From: Sideroxydans sp.
GTDB lineage: Bacteria > Pseudomonadota > Gammaproteobacteria > Burkholderiales > Gallionellaceae
Direction: 5' to 3'
Length of the DNA: 64,000 nucleotides
Assembly: GCA_024636935.1 (NCBI GenBank)
Contig: JAGXGC010000005.1
Span: 62,001-126,000 of the forward strand
Shown: piece by piece, positions 1 to 64,000 of the stretch
How the letters are laid out: each line of letters starts with the position of its first letter
How positions within the stretch are numbered: position 1 is the stretch's first letter
Translations under genes and position numbers: made by a program
The notes under the pieces: generated by a model
Told to the model about the DNA's origin: nothing
What the model saw: only the letters and a program-made list of their open reading frames with translations
Database searches by the model: none

Positions 1-935
1 TGTACGGCATGTCCATGATCTATGGCGGCACAGGTTCGCTGGATGTACAGACTATCTCCAACGTCATTAAGGCAGGTCAAGGTAATGACATGCTGTTGGT
101 GTTCGGCTTGGCCTTCTTAGTGGCCGGTCTGGCATTCAAGCTGGGCGCCGTACCGTTCCACATGTGGGTGCCGGATGTGTATCACGGTGCACCAACCGCA
201 ATGACTCTTTTCATCGGTTCCGCGCCCAAACTGGCCGCATTCGCCTTCGTCATGCGTATCCTTGTTGAGTCGCTGCAACCGTTGATGATCCACTGGGCGG
301 GTATGCTGGCGGTGCTGGCAGTGCTGTCGATGGGTGTCGGTAACATCACTGCCATCGCGCAGACCAACATCAAGCGTATGTTTGCTTATTCGACCATCGC
401 ACACATGGGCTTCCTGTTGCTGGGTGTGTTGAGCGGTACGCTGGATGGATACAGCTCCGCCATGTTCTATGCGGTGATCTATGTGCTGATGACGCTGGGT
501 GGCTTCGGCATGATCATGCTGCTGTCGCGCGAGGGTTTCGAGGCGGACAACCTGAACGACTTCAAGGGCTTGAATCAGCGTAGCCCGTGGCTCGCATTCA
601 TGATGCTGTTGCTGATGTTCTCCATGGCAGGTGTGCCACCGACCGTGGGCTTCTACGCCAAGTTTTCGGTACTGAACGCAGCCCTGCAAGCTGGTCATCT
701 GACGCTAGTCATCGCTGCGGTCATCTTCTCCTTGATCGGCGCTTTCTATTACCTGCGTATCGTCAAGCTGATGTACTTCGATGCTCCGGAAAGCCATGAA
801 AAGGTCTACATGCAGCCGGACAGCACGCTGCTTATCTCCATCAATGGTCTGGCGGTGCTGATGCTCGGCATCATGCCCAACACATTGATGGCGATCTGTG
901 CCGCCTCGATCCAGCAGTCGTTGTTGTTGCATTGA
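1..935 (+). CDS. nuoN: NADH-quinone oxidoreductase subunit N (3' part)
   Basis: C-terminal part of NuoN, an antiporter-like membrane subunit of respiratory complex I that takes part in proton pumping. The frame is open at the left edge (first full codon at base 3), so the start lies outside the window. About 310 residues are visible, mostly hydrophobic helices. Two blocks typical of the proton-translocating antiporter family stand out: '[18 protein letters not shown]' near the left edge and '[18 protein letters not shown]' about 70 residues later, each with a conserved Lys in a membrane helix. NuoN rather than NuoL or NuoM is chosen from the C-terminal pattern and from being the last gene before a terminator, as expected for the end of a nuo operon. 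Confidence 0.93.
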
Positions 936-956
936 TAGATTAATGAAGCCACGAAC

Positions 957-980
957 ACTCCCGCTACGGCGGGAGTTTTC
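957..980 (+). terminator. Rho-independent terminator after nuoN
   Basis: A perfect 8-bp stem, ACTCCCGC (957-964) paired with GCGGGAGT (969-976), closes a TACG tetraloop and runs directly into TTTTC. It ends the nuo operon and lies before the Nudix gene. Confidence 0.85.
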
Positions 981-1019
981 ATTTGAGGGATGCGATCTCG
1001 TAACGAAAGAGAGGTAGAT

Positions 1020-1571
1020 ATGGACCTGACGGAAAAAAAACTCGCCAGTAGCGTGATGTACGAAGGTGGCTTCCTGAAAGTGTTGAAAGATGATGTGCAA
1101 CTGCCGGACGGCAGCACCAGCACGCGTGAATATCTGACGCATCCTGGGGCGGTCGCCATGCTGGCGATATTGGATAACGGCCAACTAGTGATGGAACGAC
1201 AGCATCGCTATCCCTGGCATCAGGACTTTATCGAACTGCCAGCTGGCAAGATCGATGCGGGAGAGGACATCCTTGTCACCGCGCAAAGGGAATTATTGGA
1301 AGAGACCGGCTACGTCGCCAAAGAATGGATACACCTCACCACAGCCGCACCTTGCATCGGCTATTCAGATGAGCGCATGGAATATTTCATCGCGCGCGAC
1401 TTGAGTCATCAGGGCAGCCAACTGGATGAAGGTGAGTTTTTGGAAGTGTTCGAGCTGTCGCTTGAAGAATCGCTGGAGTGGGTGCGTAGCGGCAAGATCA
1501 CCGACAGCAAGACTATCGTCGGTTTGTTCTGGCTGGAGAAAGTACTAAGCGGGTGCTGGAACGCACCGTAA
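1020..1571 (+). CDS. nudF: Nudix hydrolase, ADP-ribose pyrophosphatase type
   Basis: A 183-residue Nudix hydrolase that probably splits ADP-ribose into AMP and ribose 5-phosphate, a house-cleaning reaction in the cytoplasm. The complete Nudix box is visible at residues 76-98: Gly76, Glu82, then RELLEETG at 90-97 with the metal-binding glutamates. Preceding residues (ERQHRYPW..IELPAGK) are typical of the ADPRase branch. The start at 1020 is chosen because GAGAGG lies just upstream; the in-frame ATG at 990 would add ten residues not seen in the family. It stands alone between the nuo terminator and amt. The NudF assignment is by family resemblance; substrate is inferred. Confidence 0.85.
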   Translation: MDLTEKKLASSVMYEGGFLKVLKDDVQLPDGSTSTREYLTHPGAVAMLAILDNGQLVMERQHRYPWHQDFIELPAGKIDAGEDILVTAQRELLEETGYVAKEWIHLTTAAPCIGYSDERMEYFIARDLSHQGSQLDEGEFLEVFELSLEESLEWVRSGKITDSKTIVGLFWLEKVLSGCWNAP

Positions 1572-1594
1572 TAAGGCATCAATTCAGTGCGTCA

Positions 1595-1613
1595 TGCACT
1601 GTAATGGTGTGCA
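1595..1613 (+). promoter_or_regulatory. Possible NtrC enhancer site upstream of amt
   Basis: TGCACT-GTAAT-GGTGTGCA resembles the NtrC binding consensus (TGCACY-N5-GGTGCA) with one inserted base. It overlaps a perfect inverted repeat, CAGTGC (1585-1590) and GCACTG (1596-1601). The position, about 65-80 bases upstream of the sigma-54 promoter, is usual for an NtrC enhancer. Inference only. Confidence 0.45.
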
Positions 1614-1674
1614 TTGAGCCTTGTTTGCTGTGCTACACCATATAAATGGTATATAAATCAGAGGTAGAGCGGGC

Positions 1675-1690
1675 TGGCACAGTGTTTGCA
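1675..1690 (+). promoter_or_regulatory. Sigma-54 (RpoN) promoter of amt
   Basis: TGGCACAGTGTTTGCA matches the sigma-54 consensus TGGCACG-N4-TTGCA at all but one fixed position, with the required GG-N10-GC spacing (GG at 1676-1677, GC at 1688-1689). It lies 37 bases before the amt ATG at 1727. Nitrogen-controlled sigma-54 expression of amt is well known in proteobacteria. Confidence 0.88.
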
Positions 1691-1726
1691 TGCGTATTTG
1701 CGTTTTGCACTTTTTCGGAGAATGTC

Positions 1727-2929
1727 ATGGAAGAACTCAAGGTCAGTAGTGATGCACTTTTCATCCTGCTCGGTGCCATCATGGTGCTCGCGATGCATGC
1801 GGGTTTCGCTTTTCTGGAATTGGGAACGGTGCGCAAGAAGAATCAGGTCAATGCACTGGTCAAGATCCTGAGCGACTTGGCCATCTCCACCATTGCTTAC
1901 TTCTTCATCGGTTATGGCATCGCGTACGGGATACACTTTTTTGCCGGCGCAGAGCAACTGGCGCAGAAAAATGGCTATGACTTGGTCAAGTTCTTCTTCT
2001 TGATGACCTTCGCCGCAGCTATTCCGGCCATTGTTTCAGGCGGCATCGCTGAACGCGCGAGATTCAATCCGCAACTGGCCGCAACCTTCATGCTGGTCGG
2101 TTTTGTCTATCCCTTCTTTGAAGGCATCGCTTGGAACGGTGCTTACGGTATACAAGATTGGCTGGCGGCAAGTTTTGGGGCCAGCTTTCACGACTTCGCG
2201 GGTTCAGTGGTGGTGCATGCGGTCGGTGGCTGGATCGGTCTCGCCGCTGTACTGCTGCTCGGCGCGCGCCATGGTCGGTACACCAAGGAAGGCCGCATCT
2301 CTGCGCACCCGCCGTCCAGTATTCCCTTTTTGGCATTGGGTGCGTGGATACTCACTGTCGGTTGGTTCGGTTTCAATGTAATGAGTGCACAAACCATCAC
2401 CGGCATCAGTGGTTTGGTCGCGGTCAATTCCTTGATGGCGATGGTCGGCGGCACACTTACCGCGCTATGGGTCGGCAAGAACGACCCCGGCTTTGTACAT
2501 AACGGCCCATTGGCCGGACTGGTTGCCGTATGCGCCGGCTCCGATCTGATGCATCCCATCGGCGCGCTTATCGTGGGCGGGGTCGCTGGCGCATTGTTTG
2601 TCGTCATGTTCACCCTTACCCAGAACCGCTGGAAGATAGACGACGTGCTCGGTGTGTGGCCGTTGCACGGTCTGTGCGGAGCATGGGGTGGTATCGCAGC
2701 CGGCATCTTTGGTGCAAAAGCGTTGGGCGGACTCGGTGGCGTCAGCTTCATGTCGCAACTCATCGGTACGTTGCTGGGTATCGGTGTCGCACTTGTGGGC
2801 GGATTCATCGTCTATGGTGGAATCAAGAAACTGGTTGGTATCCGACTGGATCGTGAAGAAGAATTCAACGGTGCCGATCTGACCATACACAAGATCAGCG
2901 CGTCAGCAGAGCGCGAATCGGGTTGGTGA
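1727..2929 (+). CDS. amt: Ammonium transporter, Amt family
   Basis: A 400-residue inner-membrane ammonium channel with about eleven hydrophobic helices. The twin pore histidines are visible as His164 (in DFAGSVVVHAVGGW) and His314 (in PLHGLCGAWGG), with the conserved Asp156 before the first. There is no cleavable signal peptide from the chosen start. ATG 1727 is preferred over an in-frame ATG at 1646 because GGAG lies six bases upstream and because the sigma-54 promoter at 1675-1690 would place the transcript start after 1646. No glnK gene lies next to it, unlike many amtB loci. The promoter implies induction under nitrogen limitation. Confidence 0.93.
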   Translation: MEELKVSSDALFILLGAIMVLAMHAGFAFLELGTVRKKNQVNALVKILSDLAISTIAYFFIGYGIAYGIHFFAGAEQLAQKNGYDLVKFFFLMTFAAAIPAIVSGGIAERARFNPQLAATFMLVGFVYPFFEGIAWNGAYGIQDWLAASFGASFHDFAGSVVVHAVGGWIGLAAVLLLGARHGRYTKEGRISAHPPSSIPFLALGAWILTVGWFGFNVMSAQTITGISGLVAVNSLMAMVGGTLTALWVGKNDPGFVHNGPLAGLVAVCAGSDLMHPIGALIVGGVAGALFVVMFTLTQNRWKIDDVLGVWPLHGLCGAWGGIAAGIFGAKALGGLGGVSFMSQLIGTLLGIGVALVGGFIVYGGIKKLVGIRLDREEEFNGADLTIHKISASAERESGW

Positions 2930-2961
2930 TTCGAGGTTCTTTTTGTTGATAGAAATACTGC

Positions 2962-2985
2962 ACGGCGATCCTTTGGGGTCGCCGT
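2962..2985 (+). terminator. Hairpin after amt, possible terminator
   Basis: ACGGCGATCC pairs with GGGGTCGCCGT through about ten base pairs (one G-T) around a TTTG loop. Only a weak T-rich stretch (TGCGTTT) follows, so termination is likely but not certain. Confidence 0.55.
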
Positions 2986-3075
2986 TGCGTTTGGATACTA
3001 AGTGGAAGTGCTGGGCCTGCTTTTCTGAAATAGATATGATCGTTTACAGTCCGTAGCCTTCTCCGATTAACTCGG

Positions 3076-3081
3076 TAGAAT
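3076..3081 (+). promoter_or_regulatory. Possible -10 element before the HDOD gene
   Basis: TAGAAT sits in the context CGGTAGAATAGCCGC, 40 bases before the HDOD start. Nearly the same string, CGGTAGAATCGCCGC, occurs before hisC at 38851. No good -35 box is visible, so this is a weak call. Confidence 0.35.
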
Positions 3082-3120
3082 AGCCGCAGTTTTGCTAAAC
3101 CCGAATGGACACCTTGCCAC

Positions 3121-3963
3121 ATGATTCAAGGGAAGATCGACTTCAAGAGCGTGCCGGTGCAGCCCGGCATCATCTCTGACATCATCAATCTGGATATCGA
3201 ATCCAGTGACTATTTCCAGCGACTGGATGATCTGATCGGGTCTGACCAGGGGGTGGCTTCGCTGGTGCTCAGGGTCGTCAATTCTCCGTTGTATAGTCGC
3301 GGTAACAAGGTGGGGACCATTCCGCTGGCAATCAGTCTGCTCGGATACAGTGTGCTACGTTCGCTTGCGTTGCTGGCATTCAGTCGTTCATTGTTTTCGG
3401 AAACTCGCCATCCCGAGTTTCGCCAGCATATCTGGCAACACTCCTTGCTGACCGCGCTGGCCAGCCAGCGTATCTGTCAAAGTCTGGAGGGTGGTAAGCA
3501 TGGCGATGAGGCGTTCATTGCGGGATTGATGCATGATATCGGTAAGGTGCTGATGTTCACGCAGCATCCGGCACTTTACGAAAAAGTGTTTCAGCACATG
3601 ACCGAGTCTGCATGTTCCAGCGCACAGGCCGAGCAGCTATATTTTGGTTTCGATCATTTTCAGGTGGGCCGTGAAGCCGTGAAGGAATGGCGATTGCCGA
3701 GTCGTTTCAACGCTTATATGGGCGGCGAATTGATGCATCCACATCCGGAGGAAGACGGCAGCTCGGTGTTGCTGAGTCTGGTGGCGGCCAATGCATTGCT
3801 CAAGTCGGCAGGGATCGGAAGCCATCAGACTACGGAGCCGGAAGGCAGGCGGTCGTTGCTACAATCATTCGGGCTCGATGAGGCGTTGTGCAATCGATTG
3901 CTGGATGAAGAATTCATAGAGAGTCTGAAAGAAACCGAAATTTACCGCCTGTGTATGATCTAG
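3121..3963 (+). CDS. HDOD domain signalling protein
   Basis: A 280-residue soluble protein that is almost entirely an HDOD domain, a relative of HD phosphohydrolases found in bacterial signalling. Residues 1-90 carry the typical helical start (LVLRVVNSPLYSR, then ISLLGYSVLRSLAL). Around residue 137 comes GLMHDIGKVLMF, the HDIGK block, after HIWQHSLLTA. HDOD proteins usually act as signalling scaffolds rather than as enzymes. The stop is separated by one base from the ATG of the downstream nucleotidyl cyclase, so the two are almost certainly co-transcribed and probably work together. The input signal is unknown. Confidence 0.85.
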   Translation: MIQGKIDFKSVPVQPGIISDIINLDIESSDYFQRLDDLIGSDQGVASLVLRVVNSPLYSRGNKVGTIPLAISLLGYSVLRSLALLAFSRSLFSETRHPEFRQHIWQHSLLTALASQRICQSLEGGKHGDEAFIAGLMHDIGKVLMFTQHPALYEKVFQHMTESACSSAQAEQLYFGFDHFQVGREAVKEWRLPSRFNAYMGGELMHPHPEEDGSSVLLSLVAANALLKSAGIGSHQTTEPEGRRSLLQSFGLDEALCNRLLDEEFIESLKETEIYRLCMI

Positions 3964-3964
3964 C

Positions 3965-5566
3965 ATGACGACTAAATCTGATCTCGATATTCCCTGCAAG
4001 ATATCTGTGACATCGCTGGAGCACGGCATCTGGCCGGGGTTGAAGGCTGCATTGGAGCCGGTACTTGATAGGCTGGGGTTGGTGCGCCTCTCGGCACCCG
4101 TGATGTTGGTGTTGCATGATGCGGTAGATGTCGCGGTCAAAGAGATGCACTTCGATGCTTTCCGGTGCTTGGCGGAGGAAGAGTTCGGCATGGTGACGGA
4201 CAGCAACAGTGCCGATCTGGAAGCATTGTTCGATGCCGAGGTAAGCGAACATGGTTCGCAGAACATCGCGCAATACTGCAAGAACAATGGTCAGTGTGTG
4301 GAGATCGTCTTTCCGGTGACGGGGGATGACATCCTGTCAATCAAGGTTCCGGTTGAATGGGATATCGCGCAATGCGGCACCTCTGGGCTGGTCGAGGCGC
4401 TGGGTATGCAATGGAAGCAAACCGCACCTGCAGATGGGGAGGTTGTTTGTGTGTACACCCTCGATAAGGTCGAGCCCGATTCGGCTTCAGCGCGACAGGG
4501 GATACTGCTCGATGAGAAATCCGGTCAGACAAGTATTCAGGACATCTGCAAAAAACTTGGCTACGGTCTGATTCGCTTTTCCAGTGCTGGCGAAGTCATC
4601 GCGGTGACACGGACCATGCTGGAAAGTCTGAGATTGCCGACGGATGCGGCTTCTATCAGCGATCTGTGTACGGCCATCCCGTTCAATTTCTACAACGACG
4701 TGATTTGGGGGCTGGCGTTGGCGGGGGAGGGGGTATTCGAGAACTATCGTACACGTGTCTATTTGGCGGGTGTGGAAGGTCATTCTGCCCTGTTCAATGT
4801 CAGTGGCTATAGAGATGAGGAGGCAGTCATCCATTCCCTGTGGCAGATCGTATCACTCGACGAAGGTACGCTCCATCTGGGGGAAGGTTCGATCTTGAGC
4901 GAAGCGCGGATCCATAACATCACACGCAACTATGTGCCGCAGATGGTCGAGGAAAAAGCCCGTGAAGCGGTGCAGCTGGGCAAGGAAAAATTGATCAATG
5001 AAGAAGGTGAGATCGCGGTGCTGTTCTGTGACATCGTCGGCTTCACCTCTTTCGTGGAAAGCAACGCCAGCAGCGAATCGATCATCAACACGCTCAACAC
5101 CATCTTGCGCCGGGTATCCGGTTCGGTCCGGCGGCATAAGGGCTATATAGACAAGTTCATGGGAGATAGCGTGATGGCGATCTTCCGCGCGCCGGCAGAT
5201 GCACTGGCCGCCGCCATCGATATGCAATTGCACGCCGCCGACATTAACGGTCTGCGTTCCCGTGCCGGTCAGGATGCCTTGAGTCTGCGTATCGGGATTC
5301 ACTGGGGTGAGGTCGTCATTGGTAACGTGGGTATCCCGGAAAGACTGGACTGGACTGCAATCGGCGATGTCGTCAATACCGCATCGCGCATCGAGAAGAG
5401 CTGTCATCCCGGTTCCATTCTGATCAGCCAGACACTGCGCGATGTGGTCGATGTCGCGCAGCATCCCGAGATAAGTTTCGGCGATATTTTTACTATCCAT
5501 GTCAAAGGCAAGCGCGAAGGTCTGTCTGTGTGTCATATCTCCCGAGCTGCGGATAGCAAGACATGA
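3965..5566 (+). CDS. Class III adenylate/guanylate cyclase with unknown N-terminal region
   Basis: A 533-residue protein. The C-terminal part (about 345-510) is a class III nucleotidyl cyclase domain. It shows the first metal-binding Asp in VLFCDIVGFTSF, the second metal Asp and substrate-contact Lys in GYIDKFMGDSVMAIF, and the TAIGDVVNTASRIE block with the transition-state Asn and Arg. It should make cAMP; cGMP cannot be excluded. The first 340 residues have no signal peptide or membrane helix and match no domain I recognise. The gene starts one base after the HDOD gene stop, so the HDOD protein may regulate it. Confidence 0.85.
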   Translation: MTTKSDLDIPCKISVTSLEHGIWPGLKAALEPVLDRLGLVRLSAPVMLVLHDAVDVAVKEMHFDAFRCLAEEEFGMVTDSNSADLEALFDAEVSEHGSQNIAQYCKNNGQCVEIVFPVTGDDILSIKVPVEWDIAQCGTSGLVEALGMQWKQTAPADGEVVCVYTLDKVEPDSASARQGILLDEKSGQTSIQDICKKLGYGLIRFSSAGEVIAVTRTMLESLRLPTDAASISDLCTAIPFNFYNDVIWGLALAGEGVFENYRTRVYLAGVEGHSALFNVSGYRDEEAVIHSLWQIVSLDEGTLHLGEGSILSEARIHNITRNYVPQMVEEKAREAVQLGKEKLINEEGEIAVLFCDIVGFTSFVESNASSESIINTLNTILRRVSGSVRRHKGYIDKFMGDSVMAIFRAPADALAAAIDMQLHAADINGLRSRAGQDALSLRIGIHWGEVVIGNVGIPERLDWTAIGDVVNTASRIEKSCHPGSILISQTLRDVVDVAQHPEISFGDIFTIHVKGKREGLSVCHISRAADSKT

Positions 5567-5640
5567 CGATTTCGACTGGAGCATTTTAGGTACTCATCAC
5601 ACGGGTCTGATCTGACCTGTACTTTTAGTGGAGGCATACC

Positions 5641-5982
5641 GTGTCAGACTCAGGCAGTGACATTCAATCCATCACAGAGGCGCTGATCGAATTCCGCGAC
5701 GAACGCGACTGGAGACAATTCCACAACCCCAAAGATTTGGCGGCGGCGCTATCCATCGAGGCGGGAGAGTTGCTGGAATGTTTTCTGTGGAAGGCGCACG
5801 GAGATGCGAATATGGAACGTGTAAAAGAGGAGCTGGCGGATGTGTTCGCTTTCGCCTTGCTGATGGCGGAGCATTACAAGTGGGATGTGAAACAGATCAC
5901 GCTGGAGAAGATAGCCAAGAACGCGGAGAAGTATCCCGCGCAAAAAGCTAAAGGTAGCGCTAAAAAATATAACGAACTTTAG
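5641..5982 (+). CDS. MazG-like nucleotide pyrophosphohydrolase (dCTPase type)
   Basis: A 113-residue all-alpha NTP pyrophosphohydrolase of the MazG superfamily, closest in character to small dCTP pyrophosphatases that clean the nucleotide pool. Metal-binding acidic motifs are visible: EAGELLE (about 41-47) and EELADV (about 61-66), with the preceding RDWRQFHNPKDLA segment typical of the family. Translation starts with GTG at 5641, supported by GGAGG at 5630-5634. The stop overlaps the stop of the convergent flgN gene by four bases. Confidence 0.83.
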   Translation: MSDSGSDIQSITEALIEFRDERDWRQFHNPKDLAAALSIEAGELLECFLWKAHGDANMERVKEELADVFAFALLMAEHYKWDVKQITLEKIAKNAEKYPAQKAKGSAKKYNEL

Positions 5983-6431
5983 CCACTACCCAGCGTGCGC
6001 CCGGAACCAGGCATATTGGTTTTGCCTTTGGTGTCGTACAGCCCGGCAGTCTGTTCGGACGCACCGAGTAGTGCTTGCAGCGCTTGCTGGTTGTAACGCA
6101 TGCGCACCTGAATCAGCTCGCCGTTGGTCTTGTTGAGTTGTTGGGCCTGTTCGCTCATACGCTGGATGTCCTGCCAAACGCCGAGAGAGACGGCGGCATT
6201 GCTACGCAACCAAGCTTCGATCTTTTCCGATTCTGCAGGGAGGTATTGCGCACGTTTCTTGATTAGCGCGAGTAGAGCTTCGGCAGCACGTGTTTTCTCG
6301 TGCGAAAGTTCGAGTAGGGGTTCGGTATCAGGGGCGAGCAGAATCTGTTGTTCGCGCTCAAGCAGGCCGACAAAGGCCTGCAGCGCAGAGTGCTCTTCTT
6401 TAAGGCGGGTCTGTGTCTCAGTCGCGTTCAA
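5979..6431 (-). CDS. flgN: Flagellar export chaperone FlgN
   Basis: A 150-residue, highly helical and charged cytoplasmic protein with the expected size and coiled-coil look of FlgN, which escorts hook-filament junction proteins FlgK and FlgL to the flagellar export gate. Sequence similarity within this family is low, so the call leans on position directly behind flgM, with which it overlaps by four bases. Its 3' end overlaps the stop of the convergent MazG-like gene. Confidence 0.82.
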   Translation of the reverse strand: MNATETQTRLKEEHSALQAFVGLLEREQQILLAPDTEPLLELSHEKTRAAEALLALIKKRAQYLPAESEKIEAWLRSNAAVSLGVWQDIQRMSEQAQQLNKTNGELIQVRMRYNQQALQALLGASEQTAGLYDTKGKTNMPGSGRTLGSG

Positions 6432-6739
6432 CGCTGGCTCGCTGAGATGAGGTCGCTTACGGTCTTGATCAGGCCATCTGCTACAGCACCTGTATTGACC
6501 TGGAAGCGGCCTTCGCTGATAGCTTGTTTGATTTCAGCGACTTTCATCGCGTCAATCGCAGGCGCACTGGCCACACTGCTTTCCAGACTGCGCAACTGTG
6601 CGGAAGAGTTGCCCAGATGCACGCTGGTGCCTTCGGCGCTATTGGCAGTAGGGGGGTTACCACCGGTTTGAGCGGCTGGCGTACGGACGGTAGCGTCAGC
6701 CAGATTGCCGGTGACTGATTTAGTGTTGTCGATTTTCAT
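6428..6739 (-). CDS. flgM: Anti-sigma-28 factor FlgM
   Basis: A 103-residue FlgM, which holds the flagellar sigma factor FliA inactive until it is exported through the finished hook. The start MKIDNTKS and the C-terminal helix region (MKVAEIKQAISEGRFQVNTG through ADGLIKTVSDL) are diagnostic; the first half is Ala/Thr/Asn-rich and disordered-looking, as usual. It is the first gene of flgM-flgN, behind a sigma-28 promoter at 6776-6802, which gives the known feedback on FliA. Confidence 0.92.
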   Translation of the reverse strand: MKIDNTKSVTGNLADATVRTPAAQTGGNPPTANSAEGTSVHLGNSSAQLRSLESSVASAPAIDAMKVAEIKQAISEGRFQVNTGAVADGLIKTVSDLISASQR

Positions 6740-6775
6740 AGTAGGGCTCCAACTTTACTGGTTCGATTGGGTCTT

Positions 6776-6802
6776 CTATCGGACCGATTCTGGAAAACTT
6801 TA
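6776..6802 (-). promoter_or_regulatory. Sigma-28 (FliA) promoter of flgMN
   Basis: On the minus strand TAAAGTTT (6795-6802), an 11-base spacer and TCCGATAG (6776-6783) match the FliA consensus TAAAGTTT-N11-GCCGATAA at 14 of 16 positions. It lies 37 bases upstream of the flgM start. Confidence 0.88.
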
Positions 6803-6833
6803 GCATATAGTGAAAATATTTTTAGGATAGTTG

Positions 6834-7523
6834 TCATGGCTGCACTTCGGCGCTGCCATCGGCCATCGTCCGTCCAGTAACTACCTGCGACGAAGTGGTG
6901 CGGATACGCACTATTTCACCTTCTCCTGCATTGTTCATGGCTTTACCTTCCTGGCTGACGACAAAACCTTTGCCGCGTGCACGTAGAGTGACGGTCTGCC
7001 CCTGGCGTATCAGTAGCGGCGCGCGCAGCATGTCTTGACGTAGCACCTGTCCAGCCCCGATAGAGAATTTGAGCGACTTGCCGATGGCCTGCTCGGGGCT
7101 AGTGAGGATGCCGGAGCGGCTAAGTTCGCCGAGTTGCAGGTGGAAATCGGCGGGACCCAAGACAGTTCCCTGTGTCAGTGGCCGACTGGCGACCAGAAGG
7201 TTGAGGGTCACTTTGATATCGGTCTGCAGAAACACGCTCCAGTCAGCTTTGGAAACGCAGCGCACGCCGATGCTGGTCTTGCCTATCAGCTTTGCACCGG
7301 CCGGCAGAAAGGCTTGCAACTTGTCACAGGCCGCAAGTTTGAGGCGGCGGTCGATATCTGTGACCTTTATATGGACTTCACCCGACTGGTTTTTGTTCTG
7401 TGCCTGAGCGAAGGCCAGGGCTGCTGCGCTGATAGCAGCGTGGCTTTGCTGGGATGTAGCCAGCACCGGTCCGCCCCACAGGCAGCCGATCAGCAGAAAT
7501 AAGGACGCCAGCTGTTTGCTCAT
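6834..7523 (-). CDS. flgA: Flagellar P-ring assembly protein FlgA
   Basis: A 229-residue periplasmic chaperone needed to assemble the FlgI P ring. Residues 1-22 form a signal peptide (MSKQLASLFLLIGCLWGGPVLA). A SAF domain covers about 105-165 (SRPLTQGTVLGPADFHLQ, GKSLKFSIGAGQVLRQDML), followed by the conserved end with V-L-RQGQTVTL and GKAMNNAGEGEIVRIR. It is divergent from flgB, with 142 bases between the two starts, so both directions may share a control region. Confidence 0.93.
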   Translation of the reverse strand: MSKQLASLFLLIGCLWGGPVLATSQQSHAAISAAALAFAQAQNKNQSGEVHIKVTDIDRRLKLAACDKLQAFLPAGAKLIGKTSIGVRCVSKADWSVFLQTDIKVTLNLLVASRPLTQGTVLGPADFHLQLGELSRSGILTSPEQAIGKSLKFSIGAGQVLRQDMLRAPLLIRQGQTVTLRARGKGFVVSQEGKAMNNAGEGEIVRIRTTSSQVVTGRTMADGSAEVQP

Positions 7524-7665
7524 GACTGCATTGTCATCTTTTCAGAGAAGGGCGAAGAGGGGAAATAAAGCGGGTTTTTACCTTTAATCGATCGATTGGA
7601 TGGAAAACCTCGGGTCTAGTATGCAATCCATCGTAAAAGTAGTCAGGAAAGGCAGGGTGCTCACC

Positions 7666-8070
7666 ATGGGCGGCAGAATAGACGAACTGTTCCAGTTTCA
7701 TCAAGTGGCGCTGAACTTGCGCGCATCGAGACAAGAACTGATCGCATCCAACATCGCCAATGCGGATACGCCGAACTACAAGGCGAAGGACATCGATTTT
7801 TCCAGTGCGCTTAAAGGTGCGCTGACCGGTACGAGCGCGACGCTGCAACTGGAAGCGACAGCAGCGCATCACTTGTCGGGCGATTCCGGCGAGACGGTGA
7901 TGGGCTCACCCGTACAGTATCGCGTGCCGTTGCAACCAAGCGCTGACGGCAATACGGTAGATATGGATGTGGAGCGTGCTCAATTCGCAGACAACGCGAT
8001 GCGTTATGAGGCGAGCGTGCGCTTCGTCAGCAGCAAGGCTAAGAACGTGTTGGCCGCGTTGCAGAACTAG
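7666..8070 (+). CDS. flgB: Flagellar basal-body rod protein FlgB
   Basis: A 134-residue proximal rod subunit. The family signature [19 protein letters not shown] is near residues 30-48, and the C-terminus ends with the rod-type helix ([19 protein letters not shown]). ATG 7666 ([13 protein letters not shown]) is chosen because family members begin about there; an in-frame ATG at 7600 would add 22 unrelated residues. First gene of the rightward flgBCDEFGHIJ operon. Confidence 0.93.
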
Positions 8071-8081
8071 GAGGGCTGATC

Positions 8082-8486
8082 ATGTCATTGTTCAATGTAT
8101 TTAATATCGCCGGCTCAGCCATGTCGGCGCAGGCGCAACGGCTCAATGTGGTGGCCAGCAATCTGGCCAACGTGGATAGCACCACCGGCCCGGACGGCCA
8201 GCCGTACAAGGCGAAACAGGTGGTGTTCGAAACCACGCAAAGCGCAGGCCAGGTCGGATCGGGGGTCAAGGTGTCGGCCGTGGTGGAAGATACTGCGCCC
8301 ATGCGTATGATGTACGACCCGAAACATCCTATGGCAAACGAGCAGGGTTATGTGACCATGCCTAACGTCAATCCTGTGGATGAGATGGTGAATATGATTT
8401 CGGCTTCGCGCTCTTACCAGAACAACGTGGAAGTGATGAACACGTCCAAAACACTGCTAATGAAGACCCTGAGTATCGGGCAATAA
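8082..8486 (+). CDS. flgC: Flagellar basal-body rod protein FlgC
   Basis: A 134-residue rod subunit. It opens with [19 protein letters not shown] and [12 protein letters not shown], the N-terminal rod/hook signature, and has the FlgC-specific middle segment [20 protein letters not shown]. The C-terminal helix [19 protein letters not shown] is the shared axial-protein end. Eleven bases separate it from flgB, with AGGAGG between. Confidence 0.95.
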
Positions 8487-8498
8487 AGGAGATAGATC

Positions 8499-9158
8499 AT
8501 GGTTGATTCAGTTCAGAACAGTACCTCGGTCACGACGCAGACCAGTGCGAGCAAAGCCGCATCGGAAGTCGGGGCGACGCAGGACCGCTTCCTCAAGCTG
8601 CTGGTGACGCAGATGAAGAACCAAGATCCGCTCAATCCGCTCGACAACGCACAGGTGACTTCGCAGATGGCGCAGCTGTCCACGGTGACCGGCATCGACA
8701 AGTTGAACGCCACGGTGCAGGCATTGAGCGCCAATATGACGGCAACGCAATCGTTGCAGGCCGCCTCGATGATCGGCCACGTGGCACTGGTTCCCGGTAA
8801 GCAGATCGACTTGTTTGAGGGCAATGCTGACGCAGCAGTGGAGTTGCTGAATCCGGCAGACAAGTTAACGGTGACGATTGAGGATGCCAAGGGCAATGCG
8901 GTGCGCACCCTGCAGCTGGGGGCGCAGGACGCTGGTGTTGTCGACTTCAAGTGGGATGGTCTGGACAATAGTGGCACTGCGATGGCAGACGGCAACTACA
9001 AGTTCATTGCGCAGGCCGAATTGAGCGGCAAGAAGAGCGATCCGACAACGTTGTCCTACGGCTTGGTAGACAGCGTCACGCTGAATGCCGACGGAGCCAA
9101 GCTGAGTTTGGGAAATCGCGGTGACGCGGGGCTGGATGCAGTCCGGCGGATCTTGTAA
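8499..9158 (+). CDS. flgD: Flagellar hook cap protein FlgD
   Basis: A 219-residue hook scaffolding protein that caps the growing hook. The N-terminal export and cap segment FLKLLVTQMKNQDPLNPLDN (about 31-50) is diagnostic, followed by FlgD Tudor-like and Fn3-like parts (FKWDGLDNSGTAMADGNYKF). It lies between flgC and flgE as usual. Length is ordinary for the family. Confidence 0.95.
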   Translation: MVDSVQNSTSVTTQTSASKAASEVGATQDRFLKLLVTQMKNQDPLNPLDNAQVTSQMAQLSTVTGIDKLNATVQALSANMTATQSLQAASMIGHVALVPGKQIDLFEGNADAAVELLNPADKLTVTIEDAKGNAVRTLQLGAQDAGVVDFKWDGLDNSGTAMADGNYKFIAQAELSGKKSDPTTLSYGLVDSVTLNADGAKLSLGNRGDAGLDAVRRIL

Positions 9159-9205
9159 TGAATTTCGTCGCTACGGCGTGTGATCGATACTAATAGGAGG
9201 ATGTC

Positions 9206-10423
9206 ATGGGTTTCCAACAAGGTTTAAGCGGTCTGAATGCAGCAGCCAAGAATCTGGATGTGATCGGCAACAACGTAGCCAATGCCAGCACCGTCGGCTT
9301 CAAAGGTGCGCAAGCGCAGTTTGCCGATGTTTACGCCAGCTCTATCGGTGGTGGTACACAGGCCGGTATCGGTACCCGGGTGGCGGCCATTGCGCAACAG
9401 TTCACCCAGGGCAATATCACCACCACCAACAACTCGCTCGATATGGCGGTCAGCGGCAACGGTTTCTTCCGCCTCAGCGACAATGGCTCGATCGTTTATT
9501 CGCGCAACGGTCAGTTCCAGATGGATAAAGATGGATATATCGTCACCAGTCAGGGCAATCGTCTGACCGGCTTCCTGCCCAATACAGCAGGGGTGATCGT
9601 GGCCACCGCGCCTGCCGATATACAGATATCCACGGCCGATCTGTTGCCGAAAGCGACGGCGGCCGTCACGGCCGGCCTGAATCTCGATTCCCGCTCAGCC
9701 ATCATTCCGGCCGCGCCCGCATTCGACCCGAACAATTCTGCGACTTACAGCAATTCGACTTCGATGACCGTCTACGACAGTCTGGGAAGTAGTCATGTGG
9801 CTTCGCTGTTTTTCGCCAAGACGGCAACCAATACTTGGAATGCTTATCTGACGGTGGATGGCGTGAATCCGCAGGCGGCCAATGCACCGCTGACCGCGAT
9901 GACCTTTGATACCAACGGTGTGCTCACGGCGCCCGCAGCGGCGGTAACCTCAACGGCCTTTACACCGGCCGGCGCCACCGCGCAGACGCTCTCTTTTGAC
10001 TTTGCTTCCACTTCGCAGTTCGGCGGTTTGTTCGGGGTGAACTCATTGACACAGGATGGCTACACATCGGGTCGACTGACCGGTTTCAGCACCGGTGCCG
10101 ACGGGACGATTGCCGGCCGCTATTCCAACGGGCAGTCCAAGACGCTGGGGCAGGTGGTGTTGTCTAACTTCAGCAATCCGCAGGGTCTGCAGCCATTGGG
10201 CGGCAATAACTGGGCGGAGACCAATACCTCCGGCACGCCACTGACCGGCTCCCCGGGTTCGTCGAGTCTGGGCGTGTTGCAGACCTCGGCCGTAGAAGAT
10301 TCAAACGTGGATTTGACCGCTGAGCTAGTGAATATGATCACCGCACAGCGCGTGTATCAGGCCAACGCGCAGTCGGTGAAGACGCAAGACCAGGTGCTGC
10401 AGACCATCGTTAACTTGCGCTAA
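9206..10423 (+). CDS. flgE: Flagellar hook protein FlgE
   Basis: A 405-residue hook subunit. The N-terminus has the axial motif VIGNNVANASTVGFKG; the middle carries the FlgE D2 domain (around YSNSTSMTVYDSLGSSH); the C-terminus has VDLTAELVNMITAQRVYQAN. RBS GGAGG lies at 9197-9201. It is preceded by a 47-base gap after flgD. Confidence 0.95.
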   Translation: MGFQQGLSGLNAAAKNLDVIGNNVANASTVGFKGAQAQFADVYASSIGGGTQAGIGTRVAAIAQQFTQGNITTTNNSLDMAVSGNGFFRLSDNGSIVYSRNGQFQMDKDGYIVTSQGNRLTGFLPNTAGVIVATAPADIQISTADLLPKATAAVTAGLNLDSRSAIIPAAPAFDPNNSATYSNSTSMTVYDSLGSSHVASLFFAKTATNTWNAYLTVDGVNPQAANAPLTAMTFDTNGVLTAPAAAVTSTAFTPAGATAQTLSFDFASTSQFGGLFGVNSLTQDGYTSGRLTGFSTGADGTIAGRYSNGQSKTLGQVVLSNFSNPQGLQPLGGNNWAETNTSGTPLTGSPGSSSLGVLQTSAVEDSNVDLTAELVNMITAQRVYQANAQSVKTQDQVLQTIVNLR

Positions 10424-10447
10424 TTTTAGGATTTAGGGGGAGGAGAC

Positions 10448-11191
10448 ATGGACAGACTGATTTACACCGCAATGACCGGCGCGACGCATACCCTGCATCG
10501 TCAGGCAAATGTGTCGAACAATCTGGCCAACGTCAACACACCGGGATTTCGCGCCAGCATCGACGCTTTTCGCAGTGTGCCTTTGCAGGGAGAGGGCTTA
10601 CCCACACGCACGTTCGTGGTCGATTCCACACCGGGCTCCGACTTTACGCCGGGCATCATGCAACAGACCGGACGCGCACTGGATGTGGCGCTGGATGGTA
10701 AGGGTTGGATCGCAGTGGAGGATGCCAACGGCAACGAGGCTTATACCCGAAACGGCAGTTTTCGGACTTTGCCCAGCGGCATTCTGCAAACAAGCAGTGG
10801 CCTGAACGTGATGGGCGATGCTGGCCCGTTGACCATACCGCCCGATACCGAAGTCACGATCGCCAAGGACGGCACCATTTCCACCGTGCCCAGCACGAAC
10901 CAGAAGAGCGGTGTGGTGGTGGTCGGGCGGATCAAACTCACCAATCCGCCGGAAGACCAGCTGGTACGTGGCGAGGATGGACTGTTTCGCACCCGCGACG
11001 GCAATCCGGCCGAGGCGGATGCCCGAGTCGGGTTAACGGCTGGCAGTCTTGAAGGTAGCAACGTCAACTCGGTCGAAGCGATGGTCAATATGATCTCACT
11101 GGCACGCCAATTTGACACGCAGATGAAGTTACTGCAGAGCGCAGACGAGAATGCCAAGCGGGCGAGTTCGGTGCTCACCGTCAGCGGCTGA
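10448..11191 (+). CDS. flgF: Flagellar basal-body rod protein FlgF
   Basis: A 247-residue proximal rod subunit. MDRLIYTAMTGATH is the typical FlgF start, followed by ANVSNNLANVNTPGFRA and the C-terminal helix VEAMVNMISLARQFDTQMK. GGGGAGGAG directly upstream is a strong ribosome binding site. It is followed by an unusually long 233-base gap before flgG. Confidence 0.95.
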   Translation: MDRLIYTAMTGATHTLHRQANVSNNLANVNTPGFRASIDAFRSVPLQGEGLPTRTFVVDSTPGSDFTPGIMQQTGRALDVALDGKGWIAVEDANGNEAYTRNGSFRTLPSGILQTSSGLNVMGDAGPLTIPPDTEVTIAKDGTISTVPSTNQKSGVVVVGRIKLTNPPEDQLVRGEDGLFRTRDGNPAEADARVGLTAGSLEGSNVNSVEAMVNMISLARQFDTQMKLLQSADENAKRASSVLTVSG

Positions 11192-11424
11192 TCTGGTGCG
11201 CTGATACTTTTTGTAAAGGCAATGCACGTGTTTGCAACACGGTGCAGAGTCATCTCCTTTGGTTGGTCGCAGTTGCATGTGAGCGTCTGTTTTTCCGGAG
11301 CGGGGGAGTGACCCGCTGTCCAAATTCCAAATTGAATCGTTTTTCCCCTTGTGTTCATTGGATGCAATTGCGGGCGCTTGGGTAATGTGTCATCCAAGCA
11401 CTGAACAATGAAAGGACGAACATC

Positions 11425-12207
11425 ATGATTCGCTCATTATGGATATCGAAGACCGGGTTGGAAGCACAGCAGACCCAGATGGATGTCATCTCCAACAACC
11501 TCGCCAACGTCAGTACCACTGGCTTCAAACGTTCGCGCGCGGTATTCGAGGATTTGCTGTACCAAAACCTGCGCCAACCCGGCGCACAGTCTTCGCAACA
11601 GACTCAAATCCCGTCCGGCTTGCAGATCGGCACCGGTGTGCGCCCGATCGCATCGGAGCGTATTCACACCCAAGGCAATCTGCAGCAGACCGGAAACAAT
11701 ATGGACATGGCGATCCAGGGTAACGGTTTCTTCCAAGTGTTGATGCCGGACGGTACGACGGCCTATAGCCGCGACGGTTCATTCCAGCTGGACAGCCAGG
11801 GACAGATTGTGACTGCCAACGGTTACCCAGTGCAGCCGGCGATGACCATTCCCGCCAACGCGACCAGTGTGACGGTCGGTCTGGACGGAGTGGTCACTAT
11901 CACCCAGGCTGGTGTGCCGGCTCCGGTGCAGGTGGGCAGCGTACAGCTGGCGACCTTCATCAATCCGGGCGGTCTTGAGAGCATGGGGCAGAACCTGTAT
12001 CTGGAAACCGCTTCCAGTGGCACGCCAAGCACCAATGTGCCAGGCACCAACGGCACCGGCACTCTGAGTCAGGGCTATGTGGAGACGTCCAATGTCAACG
12101 TGGTGGAAGAGCTGGTGAACATGATCCAGACGCAACGCGCGTATGAGATCAACTCAAAATCTATCACCACTTCCGATCAGATGTTGCAACGACTGTCGCA
12201 GATTTAA
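11425..12207 (+). CDS. flgG: Flagellar distal rod protein FlgG
   Basis: A 260-residue distal rod protein. [18 protein letters not shown] and [18 protein letters not shown] are the family start. [19 protein letters not shown] and the C-terminal [20 protein letters not shown] complete the signature. The family's usual length is about 260. It leads the flgGHIJ segment after the long intergenic gap. Confidence 0.96.
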
Positions 12208-12218
12208 CGAGGTACATC

Positions 12219-12863
12219 ATGCGTAAATTGACCGGTGTGATCAGTGTATTGACAGCCAGCTGGTTGTTGGTTGCTTGCGTACCCAGCACCAACATCCGCG
12301 AGCCGCTGACGGCGAGCCCGAACACTGCGCGCAGCCAAGCGGCACCGACAAACGGCGCCATTTTCCAGAGCGGAGTGAACGATCGCCCATTGTTCGAGGA
12401 TCGTCGTGCGCGCCGCATCGGTGACATCGTGACCATCACCATCGTCGAGACTACTGCAGCTAGCGGCAAGTCTGCCACGGCCATCGGGAATTCCGGCAGC
12501 ATTGCCGTAAATACGCCGCTGATCACAGGCGGGGTGGCTGGAGATAGCAGCTTGTCGGGATCCAGCAAGAACGATGCTTCGGGCTCCAATACTTTCACCG
12601 GTACATTGACGGCGACCGTGACCGACGTCCTGCCAAACGGAAATTTGCGCGTGGCGGGTGAAAAACAGATCAGCATTCGCTACTCGGATGAATACGTTCG
12701 CTTCTCAGGCGTGGTGAGCCCGGCCGATATCAGCGGAACCAACAGTGTATTGTCAACCAAGGTGGCAGATGTACATCTGGAATACAAGGGAGCAACCAAT
12801 CTGGACGGCGCTTCGGTGACCAGCATGTTCGCGCGTATCTTCACTACTGTGTTGCCGTTCTAG
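12219..12863 (+). CDS. flgH: Flagellar L-ring lipoprotein FlgH
   Basis: A 214-residue outer-membrane L-ring subunit. The signal peptide ends in a lipobox LVAC with Cys20 as the lipidation site. The conserved FlgH blocks are visible: LFEDRRARRIGDIVTI and ITIVETTAASGKSA near residues 60-90, and NGNLRVAGEKQI followed by GVVSPADISGTNSV. It precedes flgI with nine bases between. Confidence 0.95.
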   Translation: MRKLTGVISVLTASWLLVACVPSTNIREPLTASPNTARSQAAPTNGAIFQSGVNDRPLFEDRRARRIGDIVTITIVETTAASGKSATAIGNSGSIAVNTPLITGGVAGDSSLSGSSKNDASGSNTFTGTLTATVTDVLPNGNLRVAGEKQISIRYSDEYVRFSGVVSPADISGTNSVLSTKVADVHLEYKGATNLDGASVTSMFARIFTTVLPF

Positions 12864-12872
12864 GAGAGCGAG

Positions 12873-13979
12873 ATGAAAACCATACTCAAACTTGCACTTG
12901 CCGCGTTGCTGGGCATGCTTGCTATCGCTGCCTCGGCTGAACGCATCAAGGATCTGGCCAGCGTGCAGGGTGTGCGAGAGAACCAGTTGCTTGGTTACGG
13001 ACTGGTGGTTGGTCTTGATGGTAGCGGCGACCAAACCACGCAAACCCCGTTCACTGTTCAGAGCACCATTACCATGCTGGCGCAGATGGGCGTGACACTG
13101 CCTCCGGGCACCAGTCTGCAACTGAAGAACGTGGCTGCGGTGACAGTGACGGCTTCCTTGCCGCCATTCTCGCGTCCCGGTCAAACGATTGATATCACTG
13201 TTTCCTCCATTGGTAATGCCAAGAGCCTGCGCGGCGGCACGTTGCTGATGACGCCTCTGAAAGGCGTGGACGGACTGGTATATGCCATGGCGCAGGGTAA
13301 TTTGCTGGTGAGCGGTGCAGGTGCGGCCGCCGGAGGCAGCAAGACGGTGATCAATCATCTGAGCGTAGGGCGAATTCCCGCTGGGGCGACAGTGGAACGC
13401 TCGGTGCCGACTGCATTGGGCCAAGGCGATTACATCTTTCTGCAACTGAACACGTCTGATTTCACCACGGCGGCACGCATGGCCGACACCATCAATCGTG
13501 ATGTGTCGCCTGATTTTATGATCGCCAATGCGCTGGATGCGCGCACCGTGCAAGTATCGGCACCGCCCGGTTTCGAGCGCGTGCAGTTCCTGTCGCGTAT
13601 TGAGAATCTGTCGGTGGATGCGGCTGCCGGTAGTGCAAAGGTGATCGTCAATGCCCGTACCGGTTCGGTTGTGATGAACCAGCAAGTTTCCCTGAGCGAG
13701 TGCGCCGTGGCGCATGGCAATCTGACGGTGGTCATCAGTGCCGACAATGCAGTGAGTCAGCCCAACGCGCTTGCTGGAGGAGATACTGCGACAGTGAGTA
13801 ATGCGGACATAAAAATAGAGGCATCGGCAGGCAGTCTGTTGCATCTGAAACATGGTGTTGCGCTTGGCGATGTGGTCAAAGCGCTAAATTCCATCGGCGC
13901 TACGCCGCAAGACATGCTGGCCATCCTGCAGGCGATGAAAGCAGCAGGTGCCCTGCGCGCTGAGCTGGAAATCATTTAG
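12873..13979 (+). CDS. flgI: Flagellar P-ring protein FlgI
   Basis: A 368-residue periplasmic P-ring subunit. Residues 1-22 are a Sec signal peptide with cleavage likely after AASA. ERIKDLASVQGVRENQLLGY and GLVVGLDGSGDQT are the hallmark start of the mature protein, and the C-terminus ends with DVVKALNSIGATPQDMLAIL. Its assembly needs FlgA, encoded divergently upstream. Confidence 0.96.
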   Translation: MKTILKLALAALLGMLAIAASAERIKDLASVQGVRENQLLGYGLVVGLDGSGDQTTQTPFTVQSTITMLAQMGVTLPPGTSLQLKNVAAVTVTASLPPFSRPGQTIDITVSSIGNAKSLRGGTLLMTPLKGVDGLVYAMAQGNLLVSGAGAAAGGSKTVINHLSVGRIPAGATVERSVPTALGQGDYIFLQLNTSDFTTAARMADTINRDVSPDFMIANALDARTVQVSAPPGFERVQFLSRIENLSVDAAAGSAKVIVNARTGSVVMNQQVSLSECAVAHGNLTVVISADNAVSQPNALAGGDTATVSNADIKIEASAGSLLHLKHGVALGDVVKALNSIGATPQDMLAILQAMKAAGALRAELEII

Positions 13980-13988
13980 GAGATACTT

Positions 13989-14801
13989 ATGGCCATCTCT
14001 CCCAACTCGATTGGTAGTTTGGCGGCAGACAGCCAGTCATTGGACAAGCTGCGCTATCAGGCGCGGCAGGCTCCCGATCAGGCACTGAAGGCGGTTGCTC
14101 AGCAGTTCGAGACGGTTTTCCTCAATATGATGCTGAAGACCATGCGCGAGGCGACACCGCAGGACGGCATGATGGATAGCGAACAGACCAAGATGTTTAC
14201 CGGTATGCTGGACCAGCAATTGGCGCAGGAGATGTCCAAGCGCGGGGTGGGGCTGGCAGAAGTCATGATGCGCCAGTTGAGCGGCGGATTGCCGGCGGCG
14301 CCCGCTACTGCGCCGGGAGTCGTGTCATCGGCCTATCAATCCGACCCACAGCAGGACTTCGTGGATCGGTTGCGGCCCCATGCCGAGCAAGCCAGCCGCA
14401 GCACTGGCGTGCCGGCCAACTTCATCATGGGACAGGCGGCCTTGGAAAGCGGCTGGGGCAAGCGTGAGATCAAACATGCGGATGGCAGCAACAGCTATAA
14501 TCTTTTTGGCATCAAGGCTGGTAGCAGCTGGAATGGCAAAGTGGCGGAGGTGACTACCGCTGAATATCAAGATGGTGTTGCCAGTAAACAAGTGGCGCGC
14601 TTCCGTGCTTACGACAACTACACCGAGGCCTTTCAGGATTATGCAAAGCTGCTGGGTGGAGACAGCCGTTATGCGGAAGTGCTGGGACAGGCTGATGCAA
14701 AAGGTTTTGCACAGGCCTTGCAGCAATCCGGCTACGCCACCGACCCGCGTTATGCGGATAAACTGGTGGGCGTGATTGGCAGTGTCCGTGCACGGGCCTA
14801 A
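13989..14801 (+). CDS. flgJ: Flagellar rod assembly protein / muramidase FlgJ
   Basis: A 270-residue two-domain FlgJ. Residues 1-100 form the rod-cap part (QFETVFLNMMLKTMREATP). Residues about 125-265 form a peptidoglycan hydrolase of the glucosaminidase type, with the catalytic Glu in AALESGWGKREI and the conserved YNLFGIKAGSSW. The enzyme opens the cell wall for the rod. The fused muramidase is the beta/gamma-proteobacterial form. Confidence 0.95.
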   Translation: MAISPNSIGSLAADSQSLDKLRYQARQAPDQALKAVAQQFETVFLNMMLKTMREATPQDGMMDSEQTKMFTGMLDQQLAQEMSKRGVGLAEVMMRQLSGGLPAAPATAPGVVSSAYQSDPQQDFVDRLRPHAEQASRSTGVPANFIMGQAALESGWGKREIKHADGSNSYNLFGIKAGSSWNGKVAEVTTAEYQDGVASKQVARFRAYDNYTEAFQDYAKLLGGDSRYAEVLGQADAKGFAQALQQSGYATDPRYADKLVGVIGSVRARA

Positions 14802-14809
14802 ATTTCAGC

Positions 14810-14836
14810 TAAAGTTTCCCCGCAGGATGCCGATAG
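14810..14836 (+). promoter_or_regulatory. Sigma-28 (FliA) promoter of flgKL
   Basis: TAAAGTTT (14810-14817), an 11-base spacer and GCCGATAG (14829-14836) match the FliA consensus at 15 of 16 positions. It lies in the 74-base gap between flgJ and flgK, making flgKL a late class transcript. Confidence 0.92.
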
Positions 14837-14875
14837 CCAAGCTGAAGAGGTTGTATAACGGCAAAAGGAAATGAT

Positions 14876-16798
14876 ATGAGCGGCGTATACGGTATCGGAG
14901 TAAGTGCATTGAGGGCGGCCCAGGCGGGCATGGCCGCGACTTCGCATAATATTGCCAATGCCAACACGCCTGGTTACTCGCGGCAGGAGATCACGCAGGC
15001 TGCGGGACAGGCCCAGAACACCGGCTCCGGCTACTTCGGGCAGGGTGTTGATGTAACGTCCGTGGTGCGCCGCTACGACCAGTTTCTCAGCCAGCAAGTG
15101 CTGGAGGCGCAGACTTCGTCCTCCAGTCTGAACACTCAATATGGCTTGTCGCAGCAACTGACCAATCTGTTCGGGGATTCCACCGGCGGTCTCACACCGA
15201 CCTTGCAGGACTTCTTCGGTGCAGTGAATGATGTCGCTACTGCGCCTGAATCCATCGCCGCGCGTCAGTCCATGATGGGTAGTGCACAATCGCTGGTGAA
15301 CCGACTGAATACACTGGATCAGCACGCGAATGAGATTCGCGATGGACTGAACGGACAGATCGCCAACAGTGTGAACTCGATCAATAGTTACGCCAAGCAG
15401 ATTGCCGTACTGAATGAGCAAATTGTGCAACTGCAGGCACGCACGCCGGGGCAGCCGCCCAATGATCTGCTGGATCAGCGTGATCAAGTGATCAATCAGC
15501 TCAGTCAGGAGATTCGTGTCACGGCGGTCACACAGTATGACGGATCGATGGATGTGTTCATCGGTAGCGGACAGTCGCTGGTGGTCGGCAACAGCTTATC
15601 CTCGTTGCGGGTGGTTACCTCGCAGACAGACCCGAGCTCTCTGGAAGTCGCCTATTCAAACAATGGCAACGTGAGCAGAATGCAGCAGAGCGCCTTGCAG
15701 GGTGGCAATCTGGGCGGTTATCTCGATTTTCGTCAAAACGTGCTCGACCCTGCTGTGAATGCGCTGGGTCGCATCGCCATCGGCGTGGCCGATACTTTCA
15801 ACCAGCAGCACCAGCAGGGCATGGATCTGAAAGGCGCTCTGGGTGGGGAGTTTTTCACCATGGCAGCACCACGGGTGACGGCTTCAGGTGCCAATACCGG
15901 TACGGCAGCTCTGGTATCCACCTTTGACAGCAGTTCTGCGCTGACCGGTGAAGACTACAGCGTGCGATTCGACGGCTCCAATTACAACGTTACCAATGCC
16001 TCCACCAATGCAACGTTGGCCTCATTCACCGTTGCTCAACTGGCAACGGCGCAAGTGGTGCCAGGAACCGGCATCACACTGAAACTGAATGCAGGTGCAG
16101 CAGTAGCTGGTGATACTTTCGGCCTGCGCCCAACGGTGGATGGTGCGCGCGGCATCGCGTTGAAGGTGACCGATCCGACCAAGATTGCGGCGGCGGCGCC
16201 GGTCCGTTCCAATACGCCGTTGACCAATCTTGGCACTGGGGTCATTGCCAACACGACGGTGGTGCCCGGTTTGCCGCTGGATGCCAATCTGCAGCAGCCG
16301 ATAACCATTACCTTCGATACGCCGCCGACCACCTACACCGTCAGCGGAACAGGTGCACCGGCCGGTTCCCAAGCCTATACCGATGGAGGCACGATCACCA
16401 TCAATGGCTGGACTTCCAAAATTACCGGCACGCCGTTGGCTGGGGATAAATTCACCGTCGGTCCCAATACCAATGCCTCGACCGATGGCAGCAACATGCT
16501 CAAGCTGGCTTCGTTGCAGACCGCCTATACCATGGTGAACAGCACCACCAGTTTTCAAGGGGCGTATGGTCAGTTGATCAGCCAGGTGGGCACGCAGACA
16601 CGCGAACTTCAAGTAACTAGTACGGCGCAGAACAGCATGCTGTCGCAGGTGACTAAGGCGCAGCAGTCGGTATCCGGCGTCAATCTGGATGAGGAAGCGG
16701 CCAATCTGATGCGCTACCAGCAGGCTTATCAGGCGGCAGCCAAAGCGATGTCCATTGCCGGCAATATGTTCGACACCTTGCTGTCGCTCGGAAATTAG
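14876..16798 (+). CDS. flgK: Flagellar hook-associated protein 1 FlgK
   Basis: A 640-residue hook-filament junction protein. The N-terminus has GIGVSALRAAQAGMAATSHN and IANANTPGYSRQEI; long coiled-coil regions follow; the C-terminus has VNLDEEAANLMRYQQAYQAA, the axial helix. The central part holds a repeat-like Thr/Ala/Gly-rich insertion (roughly 340-550), which explains the length above the usual 450-550 residues. It starts a sigma-28 transcript with flgL. Confidence 0.95.
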   Translation: MSGVYGIGVSALRAAQAGMAATSHNIANANTPGYSRQEITQAAGQAQNTGSGYFGQGVDVTSVVRRYDQFLSQQVLEAQTSSSSLNTQYGLSQQLTNLFGDSTGGLTPTLQDFFGAVNDVATAPESIAARQSMMGSAQSLVNRLNTLDQHANEIRDGLNGQIANSVNSINSYAKQIAVLNEQIVQLQARTPGQPPNDLLDQRDQVINQLSQEIRVTAVTQYDGSMDVFIGSGQSLVVGNSLSSLRVVTSQTDPSSLEVAYSNNGNVSRMQQSALQGGNLGGYLDFRQNVLDPAVNALGRIAIGVADTFNQQHQQGMDLKGALGGEFFTMAAPRVTASGANTGTAALVSTFDSSSALTGEDYSVRFDGSNYNVTNASTNATLASFTVAQLATAQVVPGTGITLKLNAGAAVAGDTFGLRPTVDGARGIALKVTDPTKIAAAAPVRSNTPLTNLGTGVIANTTVVPGLPLDANLQQPITITFDTPPTTYTVSGTGAPAGSQAYTDGGTITINGWTSKITGTPLAGDKFTVGPNTNASTDGSNMLKLASLQTAYTMVNSTTSFQGAYGQLISQVGTQTRELQVTSTAQNSMLSQVTKAQQSVSGVNLDEEAANLMRYQQAYQAAAKAMSIAGNMFDTLLSLGN

Positions 16799-16807
16799 GA
16801 GTAGATC

Positions 16808-18013
16808 ATGCGTATAAGTACCAGTTCTCTCTATAACGATAACGTCGCGACCATGAACACTCTGCAGACGCAGATCGGTCAGACACAGCAGCAGATCTCG
16901 ACCGGGCGGCGTCTGCTGAATGCGGCAGATGATCCTGCTGCTGCTGCACGCGCGGCGGAGCTCACCCAAACCGATTTAGCCAACGACCAGCTGGCATCCA
17001 ATCGTATTGCGGCAATCAATACCCTGTCGCTGTCCGAGTCGATCTTACAGAGCGTGACTAGTCTGTTGCAGGACGCGAAAGATGTTGCGGTGGAAGCCAG
17101 CAGCGGGACAATGAGCGGTGTGAGCCGTAAAGGGCTGGCGGCAGACTTGCAGGGAAAACTGGATGTGCTGATGGGGTTGGCGAACAGTACCGACGGCTTG
17201 GGTAATTATATTTTCTCGGGAGGGCAGGGGAGGGTGCAGCCCTTTGTCAGCGAAGCCGGCGGTGTGGCCTATAAGGGCGACGATGTGCAGCGCAAAGTAC
17301 AAGCCGCCGCATCGCGCCAGATTACAACCACCGATACCGGCTCTGATATTTTTATGCGTATCCGCAATGGTAACGGCACTTTTCAGGCGGCCCCTAATGC
17401 AGGTAATGGCGGTAGCGGAGTCATTAGCCAAGGCGGGGTGACGGACCCATCCCAGTACACCGGCCAAAGTTACAAGCTGACTTTCAGCATGCCGGCTGCC
17501 ACCTACACTGTAAATGATGTGACCGCAGGTGCGCCTGGAACATTGGTGACGACGGCTCCTTATGTGAGCGGTCAGTCCATCAGCTTTAACGGGATTCAGT
17601 TTGAGGTGCAGGGCACACCGGCCAACGGTGATGTGTTCAATATCTCACCGAGCAGCAACCAAAGTGTGTTCGAGTCGCTGGGCAATCTTATTTCGGCGCT
17701 GAATACAGGAGCGGTGAGTGGCGTGACTACTGCCTACAACCAGTCGCTGAAAGATGCGAATGCCTCGCTCAGCCAGAGCTTAGGCAACGTGCTGGGCGTT
17801 CGCGCCACGATGGGTGCACGCTTGAACGAGCTGGATACACTACAGTCGACTGGAGAGGACATTGGATTGCAATACAAACAAACCCTCTCGAAGATACAGG
17901 ACACGGACTACAACAAAGCCATCACCGATCTCACCATGCAACAAATGATGTTGCAGGCATCGCAGCAGTCGTTTGTAAAAGTATCCCAGATGTCGCTGTT
18001 TAATTACCTTTAA
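16808..18013 (+). CDS. flgL: Flagellar hook-associated protein 3 FlgL
   Basis: A 401-residue junction protein of the flagellin family. MRISTSSLYNDNVATMNTLQ and QQISTGRRLLNAADDPAAAAR form the N-terminal D0/D1 signature. The C-terminus NKAITDLTMQQMMLQASQQS closes the fold. It lies nine bases after flgK and before a strong hairpin. Confidence 0.95.
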   Translation: MRISTSSLYNDNVATMNTLQTQIGQTQQQISTGRRLLNAADDPAAAARAAELTQTDLANDQLASNRIAAINTLSLSESILQSVTSLLQDAKDVAVEASSGTMSGVSRKGLAADLQGKLDVLMGLANSTDGLGNYIFSGGQGRVQPFVSEAGGVAYKGDDVQRKVQAAASRQITTTDTGSDIFMRIRNGNGTFQAAPNAGNGGSGVISQGGVTDPSQYTGQSYKLTFSMPAATYTVNDVTAGAPGTLVTTAPYVSGQSISFNGIQFEVQGTPANGDVFNISPSSNQSVFESLGNLISALNTGAVSGVTTAYNQSLKDANASLSQSLGNVLGVRATMGARLNELDTLQSTGEDIGLQYKQTLSKIQDTDYNKAITDLTMQQMMLQASQQSFVKVSQMSLFNYL

Positions 18014-18028
18014 GTAATGGATATTCAG

Positions 18029-18058
18029 AACGGCGCGCAGAGTGATCTGCGCGCCGTT
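18029..18058 (+). terminator. Strong hairpin between flgL and fliR
   Basis: A perfect 12-bp stem, AACGGCGCGCAG (18029-18040) with CTGCGCGCCGTT (18047-18058), around a six-base loop. There is no long T run on either strand, but the position between two convergent operons supports a terminator serving one or both. Confidence 0.75.
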
Positions 18059-18112
18059 CTCATTGGTGTTGCGTTACAGCTGAAAGTCTTTCTATAGATA
18101 CGCGAATGCAGC

Positions 18113-18904
18113 TCAGCGCCCGCCGGCGAGTTGCAGCATGATGCGAGTAACAGTATCCAGCGCTTGGTGGAATATGTACTCCAGCATCGGAGCGATGAAC
18201 GGGATCACCAGTGCCAGAACAATGAAGCCGACACTGATGGTGATTGGGAAGCCCACCGCGAAGATATTCAGTTGAGGTGCGCTGCGGGTCAGGATGCCTA
18301 GGGCAAAATTGGTGATGAGTAGGGCGGCAATGAACGGCAGCGAAAATTGCAGGGCATACATAAAGATACTTCCACCCCATTCAGCTGCGGTGCGGAACGC
18401 CCCTGCTGACGGTGTCGTGCTGGCGATGGGAAAAGACTGAAAGCTATCACTCAGTGCAGCCAGCATGTACAGATGCAAGTCCATCGAGACGAAAGCTAGG
18501 GCTACGATAACACCCAGAAACTGGGCGAGTACTGGCCGCATGGTCGAGTTTATTGGATCAAAGAAATTAGCGAAGCCAAAGCCCATTTGCATGCCAATGT
18601 AGTCGCCAGCCATCTCGATGGCTGTGAAAATCAATCTAATCGAGAATCCCATTAACAAACCTGCGACCATCTGCTGCAGCAGAATCAGGATGCCTTCCGC
18701 CGAGGAGGGATCGGGCAGATCTTGCAAGTCCAGAGTGGGAATAATGACGATTGTAAAGATGGCAGCTAGTCCTACCTTGATGCGTATCGGTACCTGACGA
18801 TTGCCGATCACCGGTGCGCTGGCGATCAGAGCCAGCACCCGAGCCATCGGATAGACCAGCAAGGAGATCCAAGCGGCGAGTTGGGCGCTGGTGAAACTGA
18901 TCAC
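18113..18904 (-). CDS. fliR: Flagellar export apparatus protein FliR
   Basis: A 263-residue membrane protein with about six hydrophobic helices, part of the FliPQR export gate. LLVYPMARVLALIASAPVIG and the start MISFTSAQLAAWI are family features; AMQMGFGFANFFDP-like residues (IGMQMGFGFANFFDPIN) are highly conserved. Last gene of the leftward fliF-to-fliR operon. Confidence 0.94.
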   Translation of the reverse strand: MISFTSAQLAAWISLLVYPMARVLALIASAPVIGNRQVPIRIKVGLAAIFTIVIIPTLDLQDLPDPSSAEGILILLQQMVAGLLMGFSIRLIFTAIEMAGDYIGMQMGFGFANFFDPINSTMRPVLAQFLGVIVALAFVSMDLHLYMLAALSDSFQSFPIASTTPSAGAFRTAAEWGGSIFMYALQFSLPFIAALLITNFALGILTRSAPQLNIFAVGFPITISVGFIVLALVIPFIAPMLEYIFHQALDTVTRIMLQLAGGR

Positions 18905-18908
18905 AGGG

Positions 18909-19178
18909 TTAACCTATGACGTAAGGGATGCTGCTAAACAGTCGTATGATGTATTCCAGCATCATGTTGACCATCCAGTGTCCTGCCAAAAGTAAGGCGC
19001 CGAAGATGCCAAACATCTTGGGGATGAAGGACAGCGTCATCTCGTTGATCTGGGTTGCTGCCTGAAAGATGCTGACAGCGAGACCGATGCCAAGCGCGGT
19101 CAGCAGCATGGGGGCCGATAACAATAGGGTCAGTTCGATGGCCTGTTGGCCGATGGTCATTACGCTTTCGGGGGTCAT
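18909..19178 (-). CDS. fliQ: Flagellar export apparatus protein FliQ
   Basis: An 89-residue protein with two membrane helices. MTPESVMTIGQQAIELTLLL and QAATQINEMTLSFIPKM are diagnostic. Four bases separate it from fliR and 21 from fliP, in the usual order P-Q-R. Confidence 0.95.
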   Translation of the reverse strand: MTPESVMTIGQQAIELTLLLSAPMLLTALGIGLAVSIFQAATQINEMTLSFIPKMFGIFGALLLAGHWMVNMMLEYIIRLFSSIPYVIG

Positions 19179-19199
19179 TGGACACCTCCTTCATTCTTG

Positions 19200-19946
19200 T
19201 CAGGTATAGAAACTTTGCACCAGAGAACCAATCAGCAGGTTCCAGCCGTCGGCCAGTACGAACAACATGATCTTGAACGGTAGCGAGATGATGGATGGAG
19301 AGAGCATCATCATACCCATCGACATCAGCACACTCGCCACCACCATATCGATGATGAGGAAGGGGATGAAGATCAAGAATCCGATCTGGAAGGCGGTTTT
19401 CAATTCGCTGGTGACATAGGCCGGCACCAGTATCTTCAGCGGGACGTTCTCCGGGCTTTCCAGCTCTTCACTGTTGGAGATGCGTACGAACAACGCCAGA
19501 TCGGCTTCGCGTGTCTGGCGCAGCATGAATTCTTTAAGCGGAGCGCTGCCCTTTTCATAGGCTGTTTCAAGATTCATCTTATTCTGGCTGTAGGGCAGGT
19601 AGGCCTCGTTGTAGATCTTTTCCAACACCGGCGACATTACGAAAAATGTGAGGAACAGTGACAGGCCGATTATTACCTGCGTCGGCGGAGCTGATGGTGT
19701 GCCAATGGCGGTACGCAGCATGGCCAGCACGATGACGATGCGCGTGAATGCAGTCATCATCAGCAGGATGGCAGGCAAGAAAGTGAGCGACGTGATCAGG
19801 ATCAGCGTCTGCAAACTTAATGTATAGCTCTGTCCGCCACCGGCAGCGGGCGTGCTGGTGATCGCCAGCATGCCGGTATCGGCCGCATGCGCGACCGGCA
19901 TGCCGATGCATAAGACAAACAGCAGGAATAAGAAACGGCTAACCAT
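19200..19946 (-). CDS. fliP: Flagellar export apparatus protein FliP
   Basis: A 248-residue core subunit of the export gate. A cleavable signal peptide (MVSRFLFLLFVLCIGMPVAHA) precedes the mature part, as is usual for FliP. Conserved stretches include ITSLTFLPAILLMMTAFTRI and the C-terminal LPFKIMLFVLADGWNLLIGS. ATG 19946 is chosen because it begins the signal peptide and has GGAG upstream; an in-frame ATG at 20018 would lie deep inside fliO. It overlaps fliO by eight bases. Confidence 0.94.
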   Translation of the reverse strand: MVSRFLFLLFVLCIGMPVAHAADTGMLAITSTPAAGGGQSYTLSLQTLILITSLTFLPAILLMMTAFTRIVIVLAMLRTAIGTPSAPPTQVIIGLSLFLTFFVMSPVLEKIYNEAYLPYSQNKMNLETAYEKGSAPLKEFMLRQTREADLALFVRISNSEELESPENVPLKILVPAYVTSELKTAFQIGFLIFIPFLIIDMVVASVLMSMGMMMLSPSIISLPFKIMLFVLADGWNLLIGSLVQSFYT

Positions 19947-20388
19947 TGCGCTTCTCCATATGTTGCTTAAGCCAACTCTGGAACGATCTTTCAGGAATGG
20001 CTCCATTGTTTGAGCCACCTTCAGGAATGGTTCCCTTTGGCATGGTGTGCAGTGCGTTCACATGTCCGGGCGCGACGCCGACCACCAGCCAGGTATCGTT
20101 CACCTCGACCAGCACGATTCGCTCGCGCTGACCAATCGCGATACCGCTCACCACTTTGAGCGCATTGAGACCATTTTGAGTCGGATGATTGATGCGTTTC
20201 AGAAACCACGCGACTGCCATCACGGCAGCCAACACTAGCAACAGACTAACGATCACCTGTACCACGCTGCCGGACGATACGCCGGCTGGGGGCGGGGGCG
20301 GGACGTAGGCGTTGCGTGTGACATCTGCCGCATAGGCGAACGGAGAGCAGATTGCTGCAAGCAGGGCAGCAAACAGACGGGTTGTCAT
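19939..20388 (-). CDS. fliO: Flagellar biosynthesis protein FliO
   Basis: A 149-residue membrane protein that helps FliP assemble. A signal peptide-like start (residues 1-20, ending FAYAA) is followed by one membrane helix (VVQVIVSLLLVLAAVMAVAW, about 41-60) and a cytoplasmic domain with GIAIGQRERIVLVEVNDTWLVVGV written around residues 86-109. It lies between fliN and fliP. Confidence 0.9.
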   Translation of the reverse strand: MTTRLFAALLAAICSPFAYAADVTRNAYVPPPPPAGVSSGSVVQVIVSLLLVLAAVMAVAWFLKRINHPTQNGLNALKVVSGIAIGQRERIVLVEVNDTWLVVGVAPGHVNALHTMPKGTIPEGGSNNGAIPERSFQSWLKQHMEKRNG

Positions 20389-20402
20389 CGTGGTGGCCCG
20401 GG

Positions 20403-20807
20403 TTATTTGTTGATACGGCGCAGGCGTTCTGATGGTGTGATGATGTCGGTCAGGCGGATGCCCAACTTATCGTTCACTACCACCACCTCGCCCTGTGCGA
20501 TGAGGAAGCCGTTGATCAATACATCTAGCGGCTCGCCGGCCATACCGGCCAATTCCACCACTGAACCCTGTGCCAGTTGCAGTAGGTTCTTGATCGGCAT
20601 CTTGGTGCGTCCCAGCTCCACGGTCAGTTGCACCGGGATGTCTAGGATCATATCCAGATCGTTGTTCGCGGTGCCTGCGACGTCGCCGCCAAACTGCTCG
20701 AACACATGGGGTTCTGCAGCAGGTGTCTCGACAGCAGCCTGTTCGGCCATCGCTGCGCCCCAATCGTCAGCAGATATCTCTTCTTGTTCTGTAGTGTCTT
20801 CAGCCAT
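20403..20807 (-). CDS. fliN: Flagellar motor switch protein FliN
   Basis: A 134-residue C-ring protein. The acidic N-terminal half is variable; the C-terminal half is the SpoA domain (ILDIPVQLTVELGRTKMPIK and LLQLAQGSVVELAGMAGEPL). ATG 20807 (MAEDTTEQEE) is preferred because GGAGG lies six bases upstream, inside the fliM tail; it overlaps the fliM stop by eight bases. Confidence 0.95.
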   Translation of the reverse strand: MAEDTTEQEEISADDWGAAMAEQAAVETPAAEPHVFEQFGGDVAGTANNDLDMILDIPVQLTVELGRTKMPIKNLLQLAQGSVVELAGMAGEPLDVLINGFLIAQGEVVVVNDKLGIRLTDIITPSERLRRINK

Positions 20808-21798
20808 TTTTTCCTCCATTTTGACCATCGCTCGTATCTGTCTTCACCATACGATCGACCTTCAATGCATAGTGCGAGTTGGATACTCCGTATTTGCATT
20901 CCATCACCGGCACGTTATCTACCATCACGCTGACATTCTCAGGAACATTCAATGGAATGACATCGTTGACCTTCATGCGTAGCACATGATCCAGCGTGGT
21001 CGAAGCATGGCCGAGTATGGCATTGAGCTCGACTTCGGCAGACTGGATCTGTTTGGACAGCATGTGTAGCCAGCGCTTGTCGGCGATTACGTGGTCACCC
21101 TGCATGGTGCTGTAGAGCAGTTCGCGGATCGGTTCGATCATTGCGTATGGCATGCAGACATGGATGGAGCCACCAACGCCGGTGAACTCGACCTCGAACG
21201 TTGTTACTACCACCACCTCATTTGGGGTGGCGATGTTGGCGAACTGCGGATTGACCTCGGAACGCAGGAACTCGAAGTCCAGTTTGTAGACAGGCTCCCA
21301 AGACTTCTCATAGGCTCCGAACAGCACCTCGAGCAGCTTCTGGATGATGCGATGTTCGGTCTGTGTGAATTCACGTCCTTCCACACGGGTGTGGAAACGT
21401 CCATCCCCACCGAACAGACTGTCCACCACCATAAATACCAAGTTTGGGTCGAAGATGAACAGCGCATTGCCGCGCAGTGGCTTGACTTGCACCAGATTGA
21501 GGTTGGCTGGGACCGGCAGATTACGGATGAATTCGGAGAACTTCATCACTTTGACCGGCCCGACCGAAACCTCGGATGAGCGGTGGATGAAGTTATATAG
21601 CGCGATGCGGAACAGTCGTGCGAAGCGCTCGTTGATAATCTCCATGGTGGGCATGCGCCCACGCACGATGCGCTCCTGTGTGGCCATGTTGTAGGAGCGA
21701 ACGCCACCCCCTTCCGAGTCGTCTTTGACTTCCTCGGTCTCGCCCGTGACCCCTCGCAGAAGCGAGTCGACTTCGTCTTGGGATAAGAATTCGCTCAT
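20800..21798 (-). CDS. fliM: Flagellar motor switch protein FliM
   Basis: A 332-residue switch protein. The N-terminal MSEFLSQDEVDSLLRGV is the CheY-P binding peptide. The middle domain has YNMATQERIVRGRMPTMEII and the GGDGRFHTRVEGREFT segment; the C-terminus is a SpoA-type domain. Normal length. It sits 15 bases after fliL. Confidence 0.95.
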   Translation of the reverse strand: MSEFLSQDEVDSLLRGVTGETEEVKDDSEGGGVRSYNMATQERIVRGRMPTMEIINERFARLFRIALYNFIHRSSEVSVGPVKVMKFSEFIRNLPVPANLNLVQVKPLRGNALFIFDPNLVFMVVDSLFGGDGRFHTRVEGREFTQTEHRIIQKLLEVLFGAYEKSWEPVYKLDFEFLRSEVNPQFANIATPNEVVVVTTFEVEFTGVGGSIHVCMPYAMIEPIRELLYSTMQGDHVIADKRWLHMLSKQIQSAEVELNAILGHASTTLDHVLRMKVNDVIPLNVPENVSVMVDNVPVMECKYGVSNSHYALKVDRMVKTDTSDGQNGGKNG

Positions 21799-21813
21799 GG
21801 CCTCAATTCACCT

Positions 21814-22497
21814 TTACTGGATGATGAAATCGCTGAACAACACATCCACCACGCCGGTGGTTTTTGGTTCTTTCGGTGCGACAGGTGTTGCAGGTGCCGC
21901 CGCTACTGGAGCAGATGCGCCATGTGCCGCTGCTACGGGAGCAGATGCGCCATGTGCTACTGTAGCTTCAGCATGTGTGGCCGGAACTGCAGGAGCGGGT
22001 GCCTCAGCATGGGCGGCTGGCGCCTTGGTTTCGAAACCCAGGATGCCATCCACTTCAGCAATCACTTGCTCGACCAGTACAGCTTTGCCTTCGGAGGACA
22101 CCAGTTCGGAAGGTTTTTTGCTCGAAAGCAGGAACAACAACTTGCTGCGGATCTCAGGCATCATCGCTTTGATTTTGAGTTCGAGCTCAGGATCTAGGAT
22201 CTTGAGTGTGATGCCGGCTTGCAGATACTGGTCACCTTCTTCACGCTGCAGATTGACAGTGAACTTCTCGCCCAGCGGAATGAATTTCGGCTCGAGTACC
22301 GGTGCGGCCTTGTGCGTATCAGCAGCATGCTCTTCGGCTGGGGCGTTGCCCTTGGTGAAATACCAGCCTGCACCACCGGCACCGATAAGTACTAACAGTC
22401 CGATGCTGATGATCAGCAGCTTATTGCTCTTGGCCGGCGCAGATGCGCTTTCCTCGGGAGCTGCTGCTGGTGCGGGCTTTGCGGGTTTCGACGCCAT
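21814..22497 (-). CDS. fliL: Flagellar basal-body protein FliL with an Ala/Pro/His-rich insert
   Basis: A 227-residue single-pass inner-membrane protein near the stator. One membrane helix (LLIISIGLLVLIGAGGAGWY) is at about 27-46, followed by the periplasmic FliL domain (FTVNLQREEGDQYLQAGITL, PEIRSKLLFLLSSKKPSEL). The C-terminal segment VVDVLFSDFIIQ is the normal family end, but about 60 Ala/Pro/His-rich residues lie between the last helix and this end, with the decapeptide AHGASAPVAA twice in tandem. Typical FliL proteins are 150-180 residues long. Confidence 0.9.
   Translation of the reverse strand: MASKPAKPAPAAAPEESASAPAKSNKLLIISIGLLVLIGAGGAGWYFTKGNAPAEEHAADTHKAAPVLEPKFIPLGEKFTVNLQREEGDQYLQAGITLKILDPELELKIKAMMPEIRSKLLFLLSSKKPSELVSSEGKAVLVEQVIAEVDGILGFETKAPAAHAEAPAPAVPATHAEATVAHGASAPVAAAHGASAPVAAAPATPVAPKEPKTTGVVDVLFSDFIIQ
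21905..21964. repeat. 30-base tandem repeat inside fliL
   Basis: Two copies of a 30-base unit, 21905-21934 and 21935-21964, sharing an identical 17-base core (GCAGATGCGCCATGTGC at 21911 and 21941). The unit is a multiple of three and encodes the repeated AHGASAPVAA of the FliL insert. Confidence 0.85.
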
Positions 22498-22589
22498 CTC
22501 TAATTCCTTTCCTGTTGATGATGATTATGCGGAAGGGCAAGCTTACACCATCAAGGGAATAAGGCAGAAATTCGGGCGTATTTCTACGT

Positions 22590-23711
22590 TCAGGCGAAGG
22601 TATCCACTACGCCGTCATGACGGCGCAATATGGTTGTGGCCTGCACCTGGGGAGTGTCGGACTCAAGTGAATTATCCGTATTGCCAGTGCCGTTGCCATT
22701 CGCACCGCCGGCTTGTCCTTGTCGCTGCTGTTCTTTTTGTGCCTGATCGCTGACCGTGGCGCTGCCCAGCGAGATTCCGCTGTCGGCTAACATGTCTCGC
22801 AAGCGAGGGATGGATTGCTCAATAGCCTCGCGTACCCCGGCATGGGCGGAAGTGAATTGCATTGTCGCTTGGTCACCATTCAATTTGAGCGAGACCTCCA
22901 GTGGCCCTAGTTGCGCCGGATTTAGACGCAGCTCGGCACTTTGCATGCGCTGTGTCGCCAGCCAAGTGACCTTCTGGCTGAAGTCATCCGACCATTGCGG
23001 TTGATTCATTGGTGTAGCGACTGTGACTTGTGTGGGCTGAGAAGCGGGTGCGGTCAGGGTGTTAGGCATACCGATCACGCCCGCAGAGGTATTCATCGTC
23101 TGCACAGGAAGGGCGCTGTCGACCTTTCCTGCTGTTGTCCGAATTCCGGCCTTATCCTCGGCCTGTAGTAATGCAGCGAACGCTGTGCCCGGTTTGATTT
23201 CACTGCTCCCACGATCTTCTCGCCCGTTAGCTTGTTTGCCGGAAACGGTGTTGGTGAGACGCGCTTCACCATCAATGGTCGGCGCGATGCGACGGGCAGC
23301 GGAATCACGAGATTCCACTTCTTCGATCGCGTCGGTGTCGCTTGCGGTAACGGGAGTGTCTTTTGAGCTGGTTAACGCTGCGCGTTTCTCTTGTGGCAAC
23401 AAGCTGGCTAGGAAATCAGCGGGAAGCGCTACGCCGTCAGTGCGTATTTCGGCGACTGCTTGACTACCCAACGCACTTGGATCGACAACGAGCTTGTCGC
23501 TGTCGGCAAGCGCACTATTCTTCAATATGGCGTTCTTTATATCCTTTATATCGCGGCCATGCGGGCTGAGCTGTTTTGCCAGCAATTCGCCAAAGGGCGC
23601 CGAGCCATTTGAGCCTTCTTCCGCACTCGCGGGGGCATTGTTGCTAGATTGGCTGGCGGTGATCTTGCCGTTGTTCGGTGTCTGGCTGCTAAGGATGGGC
23701 AGGCTGCTCAT
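22590..23711 (-). CDS. fliK: Flagellar hook-length control protein FliK
   Basis: A 373-residue secreted molecular ruler. The N-terminal two thirds are low-complexity and Ser/Ala/Asn-rich. The C-terminal FliK domain is clear: SAELRLNPAQLGPLEVSLKL and GDQATMQFTSAHAGVREAIE followed by LRDMLADSGISLGSATV. It lies between fliJ and fliL. A second FliK-like protein is encoded at 30568-31608. Confidence 0.9.
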   Translation of the reverse strand: MSSLPILSSQTPNNGKITASQSSNNAPASAEEGSNGSAPFGELLAKQLSPHGRDIKDIKNAILKNSALADSDKLVVDPSALGSQAVAEIRTDGVALPADFLASLLPQEKRAALTSSKDTPVTASDTDAIEEVESRDSAARRIAPTIDGEARLTNTVSGKQANGREDRGSSEIKPGTAFAALLQAEDKAGIRTTAGKVDSALPVQTMNTSAGVIGMPNTLTAPASQPTQVTVATPMNQPQWSDDFSQKVTWLATQRMQSAELRLNPAQLGPLEVSLKLNGDQATMQFTSAHAGVREAIEQSIPRLRDMLADSGISLGSATVSDQAQKEQQRQGQAGGANGNGTGNTDNSLESDTPQVQATTILRRHDGVVDTFA

Positions 23712-23723
23712 ATTGATTCTCCT

Positions 23724-24197
23724 TTAATTCGTGTTTTGCTTGTCAGCACGATGCATGGCGGAGAAACGTCCGCTTTGCTCGTCCTGCTGACGTTGATCGG
23801 CTTTGGCTTCTAGTTTCATCTCACCGTCGGCGTGGCGTTTTGCCAATGTGTCGAAAGATTTCATCTTGCGCGTGGTGTCCATCAATTCATGGCGGCCTTT
23901 TTGTACTGAAACTCCCGCCTTCTCGATCTCGCTTTGCTGCTGTTTGATGGCCTGATCCAGACGTTCAATGAAGCGTTGGAAGTTCTGCATGTCCATCGGT
24001 GACATACCCTGTTTGGCTGCCTCCTCGAACTGCGCGGCATAGTCGCGACGGTATTGTTGTAGTGCAGCCATCTTGGCTTGCGCATTCTGTTGTTGCTGGT
24101 TGAGCTTGCCAAGTTTGCGCGTGGCCGCATCGTTCTTCTGATGAGCTAGATCTACCAGCGGTGCCAATGTGAAGGGTTTGGTCATGGCGATATTCAT
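23724..24197 (-). CDS. fliJ: Flagellar export protein FliJ
   Basis: A 157-residue coiled-coil protein, the central stalk of the FliHIJ export ATPase. The sequence is rich in Gln, Lys, Ala and Glu in heptad style throughout, with [19 protein letters not shown] near the start. The ATG at 24197 forms an ATGA overlap with the fliI stop; the ATG at 24185 (MTKPFTL) is an equally possible start. Confidence 0.88.
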
Positions 24198-25597
24198 TGA
24201 TTAGCAGTGAACAAAGTCGAGAACTGCGCCTGACAGGAACTATACGCCTCTGCCTGATACATGCCTTGTTTGAGGAAGCCTTCCATCCTCGGATAAAGCG
24301 CGATGGCCTCGTCCAGTAGCGGGTCACTGCCTGCCACATAAGCGCCCACGCTGACCAGATCATGATTGCGTTGATAGTGTGCGTACAGCCGTTTGAAATG
24401 CTGTACCTGTGAAAATTGTTCGTCGCTCACCAGATGATTCATGGCGCGGCTGATCGAGGCCTCGATGTCGATGGCTGGGTAATGCCCGGCTTCTGCCAGA
24501 CGGCGCGACAAGACGATGTGACCGTCGAGGATGGCGCGAGCGCTGTCCGCGATCGGGTCCTGCTGATCGTCGCCTTCGGTCAAAACTGTGTAGAACGCAG
24601 TGATCGAACCGCCGCCTTCCGATCCGTTTCCTGCGCGCTCTACGAGTTGCGGCAGCTTGGCAAACACGGAGGGCGGATAGCCTTTGGTTGCGGGCGGCTC
24701 GCCGATCGCCAGTGCGATCTCGCGTTGCGCCATAGCGTAGCGGGTGAGTGAATCCATAATCAGCAGTACGTTCTTGCCCTGGTCGCGGAAATATTCGGCG
24801 ATGGTGGTGGCATAAGCCGCACCCTGCATGCGTAACAGCGGGCTGACGTCGGCCGGTGCAGCCACAACTACGGCGCGCGCAAGCCCTTCCTTGCCCAGAA
24901 TGTCAGTGATAAATTCTTTCACTTCGCGACCGCGCTCGCCGATCAGCCCGACCACGATCACATCCGCAGTGGTGTAACGCGCCATCATGCCGAGCAGCAC
25001 GCTCTTGCCCACGCCAGAGCCTGCGAACAAACCCATACGCTGACCGCGACCTACGGTGAGTAAGCTATTGATGGCGCGCACACCCACATCGAGCGCTTCA
25101 TTGATGGCTGCGCGCTCCAAGGGATTGATCGGGCGGCTCTGCAAGGCGGCAGTAGCGCTATCCTCTAGTGCACCGTATTGGTCGAGTGGGCGACCCGCAC
25201 CATCCAGCACGCGACCAAGCAAATGATCACCCACTGGAAGATGGCGCGCCAAGTCCGAGGTACGACGGCGCAGCGGTGCTTGGTCGCCGACCTTGAAAGG
25301 TGCACGCACATTCTCTACCGGCACCACGCGAGCACCCGGCACCAGACCGTGTACATCGTTCTCCGGCATCAGGAACAATCTGTCACCGGCGAAACCGACC
25401 ACTTCTGCTTCGACGCGGTTATTCGGGAGTTCGATCCAGCAGGTGCTCCCCACTGCCATGCGCAGACCGACTGCTTCCATCACCAATCCGGTGACTTTGG
25501 TCAGGCGACCGCTCACCAACAAAGGCGAGCTTTGCAGTGCCATCTCGCGATGGATCTGCAGAGCGTCTTGCCAGCGTTGTTGATGGGCAGTTTGCAT
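24194..25597 (-). CDS. fliI: Flagellum-specific ATP synthase FliI
   Basis: A 467-residue export ATPase related to the F1 beta subunit. The Walker A motif [11 protein letters not shown] is at 189-199, Walker B is near [20 protein letters not shown], and [20 protein letters not shown] is diagnostic of the flagellar/type III ATPase family. It follows fliH with three bases between. Confidence 0.96.
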
Positions 25598-25600
25598 GGT

Positions 25601-26242
25601 TCAGCTTTCTTCCGTTTTCACTAACCAGGGCGCATCTTTTCCCATGGCGGCGACCACGCGCTCCCAGCGTGTGGCCAGTGTGACATCCACTTGGCTATTG
25701 GCCGTTTCCAATCGCGCGCTGCCAGATTCCATGCGGACGTCCTCTAGTATCTTCCAGCCGGAGTGCGCGAGCTGATCGCCCATGCGCTCGCGCACCATGG
25801 CTGCATCTTGCGGATTCAGGATCACATGTGCCGCTTGATTGAACACCGGCAGGCTACCGAGTGCTTCCCGCACAGCAGCTTGCAGCAGTTCAGGCTGCAC
25901 TTTGATCGCTTGCTGGATCACTTGGCGGGCGACATCTAGCGCCAACCCGGTTAGTTCTTCTACTACCAGTTCATCGACTTGCTGTGCCAGGACCTTGGAA
26001 AGTTCGACCAGATGCTGATTCTCCTCAATCGCCTGCTGCAGTCCGTCGGCGTAGCCACGTTGCTGGCCTTCGGCATAGCCGGCTTGAGCAGCTTCGTCGT
26101 GCGCTTGCGCCTGCATCTGCTCCAATTCGAGTGCGGTCGGCAGATTGGCACGCACGGCACTTTGTTTGGATTCGAAGGCGGGTAGCTCCCAGCGCTGCCA
26201 GGCTGTGAGAGTGTCTTCGTCTTTGATGATGACATCAGACAT
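25601..26242 (-). CDS. fliH: Flagellar assembly protein FliH
   Basis: A 213-residue regulator of FliI. It shows the Gly/Ala/Gln-rich helical segment typical of FliH (AQAGYAEGQQRGYADGLQQA, with GxxxG spacing) and the conserved C-terminal part (VILNPQDAAMVRERM). ATG 26242 is preferred to 26248 because GAGAGG then has normal spacing. It overlaps the fliG stop by eight bases. Confidence 0.9.
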   Translation of the reverse strand: MSDVIIKDEDTLTAWQRWELPAFESKQSAVRANLPTALELEQMQAQAHDEAAQAGYAEGQQRGYADGLQQAIEENQHLVELSKVLAQQVDELVVEELTGLALDVARQVIQQAIKVQPELLQAAVREALGSLPVFNQAAHVILNPQDAAMVRERMGDQLAHSGWKILEDVRMESGSARLETANSQVDVTLATRWERVVAAMGKDAPWLVKTEES

Positions 26243-27227
26243 ATGCATCCTCTCCCTTTCCGCCTAGTACGATCTGACCTTCGTCGGCCAGACGGCGAAC
26301 GACCTTGAGGATCTCCTTCTGCTCCGATTCCACTTCGCTGAGTTTGACCGGCCCCTTGGCTTCCAGATCTTCGCGCAGCATCTCGGCGGCACGTTGCGAC
26401 ATATTCTTGAATATCTTCTCGCGCATCTCTTCGCTGGCACCCTTGAGGGCGACGATCAGCGATTCGGACTGGACTTCGCGCAGTACCAGCTGGATGCCGC
26501 GATCGTCCACTTCCAGAATGTCCTCGAACACGAACATCTCGTCCATGACCTTCTGAGCGAGCTCGGCATCGTGTGTGCGTATCGACTCGATGATGGCTTC
26601 CTGCGTGCTGCCGATGTAGTTGAGGATCTCGGCTGCAGTCTTGATGCCGCCGCGGATGCTCTTTTTCTGCATCGCATTGCCAGATAATAGCTTGGTCAGC
26701 ACATCGTTCAATTCGTGTAGCGCGGTCGGTTGCACGCTGTCCAGTGTGGCGATACGCAGCAGTACGTCGTTGCGTGTGCGTTCGGTCAGTTGGTTCAGCA
26801 CGGCCGATGCTTGGTCTGGTTCCAAGTGCACCATGATGGTGGCGATGATCTGGGGATGTTCGTTGGCAACCAGATCGGCGACCGAGTCTGGATCCATCCA
26901 TTTCAGGCTTTCGATACCGCTGGTATCGCTGTTGTGCAGGATGCGGTCTAGCAGTCCGGCTGCTTTGTCGTCGCCCAAGGCTTTGTTCAGCATGTTGCGG
27001 ATATATTCGCTGGAATCCATGCCGATGGTGGTCTTTTCTGAAGCACTGGTATGGAATTCGTCGAACACACCGGCAATCTGTTCGCGTGACAGATTGTTCA
27101 GCTTGACCATGGCGGAGCTGATCTTCTGCACTTCCTTGGGTTCCAGATAGCGCATCACTTCGGCCGCTTCATCAGCGCCGAGCGTCATGAGCAGGATCGC
27201 GCTCTTATTTACGCCTTCGTCACTCAT
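26235..27227 (-). CDS. fliG: Flagellar motor switch protein FliG
   Basis: A 330-residue rotor protein. N-terminal FliF-binding part (SAILLMTLGADEAAEVMRYL), middle domain with EHPQIIATIMVHLEPDQAS (the EHPQ motif), and the C-terminal torque helix region with IQLVLREVQSESLIVALKG and the charged residues that contact MotA. Length is standard. It overlaps the fliF stop by four bases. Confidence 0.96.
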   Translation of the reverse strand: MSDEGVNKSAILLMTLGADEAAEVMRYLEPKEVQKISSAMVKLNNLSREQIAGVFDEFHTSASEKTTIGMDSSEYIRNMLNKALGDDKAAGLLDRILHNSDTSGIESLKWMDPDSVADLVANEHPQIIATIMVHLEPDQASAVLNQLTERTRNDVLLRIATLDSVQPTALHELNDVLTKLLSGNAMQKKSIRGGIKTAAEILNYIGSTQEAIIESIRTHDAELAQKVMDEMFVFEDILEVDDRGIQLVLREVQSESLIVALKGASEEMREKIFKNMSQRAAEMLREDLEAKGPVKLSEVESEQKEILKVVRRLADEGQIVLGGKGEDAYV

Positions 27228-28843
27228 TCTTTATTCACCCATTCTTTGACCACCGTGGCGACGATCTTGGGATCATCCTTGGCCAGTTGTTTGGCGATCT
27301 GCAAATTGTTTTCGTAAGAGTGTACAGAAGAGGGGTGGCCGAATCCCCCGGCGACACCTTCTTCTCCGTCATCGTTTCCACCGGTGTATTCAGGCGAGGG
27401 GGCATAATCGGCGACCGACTTGAAAGCCGGACGGATGATGCCGAACAGCAGGAAGAATACGCCACCGATGATCATCAGGTATTTAACGATGTCTTTGGCA
27501 AGCTCAATGATCTCGGTCTGTTTCCAGAGCGGTATCTCGGGCAGTTCGACCGTGGTGTCATTGAAGGCGCTGTTGAGCAGGTTGAGCGTGTCTCCGCGCT
27601 GTTCTTCAAAGCCGACTGCTTCCTTGATAAGCGAGGCGATCTGCGCTTTTTCCTGCTCGGTGTAAGGCGTGGATACGACCTTGCCATCATTGCCTGTCAC
27701 GCTGCGGTTGTTGAGCACCACTGCAAGCGAAAGGCGTTTGATGTTGCCCGTGGGCAGCTTGGTGTGTTGGATGGTGCGATCCACTTCATAGTTGGTGGTC
27801 TGAGCCTTATGGGTTTTTTCCGCAGCTCTACCATTTGCATTCGCAACCGAGTTGGCCGGCGTCACCAGCGGGGCGGTGGCAGGCACTGGCGGCTGATTGG
27901 TTAGCGCACCCGGGACGCCTCCTGCACTCTTCACTCCGTCCAATGCTTCCGTGCTTTGCATGCTGCGCACGGCGGCTTCATTCGGTGGCTGATTGGGCTT
28001 GAACAGTTCGGATGTCTGCTCGGTGGTGGTGAAATCGAGACTGGCGGTGACCTGCGCGCGCACATTCTGCACCCCGGTGATCGGGCTCAGGATGTCCTCG
28101 ATGCGCTTCACATAATCCTGTTCGATCTGGCGCACATATTTCAGCTGTGAAGCATCCAGTATCTGGCGGTTGCCGTCGCGTGCGGCGGAGAGCAGGGTGC
28201 CTGTTTGGTCGACCACGGTCACGTTTTGTGCCGGCAAATTGGGGACACTGCTGGACACCAGATGAACGATGGCATTGACCTGGCCTTCGTCCAGTGAACG
28301 ACCGGCATACAGCGATAACACTATGGAAGCGGTCGGCTTTTGTTTTTCCTTGACGAACACGCTGGGTTTGGGGATGGCCAGGTGGATGCGGGCATTGGCA
28401 ACGGAAGCCATGGATTGCACTGAACGGGCCAGCTCGCCTTCAAGTGCGCGCTGAAAGTTGACCTGCTCCAGAAACTGGCTGGTGCCGAACTTCTGGTTCT
28501 CCATCAGTTCGAAACCGGTTGTCCCTCCCTTGGGCAGTCCCTGTGCGGCCATTTTCAGGCGCACTTCATGTACTTGGTCGGACGGCACCATCAGTGCGCC
28601 ACCACCTTCGGCAAACTTGTAGGGGATATTCTGTTGTTGCAGTGTCTCGATGACCGCCCCGCCGTCACGTTCGGACAGATTGGCGTATAGCACGCGGTAG
28701 TCAGAGGACTGTCCCCACATCCATAGTCCCGCCAGCAGTGCGACTGTTGCCGCAACCGCCACCATCAGCCCCAGCTTCTGCTGGCTGGGGATGCCCAGTA
28801 GCAGTTGTGCCATCGATGGATTGTTGATGTTCGTAGTAGCCAT
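27224..28843 (-). CDS. fliF: Flagellar MS-ring protein FliF
   Basis: A 539-residue inner-membrane ring protein. Two membrane helices flank the periplasmic part: LGLMVAVAATVALLAGLWMW near residues 25-44 and YLMIIGGVFFLLFGIIRPAF near 420-440. The secretin-like ring-building motifs (YRVLYANLSERDGGAVIETL, GTTGFELMENQKFGTSQF) are clear. ATG 28843 is chosen for the AAGGTG six bases upstream; ATGs at 28861 and 28906 are in frame but poorly placed. First gene of the leftward operon, divergent from fliE with 228 bases between. Confidence 0.94.
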   Translation of the reverse strand: MATTNINNPSMAQLLLGIPSQQKLGLMVAVAATVALLAGLWMWGQSSDYRVLYANLSERDGGAVIETLQQQNIPYKFAEGGGALMVPSDQVHEVRLKMAAQGLPKGGTTGFELMENQKFGTSQFLEQVNFQRALEGELARSVQSMASVANARIHLAIPKPSVFVKEKQKPTASIVLSLYAGRSLDEGQVNAIVHLVSSSVPNLPAQNVTVVDQTGTLLSAARDGNRQILDASQLKYVRQIEQDYVKRIEDILSPITGVQNVRAQVTASLDFTTTEQTSELFKPNQPPNEAAVRSMQSTEALDGVKSAGGVPGALTNQPPVPATAPLVTPANSVANANGRAAEKTHKAQTTNYEVDRTIQHTKLPTGNIKRLSLAVVLNNRSVTGNDGKVVSTPYTEQEKAQIASLIKEAVGFEEQRGDTLNLLNSAFNDTTVELPEIPLWKQTEIIELAKDIVKYLMIIGGVFFLLFGIIRPAFKSVADYAPSPEYTGGNDDGEEGVAGGFGHPSSVHSYENNLQIAKQLAKDDPKIVATVVKEWVNKE

Positions 28844-29071
28844 ACTGTTCACCTTGTTCATGCTCCACTTGTCGGTTACCGCGACGACCGGAAGGTCTGC
28901 CCGCACCTACACTCGTTTTACGATGCGGATTATCTGCCTGTCGAGCAAGTCCGGTCTATGGAAAAGCGGGGAAATTCCGGCGCTATTCGGCTTACGCAAG
29001 GGATTTTCTCCCTGTTACTGTGCAGCCATCGGTCAATGCGCGCAAGGTGCGGCAATAAAAGGAGGTGTGAC

Positions 29072-29407
29072 ATGGGCATGGAAGTAAGCAATGTAGACAA
29101 TCTGTTATCCCAGATGCAGGCGGCAGTTTCAGCTGCTCAGGGTAATGCCCTGACCAGCGCGAAGTCCACAACAGCCGTCAGCGGCGTCGATTTCGCAAAT
29201 GTGCTGAAATCTTCGCTGGATGGCGTGAACCAGATGCAGCGCGAGTCGGAATCCATGCAGAAGGCTTTTGTGCTGGGTGACGACAAAGTCAGTTTGTCCG
29301 ACACCATGATTGCCATGCAGAAAGCCAATATCTCGTTCCAGACTGCTTTGCAGGTACGCAACAAGTTCGTGGCGGCCTATAACGACATCATGAATATGCA
29401 GGTGTAA
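29072..29407 (+). CDS. fliE: Flagellar hook-basal body complex protein FliE
   Basis: A 111-residue rod-MS ring adaptor. The C-terminus is diagnostic: VSLSDTMIAMQKANISFQTA followed by LQVRNKFVAAYNDIMNMQV. The start at 29072 is set by AAAGGAGGTG (29058-29067); longer in-frame starts are not needed. It is encoded alone and divergent from fliF. Confidence 0.95.
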   Translation: MGMEVSNVDNLLSQMQAAVSAAQGNALTSAKSTTAVSGVDFANVLKSSLDGVNQMQRESESMQKAFVLGDDKVSLSDTMIAMQKANISFQTALQVRNKFVAAYNDIMNMQV

Positions 29408-29458
29408 CCCTGTATTTCGAGTAGCGAGATTCAGCGTCTCGGCATTCAAAACCACTAT

Positions 29459-30229
29459 TTATTGTTCCTCATGCTTCTTCTGGGCTAGCTCCCGTTGTGC
29501 TTGTGCCACATAGCGTTGCAACATCATGCGCGCCTCGGCATCGGGATTCACGAACACGCAACCGGCACGGCGCTTCACTTCACCATTACGTTCGGTGACC
29601 TCGAATACGCTCTTTACTTCGATGCCGGTACGGATGGTTCCGACATCTGGCAGATCGATCTCGCAATCCTGAAAGGTCGCACCCGCTGTCAATTCCACCT
29701 CGTCTTCGGTACAGACCAGCGCCACACCGCCGATGCTGATGTCCATCACTGTTACTTCCCGACGAATATGTTTCTTGGCAGCGTATGGCCTTATCAGGCA
29801 TTTGAGCGCATTCGTTTCGACGTTAAGTAAACGGTAGTAGTCTCGGCGCTGCAGGCGCAGTAGCTTCCTAGGCAAGGGCAGGAAGAAAGCGGCGGAATTC
29901 TGATACAAGCCTTGTGTGGTCTCGGTGGAGACCCATTGCACTTTGGCCATGTTGTGGGTGCTTACGAAGACGATGCGGTTGCTGCGTTCGATATTGCGAT
30001 TGTCAACAGGATTGGGGGATGCGTCGACCCATATTCCGCTCTCGTCGGCAGCCAGAAGTAGCGTCAGCACCATGCTGCTGTCATCGTTGTAATACAGGGC
30101 TACTCGATTCTGCTGCTGCACGATATCGCGTAGGACAGCCAAAATCTCCTTTTGGTCTCGCAGGATGAACTCGTTCTCACCCTCTTGGGCGAACACTTCG
30201 ATTTTGAGTGGAATTTCTTTGCTGCGCAT
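29459..30229 (-). CDS. ycgR: Flagellar brake protein, YcgR type (PilZ)
   Basis: A 256-residue cyclic di-GMP effector that slows or biases the flagellar motor. Residues 1-120 form the YcgR N-terminal domain. The PilZ domain follows: LLRLQRRDYYRL (Arg-rich c-di-GMP binding, R-x3-R like) at about 120-131 and VMDISIGGVALV (D-x-S-x-x-G) near 160-170. It is the last gene of the leftward fliC-to-ycgR group. The diguanylate cyclase at 35115 could supply the ligand. Confidence 0.88.
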   Translation of the reverse strand: MRSKEIPLKIEVFAQEGENEFILRDQKEILAVLRDIVQQQNRVALYYNDDSSMVLTLLLAADESGIWVDASPNPVDNRNIERSNRIVFVSTHNMAKVQWVSTETTQGLYQNSAAFFLPLPRKLLRLQRRDYYRLLNVETNALKCLIRPYAAKKHIRREVTVMDISIGGVALVCTEDEVELTAGATFQDCEIDLPDVGTIRTGIEVKSVFEVTERNGEVKRRAGCVFVNPDAEARMMLQRYVAQAQRELAQKKHEEQ

Positions 30230-30271
30230 GGTGCGGCCAATCTTGAGTGAATATCCGCACGATTCTAACGG

Positions 30272-30571
30272 CTAGGAGACTTTTCCGGTGGGCGGAATAG
30301 CAGGGATTTCTCCACGCTCCAGCCGGTATAGCCATGCCAGCAGTTCGGCCACGGCCAGATACAGTGCGGGCGGGATATGCTGATCCAGCTCGACTTGCAT
30401 CAACATCGCCACCAATTCTTCTGATTCATGCACATACACCCCGTGCTCCCGTGCACGCTCGATGATGGCCTGGGCAATCAGTCCGCGACCGCTGGCGACC
30501 ACCTTGGGGGCGGCACTGCCAGCGCGATAGGCAAGGGCGACAGCCATGTTGCGGGAGTTGGACGGATTCAT
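30272..30571 (-). CDS. Short FlhB-like protein (C-terminal cytoplasmic domain only)
   Basis: A 99-residue protein resembling the cytoplasmic C-terminal domain of FlhB/EscU, the export switch. VALAYRAGSAAPKVVASGRG and IIERAREHGVYVHESEEL are clear. There is no membrane part, and the autocleavage NPTH motif is not present (NPSNSRNMAVALAYR at the start occupies that place). Such stand-alone FlhB2 proteins occur beside FliK-like genes in many beta- and gammaproteobacteria. It overlaps the upstream FliK-like gene by four bases. Confidence 0.85.
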   Translation of the reverse strand: MNPSNSRNMAVALAYRAGSAAPKVVASGRGLIAQAIIERAREHGVYVHESEELVAMLMQVELDQHIPPALYLAVAELLAWLYRLERGEIPAIPPTGKVS

Positions 30572-31608
30572 GTCGGGGTGTCCGATGAGCGGCTGATCTG
30601 AGTCTGCAATACGGGAACGCCGTGCGAGGTCAGCGAAGAAACCAGTTGAGCACTGGCAAGCTCCAGTGTGCGGGCGGTTTGTTCGTCGTCCACTTCGAAA
30701 TTCAGGCTGACGGCGTTGCCGTTCATGCTCAGGCGCGCTGTCACGCCCCCTAGTTTTGGCAAATCAAGGTGCAATTCCGTCACCCATTGCTTCTGAGCAT
30801 CGCCATCGCCGCCTTGACGCCCGTTCTCTTCGCGTACCTCCCAGCGCATGTCCTGTCCCTGCCAAGCTTGACCCATCCACACGACTTGTTTGTTTTCCAA
30901 CGCGTGCAGCTGCTGCTGGACTAGGGGTTGCAAGTGATCGGGGATGCTAGGCAAGCGCGTCGTCGCTTCACCGCCCGCGGGATGCTGCAAGGTAGGCGTT
31001 GCTGCCTGAGCTTGCGGGCCCCCGGTTTGAGCGGCTTGAGCGCGCAGCAGATTGTGCGGTTCCTGCATCAATTGAGGCGTAGTGCGAGTGCCAGCGATCC
31101 ATTGTGCTTGGTGCGATTCATAAAACAAGCCGCTTTGGCTGAGGCTTTGGTGCAGGCGTGTGGCTAGCTGAGGTGTATTCGGTACACTGCGGTCGCCTAT
31201 CCACAGCGGTTCGCGTCGCGTTGGCGGTACGTAATCTTGACGCAGTGGCTGTTGCGATATGGATGACAGCAGGCGTGCAGTAGAGCCAAGTTGCTCGGAA
31301 GTGGAGAGTGGGTTGCTGGAAGCTGCAAAAGTGAATGAAAGTCTGGGTTGCAGTGATACGACCTGTAGAGTGACTTGGTCGCCGCTGCGCACAAAGGCCG
31401 GCAACTGCATCTGTATGGTCTGATTGGCGACTTTTACTTGGAACACATCTGCAGCGACTTTCGCTTGCACAGTGGCTTGCACGTGCTGTCCGACTGCCAG
31501 CTTGAGGCTGTTCTGAGAATTCTGCTGGGCAGCAGATGGTGTGATCAGCGGCTTATCAGTAGTCGCTATTCGGGAAAGGGTGGCGGCAAGTAAGTCTGCA
31601 GGCAACAT
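30568..31608 (-). CDS. FliK-like flagellar hook-length control protein, second copy
   Basis: A 346-residue protein with a Gln/Ser/Ala-rich N-terminal part and a C-terminal FliK-type domain (WVTELHLDLPKLGGVTARLS, then MNGNAVSLNFEVDDEQTARTL). It is not a duplicate by sequence of the FliK at 22590-23711 but has a similar layout. Co-translation with a short FlhB-like protein suggests a second switch pair. Exact role unknown. Confidence 0.75.
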   Translation of the reverse strand: MLPADLLAATLSRIATTDKPLITPSAAQQNSQNSLKLAVGQHVQATVQAKVAADVFQVKVANQTIQMQLPAFVRSGDQVTLQVVSLQPRLSFTFAASSNPLSTSEQLGSTARLLSSISQQPLRQDYVPPTRREPLWIGDRSVPNTPQLATRLHQSLSQSGLFYESHQAQWIAGTRTTPQLMQEPHNLLRAQAAQTGGPQAQAATPTLQHPAGGEATTRLPSIPDHLQPLVQQQLHALENKQVVWMGQAWQGQDMRWEVREENGRQGGDGDAQKQWVTELHLDLPKLGGVTARLSMNGNAVSLNFEVDDEQTARTLELASAQLVSSLTSHGVPVLQTQISRSSDTPT

Positions 31609-31628
31609 AGCTCATTGCCGCACTCGGT

Positions 31629-31940
31629 TCAGCGATAGGCCTGTTGCAGGCGCTGTTCGCTACGGGTGCTTTGCATGATCTTTTCCAGCTGGCGCATCCA
31701 AGGTTCAGTGCGCGCACGGATCGCCTTGTCATCTGCAAGCATTTTTCTGATCAGCGCTGCTTTCTGCTGGCGTGACTGTTCGTCCGAAGGCACGACATCG
31801 TGTGGCTTGATTTCGGCTACCTGTTGCGCGCAACGCTTTTCCAGTGCGACCAACTGATCCCATTCGCCGGCATCCGCCGCTTCGCGCATTTGGCCGGTGA
31901 TGACGGACAGCTGCTGATATTCTTCAACGATCATGTTCAT
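31629..31940 (-). CDS. fliT: Flagellar chaperone FliT
   Basis: A 103-residue helical protein fitting FliT, the export chaperone of the filament cap FliD. The family is weakly conserved; the call rests on size, helical charged composition (YQQLSVITGQMREAADAGEW) and position immediately behind fliS. Confidence 0.78.
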   Translation of the reverse strand: MNMIVEEYQQLSVITGQMREAADAGEWDQLVALEKRCAQQVAEIKPHDVVPSDEQSRQQKAALIRKMLADDKAIRARTEPWMRQLEKIMQSTRSEQRLQQAYR

Positions 31941-31943
31941 GAT

Positions 31944-32411
31944 TCACATTCTTCCATAGACTAGCGAGGGTTGTTTTTTGGCAGGTGGAGCAGCTTGGGC
32001 GGCTGCTGCCGGCTGGGCAGTCGTCGTCATCTGACGGATGCTGTCCCATGCCCCTTTCAGTTCGTTCAGTAGGCGCGCTACCTCATCCAGCGCCTCCGGG
32101 TCATTGTTGGCGTTGGCATGAACTAAACGAGAACACATGTACGAATATAGCGCGTCCAGATTCAGGGCCAGTTGGCCGCCAGCATTTTTGTCCAAGCTGG
32201 CCTGTAGGCCTTCTGAAATGATCAGCAGGGCTTTGGCGACAGCCGCGCCTTTGGCGGGGATGTCCTTGCGCAACATGGCGTTCTTGGTATTGGCGATAGC
32301 CAATAGTGCGCCCTGATAAAGCATGGCGATCAGTTTGTGCGGGTCGGCAGCGAGGGTGCCGGATTCGATTCCGACTTTTGCATAGGCATTGCTGGCGGTG
32401 ATAGCGTTCAT
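31944..32411 (-). CDS. fliS: Flagellin chaperone FliS
   Basis: A 155-residue flagellin chaperone. NAYAKVGIESGTLAADPHKL and IAMLYQGALLAIANTKNAM are family-specific. The last 25 residues are an Ala/Pro/Gln-rich tail longer than usual for FliS (about 125-135 residues). It is between fliD and fliT. Confidence 0.93.
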   Translation of the reverse strand: MNAITASNAYAKVGIESGTLAADPHKLIAMLYQGALLAIANTKNAMLRKDIPAKGAAVAKALLIISEGLQASLDKNAGGQLALNLDALYSYMCSRLVHANANNDPEALDEVARLLNELKGAWDSIRQMTTTAQPAAAAQAAPPAKKQPSLVYGRM

Positions 32412-32426
32412 GATTGCGTCCCCAAG

Positions 32427-33836
32427 TTATAGTTTGCCAAGTTGCTGGGTCAGGTACGAGCTGGTCATGTTCAGTCCTGCTAACGCGACGTTCAGCGAGC
32501 TGAATTGTCTGCGGTAATTCTTTTCTACGCTAGCCAATCTTGTCTCCAGTGTGTCGCGCTGGGTCGCGATGTACTTCAGCGTCTGGTTGAGATTGGAAGT
32601 GCGGTTGGCGAAAGTGCCGTCAAGGGCCAAAGCGGAGGTCGACCATTGGTCGAGGCGAGTGGCAAAGCCGGTGGCTGAGTTGAACAGGCTGGCTACATCA
32701 CTGAAATTGGCGGACATCGCGCTGCTCAATTGTTCGCTGTCGACTTGCAACGAGCCATCCGACTTTGAACTGACGCCGATCTCAAACAGATTGTTCAGGG
32801 AGCCGCTGCCGGTCGCGGTGGCGATGATCTGGCGCATCTCGGTTTGCAATGTGCGCAAGGTGCTCTCACCGGCAAGCGCCGAGCCCGATTTGTAGGCGTA
32901 GGAATTCTTCATCGCGGTGTACAAATCGTTGTAAGCGGTGACGAAATCCGTTACCGACTTGCTGACAGCTGCGGTATCGCGTTCCACCGTCAACGTGGCA
33001 CTGGATGCTGCCTTGTTTAAAGTCAGGGTGACGCCTTCGACGACATCGGTGACGGTGTTGCTGGTCTTGGTGACTGCAATGCCGTTGACGCTGAACACGG
33101 CATTCTGGGCACTGACTGTCTCAGTCAAGTTTTGCGTCCCAGCCGGGTTATGTGCCAACAGGCTGTCGACGCTGGCATCGGCGCCGTCAGTCGAAATTTT
33201 AATGCTGTTAGTTACGCCTGTCGCATTTGAAGACAGGGCAAGGCGATATGGTGTGCCGCTACCGTCGTTAACGATGGTAGCACTCACCCCCATGTTGGCG
33301 GCGTTGATCGCGTCGCGGATGCCCTGCAGTGTATTGTTGCTGGAGTCGATGGTGATGTTGGCGGTGGTGCCGCCGGAGCTGAAGGCTGCGCCGCTATAAA
33401 CGCCGTTGGTCAGTGTTCCGCCGCTGATGGTGCCAAAATCAAAGGTGACTACAGTCGATGTGCCGCCGCCGATGGCGGCCGTGCTACTAGTTTGCCCAGT
33501 GGCCACCAGCTTTTGCGACTGGGCAAGGCTGGTGACTGCCAGAGAATAGGTTCCCGCCACGGCAGTGCTACTGGCTGCGGCGGAAAGGACAGACGTGTCG
33601 GAGGATGACGCATTGAACGCAGACAGGCTGCTCGAACTTGAGCTGCCCAGTGCCTGTGCGGCGGTTTGCAAAGTCGCCACTTTGCTTTTGATGCTACCCA
33701 GCGCGGTGATTTTTGCCTGATAGCTAGTTTCCTTGGAGTTGAGCTTGTCGATAGGCTGCCGTTCAATGGACATCAGTCCCTTGACGATGGCATCTACATC
33801 AATGCTCGAACCCGATGTTGCTGAGGAAATAGCCAT
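32427..33836 (-). CDS. fliD: Flagellar filament cap protein FliD
   Basis: A 469-residue filament capping protein (HAP2). The N-terminus has SIDVDAIVKGLMSIERQPID and LNSKETSYQAKITALGSIKS; the C-terminus has SVEKNYRRQFSSLNVALAGL and MTSSYLTQQLGKL. The middle is Ser/Thr/Ala-rich, common for beta-proteobacterial FliD. Confidence 0.95.
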   Translation of the reverse strand: MAISSATSGSSIDVDAIVKGLMSIERQPIDKLNSKETSYQAKITALGSIKSKVATLQTAAQALGSSSSSSLSAFNASSSDTSVLSAAASSTAVAGTYSLAVTSLAQSQKLVATGQTSSTAAIGGGTSTVVTFDFGTISGGTLTNGVYSGAAFSSGGTTANITIDSSNNTLQGIRDAINAANMGVSATIVNDGSGTPYRLALSSNATGVTNSIKISTDGADASVDSLLAHNPAGTQNLTETVSAQNAVFSVNGIAVTKTSNTVTDVVEGVTLTLNKAASSATLTVERDTAAVSKSVTDFVTAYNDLYTAMKNSYAYKSGSALAGESTLRTLQTEMRQIIATATGSGSLNNLFEIGVSSKSDGSLQVDSEQLSSAMSANFSDVASLFNSATGFATRLDQWSTSALALDGTFANRTSNLNQTLKYIATQRDTLETRLASVEKNYRRQFSSLNVALAGLNMTSSYLTQQLGKL

Positions 33837-33852
33837 GATTCAACCCTCCGGA

Positions 33853-34209
33853 TTACGCTTGCTGCTTCAACAACAAACCCCGCTGAAATTCGTCAATCCC
33901 TTGCGCGATCGCCAGCATAGCTTCAGACGGATATTGTAGCAGGGTATCCCCCGTGTCTTTATCCGTCAGCTTGACGATTTGCTTATTGGTTGACTTGTCA
34001 ACGCTGATACTCAGTTCCAGATTCTTATTCGCCTGCTGCAGGGCAGAGTTGATCTTGCTGACTTCGCTTTGCAGTTGGGCGGGCGTGGGAGTGGGAGTCT
34101 GGGCCGGTGTTTGCGCGACCTCGGGCGCAACGCCGCCTGGCCCGCCGTTGCCGGCGGGCCTTGCAGGTGCCGCAACTTGTGCCGCATTACTTATGTTTTG
34201 GATGAGCAT
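33853..34209 (-). CDS. flaG: FlaG family protein
   Basis: A 118-residue protein of the FlaG family, which influences filament length. The C-terminal half is diagnostic: INSALQQANKNLELSISVDK and QIVKLTDKDTGDTLLQYPSE. The N-terminal half is Pro/Thr/Gln-rich. It lies between fliC and fliD. Confidence 0.9.
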   Translation of the reverse strand: MLIQNISNAAQVAAPARPAGNGGPGGVAPEVAQTPAQTPTPTPAQLQSEVSKINSALQQANKNLELSISVDKSTNKQIVKLTDKDTGDTLLQYPSEAMLAIAQGIDEFQRGLLLKQQA

Positions 34210-34230
34210 TTTGCCTCTCCTTGCTTAAAT

Positions 34231-34258
34231 CTCCCCAACCGCGTCAGCGGTCGGGGAG
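34231..34258 (-). terminator. Hairpin after fliC
   Basis: A 12-position stem (CTCCCCAACCGC with GCGGTCGGGGAG, one mismatch) around GTCA lies just after the fliC stop. A weak ATTTAAG follows on the minus strand. It probably reduces read-through into flaG or stabilises the abundant fliC mRNA. Confidence 0.7.
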
Positions 34259-34268
34259 GTACTTACTG

Positions 34269-34985
34269 TTAACGCAGCAAGCTCAGAACGTTGTTCGGAA
34301 CTTGGTTCGCTTGGGCCAACATCGCCGTACCTGCTTGTTGCAGAATCATGTTACGTGTCATCGCGGTGGTTTCGACCGCGTAGTCGGTGTCCATAACTCG
34401 GCTGTAAGCAGCTGCCGTATTATTGGCTTCCGTCGCGAGGTTGTTGATGGCCGACTGGAAGGTCGCCATATCGCCACCGTAATTGGCGCGGGCGGTGGTT
34501 ACAGCAGTGATGTCAGTATCGATGCCGGTAACGGTTAAGGTGCCTGCAAGTGTGGCCTTAACACCTACACCTGTAACAGTTCCGCCGTCAGAGTCAACCA
34601 CAACAGCGCCGGTTGCAGTCGCCAAGCCCAAGATACGGGTGTTCTCCGCGACTAGCGCAGTGGTTTCTGCACCGGATGCTGTACCACCCAATTGCACCGC
34701 GATTTCACGCAGGCGCTGCAAGTTTTCATAGACCTGCTGATGGTAACCATCGTTGGTTTGGGCGGTCGAAATACCATCGCTGGCTTCACGCATGGCGATA
34801 TTTGCGCCGCGCATGGTGCTTTCGTAACCGGAGGCGGTCACCATGCCGGTGGCATCATCCTTAGCGCTGTTGATGCGCTGGCCAGAAGACAGGCGAGCCA
34901 TGGCAGTTTGCAGGGCCAGGTTAGATTTGTTCAGAGATGCTCCGCTGAACAGGGCCGGGACGTTGGTGTTGATGACTTGTGCCAT
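34269..34985 (-). CDS. fliC: Flagellin, short form
   Basis: A 238-residue flagellin. The N-terminal D0/D1 (MAQVINTNVPALFSGASLNK, then LSSGQRINSAKDDATGM) and C-terminal D1/D0 (RVMDTDYAVETTAMTRNMIL, QAGTAMLAQANQVPNNVLSL) are complete. The variable D2/D3 region is almost absent: only about 60 Thr/Val-rich residues lie between. It is transcribed from a near-consensus sigma-28 promoter at 35079-35105. No second flagellin gene is in the window. Confidence 0.95.
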   Translation of the reverse strand: MAQVINTNVPALFSGASLNKSNLALQTAMARLSSGQRINSAKDDATGMVTASGYESTMRGANIAMREASDGISTAQTNDGYHQQVYENLQRLREIAVQLGGTASGAETTALVAENTRILGLATATGAVVVDSDGGTVTGVGVKATLAGTLTVTGIDTDITAVTTARANYGGDMATFQSAINNLATEANNTAAAYSRVMDTDYAVETTAMTRNMILQQAGTAMLAQANQVPNNVLSLLR

Positions 34986-35078
34986 TTTAGTTCTCCTTAA
35001 CTTGGTTCACTTTTGCGGCTGTTTTGCCGCTTACTTTGGTTGGCTGTTTGTGAAGCTTAGCAACCGCCGTTGAATCAG

Positions 35079-35105
35079 TTATCGGAGGGTTTGGGGAAAA
35101 CTTTA
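35079..35105 (-). promoter_or_regulatory. Sigma-28 (FliA) promoter of fliC
   Basis: On the minus strand TAAAGTTT (35098-35105), an 11-base spacer and TCCGATAA (35079-35086) match the FliA consensus at 15 of 16 positions. It lies 93 bases upstream of the fliC start. Confidence 0.93.
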
Positions 35106-35114
35106 GGGACAATT

Positions 35115-36731
35115 TCATATATTCAGCGCAGGGGCGGCGATTACACGGTTCTTGCCAGTCTGTTTGGCCTGATACATGGCCTTGTCAGCACGTCCCAACA
35201 GGTCTTCTTGGTCTTCTTCTTTGCCGCGTAGTGCGACGCCAGCGCTGAAAGTAACCAGAATGCGCTCATTATTATGCATAAAGAACTTCTTGGTTAGATC
35301 GCGCTGAAGGCGCTGAACCGCCTCAACACCAGCATCCAGGTCTGTGTCTGGGAGGATGATGACGAACTCCTCGCCACCATAACGGCCCACCGCATCGGTC
35401 GGTCGCAGGGTGTCTTTGATGACTTTGGTGAGGTGGCTCAATGCACGGTCGCCCGCCTGGTGACCGAGACTGTCGTTCAGCTTCTTGAAATTGTCGATGT
35501 CGAGCATGGCGACGCAGAGCAGGTTGTGGCTGCGGTCTGCCCGCTTCAGTTCGCGGTCTAGGGTCTCGTCCAGTCCGCGTCTGTTCAGCGCCCCGGTGAG
35601 CTGGTCTTCGCGTACCAGTTCGCTGACCTGCATCAGTTCCTGTTCGAGTGTCTTGATGCGCTCTTCGGCTTCATCTGCTTTCTTCTTGGTATCCAGCAGC
35701 TCTTCATGCGAACGCAATGCACTGGCTTGGATGACTCGGGTATCGTGCATCACATCATCTAGGATGTGACTTAGCAAGGTCAGGTCGTCAGCCTTGCTGA
35801 TCTGCTGGCTGTAGCCTTCGATCTTCTGGTGATATTCGCCGGTACTTTCTGTGAGGTTGCCCAGCCGGTCGATGAAGGTGGTCATCAGGCTTTTGAGCGT
35901 GGTCTTTGCGTCGGTCAAGCTCTGTTTCAATGTGCTCTGCTTGATGATGGCATCGCGCAGGTTGCGCTCGGCATCTGCGATGGCATGCTTGTCCATCGGT
36001 TGCGAGATGATGGTCTGCAGGGCGGAAACCTGGCCCTGCATCCATTCGTCGTCTGCCACCAGTTCGCTCACGTTCTCTACCAACAGGCGCAACAGACGCA
36101 ACAGACCTTCTTGTATCTTAACTTTGTCGCCGCCGCGTAATTCGAGCTTGAGCCAGAACTGACGCAGTTGCTTGGCCAATTCATTTATTTTTTTCGGATC
36201 GTCGGTGGTGTGTACTAACTTGATCAAGCGCTTAGTCTCGTCGGTCAGCTCGGGGTGTGATGAGAAGGTTGTCTCGAGCGATTGCGCGAGCAGCTCACGT
36301 AACTGTTTAAGAAGATCTTGCCCGTCTGCCTGTGTGGCTGGCGCGGCAGGCGTTGTGGTGGCAGCAGGAGCGACAGGCGTGGAGGGCGGTGCCAAATCAG
36401 GCGCGGCTGAGCCGCCACCCCAGGATCGCATTAAGCCGTTCAACTTTTCCGACATTACATCCGGCTTGCTGGCAAAGCGGCTGAGTACCACCTCAAGCCC
36501 TTCTTTTTTACGTGTGAGCGTGACACCTTTGTGTGTCATTTCGAGCTGTCGCAGCAAGTCACGGATCAGTGCCGACCAGTTTGGCCCTGAAGTTGTTGCT
36601 TCAGTGGCTTTCTTTCCGCCCAGTTCCTGATAGACGTTTGCATAGTGTTCGGGGCTGGGCGGCAAGCCGCGCTCACCCAATACCTTCAGGGTGTCGCGGG
36701 CCAGTTCTGCGGGTTCTTTGTGCTTGCTCAT
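35115..36731 (-). CDS. Diguanylate cyclase (GGDEF)
   Basis: A 538-residue cytoplasmic protein. The C-terminal GGDEF domain (about 370-535) makes cyclic di-GMP; the active-site GGEEF is near residue 450 in VGRYGGEEFVIILPDTD. RPTD, five residues before it, is an RxxD inhibitory site, so product inhibition is likely. The N-terminal 350 residues are helical with coiled-coil character, a Pro/Ala-rich linker (about 115-140), no membrane helix and no known sensor domain. No EAL domain. Located between the flagellin gene and a two-component pair; a link to motility is inferred from that and from the PilZ brake at 29459. Confidence 0.92.
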   Translation of the reverse strand: MSKHKEPAELARDTLKVLGERGLPPSPEHYANVYQELGGKKATEATTSGPNWSALIRDLLRQLEMTHKGVTLTRKKEGLEVVLSRFASKPDVMSEKLNGLMRSWGGGSAAPDLAPPSTPVAPAATTTPAAPATQADGQDLLKQLRELLAQSLETTFSSHPELTDETKRLIKLVHTTDDPKKINELAKQLRQFWLKLELRGGDKVKIQEGLLRLLRLLVENVSELVADDEWMQGQVSALQTIISQPMDKHAIADAERNLRDAIIKQSTLKQSLTDAKTTLKSLMTTFIDRLGNLTESTGEYHQKIEGYSQQISKADDLTLLSHILDDVMHDTRVIQASALRSHEELLDTKKKADEAEERIKTLEQELMQVSELVREDQLTGALNRRGLDETLDRELKRADRSHNLLCVAMLDIDNFKKLNDSLGHQAGDRALSHLTKVIKDTLRPTDAVGRYGGEEFVIILPDTDLDAGVEAVQRLQRDLTKKFFMHNNERILVTFSAGVALRGKEEDQEDLLGRADKAMYQAKQTGKNRVIAAPALNI

Positions 36732-36767
36732 CTATATGTTGTATGTGGTGCCGATTCTATGGTTCGA

Positions 36768-36773
36768 ATTATA
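36768..36773 (-). promoter_or_regulatory. Possible -10 box of the diguanylate cyclase gene
   Basis: TATAAT on the minus strand lies 37 bases before the cyclase start, in the 103-base gap after the response regulator gene. The -35 region at 17 bases (GAATTG) is a poor match. Confidence 0.35.
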
Positions 36774-36834
36774 GGTTGCCTGCGGTACGGCAATTCACCG
36801 AATAGCGTCGGATATTCCCTGCAATTGGAGAAGC

Positions 36835-37467
36835 TTACTCTATCAGGTGATTGCTGATTGCGTAATGGATAGCCTCTGCATTGGTCTTGAGTTTCATTTT
36901 TTCCAAGAGACGCAATCGGTAGACGCTGATGGTCTTGGGGCTGAGTGACATGATCTCTGCCATCTCGCTTAGCTTCTTGCCCTGCGCCATCAGGCACAGG
37001 GTCTGATATTCCCGGTTCGACAGGGTCTGGTGCGCCAGCTCTTGGTAGCCTTGCGATAGACCCTCCGCCAGTTGTTCGGCCATCTCGCTACTGATGTACT
37101 TCTTGCCATCTCCGACTTTTCGAATGGCAGTCAGCAGCTGTGCGGGTGCGCTTTGTTTGTTCAGGTAACCGGAGGCGCCGGCTTTCATTGATCGCACCGC
37201 ATACTGGTCTTCGGCATGCATGCTGAGCATCAGCACTGGGGTGTTCGGACAATTGGTCTTGATTTGCTTGAGCACATCGATGCCGTTCTTGTCGGGCAGG
37301 CTGATGTCGAGCAAAACCATGTCGTAAGTATTTTCCTGTGCCATTTGAATGGCTTGCATGCCGGTTTCAGCCTCGCCGGTGACGCGCATGTCGGGCGAGT
37401 CATCTAGGATCTGCTTGAGGCCCTTGCGAATCAGTGCGTGGTCGTCGGCGATCAGTATTTTCAGCAT
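36835..37467 (-). CDS. NarL/FixJ-type response regulator
   Basis: A 210-residue transcription regulator. The receiver domain (1-120) has the acidic pair in IADDHALIRKG, the phospho-acceptor Asp54 in MVLLDISLPD and the conserved Lys in GYLNKQS. The LuxR-type helix-turn-helix is at about 145-205 (LSNREYQTLCLMAQGKKLSE, then LSPKTISVYRLRLLEKM). Its partner kinase is encoded directly upstream. The target genes are unknown. Confidence 0.92.
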   Translation of the reverse strand: MLKILIADDHALIRKGLKQILDDSPDMRVTGEAETGMQAIQMAQENTYDMVLLDISLPDKNGIDVLKQIKTNCPNTPVLMLSMHAEDQYAVRSMKAGASGYLNKQSAPAQLLTAIRKVGDGKKYISSEMAEQLAEGLSQGYQELAHQTLSNREYQTLCLMAQGKKLSEMAEIMSLSPKTISVYRLRLLEKMKLKTNAEAIHYAISNHLIE

Positions 37468-37496
37468 GGTGTTGGTTCGTTGCTTTTATCTATCAT

Positions 37497-38717
37497 CTAG
37501 AACAATGATTTCTGTGATCGGGCATGTGCCGTTCCGTCGGTGTCGTTGCCCTGCGCGTGCGGAATACTGACCGCCACAGTAACGCCTTGTCCCGGTGCGC
37601 TGGAGATGTTGACCTCGCCGCCGAAGTGAACCACCCTTTCTTGGATGCCACGCAAGCCAAAGGATCTGGGTTTGGCGCGCGCTTCTTGGCTGAACCCGCG
37701 ACCATTATCGCGGATGGTCAGGTCTATGCGTTCAGGGCTGTTGTGAATCAGTACTCGGACTTCACTGGCTTGCGAGTGCTTCATGATGTTGGTGAGCGAT
37801 TCCTGGAAGATGCGGAACAGGGCGATGGAGACATCGGGATGTAGGTCCAGCTCCATTTCGTCTTCATTGTGGTCAAGCAGTACCGTGATGCTGGTGCGCT
37901 GCGAGAACTCGTCCGCTTCCATCTCGATCGCTGCCACGATGCCGAAACTGTCCAGATAGCCGGGTCGCAGACTGTGCGCCAGATTGCGGGCGGAAGTCAT
38001 CGCCTTGTCCACCATGTTTTCAATGGTGGTCGTCTTATCTGTCAGCATCTGCTTGCTTTTGGGCAAGCGTTCCTTGATCCAGGCGAGATCCATCTTGATG
38101 GCTGTGAGCAGCCCGCCGATCTCATCGTGAACCTCGCGCGCAATGCGCAGGCGTTCCTGTTCTTTGGCATCCTGAATGTGGGATGAGAATTCGCGAAGTT
38201 GCTCTTGCGAGCGCAACAGTTCGAGTTCGTCCAGCTTGGTCTTGGTGATGTTGACGATCAAGCCTTCCCACTCGACATCACCGTCTGCATTGGTTTGAGG
38301 GGTGGAACCCAGCGCCAGCCATTTCAACTCGCCGTCCGCCAGTGTGACGCGACCCTCCCAGCTCCAGAATCCCGAGCCGGTCGCGGATCGCACCATGCTG
38401 TCTTGGAACACGCTGCGGTCTTCGGGGTGGATCAGGCTAAGGAAGCTGTCGATATCGGCTTGCAACTGTTGCTGGGTCAGGCCCAGCAAGGCCTGACTGC
38501 CTTCTCCTATGTAGGAGAAATAGATTTCGCCCTTTTTGTTCCGCACAAGCTGAAATGCCATGCAGGGCAGGTTGGCGATGAAATTATCGAGGCGCAAAGG
38601 CTTGTTTGAGATGTCTGGCACAGTCTGTGTGGCTCTCTTCAAGTCGGTGTTGATCGTTGGTGCGGTGCGCCGAAAATGTGTCGCTCGCTGTTCATGGCCG
38701 TATGCTGAGATTGCCAT
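37497..38717 (-). CDS. PAS sensor histidine kinase, NarX/DesK type
   Basis: A soluble kinase of about 406 residues. A PAS domain is at about 45-165 (FSYIGEGSQALLGLTQQQLQ). The HisKA_3 dimerisation region carries the phospho-acceptor His197 in RIAREVHDEIGG, and the HATPase region has DNGRGF and GLRGIQERV. No membrane helix is seen, so the signal is cytoplasmic. The start is uncertain: ATG 38717 has no good RBS, and the frame is open up to 38873. Pairs with the response regulator 29 bases downstream. Confidence 0.88.
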   Translation of the reverse strand: MAISAYGHEQRATHFRRTAPTINTDLKRATQTVPDISNKPLRLDNFIANLPCMAFQLVRNKKGEIYFSYIGEGSQALLGLTQQQLQADIDSFLSLIHPEDRSVFQDSMVRSATGSGFWSWEGRVTLADGELKWLALGSTPQTNADGDVEWEGLIVNITKTKLDELELLRSQEQLREFSSHIQDAKEQERLRIAREVHDEIGGLLTAIKMDLAWIKERLPKSKQMLTDKTTTIENMVDKAMTSARNLAHSLRPGYLDSFGIVAAIEMEADEFSQRTSITVLLDHNEDEMELDLHPDVSIALFRIFQESLTNIMKHSQASEVRVLIHNSPERIDLTIRDNGRGFSQEARAKPRSFGLRGIQERVVHFGGEVNISSAPGQGVTVAVSIPHAQGNDTDGTAHARSQKSLF

Positions 38718-38850
38718 CAGGCCATCAGGCCAGCGGGTTGAGGGTACTACACGCTGACAGGTTTGGGCAATCGCTTTGCGCTTGTCTGTATCGGGCGTTT
38801 GCGGTGCGGCTGTCGGGCAATATCGTGTTTTTCGGGTGGCGTGATTGCGG

Positions 38851-38856
38851 TAGAAT
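38851..38856 (+). promoter_or_regulatory. Possible -10 element of the his operon
   Basis: TAGAAT within CGGTAGAATCGCCGC, 29 bases before the hisC start. The same context precedes the HDOD gene (3076). No clear -35 box. Confidence 0.4.
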
Positions 38857-38885
38857 CGCCGCTCGATATCCAACGCTGCTTTTTA

Positions 38886-39980
38886 ATGTCTGCCGCCAGC
38901 CCCGCCGTGACCCCGAATCAACTTATCCGTAAAGAGATACAGGCCTTGCACGCCTATCATGTCCCGCCTTCGGCTGACATGATCAAGCTGGATGCGATGG
39001 AGAATCCACATCTGTTGCCGCAGGCGCTGCGCGACGAGATCGCGCGCCAAGTGGCGAATGCCGCGATCAATCGCTACCCTGATGCGGGCGCACACCAACT
39101 TAAACAAGATATTCGTAAAGTGACGCAATTGCCTGAGGGCATGGATGTGTTGTTGGGCAATGGTTCGGACGAGATTATCCAGCTGCTGGCGATGGCAGTT
39201 GCTAAGCCGGGCGCGGTATTGCTGAGTGTCGAGCCTTCGTTCGTCATGTACAAGATGATCGCCACCTTTGTCGGTATGCGCTATGTTGGCGTGCCGCTGG
39301 CAGAGGATTTCTCGCTTGATCTCGATGCGACTTTGGCGGCGATTGAGCGCGAGCGTCCTGCAATCGTGTTCCTCGCTTACCCTAATAATCCCACCGGCAA
39401 CCTGTTTGATGCCGAGGCAGTGCGTCGTATCATCGAGGCGGCTCCCGGCCTAGTAGTGGTGGATGAGGCTTACTATGCTTTCGCAAGTGATAGCTTCATT
39501 CCGCAGCTGGGGAAGTATGACAACCTGCTGGTGATGCGCACATACTCCAAACTCGGCATGGCCGGATTGCGGCTGGGTTTTATCGCGGGCGATAAAACAT
39601 GGCTGGAGCAATTGGATAAGCTGCGCTTACCGTATAATGTGGGCGTCCTGCCGCAATTGGTTGCGAGCACACTGTTGGCCCACCATGATGTATTGTTGGC
39701 ACAGGCGGAAAGCATTCGGTCGGAACGCACGAAGATGATGGCGGCCTTGAATGCGATGGCAGGCGTACAGGCATACCCCAGCGAAGCGAATTTCATCCTG
39801 TTTCGTGTGGCAAAAGCCACGCAGGTATTTGAAGGGCTGAAGCAGCGCGGGGTATTGATCAAGAACCTGAACGGCGGGCATCCGGCTTTAACCGATTGTC
39901 TGCGCGTCACTGTAGGCACGCAGGACGAAGATGCAAGATTCATTACAGCATTGCAGGATTCCATTAACCAACTCGCATAA
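38886..39980 (+). CDS. hisC: Histidinol-phosphate aminotransferase
   Basis: A 364-residue PLP aminotransferase for the seventh step of histidine synthesis. Substrate-site residues LDAMENPH lie at the start, [18 protein letters not shown] holds the conserved Asn, [11 protein letters not shown] the Asp/Tyr, and [15 protein letters not shown] the PLP-binding Lys. ATG 38886 is used because family proteins begin near [17 protein letters not shown]; the frame is open further upstream but that region holds the promoter. First gene of hisCBHAFIE here; hisG and hisD are not adjacent. Confidence 0.95.
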
Positions 39981-39988
39981 GGCAAATC

Positions 39989-40576
39989 ATGCGTAGCGCA
40001 CAAGTCACTCGCAACACCCTCGAGACACAGATCACGGTCGAGATGAACCTCGACGGAACCGGCAAGGTCAAGCTGGATACCGGCCTCCCCTTCCTCGAAC
40101 ATATGCTGGATCAGATCGCGCGTCACGGTCTGATTGATTTCGACATCAAGGCCAAGGGCGATCTGCATATCGATGCGCACCACACCGTGGAAGACATCGG
40201 CATCACCTTGGGACAAGCCTTCACGCAAGCGATCGGCGACAAGAAAGGCCTGCGCCGCTATGGCCATGCCTATGTGCCGCTGGATGAAGCTTTGTCGCGC
40301 GTGGTGCTGGACATCTCCGGTCGCCCCGGCTTGGTATTCAATGTCGATTTTGTGCGTTCCAATGTTGGTGAATTCGAGGTCGATCTGATCCGTGAATTCT
40401 TCCAGGGCTTCGTCAATCACGCCTTGGTGACATTGCACATTGATAACTTGGCGGGCGAAAACGCGCACCATCAGGCCGAGACCATCTTCAAAGCCTTCGG
40501 TCGCGCTTTGCGCGTCGCGCTGGAGCAAGACCCACGCATGGCAGGTGTGATGCCCTCTACCAAAGGCACGCTATAA
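39989..40576 (+). CDS. hisB: Imidazoleglycerol-phosphate dehydratase
   Basis: A 195-residue single-function HisB. Metal-binding blocks [24 protein letters not shown] and the second copy [20 protein letters not shown] are visible, as is the end [11 protein letters not shown]. There is no fused histidinol-phosphatase domain. It starts eight bases after hisC. Confidence 0.97.
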
Positions 40577-40580
40577 CACC

Positions 40581-41219
40581 ATGGTAGATATCGCCATCGT
40601 GGACTACGGCATGGGCAACCTGCGCTCGGTGTATCAAGCCGTGCGCAAGGTTGCACCGGATGCGAATGTCGTCGTGTCGGGTGAGGCGGAAGTGATCGCG
40701 TCGGCCAAGCGAGTCGTATTCCCAGGGCAGGGCGCTGCACCTGACTGTATGCGAGAGATTCGCGAGCGTGGTTTGGATAAGGTGATTGCTACAACTGCTG
40801 CTGGCGGAAAGCCATTTCTCGGTATTTGTATGGGCCTGCAAGTGTTGTTCGAGCATAGTGAGGAGGGTGATACGCCATGTTTGGGCATCATCCCCGGGCA
40901 GGTCACGCGCTTTGCACATGGCCTCAAGGATGCGCAGGGACGCAAGCTCAAAGTGCCGCACATGGGCTGGAACGGTGTAAATCATGCCGATCATCCTCTG
41001 TGGGAAGGCATCGAACAGGATGAGCGCTTCTATTATGTACACAGCTATTACGTGCAACCGCTCGACAAGGACATCGTGCAAGGCACCAGCGATTATCCAC
41101 AGCCCTTTGTCTGCGCCGTGTCGCGTGGTAACTTGTTCGCCGTGCAGTTCCATCCGGAGAAGAGTGCTTCTGCCGGATTGAAACTGCTGAAAAATTTCGT
41201 CAACTGGAATCCCGTTTAA
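40581..41219 (+). CDS. hisH: Imidazole glycerol phosphate synthase, glutaminase subunit
   Basis: A 212-residue class I glutamine amidotransferase that feeds ammonia to HisF. The catalytic Cys is in [13 protein letters not shown] and the His-Glu pair in [30 protein letters not shown] is the typical start. Four bases after hisB. Confidence 0.97.
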
Positions 41220-41235
41220 CCACGATATAAATGCC

Positions 41236-41997
41236 ATGGATATTTCAACACTGATCATTCCTGCAATCGACCTGAAAGACGGTCAATGTGTACGCCTGCG
41301 CCAAGGTGAGATGGAGGGCGCGACTGTATTTTCAGACGACCCGACTGCGATGGCCAGACACTGGCTGGAGCAAGGTGCTCGTCGCCTGCATCTGGTCGAC
41401 CTGAATGGGGCTTTTGCCGGTAAACCCAAGAATGAAGAAGCAGTGCGCCTCATCGTCGAAGCCGTGGGCAGCGACATTCCGGTGCAACTGGGCGGCGGTA
41501 TACGTGATCTGGAGACCATCGAGCGTTATCTCGATCTTGGCATCTCTTACGTCATCATCGGTACCGCCGCTGTAAAAGTGCCCGGCTTTCTGCATGAAGC
41601 ATGCGATGCATTCCCCGGCCACATCATGGTCGGTCTGGATGCCAAGGGCGGCAAAGTGGCTGTCGATGGCTGGTCCAAGCTGACCGGCCATGATGTGGCC
41701 GACTTGGCACAGCGCTTCGAAGGTTATGGCGTGGAAGGCATCATCTATACCGACATCGGCCGCGACGGCATGATGAGCGGTGTGAACATCGAAGCCACTG
41801 TCGAGTTGGCACGTCCATTGAGCGTGCCGGTCATCGCCAGCGGCGGCATCACCAATCTGGATGATGTGCGCAAGCTGTGTGCCGTGCGCGGGGAGGGCAT
41901 CACCGGTGCAATCACCGGTCGCGCCATTTACGAAGGCACGCTGGACTTCCGTGCCGCACAAGCTTTGGCGGATGAGTTGACGACAATAAAGGTCTGA
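41236..41997 (+). CDS. hisA: ProFAR isomerase
   Basis: A 253-residue (beta/alpha)8 barrel isomerase. The first catalytic Asp is in [15 protein letters not shown] and the second in [14 protein letters not shown]; phosphate-binding loops QLGGGIRD and ASGGITN are present. Confidence 0.96.
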
Positions 41998-42051
41998 TGG
42001 TGACTACAAGTCAAAATCTATTGCAGATGAGCGTCAGGGCGGCGGCTACAT

Positions 42052-42810
42052 ATGCTCGCTAAACGCATCATTCCCTGTATGGACGTGACCGCCGGTCGCG
42101 TGGTCAAGGGCGTCAGCTTTGTCGAGCTTCGCGATGCCGGCGATCCGGTGGAGATCGCCAAGCGATATGACGAGCAGGGGGCGGATGAACTCACCTTCCT
42201 TGATATCACTGCCAGTTCTGATGATCGCAGCATCATCTTCCATATCATCGAAAAAGTTGCAGAGCAGGTATTCATCCCGCTGACCGTAGGCGGCGGTGTG
42301 CGCGAGGTACAGGATGTGCGCAATCTGCTCAACGCAGGTGCCGACAAGGTCAGTATCAATACCTCTGCGGTGGTCAATCCGCAGTTGGTGGCTGATGCTG
42401 CCGGGCGCTATGGTTCGCAATGCATCGTGGTCGCTATCGATGCCAAACAGATCGCTCCGGGTAAATGGGAAGTGTTCACGCATGGAGGTCGCAAGGCGAC
42501 CGGGCTGGATGCGGTGGAGTGGGCGATTAAAATGCAGACACTGGGCGCGGGCGAGATCCTGCTGACCAGTATGGATCAGGATGGGCAGAAGAAAGGCTTC
42601 GACTTGGCGCTGACGCGTGCCGTGACAGATGCTTTGGAGATTCCGGTGATCGCCAGCGGTGGAGTGGGAAATCTGCAGCATTTGGCAGATGGCGTCACCC
42701 AGGGCGGTGCTGATGCAGTACTGGCAGCCAGTATCTTCCACTTCGGTGAATACACTGTGCAACAGGCCAAGCAGCATATGGCGCAACAGGGCATTGAGGT
42801 GCGGTTATGA
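42052..42810 (+). CDS. hisF: Imidazole glycerol phosphate synthase, cyclase subunit
   Basis: A 252-residue barrel paralogous to His[21 protein letters not shown] carries the first catalytic Asp, and [15 protein letters not shown] the second. It lies 54 bases after hisA and partners HisH. Confidence 0.96.
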
Positions 42811-43196
42811 CCGAGAGCTGGCTGAACAAGGTGAACTGGTCCGATGATGGCCTTGTTCCTGCCATCGCACAGGATGCGGTGACCGGCCGCGTGCTGATGG
42901 TGGCTTGGATGGACAGGGATGCGCTCAAGCGCACGGTGGAGACTGGGGAGGCAATCTACTGGTCGCGTTCGCGCAAGAAGCTGTGGCACAAGGGCGAAGA
43001 ATCTGGCCACGTGCAGAAGGTGAAAGAGATCCGTCTTGATTGCGATGCGGATGTGATCCTGATGCAGATCGAACAGAGTGGTGGTATCGCCTGCCATACC
43101 GGCCGCGAGAGCTGTTTCTATAGCAAGCTGGAGAACGGTGAGTGGATATCCACCGACGCCGTACTGAAGAACCCAGACGAGATATATAAAAAGTGA
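42807..43196 (+). CDS. hisI: Phosphoribosyl-AMP cyclohydrolase
   Basis: A 129-residue zinc enzyme. [19 protein letters not shown] and [20 protein letters not shown] are characteristic, as are the metal ligands in [10 protein letters not shown] and the Cys in [13 protein letters not shown]. Separate from HisE, as usual in this group. Overlaps hisF by four bases. Confidence 0.96.
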
Positions 43197-43507
43197 ACGA
43201 CATCCTGCAAAGATTGACCGAGACACTGGAGTCGCGCAAAGGCGCGGCAGCCGACTCGTCCTATGTGGCCAAGCTGTACAGCAAGGGCGACGATGCGATC
43301 CTGAAGAAGGTCATCGAAGAAGCGGGGGAAGTGTTGCTGGCGGCCAAGGACGGCGACGATCAGCATTTGATCTATGAACTGGCGGATCTATGGTTCCATA
43401 GCATGGTTTTGCTGGCCCACAAGGGCTTGAGCGCTGAGGATGTGCTGCAGGAATTGGCGCGCCGTGAAGGCGTGTCTGGCATCACAGAAAAGGAGAGTCG
43501 CAAATGA
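43193..43507 (+). CDS. hisE: Phosphoribosyl-ATP pyrophosphohydrolase
   Basis: A 104-residue MazG-like enzyme. [20 protein letters not shown] and [14 protein letters not shown] give the metal-binding acidic residues. GTG start at 43193 overlaps the hisI stop (GTGA). Confidence 0.95.
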
Positions 43508-43854
43508 GTGATGACTGCCTATTCTGTAAGATAGTCCGCGGCGAGATACCTTGTCGCAAGGTGTACGAGGACGACGACGTGCTGGCATTCCACGATATCA
43601 ATCCGGTAGCGCCCGTACATTTTATGCTGGTACCCAAACAGCACTTGGCTTCCTTGATAGAGGCAGATGAGTCTCATGCTGCTTTGTTGGGTAAGATGCT
43701 GCTGCTGGCCCCAAAGCTGGCAAAAGAGCAAGGTTTAGACAATGGTTTCCGAACCGTTATCAACAGTGGCAAGGGCGGTGGTCAGGAAGTGTTTCACCTG
43801 CATGTACACGTCATCGGTGGTGGCAATATCCCGCCTATGGTCAAGCGTAGTTAA
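43504..43854 (+). CDS. HIT family (HINT-like) nucleotide hydrolase
   Basis: A 116-residue histidine triad protein, probably a purine nucleoside phosphoramidase. [12 protein letters not shown] is the typical start, and the triad is in [12 protein letters not shown]. It overlaps hisE by four bases. hisE-HIT-tatA order is common in betaproteobacteria. Confidence 0.93.
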
Positions 43855-43871
43855 TCGACGAGGAGTTCAGC

Positions 43872-44069
43872 ATGGGTTCGTTCAGTATCTGGCATTGGTT
43901 GATCGTGTTGCTGGTTGTGGTGCTCATCTTTGGTACCAAGAAACTCCGCAATATGGGCAGTGATCTGGGCGGCGCTGTCAAAGGCTTCAAGGAAGGCATG
44001 AAGGTCGATGAGGAAGCCGACAAGCCGCAAGATTCCCGAACCATCGAAGGCGAAGTGAAAGAGAAGTAA
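43872..44069 (+). CDS. tatA: Sec-independent translocase subunit TatA
   Basis: A 65-residue TatA. One N-terminal membrane helix ([19 protein letters not shown]) leads into the amphipathic segment [17 protein letters not shown], followed by a short acidic tail. It forms the translocation pore for folded proteins. Confidence 0.95.
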
Positions 44070-44073
44070 AGCG

Positions 44074-44415
44074 ATGTTTGACATCGCGTTCTCAGAGTTG
44101 ATTGTCATCGCGCTGGTTGCGCTGATCATCATTGGCCCGGAGAGGCTGCCCAAATTGGCGCGCACGGCGGGCCATCTGTGGGGGCGTACACAGCGTTATG
44201 TGAATAAGGTCAAGGACGATATTGCTCACGATATGGCGCTGGATCAGGCGCGCCAGATGCAGCACGAGATCGAAAAGCATGTCGCCGAAGCCGAGCAAGC
44301 TATGCAAGCCAACGGCCTGTCTCTTGAACAGAGCATTTTGCAATCGCAACACAAGAAGCCCGCCGACGAAACACCCGCGGCACCTCCCGCAACACCAGAC
44401 GAACCTAGCAAATGA
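44074..44415 (+). CDS. tatB: Sec-independent translocase subunit TatB
   Basis: A 113-residue TatB. MFDIAFSELIVIALVALIII followed by GPERLPKLARTAGH is diagnostic; the rest is an amphipathic helix and an Ala/Pro-rich tail. Four bases after tatA. Confidence 0.95.
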   Translation: MFDIAFSELIVIALVALIIIGPERLPKLARTAGHLWGRTQRYVNKVKDDIAHDMALDQARQMQHEIEKHVAEAEQAMQANGLSLEQSILQSQHKKPADETPAAPPATPDEPSK

Positions 44416-45161
44416 GTAAAAGCGAGACATTGATCGCGCACTTGGTTGAGTTGCGCTCGCGCTTGCTGAACAGTTTCTTGGCGTGGTTGCTGGTGTTCAT
44501 CTGTCTATTTCCGTGGGCATCCGATCTATATGCCTTGCTGGCGCAGCCCATGCTGGCTAAGCTGCCGCAAGGCGGGCAGATGATCGCCACCGATGTCACT
44601 ACGCCGTTCTTCGTGCCACTCAAGGTGGCGATGATGGCCGCCTTTGTGATCGCACTTCCTTTTGTTCTGTATCAGCTCTGGCGTTTTGTCGCACCCGGTC
44701 TGTATGCACACGAGAAGAAGTTGATGCTGCCGCTGATCATGGTTAGCACGTTGCTGTTCTTCTGCGGTATGGCCTTCGCATATTTTGCAGTGTTTCCGGT
44801 GGTGTTTGGTTTCATCACCGCTGCGGCACCTGTTGGTGTGGCGGTGATGACCGACATCGACAAATATCTGAGCTTTGTGTTGGGCATGTTCCTCGCCTTT
44901 GGTATCACCTTCGAAGTACCAATCGCAGTCGTGATATTGGTGCACATGGGTATGGTGTCGGTAGAGAAGCTGAGGGAATTGCGTTCCTATGTCATCGTCG
45001 GTGCATTCGTGGTGGCTGCAATCGTCACGCCGCCCGATGTTGTCTCGCAATTCATGTTGGCGATCCCGCTGTGGCTGTTGTACGAGGCTGGCGTAGTGGT
45101 GGCGTCTTGGATGGGAGTGCGCAATCGAACCTCAAACGACAGCGTGACGGATGACAACTGA
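44412..45161 (+). CDS. tatC: Sec-independent translocase subunit TatC
   Basis: A 249-residue receptor with six membrane helices. LIAHLVELRSRLLNSFLAWL is the signal-recognition N-terminus; FEVPIAVVILV carries the conserved Glu. It overlaps tatB by four bases and the next gene by eleven. Confidence 0.95.
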   Translation: MSKSETLIAHLVELRSRLLNSFLAWLLVFICLFPWASDLYALLAQPMLAKLPQGGQMIATDVTTPFFVPLKVAMMAAFVIALPFVLYQLWRFVAPGLYAHEKKLMLPLIMVSTLLFFCGMAFAYFAVFPVVFGFITAAAPVGVAVMTDIDKYLSFVLGMFLAFGITFEVPIAVVILVHMGMVSVEKLRELRSYVIVGAFVVAAIVTPPDVVSQFMLAIPLWLLYEAGVVVASWMGVRNRTSNDSVTDDN

Positions 45162-47613
45162 TTCAGCGCAAGCGCTGGTAGCGCAAACTTTTCAGCAAGC
45201 CGTTGAACTGCATCAATCCGGACGTGCGGCAGACTCAGCCGAACTATATCGGGCCATTCTTGGCATCCAGCCCCAGCATCCCGAAGCCAACCACAATCTC
45301 GCTGTAATCACGCTGCAAGCTGGTCAACCACAAGCCGCTATCCCTCACTTTCTTGCCGCCCTTGAAGCGGATCCGGAACGCGCTCAATTTTGGCTGAGCT
45401 ACATCGATGCGCTGGTGCAGGCCGGGCAAGATGACACTGCGCGCGAGGTTTTGCAGATGGGACGGCAGCAAGGTTTGCAAGGAGAAGAGGTCGATGCATT
45501 GGCGGCACGCTTGGAGGTAAACAGCGGGACGGCGAAGCCACGAAAGTCGGGGCAAAAGACACCGACACAAGCGCAACTCGACGAACTGGTGACGTTATTC
45601 AATCAGGGGCGTATAGCAGACTCGGCCGCTAGGGCGAAGGCGATGACCGAACAGTTCCCACAGCACGGATTCGGCTGGAAGGTTCTGGGGCTGGCTTTGA
45701 AGCAGATGGGGCGTAATGAGGAAGCACTCGTGCCGATGCAGAGGGCCGCTACCTTATCTCCGAAAGAAGCGGATGTGCACAGCAATCTAGGCGTGGCACT
45801 GCACGATGCGGGACGTTTGCAGGAAGCGGAAGCCAGTTATCGGCGTGCGTTGAAAATCAAACCTGACTATGCCGATGCGCATTGCAATATGGGTACCTTG
45901 TTGCAGGACATGGGGCGATTAACTGAAGCAGAAACCAGTCATCGTCGCGCAATCCGGCTTGCGCCAGATTTGGTTGATGCACATTACAACTTAGGCAATA
46001 CCTTTCGTGCTCAGGGGCGATTGGAGGATGCGGTGCAGAGTTATCGACGTGCTTTGGAGATGCGTCCCGCATACATCCATGCATGTTGCAATCTGGGAAT
46101 CGTGCTGCAAGATCAGGGCAAACTTGAAGAAGCAGAGGCGATGCTACGGAGGACGCTGGAACTCAAACCGGATCATGTCGAGGCATACAGCAACTTGGGT
46201 AACACACTCAAGGAACAAGGTCGGTTGATGGAAGCGGAAGCCTGTTATCGAAGGGCATTGGAACTGAATCCAGAACTGGCTGAGGTGCATAATAATCTCG
46301 GCATTCTGTTGCAGGACATGGGGAATCTGGATGAGGCTGAAGTGTGCTACCGGCACGCGTTGGCTCTCAAGCCGGATTACTTCAAAGCTCACAGCAATCT
46401 GCTGTTTCTGCTCAATTACAATCCCGGGATTACTCAGCAACTCGCATTCGAGGAGGCCCGTCGATATGGTGCTTCCGTCACAGCACACGCCAATAAGCGC
46501 TACAGTAAATGGTCGTGCACAAAAAGACCGAAGCGGTTGCGCATCGGTTTCGTCTCTGGCGATTTTCGCAATCATCCAGTCGGCTATTTCCTGGAGAACT
46601 TGCTGCGCTATCTCGACCGAGAAGCCTTCGAGTTGTATGCCTACCCCACTGATCCGTGGACGGACGAACTGACCTTGCGTATCAAATCCTATTTTGCAGC
46701 TTGGCACCCGATTTATGGTCTGAACGATGAAGCGGCCGCCAAGCGCATCCACGATGACGGTGTACACATCCTCGTCGACCTGTCCGGCCACTCGCGATAC
46801 AACCGCCTGCCCATGTTCGCCATGAAGCCCGCGCCGGTACAGGTGGCTTGGTTGGGCTATTTTGCGACGACAGGTGTGGCAGAGATGGATTACCTCATCG
46901 CTGATCCGGTGACCTTGCCGGAATCTCAGGAACGCTACTTCACGGAAAAGATCTGGCGCTTGCCCGAAACACGGCTGTGTTTCAGTCGTCCTGACGTTGA
47001 TATTGCGGTCTCGCTATTACCTGCGCTGGCGAACGGCTACGTCACCTTCGGTTGTTTCAATAACCTAGCCAAGATGAACGACGATGTGGTCATGTTGTGG
47101 TCGCGTGTGCTGAATTCGGTCGCGGACAGCCGGCTCTTTTTGAAATCGAAACAACTTGGCGAGGAGGCTGTCCGTCAGCAGACTATCGAGCGTTTCGCTG
47201 CACATGGCATTACAGCTGAGAGATTGATATTGGATGGAGCTGAATCACGTGCGAAATATTTCGAGGCCTACCACCACGTGGACATCTCGCTTGATCCTTT
47301 TCCGTATCCAGGCGGCACGACCACGGTAGAGAGTTTGTGGATGGGCGTGCCGGTGCTGAACCTGAGCGGAGAGTCATTCCTGTTTCGGCAGGGGGCTGGG
47401 TTCCTGAGTAATACTGGTCTGGAGGAGTGGTTTGTTACTTCGCAGGATGAATACGTCGCTAAGGCTAAAAGTTATGCAGCTGACCTGTCTGGATTGGCGG
47501 GGTTTCGTAACAGACTGCGCCAGCAAGTGGAGACATCCCCTGTCATGGATGGGCAGCGTTTCGCTGCGAATTTCTCAACAGCGCTACAAGGAATAGGTAG
47601 TGCAGATGTATAG
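45151..47613 (+). CDS. TPR and O-GlcNAc-transferase-like glycosyltransferase (GT41)
   Basis: An 820-residue protein. Residues 1-200 hold degenerate TPRs; about 209-412 hold six tandem 34-residue TPRs. The C-terminal half (about 450-815) is a GT41/SPINDLY-type catalytic domain: RIGFVSGDFRNHPVGYFLEN, VHILVDLSGHSRYNRLPMFA, PVQVAWLGYFATTGVAEMDY and the sugar-nucleotide site SLDPFPYPGGTTTVESLWMG. No signal peptide: cytoplasmic. GT41 enzymes put GlcNAc on Ser/Thr of proteins; in bacteria some modify adhesins or flagellin. Its start overlaps tatC by eleven bases, so it is probably co-translated with the Tat genes. Target unknown; flagellin is an inference. Confidence 0.88.
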   Translation: MTTDSAQALVAQTFQQAVELHQSGRAADSAELYRAILGIQPQHPEANHNLAVITLQAGQPQAAIPHFLAALEADPERAQFWLSYIDALVQAGQDDTAREVLQMGRQQGLQGEEVDALAARLEVNSGTAKPRKSGQKTPTQAQLDELVTLFNQGRIADSAARAKAMTEQFPQHGFGWKVLGLALKQMGRNEEALVPMQRAATLSPKEADVHSNLGVALHDAGRLQEAEASYRRALKIKPDYADAHCNMGTLLQDMGRLTEAETSHRRAIRLAPDLVDAHYNLGNTFRAQGRLEDAVQSYRRALEMRPAYIHACCNLGIVLQDQGKLEEAEAMLRRTLELKPDHVEAYSNLGNTLKEQGRLMEAEACYRRALELNPELAEVHNNLGILLQDMGNLDEAEVCYRHALALKPDYFKAHSNLLFLLNYNPGITQQLAFEEARRYGASVTAHANKRYSKWSCTKRPKRLRIGFVSGDFRNHPVGYFLENLLRYLDREAFELYAYPTDPWTDELTLRIKSYFAAWHPIYGLNDEAAAKRIHDDGVHILVDLSGHSRYNRLPMFAMKPAPVQVAWLGYFATTGVAEMDYLIADPVTLPESQERYFTEKIWRLPETRLCFSRPDVDIAVSLLPALANGYVTFGCFNNLAKMNDDVVMLWSRVLNSVADSRLFLKSKQLGEEAVRQQTIERFAAHGITAERLILDGAESRAKYFEAYHHVDISLDPFPYPGGTTTVESLWMGVPVLNLSGESFLFRQGAGFLSNTGLEEWFVTSQDEYVAKAKSYAADLSGLAGFRNRLRQQVETSPVMDGQRFAANFSTALQGIGSADV
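45775..46386 (+). repeat. Six tandem 102-base TPR-coding repeats
   Basis: Six in-frame 102-base units encode successive 34-residue TPR motifs with the pattern hxNLGxxLxxxGxLxEAExxYRRALxLxPDxxx. The nucleotide copies are diverged, so this is old protein repeat structure rather than recent duplication. Confidence 0.85.
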
Positions 47614-47626
47614 AGCCAGAGGGAAC

Positions 47627-49357
47627 TTATCGTGGTTGCTTATCCTTGGCTGCCAGTTGCGTCAGTTCAATGAAATGGTCCACTTGCGCCCATGCATTTT
47701 TGAGTACGACATCTTCGTAGAAGGTACGGTAGTTTGTAACATTGGTCGTTGCTAGGGCGATAGATTCCGGACTGTTATCCATCACCACCCCCCAATCGCT
47801 TGTATAGGAATAGTTTGCTACATGGCTGCGCCAGTAATCTGTTACGAGGATAGAGACTGGGCAGCCACAGAGTAGTGCTTCTGAAATCAAAGCAGTCGGC
47901 TCGTAGACATAGAGAACTTTGCTGTTTCGTAATATTTCTGCGATCTGTGGATGACTGAGCTGCTGGTCTTTTCCTAGACTGATCGCATCGTTTAGGTGCG
48001 GGGCAAGTTGACCACCTGCAGCCAGATATTTGTGCGCATAGAAACATACTTGCTGCCGGTTAACGTCATCCGCGTTGTCTTCATTGTTGAACAGAGACAG
48101 GTCGCTGGTCGGGATATGCAATGTTTCGCCGTTCATGCCGTCGACCAGATAGAGCGGATCGAAAGTAAAGATTAATTCGTCTTCGGCAAATTGTGTGTCA
48201 CCCCCTATATGTCCGGGCTTGTTAAGCAACCAACGTGCTACAACTTTTGCACCGAAAGGATTGCCCGAGACAATCTCAGGATAGACCATGATCGGGGTGC
48301 TGCCTGCATCATGGTGCCGCACCATCGTCTCCTCGGTCAGCACAGGTGTCCTCAGGTGGGGAACAGTTTTTTCACAGGTGACATAGGCTTCCTGCCCACT
48401 TTCATTGAGAGCATGGCACAAATAATGGAGGGCTCGTATGCCTGCGGATTGCTGGATGAAATCGAGCGCGAAGATGTAATAGGGTGCCTTATTGGCTTTG
48501 AAGAAAGTTCGTTTGAGGAAGAATGGTGCTGTATCCAACGAGTGGTGGATACGACGCAGATTCCTTTGGCAGTTGAGCCATACGTCGGATAGTTCGGTGT
48601 CGTCGAGGAAGCCTTGTATGCTTTTGAAGCTGCTAAATACACCACTCCAAGAAAAGCGATTTGCGGGGGCATCGGTCAAAGAAATGAACAGGGCGTTGTT
48701 GCATTCATGCGCATGAAGGTTCTGATCGCTGTCCAGAAGACATAACTCGTCTTGATCGAGGCTGCTAAAACTGACTCCCGAATTGCGCAATGCATCATCA
48801 AAAGCTTGCGCCATCACTCTAATGGTTTCTTGGAAAGCATCGGCAGGTAGCGTTGCCTGGCTGATAGCAGTTAAAGCAACTGGGAATTTGCCGGATAGCT
48901 TGGGCCTAGATGATCGAGGGAAGGCTGCGAGCCACATGGGTAAGGGGTAGGTTTTCGCATCCGAGTCGGTGAATAGGCTGCTACGAACGCAATCTTGCAG
49001 AACAATCCGTTCGATGAGCGATGACAGATCGTGCGATACCAAAGTGTGTGGAGGGCAATAGATCACCAGTTCTTCATCGTATGCCTCATCAAGAAAACTC
49101 AGCGGCCAGAAATTTCGGTAGCTGGCTGCAGTGTCGGCAGTGATTGTAGATATTTGGATTGGATAACTGGCAGCAAGCTGGTGGCAGATTGCAAGTGTGT
49201 CTCTGCTCGCGCCTTCCGGCAGCTTGATCGTGAACGCGGTGTTCGCATAATATGGTCCGGCATTGAGCTTCCATGAGCGCAGGAAGTAGTTGAGCGCGTT
49301 GTGGCAGGCAGGCAGGTCGACGCAGAAGGTCGCAACTCGGATATTTATTTCGAGCAT
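47627..49357 (-). CDS. Large glycosyltransferase-like protein
   Basis: A 576-residue cytoplasmic protein. The C-terminal half (about 285-560) looks like a GT-B glycosyltransferase of the GT4/WsaF kind: IFALDFIQQSAGIRALHYLC, MVYPEIVSGNPFGAKVVARW, and near the end VLYVYEPTALISEALLCGCP, the donor-site E-x7-E-like block. The N-terminal half (1-280) matches nothing I recognise. Last gene of the leftward accessory operon, overlapping the radical SAM gene before it by 13 bases. Stop converges on the OGT gene with 13 bases between. The donor and acceptor are unknown. Confidence 0.6.
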   Translation of the reverse strand: MLEINIRVATFCVDLPACHNALNYFLRSWKLNAGPYYANTAFTIKLPEGASRDTLAICHQLAASYPIQISTITADTAASYRNFWPLSFLDEAYDEELVIYCPPHTLVSHDLSSLIERIVLQDCVRSSLFTDSDAKTYPLPMWLAAFPRSSRPKLSGKFPVALTAISQATLPADAFQETIRVMAQAFDDALRNSGVSFSSLDQDELCLLDSDQNLHAHECNNALFISLTDAPANRFSWSGVFSSFKSIQGFLDDTELSDVWLNCQRNLRRIHHSLDTAPFFLKRTFFKANKAPYYIFALDFIQQSAGIRALHYLCHALNESGQEAYVTCEKTVPHLRTPVLTEETMVRHHDAGSTPIMVYPEIVSGNPFGAKVVARWLLNKPGHIGGDTQFAEDELIFTFDPLYLVDGMNGETLHIPTSDLSLFNNEDNADDVNRQQVCFYAHKYLAAGGQLAPHLNDAISLGKDQQLSHPQIAEILRNSKVLYVYEPTALISEALLCGCPVSILVTDYWRSHVANYSYTSDWGVVMDNSPESIALATTNVTNYRTFYEDVVLKNAWAQVDHFIELTQLAAKDKQPR

Positions 49358-50745
49358 GGCAATGAGCTGGTTCGATTGATGAAAGTGGTTTTGGAGTCTG
49401 GGAGCCGGGCGGACTCAATATGGATATATTGCTTGCCGACCCCCTGTTCGCCTGAGAATGGCAACATGACGCCTCCCTCACCGCAATGTGCACAGCTGGC
49501 GTATGCCTCGACCTGATCCAGTTTCTGGATGTTTGAGCGCAGTTCTGCAGCGTTAGCGTTGTCATCAAGTACGGCCCAATCTTCTGGGTAGTCTGCCTGA
49601 TGGTGGGAGCCGACACCCGCCGTAGTCGAGCAGGGGTAATACACGCCATTTTGCACAGTTTTGCAGGTATGTCTAGAGTTGCAGCCAGCCTTCATCGCTG
49701 CCAAGGTGGAAGCAGGCAGATCCAGTTTGCGCAGGGAGGCGGGTGTCGCCCAGATCGGTTGTCCGATCGTATAGCTGAAACCCGCGGCGGATACTTTATT
49801 GATGTTGCGTTGGAACAAAGCCTTCTGTTTATTGTTCAGTGCTGGTGTGTAATCAGAAAAGATCAGACGGGTACGGTGGCGATCCAGCCCGGAAAGAAAT
49901 GCATCGCTGATGTCGCACACGCCATTAGTGGTGATTCCAATTACGCCGAAGTTTGGCTTGCCCAGAATATGGTCGACGATCTTGTCTAGGTCTGGGTGCA
50001 GGAAAGGCTCTCCTCCGATGATCGATACGTAGCCGATAGCATCGACTGCCTCGAGCATGCGGTCAATATCGGTCAAGATGCGAGAAAGCGGGAAGTTAAT
50101 TCGGTCATCAGGATGGTAGTGATTGATGTACTGACCGCAATGCGTGCATTTCAGTGTGCATTTCTGGTTCACTACAAAAGTGAGTAGCGGCAGCACCAGC
50201 TCATCTTCGAATCGGAGTAGTCCGGAGTCTCGGCACTGTTTGAGCAACAGGCTAGGTAAACGCTCGCAGGCACACCAGTTGCAGAACGGTGTTCCGATAC
50301 AGACTTTGGCGTCGAATCCGGTTTCAGATTTCATACTGCACATCAATGCTTCGAATAGCGCCATGCCGGAAAGATAGTGTTCGAAGCCGCGAGAATGAAA
50401 CTCAGCTTCGCCAACACTGCCGGAAAGACTGCCATTGGGAATGCAGTTGATGATGAGTGTTTCTGCTGGGACTAAGGTCTGCGCAAACGGAAGATGGGTC
50501 GCGATACCGTTCACTGTACCCAATTCCGGCGCGCGTATATCCCAGTAGCTCAAACGCTCAGTCATGAAACCGATGGATATCAGAAAACCACCGAAGGCGC
50601 TGCCGAATTTTCCCGCACCACGCAAAACGACATGTGAAAAACTGTGCAAATGGGATATGAGCGCAGCTTCATGCTGATTCTCGCCGCGTCGAGCTAGCTC
50701 CAATAATTCATTTATATTTGTCAGGCGAGTTCCAATCATAGTCAT
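49345..50745 (-). CDS. Rossmann-radical SAM fusion protein, copy 2
   Basis: A 466-residue protein. Residues about 35-110 form a nucleotide-binding-like Rossmann module with RGAG at 42-45 (VVLRGAGKFGSAFGGFLISI). Next is a cysteine block C149-x5-C155-x2-C158-x-C160-E-R. The radical SAM domain follows with C196-x3-C200-x2-C203 (CTLKCTHC) binding the 4Fe-4S cluster, and IIGGEPFLHPDLDKIVDHIL (GGEP motif). The C-terminal region has more Cys (TCKTVQNGVYYPCS, CAHCGEG), perhaps an auxiliary cluster. Same architecture as the protein at 51945-53315. The reaction is unknown. Confidence 0.82.
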   Translation of the reverse strand: MTMIGTRLTNINELLELARRGENQHEAALISHLHSFSHVVLRGAGKFGSAFGGFLISIGFMTERLSYWDIRAPELGTVNGIATHLPFAQTLVPAETLIINCIPNGSLSGSVGEAEFHSRGFEHYLSGMALFEALMCSMKSETGFDAKVCIGTPFCNWCACERLPSLLLKQCRDSGLLRFEDELVLPLLTFVVNQKCTLKCTHCGQYINHYHPDDRINFPLSRILTDIDRMLEAVDAIGYVSIIGGEPFLHPDLDKIVDHILGKPNFGVIGITTNGVCDISDAFLSGLDRHRTRLIFSDYTPALNNKQKALFQRNINKVSAAGFSYTIGQPIWATPASLRKLDLPASTLAAMKAGCNSRHTCKTVQNGVYYPCSTTAGVGSHHQADYPEDWAVLDDNANAAELRSNIQKLDQVEAYASCAHCGEGGVMLPFSGEQGVGKQYIHIESARLPDSKTTFINRTSSLPCSK

Positions 50746-51923
50746 GACTCAGCTCCGTGCAACAAATGGATGACCGGATTATCCAGTCCCAAATCTCGTA
50801 TCGACTGTTCAATGCTCTGAGCGGAGTTCATGCCGCAGATCACGATAGCGCCTTTGAAGGTAGACAAGGATTGCGGCGACGCTATGCTCAGTCCCAATAG
50901 TTTTTGTCCTTGCAATTGAGGATTTCGATCTACCAGATGTTTTATGCGGCAATGTTTGAGTGGTGTGTGGGTGAGCAAGCGGTAGACAAAGGTTGACACG
51001 CCCCACAGCGCGATCTCACGGTCTCCGAGTTGGGCGATATTGTCGAGCACAGTCAAACCGAAAGGGTTGGCTTGCGAAAGGCTTTGCTCCACGAACTGTC
51101 TTTCCACTGTGCTATGGAATATATTCTTTTCAACAGAAGCGACTTCAAAAAGTGCGCGGATACATGGATATATCTCGGAAGATGATTCGAACTGGATCAA
51201 ATTGAATCCGCGCATCAGATTCAGCAAGGAATACAGGCTGAAATGATTGATGTGTTCATATTCGTAGAAAAATCCGGGGAACGGTGCCGCGCGCTGAAAA
51301 AGAGATAAGTCTGGCAACTCGATGTAAAGACGTCCACTGGGTTTGAGCCACTTAGCCACGTTATTGATCGCTTCTAGTGGTGAATACAGGTGCTCAAGCA
51401 CATGACGTAACAATATCAGGTCGAATTTTTCTTCAAGTTCAGGTGCATCTTCGGTGGCGAAGCCGGTACGTCCATTTATGTTCTGCTGTGACAGGTAGCG
51501 AATCGCCGAACGATCGGGATCCATCGCATACAGGTTCTCATGCCCTCGTTGGCGCAGTGACATCAGCGTTATGCCGTAGGAACAACCGATGTCAGCAATC
51601 GCTTGGGTGCTCGCTTGCAAAGCATGTTGCGAGAGGAAGTCCACGGTCAATTCATTCAACCTCGCCTGTTCTGGCGTGATCGAGTATTCGACACGGTCTG
51701 CTCCGGTATAGCTTTCGTAGTAACCGTCCCGATCTGCAAAAGGTTCGATGTCATGGAAGGCCATGCCGCATCGATCGCAAATATTGATTGAGAATGAATG
51801 TTGAAGCTGAAAGTCTTCCGGAACGATCAACTCGAGGTGGCGCAGCGGAGTGGCAGCTCGCGAATCGCAAACTGGGCAGGTACGGTTGGAGGAAGAAATC
51901 GCGATTTTATTTTTGTGCGTCAT
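50742..51923 (-). CDS. Sugar C-methyltransferase-like SAM methyltransferase, copy 1
   Basis: A 393-residue three-part protein. A zinc-binding N-terminus has CPVC (about 17-20) and CDRC; the SAM-binding Rossmann fold follows with ADIGCSYGI and ILLRHVLEHLYSPLEAI; the C-terminal module begins IALWGVSTFVYRLL, a second nucleotide-binding-like fold. This layout is that of NDP-hexose C-methyltransferases (TylC3-like). It overlaps copy 2 of the radical SAM fusion by four bases and sits 21 bases behind copy 1, so the three are one unit. Confidence 0.8.
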   Translation of the reverse strand: MTHKNKIAISSSNRTCPVCDSRAATPLRHLELIVPEDFQLQHSFSINICDRCGMAFHDIEPFADRDGYYESYTGADRVEYSITPEQARLNELTVDFLSQHALQASTQAIADIGCSYGITLMSLRQRGHENLYAMDPDRSAIRYLSQQNINGRTGFATEDAPELEEKFDLILLRHVLEHLYSPLEAINNVAKWLKPSGRLYIELPDLSLFQRAAPFPGFFYEYEHINHFSLYSLLNLMRGFNLIQFESSSEIYPCIRALFEVASVEKNIFHSTVERQFVEQSLSQANPFGLTVLDNIAQLGDREIALWGVSTFVYRLLTHTPLKHCRIKHLVDRNPQLQGQKLLGLSIASPQSLSTFKGAIVICGMNSAQSIEQSIRDLGLDNPVIHLLHGAES

Positions 51924-51944
51924 GGCTATATCTTCTGGGCTAAC

Positions 51945-53315
51945 TTATTTGGCAGCTACTACTGGGATACGGATACGGCTCTTACCGCCTGGCAGAGTGT
52001 ATCGTTCGATAAATCCCTGTTCGGCAGCACTGCCTGTGAGAGCGGGCGAGCCGAAAGATTCACAATGCCCACAGGCACCATAGTAGGGGCGTTGCAGCAG
52101 GAGGAGTATCTCGCTACGGATTTCCTCCGGACTTTTTTGCGGATCTAGCACGACATAGTCTGAAAGGTAGTCCGCCACACCAAGGTCTTGGATAGAGAGT
52201 GTGAACGAGCACGGGAAGAGCTTGCCATCGAAGACGTACAGATAGCGCACGCCACAACTTTGCTTCTTTTGTATCTTGGTTGCTTCCGAATCGTGCTTGT
52301 CTTCCAGCGTGGAAGAGATATTCCAAGTTGGCAGTGAATTCTGGTATTTCGCATTGACACCGGCGGCGCGCGCCATCTCGATGTTGCGATAGAAAGCGGC
52401 GGTCCGTTTCTCATCCAGCACTTCTAAGTAGTTTGAAAAGGCTAGACGGATGCGCGTATCTTGCAGGGTATCCATCTGCGCTGGATTGATCGGTTCGATA
52501 CCGTTGGTATTGACGATCACAGCGCCGAAGTTGTTATGACTCAGCACGCCGCCAATGATTTGGTCGATGTCTTTGTGTAGGAATGGTTCACCGCCAAAGA
52601 TGTTGACCACCCCAAAGGAGTGGACTGCTCGCATCACCACCTCGATATCCTGCAATATCTGCGCTGTGTTGACGTTCTGCTTGCGTTCTTTGGTATAAGT
52701 ATTGATATAGAGGAAGCAGTGTGTGCATTTTAGATTGCACACATTGTTGGTGATGAAATGCACACGGTCAAAAGACAGCGTTTCATCGGGCTCCAGTGCC
52801 TGTTTGCGTGCGGCATCTGCGCGTACGATGCTATGCAGCCTCTCACAGGAGCAGACGCTGCAGATGTCGAAGCTGTTGCATATCTTCGCAATGGCCGGCT
52901 TATCGTTCGCCAGCGGACAGAGCAAGGCCTGCAGCAGGTCGTTGCCGTGAACCACATGCTCCCATCCATTCTCGCCGAGCTGACGCTGGATGTTAGGCCC
53001 TACAGCGACATTGCCGATGCAGAACAGAACCAGCGTGGCCTCACGCTCGAAACCCCCGGAGAATGGCGTGACAACAGTCAGACCATTACGACTGCCGATC
53101 TTTTCAGCTTGCGAATCCCAGTAGCAGGCAGGCGTGATGCCGAGTTCAAGCAGCTTCTCACCAAGGGCGGAGCCTAGATTTCCTGCCCCCCAAATGACAG
53201 TGGTTTTATACATGCGACAGAAGTCGACGAACACTTTCGGATCCAAACGGTCGCCGTTGCGCGCCGCGAGCAGGAATGGCTGGATGATGTCTGTTGATGG
53301 ACCGGGCTTCAACAT
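51945..53315 (-). CDS. Rossmann-radical SAM fusion protein, copy 1
   Basis: A 456-residue paralogue of the protein at 49345-50745. The Rossmann module has WGAG at 42-45 (TVIWGAGNLGSALGEKLLEL). The Cys block is C146-x5-C152-x2-C155-x-C157-E-R. The radical SAM cluster site is C193-x3-C197-x2-C200 (CNLKCTHC), with VVNIFGGEPFLHKDIDQIIG. The C-terminus carries LFPCSFT and ACGHCESFG. Spacing between the blocks is almost identical in both copies. It overlaps the upstream tandem glycosyltransferase gene by seven bases. Function unknown. Confidence 0.82.
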   Translation of the reverse strand: MLKPGPSTDIIQPFLLAARNGDRLDPKVFVDFCRMYKTTVIWGAGNLGSALGEKLLELGITPACYWDSQAEKIGSRNGLTVVTPFSGGFEREATLVLFCIGNVAVGPNIQRQLGENGWEHVVHGNDLLQALLCPLANDKPAIAKICNSFDICSVCSCERLHSIVRADAARKQALEPDETLSFDRVHFITNNVCNLKCTHCFLYINTYTKERKQNVNTAQILQDIEVVMRAVHSFGVVNIFGGEPFLHKDIDQIIGGVLSHNNFGAVIVNTNGIEPINPAQMDTLQDTRIRLAFSNYLEVLDEKRTAAFYRNIEMARAAGVNAKYQNSLPTWNISSTLEDKHDSEATKIQKKQSCGVRYLYVFDGKLFPCSFTLSIQDLGVADYLSDYVVLDPQKSPEEIRSEILLLLQRPYYGACGHCESFGSPALTGSAAEQGFIERYTLPGGKSRIRIPVVAAK

Positions 53316-54805
53316 GGCATGCTCCCCGCAGGGGCGGGATAGGAAACGGCACGTTTCATCGCTTCAGCGGAATCCTGCAATAGTTTTGTCAGAGCGTCTT
53401 GCCGTGCTTGTTTATCCAAAGCCCAATATGCGGACAGTTGCGCATGAAGTGCACTGCTCTGAACTGAGGGGGCGATGGCGGAGGAAAGATGGAAGTAGCG
53501 CTGAGCGCCAGTTTCATCGGCAACGGATAGGCTGCGCAGGCAGTAGCGTAGACTTAGGTGCGCCACCTTTTCGATGGCAGGCTGTAATCTGTCACGTGCT
53601 TTTTGCATATCCGGATAGTTGGCGGCGACATCCGAGAGTTGGTGCAACAGGACGAATTCACCCATGCATTGCAACAGATTTCCGTTCATTCCGGCACTCT
53701 CACTTTGTCCATGGATACGGTTCAACAACAGAGGCTCTTTGATGTATACGATGGGCGAGTCACAGCAAATGTGAAAATCCATGATGCGGTCGCCAAACCA
53801 GCGGTCATTGAGATTTCCTGACATGCGTTTTCCCTGTGTCTTCTCAACCTTGTAAAGGATCTGAGAGATGCTGGGGTTGACTGAAGACATCATGTAGACA
53901 GCCGCTTGTTCGTTGCCCGGAATCAAGCAGGATTGATCGTAGAATGAGGGTTCTGAGCTACAGTTCCCATCCTCGTCCATGATGTCACGATGCACCATGG
54001 CAAAGGCGGCATCAGGGTGGCGCTCAAGAGAGGTTAGGCAACGTTCGATGAATGTGGGCTGGATAGCGTCGTCCGAGCATAGCTTCAACATGTACTTGCC
54101 GCCCATGTTCAACAGGCAGTTCCACAGATTCACGTTGGGGCCGTAATTTATCCGGTTGCGCGTGAGGCTGATCTTGTCCGGATACTTCTCGGCGTATTCC
54201 AGCGCGATGGCCCACGAATCATCTGTCGAGGCATTGTCGGAGAAACAGATTTCGATGTTCTCATAGGTCTGTGCAAACACACTGTCCAGACACTGCCGCA
54301 GGTATCTTCCGTAGTTGAAGTTATAGATGCAGATGCTAACCAGAGGAAACTTTCGACGATCTTGCATCGAGATGCGTCGCATCGGGTTATGCGGTGGCAT
54401 GAAGACGTTGGCACGATTCAAGCGGGAGATGTAGGTGTGAGCAATTAGCTCATCTGCTTCCATACTAGCTATGCAGTCCTGTACATAGCTAGCATCGAAA
54501 TCGACGCCTATTGCCAGCTCGACGCTGTATTTACCTTTGCAAAGCTGCATCCCTTTATGCCGATTGGACCTCCCCCCCATACACTCACGGTTTCGGCTGA
54601 TCGTTATTTTTCCGGGATGCTCAGTACAGTATTGATTGGCAATTTGCCAAGCCCCGTCCGTTGATCCGTCATCGCACACGATGACCTCAAGATCGCGGAG
54701 GAGAGATTGCTCGAATATCGAGCGTAAGCAGCGTTCAATGCTGTGTCCCGGATAGTTGTACAGCAGAATGCTGAGCAAAGGTGATGTGTTCTCTTGGTCA
54801 AGCAT
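53309..54805 (-). CDS. Tandem GT2-type glycosyltransferase
   Basis: A 498-residue protein with two GT-A (family 2) parts. The first (about 8-125) is short: LLSILLYNYPGHSIERCLRS and VIVCDDGSTDGAWQIA. The second (about 150-330) is fuller: VSICIYNFNYGRYLRQCLDS, IEICFSDNASTDDSWAIALE and the DXD-like LKLCSDDAIQP. The last 130 residues are helical and unassigned. It probably transfers a sugar from a nucleotide donor; the short first part may be non-catalytic. Upstream gap to the epimerase gene is 96 bases. Confidence 0.8.
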   Translation of the reverse strand: MLDQENTSPLLSILLYNYPGHSIERCLRSIFEQSLLRDLEVIVCDDGSTDGAWQIANQYCTEHPGKITISRNRECMGGRSNRHKGMQLCKGKYSVELAIGVDFDASYVQDCIASMEADELIAHTYISRLNRANVFMPPHNPMRRISMQDRRKFPLVSICIYNFNYGRYLRQCLDSVFAQTYENIEICFSDNASTDDSWAIALEYAEKYPDKISLTRNRINYGPNVNLWNCLLNMGGKYMLKLCSDDAIQPTFIERCLTSLERHPDAAFAMVHRDIMDEDGNCSSEPSFYDQSCLIPGNEQAAVYMMSSVNPSISQILYKVEKTQGKRMSGNLNDRWFGDRIMDFHICCDSPIVYIKEPLLLNRIHGQSESAGMNGNLLQCMGEFVLLHQLSDVAANYPDMQKARDRLQPAIEKVAHLSLRYCLRSLSVADETGAQRYFHLSSAIAPSVQSSALHAQLSAYWALDKQARQDALTKLLQDSAEAMKRAVSYPAPAGSMPC

Positions 54806-54901
54806 ATTGTTCCTGTCGAGTGCTGGGCCAGCATGATTGTTCGATTTTATTCAGATGTACAGGGGGGGCAATCCAAGAACTGATGGCGCATTCCATAGCT
54901 A

Positions 54902-55957
54902 TTATTCCCTTTGTCTGCCAGAGCAAGCAGCAGTGTACTGGATACTTTCACCCAGATCGGTCCATGGTGCCAAGCACAGTTTGTTTCGTGCCTTTGTGAT
55001 ATCCGGCACATACCGGTTGCGTGCCGCGTTGCCAATGCTGTGTTTGGTGTCGCCCAGTACCCGGATGTTTTTGTCGGGACTTAGGGTGTCGCGCACCTGC
55101 TTTGCTAGTTCATAGATACTGACCGCCTCGTCGGAGCCAACGTTGTATATCTCGCCGCTGCGGCCTTGCAGCAACAGCGTCAGCAACCAAGTCACTAGGT
55201 CACCAAGGTAGAGGTAACTGCGCAGGTGCGTTCCGTCGCCCTTCACCACGATCTCGTCTTTGCTTAAGGCCTGAGCGATGAAGTTGCCGATCGCATAGTG
55301 CAGGTCGAGCGGCATGAACGGGCCTGCGAATGAGAAGCAGCGTGCGATGGTGTTGTTCCAGCCATGCTTGTTCGCGTAGTAACTGGTGAGATATTCCGCC
55401 GCCCGCTTGGCTTGTCCTAGTGCTGTATCTACATCGCAGGTATCCGGTGCACCCATATAAGTTTCCGGCATGTGCGTCATGTCGGCAGGCTGGGTGCCAT
55501 AGGCCACGCCAGAACTCAGGAACAGAAAGCGTTCGATGCCGTACCGTGTCGCGAAGTCGAGCACGTGGCGCGTACCGTCCACCAGTGTGTCGAATTTATT
55601 CAATGGATCTTCGCCGTGGAACGTCTCACTGGCCGAAGTGGTCGCGCCGTGGATGATGTAATCGAAACGCGCTTGCGGAAATTCAAAGTCGCGCACGTCA
55701 CCGTTGTGCAGGGTAAGTGCTTTATCACTAGCGAGATGGGGGGCTTGTTGTGCGAACGCTTGTGCATTGCGCGTAAGTACGGTTACGCGCAATGCCAGTC
55801 CAAGTTCTCGGTTGGCATGGAGCAAAGCTTCAAGCAGCCAGCGCCCGAACAGTCCGGTACCGCCGGTGAGGAAGATCGCGCGGCAGCGCAGCGCCGCCCA
55901 CAACGCTGGTGAGCGCTGCATGATACGGGCGAGGTCTTGCGCCAGCACATCGTTCAT
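54902..55957 (-). CDS. NAD-dependent epimerase/dehydratase family protein
   Basis: A 351-residue extended short-chain dehydrogenase, the sugar-nucleotide epimerase type. The NAD-binding TGGTGLFG is at 31-38, the catalytic Ser is in FLFLSSGVAYG (about 149), and Lys184 is in ALGQAKRAAEYL. The Tyr normally four residues before this Lys (Y-x3-K) is Leu180 here, so classical hydride-transfer catalysis may be altered or lost. ATG 55957 forms an ATGA overlap with the HAD gene stop; an in-frame ATG at 56008 is less likely. Expected substrate is an NDP-sugar. Confidence 0.83.
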   Translation of the reverse strand: MNDVLAQDLARIMQRSPALWAALRCRAIFLTGGTGLFGRWLLEALLHANRELGLALRVTVLTRNAQAFAQQAPHLASDKALTLHNGDVRDFEFPQARFDYIIHGATTSASETFHGEDPLNKFDTLVDGTRHVLDFATRYGIERFLFLSSGVAYGTQPADMTHMPETYMGAPDTCDVDTALGQAKRAAEYLTSYYANKHGWNNTIARCFSFAGPFMPLDLHYAIGNFIAQALSKDEIVVKGDGTHLRSYLYLGDLVTWLLTLLLQGRSGEIYNVGSDEAVSIYELAKQVRDTLSPDKNIRVLGDTKHSIGNAARNRYVPDITKARNKLCLAPWTDLGESIQYTAACSGRQRE

Positions 55958-56607
55958 GGCTGCACTTTCTCGGTTAACAGATCGAGAGGTTGTTGTAGCC
56001 AATGCCATTCCGTTGGCAGTGTAGACGTCACAAGATCACCATAGCCCCAGGCTGCATAATGGAAGCGCAGGCTGTTCGCAGCAGCAGCTTGTCCATCCTC
56101 AAGTTTGTCGCCGATGTAGCAGGCGTGTAGCGGTGACAGACCGAGTTCGGCGAGTTGTTTTTGCAGCAAAGCTGCTTTGCTGGACAGACGCGGCTCCACC
56201 ATATCCAGTGCGTAGACCGAACTAAAATATTGTCGCCATTCAAGGTGATCGAGGATGGACTGTGTGGCTGAGAGGCGTTTATTGGTGGCGATGTGCAGCA
56301 CGAAGCCCTCTGCCGATAATCGTTGCAGCAGTTGCTCGATGCCTGGATAGGCGTCCGTGGCGGTGACACCGTCGCGGTCGTAATGTGCCTTGAAGCGTTC
56401 GGTCAATGTTTGGATCAGTACTGTGTCGTTACTGCCGCTGATACGACTCAGCGTCTCGGCCAGTGGCGGGCCGATCAATCGATCATCCAGTTCGACTTGC
56501 GGTGTGAGCCCAGTTTCTTTTAGCGCGGAGGCAAAGGCAGACAGGATTGCGGGTGCGGAATCGATCAGCGTTCCGTCGAAGTCGAATATCCAATGCCGTA
56601 TCGTCAT
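55954..56607 (-). CDS. HAD family hydrolase
   Basis: A 217-residue HAD phosphatase similar to phosphoglycolate phosphatase (Gph-like). Motif I is FDFDGTLIDSAP (nucleophile Asp9), motif II is in HIATNKRLSATQ, and motif III/IV are in KAALLQKQLAELG and CYIGDKLEDGQAA. The cap is helical. It may remove phosphate from a sugar or lipid intermediate of the cluster. Overlaps the epimerase gene by four bases and lies three bases after the orphan gene. Confidence 0.85.
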   Translation of the reverse strand: MTIRHWIFDFDGTLIDSAPAILSAFASALKETGLTPQVELDDRLIGPPLAETLSRISGSNDTVLIQTLTERFKAHYDRDGVTATDAYPGIEQLLQRLSAEGFVLHIATNKRLSATQSILDHLEWRQYFSSVYALDMVEPRLSSKAALLQKQLAELGLSPLHACYIGDKLEDGQAAAANSLRFHYAAWGYGDLVTSTLPTEWHWLQQPLDLLTEKVQP

Positions 56608-56610
56608 CGC

Positions 56611-57393
56611 TCAGCCCAACACGGTCAATCCGCTGTTCCAGTATTCGGCAGCTTGTCCGAAATGCGGGCGGCGGTTGAAAGTCAGGTTGTAGCCATAGGC
56701 TTCGTAGAAATATCCCGCCAACGGTTTATCGGCTTGAACTGCAGCCAACCAGAGCAGCGGCGGATAGCCGTCCGTGCGTTGCAGCAGACCAGGCGTGCCG
56801 ACCAGCGCGGCGCTGGTGTCGTAACCTCCCGCCATCAGAAACTGCTCAGGTAGTGATTGCACACGTTCCAGCGCGGCAGGAAGCGAGTATTCCGACAGGC
56901 AAGGGAAGTAGTAGCCCACAACAGGTCCCTGCTGCATGGCTTGCAACAAACGCTCATGGCGCGAGTTGGCGGCCACGGAAAGCTTACCGGATAGGCCGGC
57001 TTTGTCGTGATTGGTAAAACGATATTGCGGGAACGTTTTAGCGAAGGCGTGCTCGACTGCAGGGATGTAGTGCTGCTCTAGCGCTTCACCGTAGTCGGCA
57101 TGTTCAGCCTGCGGCAGCAAGAACGGCACCGCAATGCCGCGTGTGATGTTGGTGGTTTGCGGGTCGTCGCGCAGTGATTGCATCAATGCCTCACAACGAC
57201 GTACGAACTCGTCGCTTGCGAGACCAGTGTCACCCAAGTGTTTAGTTGTACGTGCATGGATCGCCGCGTAATCGATCTGCGGCGGCGTGATCTGGAAATA
57301 GCGACGACTTTGGGCGAGCGCCGGTGCGCCAAGTCCTATGGGCAGGCAGCGGCCATGCTCGTCGAAAGGTGATGTGAGGTCATTGAGGTTCAT
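56611..57393 (-). CDS. Protein of unknown function in the radical SAM operon
   Basis: A 260-residue protein I do not recognise. It begins MNLNDLTSPFDEHGRCLPIG and contains HDKAGLSGKLSVAANSRHER, VVGYYFPCLSEYSLPAALER and AGYFYEAYGYNLTFNRRPHF; aromatic and His residues are frequent in the last third. No membrane helix, signal peptide or metal-cluster motif. The start at 57393 is chosen because the frame upstream runs into the radical SAM gene; the spacing to that gene is five bases. Its place suggests a role with the radical SAM proteins or a carrier-binding role. Confidence 0.8.
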   Translation of the reverse strand: MNLNDLTSPFDEHGRCLPIGLGAPALAQSRRYFQITPPQIDYAAIHARTTKHLGDTGLASDEFVRRCEALMQSLRDDPQTTNITRGIAVPFLLPQAEHADYGEALEQHYIPAVEHAFAKTFPQYRFTNHDKAGLSGKLSVAANSRHERLLQAMQQGPVVGYYFPCLSEYSLPAALERVQSLPEQFLMAGGYDTSAALVGTPGLLQRTDGYPPLLWLAAVQADKPLAGYFYEAYGYNLTFNRRPHFGQAAEYWNSGLTVLG

Positions 57394-57398
57394 GTGTA

Positions 57399-58514
57399 TC
57401 AGCCGATGAGTGTGTCGCTGTCCGAAAAACCTTGCCCCCAAGGGACAGGCAGTTGGGTGACGCCTTTGGTTTTTTCGGTATGGAGTTTGATGAACTGCGG
57501 ATCCTCGCCGATGATGCAGTCTGGTCGATATGGCCCCAGCCAAGGATTGCGCATGCCACGCGCGAGCACTTCCTTGAGCGGCGTCTCGCGCAGGTTGCCG
57601 AGCGAGAAGTCGATGTAAGGGCAAGGTGTGACTTCAAAGGTGGAGGTCACGGTGATGATGCCCTTCACCGTGATGCAACCCTTGAACGAACCGTAGCTCG
57701 GCGTCATGTGAGTGAATACGTTGTAGTCCTTTTCCAGCTCGCGAAGGATGTCGGCATCTTCTTTTTCAATGACGAATTCCGGATGGTCGGTGCAGGAGCC
57801 GGTGGGCTTGGCATAGGAAACATACAGGCCGATGTTGCGCTCGGTGGCGAACTTACACATCTCTAGGAATTCCGACGACTTGGCACGACCTTTCACTAGC
57901 ACGGTGGATAACAGCAGATTGAGGCCAGCTTCTACCGATGCTTCGATGGCGCGCATCACTTTCTTGTACGAGCCTGGCTTGTTGCGGAAGGCGTCGTGTT
58001 CCGCCTCAATCATGCTATCCAGTGACAACTGCACTTTTTCTACGCCGATGGATTTAAGATGTTTCGCCGTGGCAAGATCAAGGAACCAGCCGTTGGTGTC
58101 GGTGATGATGTAATGCTTGTCTGGATCGATAGCTTCCACTACAGCATCGAAATCCTTCATCACCAGCGGCTCGCCACCGGTGATCACGAAACGCGCCAGA
58201 CCGAGCTCATCGGCTTGGCGCGACAATTCGCGAATGTCGTCGAGGTCGATTTTGCGGCGCGCATCCTCGATCTTGAACACCTTTTTCTGGTGGCGATCCA
58301 TGTAGTACTCGGCCGAGCAGTGCGTGCACTGAAAATTACACAGATAACTTTTTTCCAGACGGATGATGGGGCTGATCTCGCCGCGCTCCTCCATCTCGGA
58401 GATCGCAGCCAGCTTGGCAGCCACATAAGGTTTGCGCACGCGTAAGCCTTCGCGCTTGGCCTGTTCTTCTGGAGTGAGCTTGTTCGGCTGGGTTTCGTTA
58501 GTCATAGTTGTCAT
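57399..58514 (-). CDS. Radical SAM protein with SPASM-like C-terminus
   Basis: A 371-residue radical SAM enzyme. The cluster site is C59-x3-C63-x2-C66 (LCNFQCTHC), followed by RFVITGGEPLVMKDFDAVVE and the strand TDTNGWFLDL. The C-terminal part has further Cys (GSFKGCITVKG, EVTPCPYIDFSLGNL, PDCIIGED), typical of a SPASM-like auxiliary cluster. ATG 58514 has GGAG seven bases upstream; the alternative ATG 58520 overlaps the B12 radical SAM stop as ATGA. Either start gives translational coupling. Substrate unknown. Confidence 0.85.
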   Translation of the reverse strand: MTTMTNETQPNKLTPEEQAKREGLRVRKPYVAAKLAAISEMEERGEISPIIRLEKSYLCNFQCTHCSAEYYMDRHQKKVFKIEDARRKIDLDDIRELSRQADELGLARFVITGGEPLVMKDFDAVVEAIDPDKHYIITDTNGWFLDLATAKHLKSIGVEKVQLSLDSMIEAEHDAFRNKPGSYKKVMRAIEASVEAGLNLLLSTVLVKGRAKSSEFLEMCKFATERNIGLYVSYAKPTGSCTDHPEFVIEKEDADILRELEKDYNVFTHMTPSYGSFKGCITVKGIITVTSTFEVTPCPYIDFSLGNLRETPLKEVLARGMRNPWLGPYRPDCIIGEDPQFIKLHTEKTKGVTQLPVPWGQGFSDSDTLIG

Positions 58515-58516
58515 AG

Positions 58517-60181
58517 TCATTCTCCGCAATGCTCGGCGGCACGGCTGCCGAGCGGGATGTTATAGCGCTGCACATATTTTTCCCAGAGCTGGCTGGTGGG
58601 ATAAGAAGCTTCGGCCTGTTCCATCAACTGGTCGGCGAGCTCTTGGTGTCCCAAATGGTGATGGCAAATGGAAGCGTAATACAGGCCCAATGCATGATCC
58701 GGTTTGGCGGCCAATGCATTTTCAAATCCCTTCAGTGCAACATCGTAATGTCCGAGGCGCATGTCGGCGTTATAGACAAAGTTGAGTTCGATGTTCAGGT
58801 CGTAGGTCGCCTCCTGAATGAATTGCGGATCAAAGTCTTCGGTGCCGACGATGGCTTTTTTGTAGTTGCTCTCTATGACGACGCCTTTGAAGTAGTTCTT
58901 CTCTTCACAGATGTCGTGCATCTCGCTGCCCTGTAAGGGTGTGGCGACGTTGATGCGGAACCAGTTGGCGTCGACCGTGCGCAAAAAGTTACGTGTGTCC
59001 TCGATGTCTTGTTTTCTTTCACCAGGCAAGCCGAGCAGGATATTGCAGTCTGTGTAAATGCCGATCTCGCGACAGTCTTTGGCGACGCGCCGCACGATAT
59101 CGAGCTTCAGCGGCTTCTTCATCACGTTCTTCAGCACATAGTCGCTGCCGGATTCGACGGCCAAAATCAATTGTTCGACACCGGCCTCCTTCAGCGCGAC
59201 CAGCATCTCGTGACTCAAAGCATAAAGCGCAAGTGAATTTGGGAAGAAGGCAGTCAATCCGAGTTCGCCGATGTATTTGACGATATCGTAGGCGCGTTGC
59301 TTGTCGCCCATAAAATGGTCGTCCTCGAGTGTGACGACTTTGACGTCGTATACCTCTTTCAATTGCAGGATGTCTTCCTTTACACGCGCCAGTGAGTGGT
59401 AGCGCATGTCGCGGCCATGCGTGCGGTGCGAGGCGCAGAAGATGCATTTGAATGGGCAACCGCGCGAGGTCATGATGTTAAAGCTTCGCCCCTTGGATTT
59501 GACCGAGGAATAAGAGCGTATGGTTGGATTCAGTTCGTAATCGTCGAGGTCGATAAGCGAGTAATCGAACGGTACCTCATCCAACGCTTCGAGAAAGTGA
59601 TGCGCGAATTCTCCGGAGCCAGAAGCTTTGTCGCGAGTGATCCATGCATCGCTACTGGCCACATAGGCATTCATGTCAGCGGCTTTCAGCAACTCGAGCA
59701 GCGGAATTTCGCCCTCGCCATGACAGACCGCATCGAACACATCGCTGTGCTCAAAGATATCCTGATAGGACACCGTCGGTACGTTTCCGCCCGCGATGAC
59801 GAATGCATCGGGCAATAGTTCGCGCGCGACTTCACCAAGATCGATCAGGCTGTGGAATGCGGTGGAGAACAATGCGGAGATGCCAATCACATCTGGACGT
59901 GAATGTTCGATCTCTTCTTTTAGCACGTCGCGGAAATATTCTTTGAACGATGGCCAGTCAAAAAGATCCAGTTTATTTAGTGCCACGTTGAAGTCGATGG
60001 CGCGTGTATCGACCTCGATATGTTTCTTCAGATAGGCCGACAGTGAAATAATACCTAGTGGCATGTCGGTGATAACCGAGCCGTAAGCGCGACCGTGCTG
60101 TTGCTGCACCTTTACGTTGGAAGGCGGCGTGACGAAATCTTCATATCCGATGTTGGGCGGGACGATGAACAGTATCTTCAT
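58517..60181 (-). CDS. B12-binding radical SAM protein with TPR tail
   Basis: A 554-residue protein. Residues 1-190 form a cobalamin-binding Rossmann fold (MKILFIVPPNIGYE, RPDVIGISALFSTAFHSLID, VIAGGNVPTVSYQDI). The radical SAM site is C242-x3-C246-x2-C249 (RGCPFKCIFCASH), with VVTLEDDHFMGDKQRAYDIV and NILLGLPGERKQDIEDT after it. About 465-530 form TPR-like helices (GHYDVALKGFENALAAKPDH). B12 radical SAM enzymes often methylate unactivated carbon. ATG 60181 overlaps the Nudix stop (ATGA); a longer in-frame start is not supported. Confidence 0.88.
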   Translation of the reverse strand: MKILFIVPPNIGYEDFVTPPSNVKVQQQHGRAYGSVITDMPLGIISLSAYLKKHIEVDTRAIDFNVALNKLDLFDWPSFKEYFRDVLKEEIEHSRPDVIGISALFSTAFHSLIDLGEVARELLPDAFVIAGGNVPTVSYQDIFEHSDVFDAVCHGEGEIPLLELLKAADMNAYVASSDAWITRDKASGSGEFAHHFLEALDEVPFDYSLIDLDDYELNPTIRSYSSVKSKGRSFNIMTSRGCPFKCIFCASHRTHGRDMRYHSLARVKEDILQLKEVYDVKVVTLEDDHFMGDKQRAYDIVKYIGELGLTAFFPNSLALYALSHEMLVALKEAGVEQLILAVESGSDYVLKNVMKKPLKLDIVRRVAKDCREIGIYTDCNILLGLPGERKQDIEDTRNFLRTVDANWFRINVATPLQGSEMHDICEEKNYFKGVVIESNYKKAIVGTEDFDPQFIQEATYDLNIELNFVYNADMRLGHYDVALKGFENALAAKPDHALGLYYASICHHHLGHQELADQLMEQAEASYPTSQLWEKYVQRYNIPLGSRAAEHCGE

Positions 60182-60702
60182 TGCGATATTCCCCCGGCTG
60201 GATGCGCGAAATATCGCTGGTATACCCGCTGTGGTGGAATCAGTTTCTCGGGAGGGACATCGTGCCAAGCCCATTCGCCATGACTGGGGGAGTCTGAAGT
60301 GAAGGCAAGGTGCGGAGACAGCGGACCTGTCAATTTGCATTCATACAGCAAAGAGATGAAATGCCCGCGCGTGTCACGACCCGAGGCCATCATCTCGGTG
60401 ATAGCCAGCGGTGCTTCGTTGAATTCAACGGTAGTTTCTAATTCTGTCTGTGCCACTTTTTTGATCCGTTGTGCCGCCGTTTCTTTGAAACGGATGATGC
60501 CGCCAGGTATATGCCAGGAGGGGCCATAAAATCTATCTTCCCGCCATGTCAATAACGTCCGATTTTCGGAATCCTTTAGCATAAGATCGACATTGACCAT
60601 GGGCGTGAGTCGGCTAACCAACTGAAATACTTCTTCCGGCAAGCCTTGTTTCGGATCGGCTATGCGCGATTCCAGTTCAGCAATTAACTTCTCAAGTTCC
60701 AC
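60178..60702 (-). CDS. Nudix protein resembling GDP-mannose mannosyl hydrolase
   Basis: A 174-residue Nudix fold protein. The Nudix box (from IPGGIIRFKETAAQR to VAQTELETTV) lacks the usual REUxEE: the segment reads KVAQTEL. GDP-mannose mannosyl hydrolases (Gmm/NudD) deviate in the same place, and TLLTWREDRFYGPSWHIPGG fits that family. It may act on a GDP-sugar. GTG 60702 is chosen (GGAG ten bases upstream); ATG 60723 is an alternative. Both overlap the end of the methyltransferase gene. Confidence 0.75.
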   Translation of the reverse strand: MELEKLIAELESRIADPKQGLPEEVFQLVSRLTPMVNVDLMLKDSENRTLLTWREDRFYGPSWHIPGGIIRFKETAAQRIKKVAQTELETTVEFNEAPLAITEMMASGRDTRGHFISLLYECKLTGPLSPHLAFTSDSPSHGEWAWHDVPPEKLIPPQRVYQRYFAHPAGGISQ

Positions 60703-61840
60703 TCGGCAGTATCTCCAGTCCATGCTCACGCAGAATCGCCAGATGGAAGCTGTCACCCCAGCGCTTACGAATGATGCGCACCACCTCATCCGAATAGCTG
60801 GCTGCCATAACGATGATGGCGCCCACCAATTCGTGATCCAGATGCTCCGGCGCAACGATGGGCAGATGCGTCGCAGGCGTGAATTTATCCTGCTTGAAGG
60901 GGGCTGAGTCAACCACGTAACGAACATGGTCAGCCAGTTCTAGCAATGCGATGGTGGCAAGTGCCTGATGTCCGGCGCCCCAGATGGCGATACCTTGTGC
61001 AGTATGTTCGGTGATGAATCCACTCAATGCCAACTGCAAGCTGGTGTGTGATGTGCTGAATCCAGAGATGTTGCAGACGCTGCGTTTGCGCACGACTGCG
61101 GACAAGATGTAATCGTGCCATACCGCTTCGCATGAGATGACTTCAAAACCGCAGATATTGAGCAGCGTGGTCAAGGTATCGCGCGTGTAGTAACAAATGT
61201 GGTCGCTGATGAATTCGGTGAACAGATTGTGGCGCAAGATCATGTCGAAGTTAGGCACTTCGACAAGGCCGATGCCATCATCGCCAAGATTGTGTGCGAT
61301 GCCGCGTAAGCTGGCGCGCGGATCGGGCCAGTGTTCGAGAAAATTCAAAGTTGCGAAGACATCGAACGGAGCGGATGGTAGTTTCTGCTGCGGCAGTTCG
61401 ATAAAACCATGCGAAGCATCTAGTCCCTGCGCGAGACAATCTTCGACAGCGGCTGCACTGTATTCCAGCCCGTGTGCTTTAACGCCTTCTTCGGCGAACA
61501 GCGTGAGATATTCACCACGTCCACAGCCGACTTCCAATAGTCGCTTTCCTTGCAAGCTGTATCGCTGAACGAAGTCAGAAAACTGTTGGCGACGGAAGGC
61601 CTTCATCTCATCCGAGAAGGCGGCTGCGCGTATCACTTCTCGGTAATAAGGTACTGGCGCATGGGCGGTTTGCACGAGTCCGCACGAAACGCATTGGAAG
61701 ATGTCGAGGTCTATGCCGCTATCTTGTGAAAGTTGGTCTCTGTCTGGGAAATGCTGTGCAGCACCCGGCATGTTGCGGAAGTGCAGAAGCGGTTGCGCGG
61801 GTAGAGCTTGATCACACAGGCGGCAGGTATGGCTCGGCAT
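60692..61840 (-). CDS. Sugar C-methyltransferase-like SAM methyltransferase, copy 2
   Basis: A 382-residue protein with the same layout as the one at 50742-51923. Zinc-binding CRLC and CVSC are within the first 55 residues. The SAM site is LLEVGCGRGEYLTLFAEEGV, with VFATLNFLEHWPDPRASLRG. The C-terminal module has IAIWGAGHQALATIALLEL and ends with a strand-rich Rossmann-like fold. Likely C-methylates an NDP-sugar; six bases separate it from the TPP enzyme gene. Confidence 0.82.
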   Translation of the reverse strand: MPSHTCRLCDQALPAQPLLHFRNMPGAAQHFPDRDQLSQDSGIDLDIFQCVSCGLVQTAHAPVPYYREVIRAAAFSDEMKAFRRQQFSDFVQRYSLQGKRLLEVGCGRGEYLTLFAEEGVKAHGLEYSAAAVEDCLAQGLDASHGFIELPQQKLPSAPFDVFATLNFLEHWPDPRASLRGIAHNLGDDGIGLVEVPNFDMILRHNLFTEFISDHICYYTRDTLTTLLNICGFEVISCEAVWHDYILSAVVRKRSVCNISGFSTSHTSLQLALSGFITEHTAQGIAIWGAGHQALATIALLELADHVRYVVDSAPFKQDKFTPATHLPIVAPEHLDHELVGAIIVMAASYSDEVVRIIRKRWGDSFHLAILREHGLEILPSGT

Positions 61841-61846
61841 ACCGGG

Positions 61847-63679
61847 TTAGTCCCTGCGTGCAGCCAGTGATGCTTCGGATAAACCCGTTGGCATCTCTTT
61901 GAGCAACTGTTCCAGCGGCAGCAGGGGCGACATATCTTCCAGCGGCATGGATAACATGCTGCCGTCAGCTTGCGGCAAGGCAGCGACCTTGGGCGTGAGA
62001 GCTTCGTCGGTGACTAGGCGCACGTCGACCAGCAAAGGGCGCAGCTGTGCCATGGCCCAACGTAACTTATCGTGCAACTCCGCAGCCTCAGTGATGCGCA
62101 GGAAGGGAATATCGTAGGTGGCTGCGACTTTCTCCAAATCGGGCAATAGCAAACCTGCTTCGGGGCCGGTGCCAACATAGCGCCCCTTGAAGTAGTTGCG
62201 CTGGGTGTTGCGGATGGAGGCGTAGCCGTTGTTGTTCAGAATGACCAGACAGATCGGCAGGTCGAATGCCTTCATCGTCGCCAATTCTTGGATGTTCAGT
62301 TGAAGGCTGCCGTCGCTTTCGATGGCGACCATGGGTTTGCGTTCGTTCGCAAAGCACGCGCCGATGGCGGCAGGCAGACCGTAACCCATCGCGCCCAGAC
62401 CTGAGGTGAGGAAAACGCGTTGTCCAGGTTTGTTGCGGAACACGGTGTAGAACGCTTCGACTGCAAGACCGGAACTGCCAGTGCTGACCAGGGTGTTCGC
62501 TGGGATAGCATCAGACAGCGCATCCATCAATTGGTAATGACTGATTGCTCCGCTGGCAGAGAAAGGCGCTCCGTCGTTCACTGGATAACGTTGCTTCCAG
62601 TCTGTGCAGCGCGTTTTCCATTCAGCCCAGTCAGGGTGTGCGAGGGCAGTGGACGTCTGCCACGCACGCAGAAAATCTGCAGCGTCGGTCTCTATGGGTA
62701 GCGCAATATCCATGTCCAGTTTTTCGATCTCGTTGCGATCCACATCGACCATGACCTTCTGCGCATTACGCGCGAAGCCGCTGGGATTGTAGGCGGTGAT
62801 GATGTTGTCGAGGCGGCTGCCGATGGCGATCAACAGGTCGCAATTCTGTATGGCGAAATTGGGAGCGCGCAACGCGACCACACCGGGACGGCCTACCAAT
62901 AAAGGATGGTCGTAGGGTAATAGGTCGAGCGCGTTCCAAGTGGTCACCACTGGGATGCCATTTCCCTCAACGATCTCTCGAAAAAGAGAGGCAGCACCAG
63001 ATAGGCGTACACCATGTCCCGCGAGAATCAGTGGGCGCTGAGCGCGGCTGAGTAGTTTTTGTAATTGTTCAATTTCGTTGGTGAGCGATGCATTGACCGG
63101 TGTAGAAGTTGTTGCACACCAAGGTGATAAAGCCTCTGGATCAATCGGCGCCCCTTGCACATCGAGCGGCACATCGATCCACACCGGCCCCGCGCGTCCG
63201 CTGCGAGCAAGATGAGTAGCCTCTTCCATGACACTGCGGATGTCTTCAGGGCGTTCTACGGTCACGGCGTATTTCGTGATACCGCGCACCATGCTGATAA
63301 TGTCGACTTCCTGCACACCCTTCTGGCGTAATGGGGCACCGCGCAACATGTCCGCTCGTTTGACTTGTCCCGAGATGACCATCATTGGGACCGATTCGAT
63401 CCATGCACCCGCGACGGCCGTGATGGCGTTGGTTGCGCCGGGACCGGTGGTGACCATGCACACGCCGATGTTTTCGTTGATGCGGGCGTAGGCTTCGGCG
63501 GAGATGGCGGCGGCCTGTTCGTGCAAACAGGCGACCGTCTCGATCTGCGAACACTTGCCGACGGCATCGACCAGATGCATGGCACCACCGCCAGGCAACA
63601 GGAACACATGACCGACGCCGAGCGAGGCGATGTAATCGGCGATGTAATCGGCGACGCGATAAGGCTCTGGTGCAGACAT
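61847..63679 (-). CDS. Thiamine-diphosphate enzyme of the acetolactate synthase family
   Basis: A 610-residue three-domain TPP enzyme. The catalytic Glu54 is in CLHEQAAAISAEAYAR; the central domain has PLILAGHGVRLSGA; the C-terminal TPP/Mg site is AIESDGSLQLNIQELATM through VILNNNGYASIRNT. DGS-x-NN is present, but the preceding GDG is replaced by ESDG. Housekeeping acetohydroxyacid synthases lie beside ilvN; here neighbours are sugar enzymes, so a YerE-like role (adding a two-carbon branch to a keto-sugar) is plausible. ATG 63679 overlaps the cupin stop by one base (TGATG). Confidence 0.85.
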   Translation of the reverse strand: MSAPEPYRVADYIADYIASLGVGHVFLLPGGGAMHLVDAVGKCSQIETVACLHEQAAAISAEAYARINENIGVCMVTTGPGATNAITAVAGAWIESVPMMVISGQVKRADMLRGAPLRQKGVQEVDIISMVRGITKYAVTVERPEDIRSVMEEATHLARSGRAGPVWIDVPLDVQGAPIDPEALSPWCATTSTPVNASLTNEIEQLQKLLSRAQRPLILAGHGVRLSGAASLFREIVEGNGIPVVTTWNALDLLPYDHPLLVGRPGVVALRAPNFAIQNCDLLIAIGSRLDNIITAYNPSGFARNAQKVMVDVDRNEIEKLDMDIALPIETDAADFLRAWQTSTALAHPDWAEWKTRCTDWKQRYPVNDGAPFSASGAISHYQLMDALSDAIPANTLVSTGSSGLAVEAFYTVFRNKPGQRVFLTSGLGAMGYGLPAAIGACFANERKPMVAIESDGSLQLNIQELATMKAFDLPICLVILNNNGYASIRNTQRNYFKGRYVGTGPEAGLLLPDLEKVAATYDIPFLRITEAAELHDKLRWAMAQLRPLLVDVRLVTDEALTPKVAALPQADGSMLSMPLEDMSPLLPLEQLLKEMPTGLSEASLAARRD

Positions 63680-64000
63680 CAATCCATCCAGTAGGTGAGT
63701 AGGGTCTTGCGCTGCTTGTTTTCCATGATCTCAGGATCGGTGTAGAACGAGTCGTGCATATTATGCGTGGTCGATATCTCTTCGATAACCGCGCCGGTCT
63801 CTGTCTTGAATTTGTGGCGCACGCCGGGTTCAATGGTGACTACATCGCCAGGCTTGCATAGCATGGGCTCGCCATCCAGTTCGAGCATGATTTCGCCGTG
63901 GATGATGTGGAAGGTCTCTTCTTTTTGCTTGTGATACTGCTCGGGATGCATCTGTCCGGGCAGGCTGACAAGCAGCTTTTTGCAGTAGCCTCGATTGACT
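63679..64000 (-). CDS. Cupin domain protein (5' part outside window)
   Basis: At least 106 residues of a cupin are visible; the frame is open to the right edge with no stop, and family-like sequence (NRGYCKKLLVSLPGQMHPEQ) precedes the in-frame ATG at 63951, so the true start is outside. Metal-type cupin motif HPEQYHKQKEETFHIIHGE, then PGDVVTIEPGVRHKF. The C-terminal HNMHDSFYTDPEIM resembles D-lyxose isomerase-like or sugar-synthase-associated cupins. It could be a separate protein or the tail of a fusion. Confidence 0.8.
   Translation of the reverse strand, partial: VNRGYCKKLLVSLPGQMHPEQYHKQKEETFHIIHGEIMLELDGEPMLCKPGDVVTIEPGVRHKFKTETGAVIEEISTTHNMHDSFYTDPEIMENKQRKTLLTYWMD

What the first reader, a model, noticed from the sequence alone, without database searches (positions are those of the whole stretch)
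49345..53315. Two Rossmann-radical SAM fusions share a four-cysteine block of unknown role
The proteins at 49345-50745 and 51945-53315 both read: Rossmann-like module with R/W-G-A-G at residues 42-45, then C-x5-C-x2-C-x-C-E-R (149-160 and 146-157), then the radical SAM CxxxCxxC (196-203 and 193-200), GGEP, and a C-terminal Cys pair. Spacing is almost identical although the rest of the sequence has diverged widely. I know no named radical SAM family with a Rossmann module and this Cys block in front of the core; the four cysteines could hold an auxiliary Fe-S cluster or zinc. A methyltransferase gene lies between the two copies.
Basis: partly seen in the sequence, partly recalled or inferred. 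Interest (0 to 1): 0.75.

Follow-up and report, generated by a model that had tools for sequence, protein, structure and literature searches.

The report
Radical SAM pair with extra cysteines
Two neighbouring bacterial genes encode radical SAM enzymes of an unnamed family that sits in sugar-making gene clusters, and these two (with counterparts in one other genome) carry an extra conserved cluster of cysteines that probably holds a metal site of unknown role.

Summary
In detail: both proteins (minus strand) have the motifs at the stated residues and are full-length paralogues (33% identity). Three corrections. (1) The C-terminal "Cys pair" is the end of a four-Cys twitch motif for one auxiliary cluster. 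(2) The Rossmann–radical SAM fusion is not peculiar to this pair: 18 further fusions were aligned, and 16 of them, from several bacterial families, two records listed as plasmids and four viral contigs, lack the N-terminal Cys block. (3) The block is an extra segment at the domain joint found in one group of four proteins: the window pair and an orthologue of each in one genome of another family. There all four Cys, plus two more, are invariant. Context: a sugar-biosynthesis island with four radical SAM genes, a ThDP enzyme and a NeuB-type synthase; its scaffold recurs in another family and its middle is strain-variable. Best reading: twitch radical SAM enzymes modifying a carrier-linked sugar precursor, the Rossmann module binding a nucleotide, the Cys block an extra metal site (Fe–S somewhat likelier than Zn).

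The parts
51945..53315 (-). P0002, Rossmann-[4 Cys block]-radical SAM-twitch protein, 456 aa
49345..50745 (-). P0001, paralogue of P0002, 466 aa
53115..53189 (-). P0002 Rossmann fingerprint G43xG45xxG48...D67 (G43 and D67 in 20 of 20 aligned proteins)
   Evidence: family profile matches the Rex NADH-binding domain
50539..50619 (-). P0001 Rossmann fingerprint G43xG45xxG48...D69
52845..52880 (-). P0002 four-Cys block C146-x5-C152-x2-C155-x-C157
50266..50301 (-). P0001 four-Cys block C149-x5-C155-x2-C158-x-C160
52716..52739 (-). P0002 radical SAM CX3CX2C (C193, C197, C200)
50137..50160 (-). P0001 radical SAM CX3CX2C (C196, C200, C203)
52062..52256 (-). P0002 twitch cysteines C354, C369, C415, C418
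49483..49683 (-). P0001 twitch cysteines C355, C372, C418, C421
50742..51923 (-). P0003, SAM methyltransferase between the pair; its C-terminus resembles their Rossmann module
53309..54805 (-). P0005, family 2 glycosyltransferase
47627..49357 (-). P0004, no Pfam or NCBIfam match; homologues next to the GT41 gene in G004, G006 and G1731; in G1729 flagellin and further ORFs lie between
45151..47613 (+). TPR-GT41 (O-GlcNAc-transferase-like) glycosyltransferase at the island's end
54902..56008 (-). NAD-dependent sugar epimerase/dehydratase
57399..58529 (-). P0006, radical SAM protein, island scaffold (84-88% identical in G1244, G004 and G1729)
58517..60340 (-). P0007, B12-binding radical SAM protein with TPR
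60692..61840 (-). P0008, methyltransferase with Methyltransf_14 and (below cut-off) Methyltransf_13 domains
61847..63682 (-). acetolactate-synthase-like ThDP enzyme, island scaffold

Best explanation
P0001 and P0002 are two non-redundant radical SAM/twitch enzymes of a strain-variable cassette in a surface- or flagellin-glycan island. Proposed mechanism: the N-terminal Rossmann module binds a nucleotide (most likely the nucleotide end of an NDP-sugar, possibly NAD) and presents the sugar to the radical SAM barrel; the [4Fe-4S] cluster on CX3CX2C cleaves SAM; the 5'-deoxyadenosyl radical takes H from a sugar carbon; the four-Cys twitch cluster takes or returns the electron, giving a BtrN-like dehydrogenation or an epimerisation. 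The four-Cys block is a lineage-specific segment at the Rossmann-barrel joint that holds an extra metal site (Fe-S about 60%, Zn about 40%), with a structural or electron-relay role. Shown: the motifs, homology, twitch signature, conservation of the block in its group, gene context. Inferred: substrate, reaction, metal, role of the block.
For: Radical_SAM in 17 of 17 scanned members; twitch motif CX9-15GX4C..CX2C in 18 of 20 including both window proteins (motif from passages of PMC6231123). Four-Cys-ligated twitch as in BtrN, a dehydrogenase of a sugar-like aminocyclitol (passages of PMC9012708). Best solved relative of the family profile over core plus twitch is 7wzv, E 5e-16. The Rossmann profile matches Rex (E 1e-9), a UDP-sugar dehydrogenase entry (3e-6) and VioB (0.0017); a like module is found in an FkbM methyltransferase, an SDR and the neighbouring methyltransferase, the ordinary epimerase control being negative. 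Block invariant in 4 of 4, one branch of the tree, support 100/99 and 100/100. Island with NeuB, ThDP enzyme, epimerase, GT2, GT41; RfbH, CDP-glucose dehydratase and glucose-1-phosphate cytidylyltransferase beside it, and flagellin next to GT41, in G1729.
Against: No structure model, no biochemistry, no substrate. Neither window protein matches any Rossmann family of Pfam at E 1. BtrN itself is not among the PDB profile matches. The C-terminus of P0008 gave only a weak match to the module (18%). Orthologues of the pair were found in one other genome only, and the E of C-x-C-E-R is K in one of them. Flagellin as acceptor rests on gene neighbourhood alone.
Confidence: 0.6

Rival explanations
1. 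The four Cys form a purely structural zinc site that stiffens the joint between Rossmann and radical SAM domains; it plays no part in electron transfer.
For: 16 of 16 relatives outside the group do without the block while keeping the radical SAM cysteines, so the common chemistry does not need it. Zinc-type domains occur on sugar methyltransferases (recalled); P0008 of this island has a Methyltransf_13 match, below its cut-off (27.2 of 31.3 bits).
Against: CX5CX2CXC is not a usual zinc spacing as far as I recall; the segment alone matches no zinc family in Pfam and nothing in the PDB sequences.
Confidence: 0.35
2. The block is an auxiliary Fe-S cluster that acts in the reaction as sulfur donor or electron port, as the N-terminal CX4CX5C cluster does in lipoyl synthase.
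For: Position in front of the core as in LipA, whose N-terminal Cys motif holds a sacrificed [4Fe-4S] cluster (passages of PMC12246082); invariance of the four Cys.
Against: Different spacing, no RSSY string in P0001 or P0002, a twitch motif is already present, and I see nothing in the island that calls for a thiosugar.
Confidence: 0.1
3. The proteins mature a peptide or protein (for instance flagellin or a RiPP) rather than a sugar.
For: SPASM/twitch domains are known in peptide maturases (passages of PMC6231123); flagellin is the neighbour of the island in G1729.
Against: The N-terminal domain is a Rossmann module of a kind also found on sugar-related proteins. By reading the ORFs, family members lie beside sugar genes. 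No search for a precursor peptide was made.
Confidence: 0.1
4. The Cys block is inherited without function.
For: Distant relatives lack it.
Against: Kept in two paralogue lines that are 33% identical and in two genomes of different families, with synonymous codon changes at the Cys.
Confidence: 0.05

Closest known systems
PDB 7wzv/7wzx/7x0b, '4Fe-4S cluster-binding domain-containing protein' (322 aa)
   Same: Radical SAM core and twitch-type Cys pattern align over chain residues 43-267 (family profile E 5e-16; P0002 alone 7e-6, core only).
   Different: 42 residues lie before the match, too few for the Rossmann module; whether they hold a Cys block was not seen. Its function is not given by the tool (I recall, unchecked, the spectinomycin dehydrogenase SpeY; searches found no paper).
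BtrN (2-deoxy-scyllo-inosamine dehydrogenase)
   Same: Twitch domain with an auxiliary [4Fe-4S] cluster on four Cys (passages of PMC9012708).
   Different: Not among the PDB profile matches; no Rossmann module or N-terminal Cys block (recalled).
Lipoyl synthase LipA
   Same: An auxiliary Cys motif N-terminal to the radical SAM core (passages of PMC12246082).
   Different: CX4CX5C plus RSSY against CX5CX2CXC without RSSY.
Sugar C-methyltransferases with Methyltransf_14 domain and PglD-type acyltransferases
   Same: Rossmann module of the same wider kind (Methyltransf_14 in 5 and PglD_N in 4 of 17 family members at E 0.1).
   Different: Other catalytic domains; the window pair itself gives no such Pfam match.
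Rex redox sensor
   Same: Best PDB profile match of the module (E 1e-9); Rex binds NADH there (recalled).
   Different: Rex has a DNA-binding domain and no Fe-S domain (recalled).

Membership tests
Radical SAM superfamily | CX3CX2C and GGE motifs; Pfam PF04055 above cut-off | tested here: met
   37.8 bits against cut-off 29.5 for both proteins; motifs
Twitch subgroup | CX9-15GX4C, gap, CX2C after the core | tested here: met
   motif in P0001, P0002 and 16 of the other 18 aligned proteins
Twitch subgroup | one auxiliary Fe-S cluster bound there | not testable with these tools
   needs purified protein or a structure
SPASM subgroup | seven-Cys motif, further CX5CX3C gap C after CX2C | tested here: not met
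   no Cys after C418 in P0002, only C464 after C421 in P0001
BtrN-type dehydrogenases | sequence relation to BtrN | tested here: not met
   BtrN structure 4M7T not listed at E 0.1 with the 9-sequence profile (24 matches) or at 1e-4 with the 17-sequence profile (11 matches)
BtrN-type dehydrogenases | SAM-dependent two-electron oxidation of a C-OH | not testable with these tools
   needs purified enzyme and substrate
Lipoyl synthase | N-terminal CX4CX5C and C-terminal RSSY | tested here: not met
   block is CX5CX2CXC; no RSSY string in either protein
MoaA (TIGR02666/TIGR02668) | NCBIfam curated cut-off | tested here: not met
   31.6 of 284 bits (P0001, TIGR02666) and 38.8 of 325 (P0002, TIGR02668)
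N-terminal-twitch radical SAM (NF033640) | NCBIfam curated cut-off | tested here: not met
   19.3 and 24.7 of 170 bits
Unnamed Rossmann-radical SAM-twitch family described here | N-terminal Rossmann module with G43 and D67, CX3CX2C, GG at 241-242, Y296, W331, C369, CX2C | tested here: met
   A9 alignment, 20 of 20
Methyltransf_14 / PglD_N / CoA_binding Rossmann families | Pfam gathering score in the window proteins | tested here: not met
   no such hit for P0001 or P0002 at E 1; related only through the family
Fe-S or Zn protein at the four-Cys block | metal bound by the four Cys | not testable with these tools
   structure prediction unavailable; metal needs purified protein

The most novel reading that the evidence does not exclude
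The Cys block (perhaps with C133 and C99) is a third Fe-S cluster that sits between a dinucleotide-binding Rossmann domain and the radical SAM core and takes part in catalysis, for instance as a built-in electron port fed from NAD(P)H through a partner, or as a sulfur donor to the sugar: a radical SAM architecture not known to me so far.
Probability: 0.1. Interest if true: 0.75.

Novelty: new variant of a known kind. Interest (0 to 1): 0.45.

Why it matters
Radical SAM enzymes with an N-terminal Rossmann module form an unnamed family in glycan islands of several bacterial groups, and also on viral contigs, and I found no known product for any. The window pair adds a conserved metal-type motif that can be tested by simple metal counting, and the like module on radical SAM, FkbM, SDR and methyltransferase proteins suggests one common carrier for the pathway. 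The ThDP enzyme, and in the relative the CDP-glucose genes and RfbH, point to a branched dideoxy-sugar pathway of the yersiniose kind (inference), giving a concrete substrate class to try.

Tried and rejected
Rejected: (a) 'the fusion is unique to the pair': 18 others aligned. (b) 'the whole family has the block': 16 of 20 lack it. (c) a lipoyl synthase: spacing and RSSY not met. (d) chance: shuffles and orthologues. (e) the + strand reading of the stated coordinates.

Read in frame, 43 of 117 have a stop-free core, 1 of 117 (L101) a GxEP-like string behind it, in a Cys-repeat ORF of 125 aa, and 0 of 117 an ORF with block and radical SAM core at any nearby spacing, so the scan says nothing on rarity. 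Viral-contig scans with P0002 alone, A1 and the strict pattern found no relative. tblastn on phages: no match. Profile searches of 198, 198, 126 and 148 genomes around L087, L099, L100 and L055 (E limits 1e-15, 1e-15, 1e-18, 1e-18) and of 8 handled genomes (1e-10; a ninth, L021's, too large) found nothing; the outputs warn that an empty answer shows little. Centred on the Arcobacter locus, 14 of 200 genomes had a core relative (16 loci); 0 of 16 has the block or a GxGxxG in its first 120 residues. Search of the block segment in Pfam and PDB: only DUF4279 below cut-off for P0002, otherwise nothing. Paper searches: in the listings I saw no paper on this fusion or block; the library holds open-licence papers only.

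Left out of the 20-protein alignment: 23 of 27 loci (no Rossmann module seen by eye); L211-L219 (9 of 13, not examined; L207-L210 are the contigs of L146-L149); the 16 loci; L028; the core-only relatives (16 of its 18 hit genomes, the other two being the own genome and G076; by eye); the weaker plasmid hits (H3, H4 and H7-H15); duplicates (L001-L003, L023, L196, L201, L205, L206).
Full report
OBSERVATION. The two ORFs lie on the minus strand. P0001 and P0002 align over 434 positions at 33% identity. Their 185 N-terminal aligned columns are 27.6% identical, but six cysteines coincide, against a mean of 0.30 in 200,000 shuffles, none of which reached six; codons of three of the four block cysteines differ synonymously. 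The pair also shares C99 and C133 (P0002 numbering). The genes overlap their neighbours (P0005/P0002 by 7 bases, P0003/P0001 by 4, P0001/P0004 by 13) or lie 21 bases apart (P0002/P0003; coordinates), which fits one operon.

WHAT KNOWN FAMILIES SAY. Pfam finds Radical_SAM only above cut-off, 37.8 bits in both. NCBIfam gives many weak hits to the core; of those shown (25 of 39 and 25 of 62) none is near its cut-off. The C-terminal cysteines are four, not two: C354-x9-G-x4-C369 and C415-x2-C418 in P0002, C355-x11-G-x4-C372 and C418-x2-C421 in P0001. This is the first part of the SPASM motif CX9-15GX4C-gap-CX2C, i.e. a twitch domain for one auxiliary cluster (motif read in passages of PMC6231123). 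The remaining SPASM cysteines are absent. BtrN is a twitch enzyme whose auxiliary [4Fe-4S] cluster has four Cys ligands and which oxidises a sugar-like aminocyclitol (passages of PMC9012708).

RELATIVES. Twelve genome searches (1887 genomes, repeats included), plasmid tblastn and viral contig scans gave 18 further proteins with an N-terminal Rossmann module in front of a radical SAM core, aligned with the window pair as A9 (20 rows). Sources: six genomes of the same order or phylum, one copy each (L004, L024-L027, L194); three genomes of one other family of the order (G1244 with three copies, L195 twice and L197; G1731, L203; G1729, L202 and L204); a Nonomuraea record listed as a plasmid (L021); a Brachyspira plasmid (L022); four viral contigs (L146-L149). 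Within its own family, 1 of 158 genomes, the window's own, had a match at E 1e-12. Invariant in all 20: G43, D67, C193, C197, C200, G241, G242, N271, Y296, W331, C369, C415, C418 and Q433. The twitch motif is found by pattern in 18 of 20, the misses being L022 and L149.

THE CYS BLOCK. CX5CX2CXC occurs in 4 of 20: P0001, P0002, and L202 and L204 of genome G1729, which lies in another family of the same order. In most of the other 16 the alignment has a gap there, in L146 and L147 other residues; none has the motif. In the four, C99, C133, C146, C152, C155, C157 and R159 are invariant; E158 is K in L204. C99 also occurs in L021. A tree puts the four on one branch (100/99), split into a P0002/L202 and a P0001/L204 pair, each 100/99; that run warned of long branches with L022, and without L022 the result is the same (100/100). 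The trees are rooted at the midpoint for drawing only, so gain of the block in this group or loss in the rest is not decided; a gain is simpler if the root lies outside. Either way the block predates the duplication, and the pair has been inherited or moved together. Some relatives have other cysteines in this linker: CxxCH in L024-L026, L197 and L203.

ROSSMANN MODULE. A profile of the module (14 sequences) matches the NADH-binding domain of Rex (E 1.3e-9), a UDP-D-quinovosamine 4-dehydrogenase entry of 141 residues (3.4e-6) and VioB (0.0017). Of 17 family members scanned, 5 match Methyltransf_14, 4 PglD_N and 3 CoA_binding at E up to 0.1; the window pair matches none. Profile comparison finds a like module at the C-terminus of the methyltransferase between the pair (probability 88.6%, E 2.6e-6), in an FkbM methyltransferase (97.7%) and in an SDR (97.4%) of the related island L197; the C-terminus of P0008 is weak (18%) although Pfam sees Methyltransf_14 there; the ordinary epimerase control gives 1.7%. 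One module on several enzyme types of one island suggests a common nucleotide or carrier handle (inference).

CONTEXT. Read along the minus strand, the island runs from a NeuB-type synthase (starting just inside the window's end and running past it; L173) and an acetolactate-synthase-like ThDP enzyme through methyltransferase P0008, a NUDIX protein, a B12-binding radical SAM protein, a radical SAM protein, an unmatched protein, a HAD phosphatase-like protein, an epimerase and a GT2 to P0002, P0003, P0001 and P0004, with a TPR-GT41 gene converging. G1729 has the same gene order with one more ORF between P0001 and P0003 and flagellin plus further ORFs between the GT41 gene and P0004: P0001 68%, P0003 66%, P0002 73%, GT2 68%, B12 radical SAM 79%, ThDP enzyme 76%, NeuB 78%. 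Beyond NeuB lie RfbH, CDP-glucose 4,6-dehydratase and glucose-1-phosphate cytidylyltransferase, all three above NCBIfam cut-offs; the flagellin is recognised by several models, below their cut-offs. In G1244 the same scaffold (ThDP enzyme 78%, radical SAM 84%, GT2 47%) carries a tandem pair of Rossmann-radical SAM proteins without the block a few genes past the GT2. In two genomes of the window's own genus (G004, G006) the scaffold flanks a different middle with no copy of P0001/P0002 in the stretches read. The pair therefore belongs to a strain-variable cassette of a sugar island. A ThDP flavoprotein, YerE, installs the two-carbon branch of yersiniose (passages of PMC4753412); that this island makes a branched CDP-dideoxy sugar is my inference.

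MECHANISM. Most likely (0.6) the pair are twitch radical SAM enzymes acting on a carrier-linked sugar, one step each, by H abstraction followed by oxidation or epimerisation. Shown: sequence motifs, homology, context. Inferred: substrate, reaction, order. For the block I put Fe-S at about 60% and Zn at about 40%; an N-terminal auxiliary cluster in front of the core has a precedent in lipoyl synthase (CX4CX5C; passages of PMC12246082), but spacing and RSSY differ, so this is no membership. A catalytic role of the block is not needed by the family's common chemistry, since 16 of 16 relatives outside the group lack it.

LIMITS. Only two genomes with the block are known to me; my single genome-contig scan was uninformative. 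The name of PDB 7wzv is generic in the tool; SpeY is recalled, not checked.

VERDICT. A real and well-described observation; the fusion is ordinary within an unnamed family; the Cys block is a genuine, conserved, group-specific addition of unknown role. New variant of a known kind, interest 0.45.

Noticed in passing
47627-63682 and L173:680-2185; L199, L200, L197, L220/L221, L222: A sugar island with a conserved scaffold (NeuB, ThDP enzyme, radical SAM, HAD) and a strain-variable middle recurs in the genus and in another family; in G1729 its GT41 gene is next to flagellin, and glucose-1-phosphate cytidylyltransferase, CDP-glucose dehydratase and RfbH genes follow NeuB.
   Followed up: partly
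L146-L149 (viral contigs): Rossmann-radical SAM genes on four viral contigs; PHROGs finds head, packaging or connector genes close by on three of them (L147, L148, L149; L146 not tested for these) and a nucleotide-sugar epimerase on L146; glycosyltransferases seen by eye.
   Followed up: partly
L197:10904-12202, L197:13687-14853: A like Rossmann module is fused to an FkbM methyltransferase and to a short-chain dehydrogenase in one island.
   Followed up: yes
L197:2039-3268, L203:1090-2325: These Rossmann-radical SAM proteins read GGDAF in place of GGEPF.
   Followed up: no
L024-L026, L197:2039-3268, L203: A CxxCH pair stands in the linker before the radical SAM core, at another place than the window's Cys block.
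   Followed up: no
47627-49357: P0004 matches no Pfam or NCBIfam model; its homologue in G1729 sits in a 1558-residue open frame and that of G006 in a 301-residue one.
   Followed up: no
56611-57624: A protein without any Pfam match belongs to the conserved scaffold (58-75% identical in four relatives).
   Followed up: no
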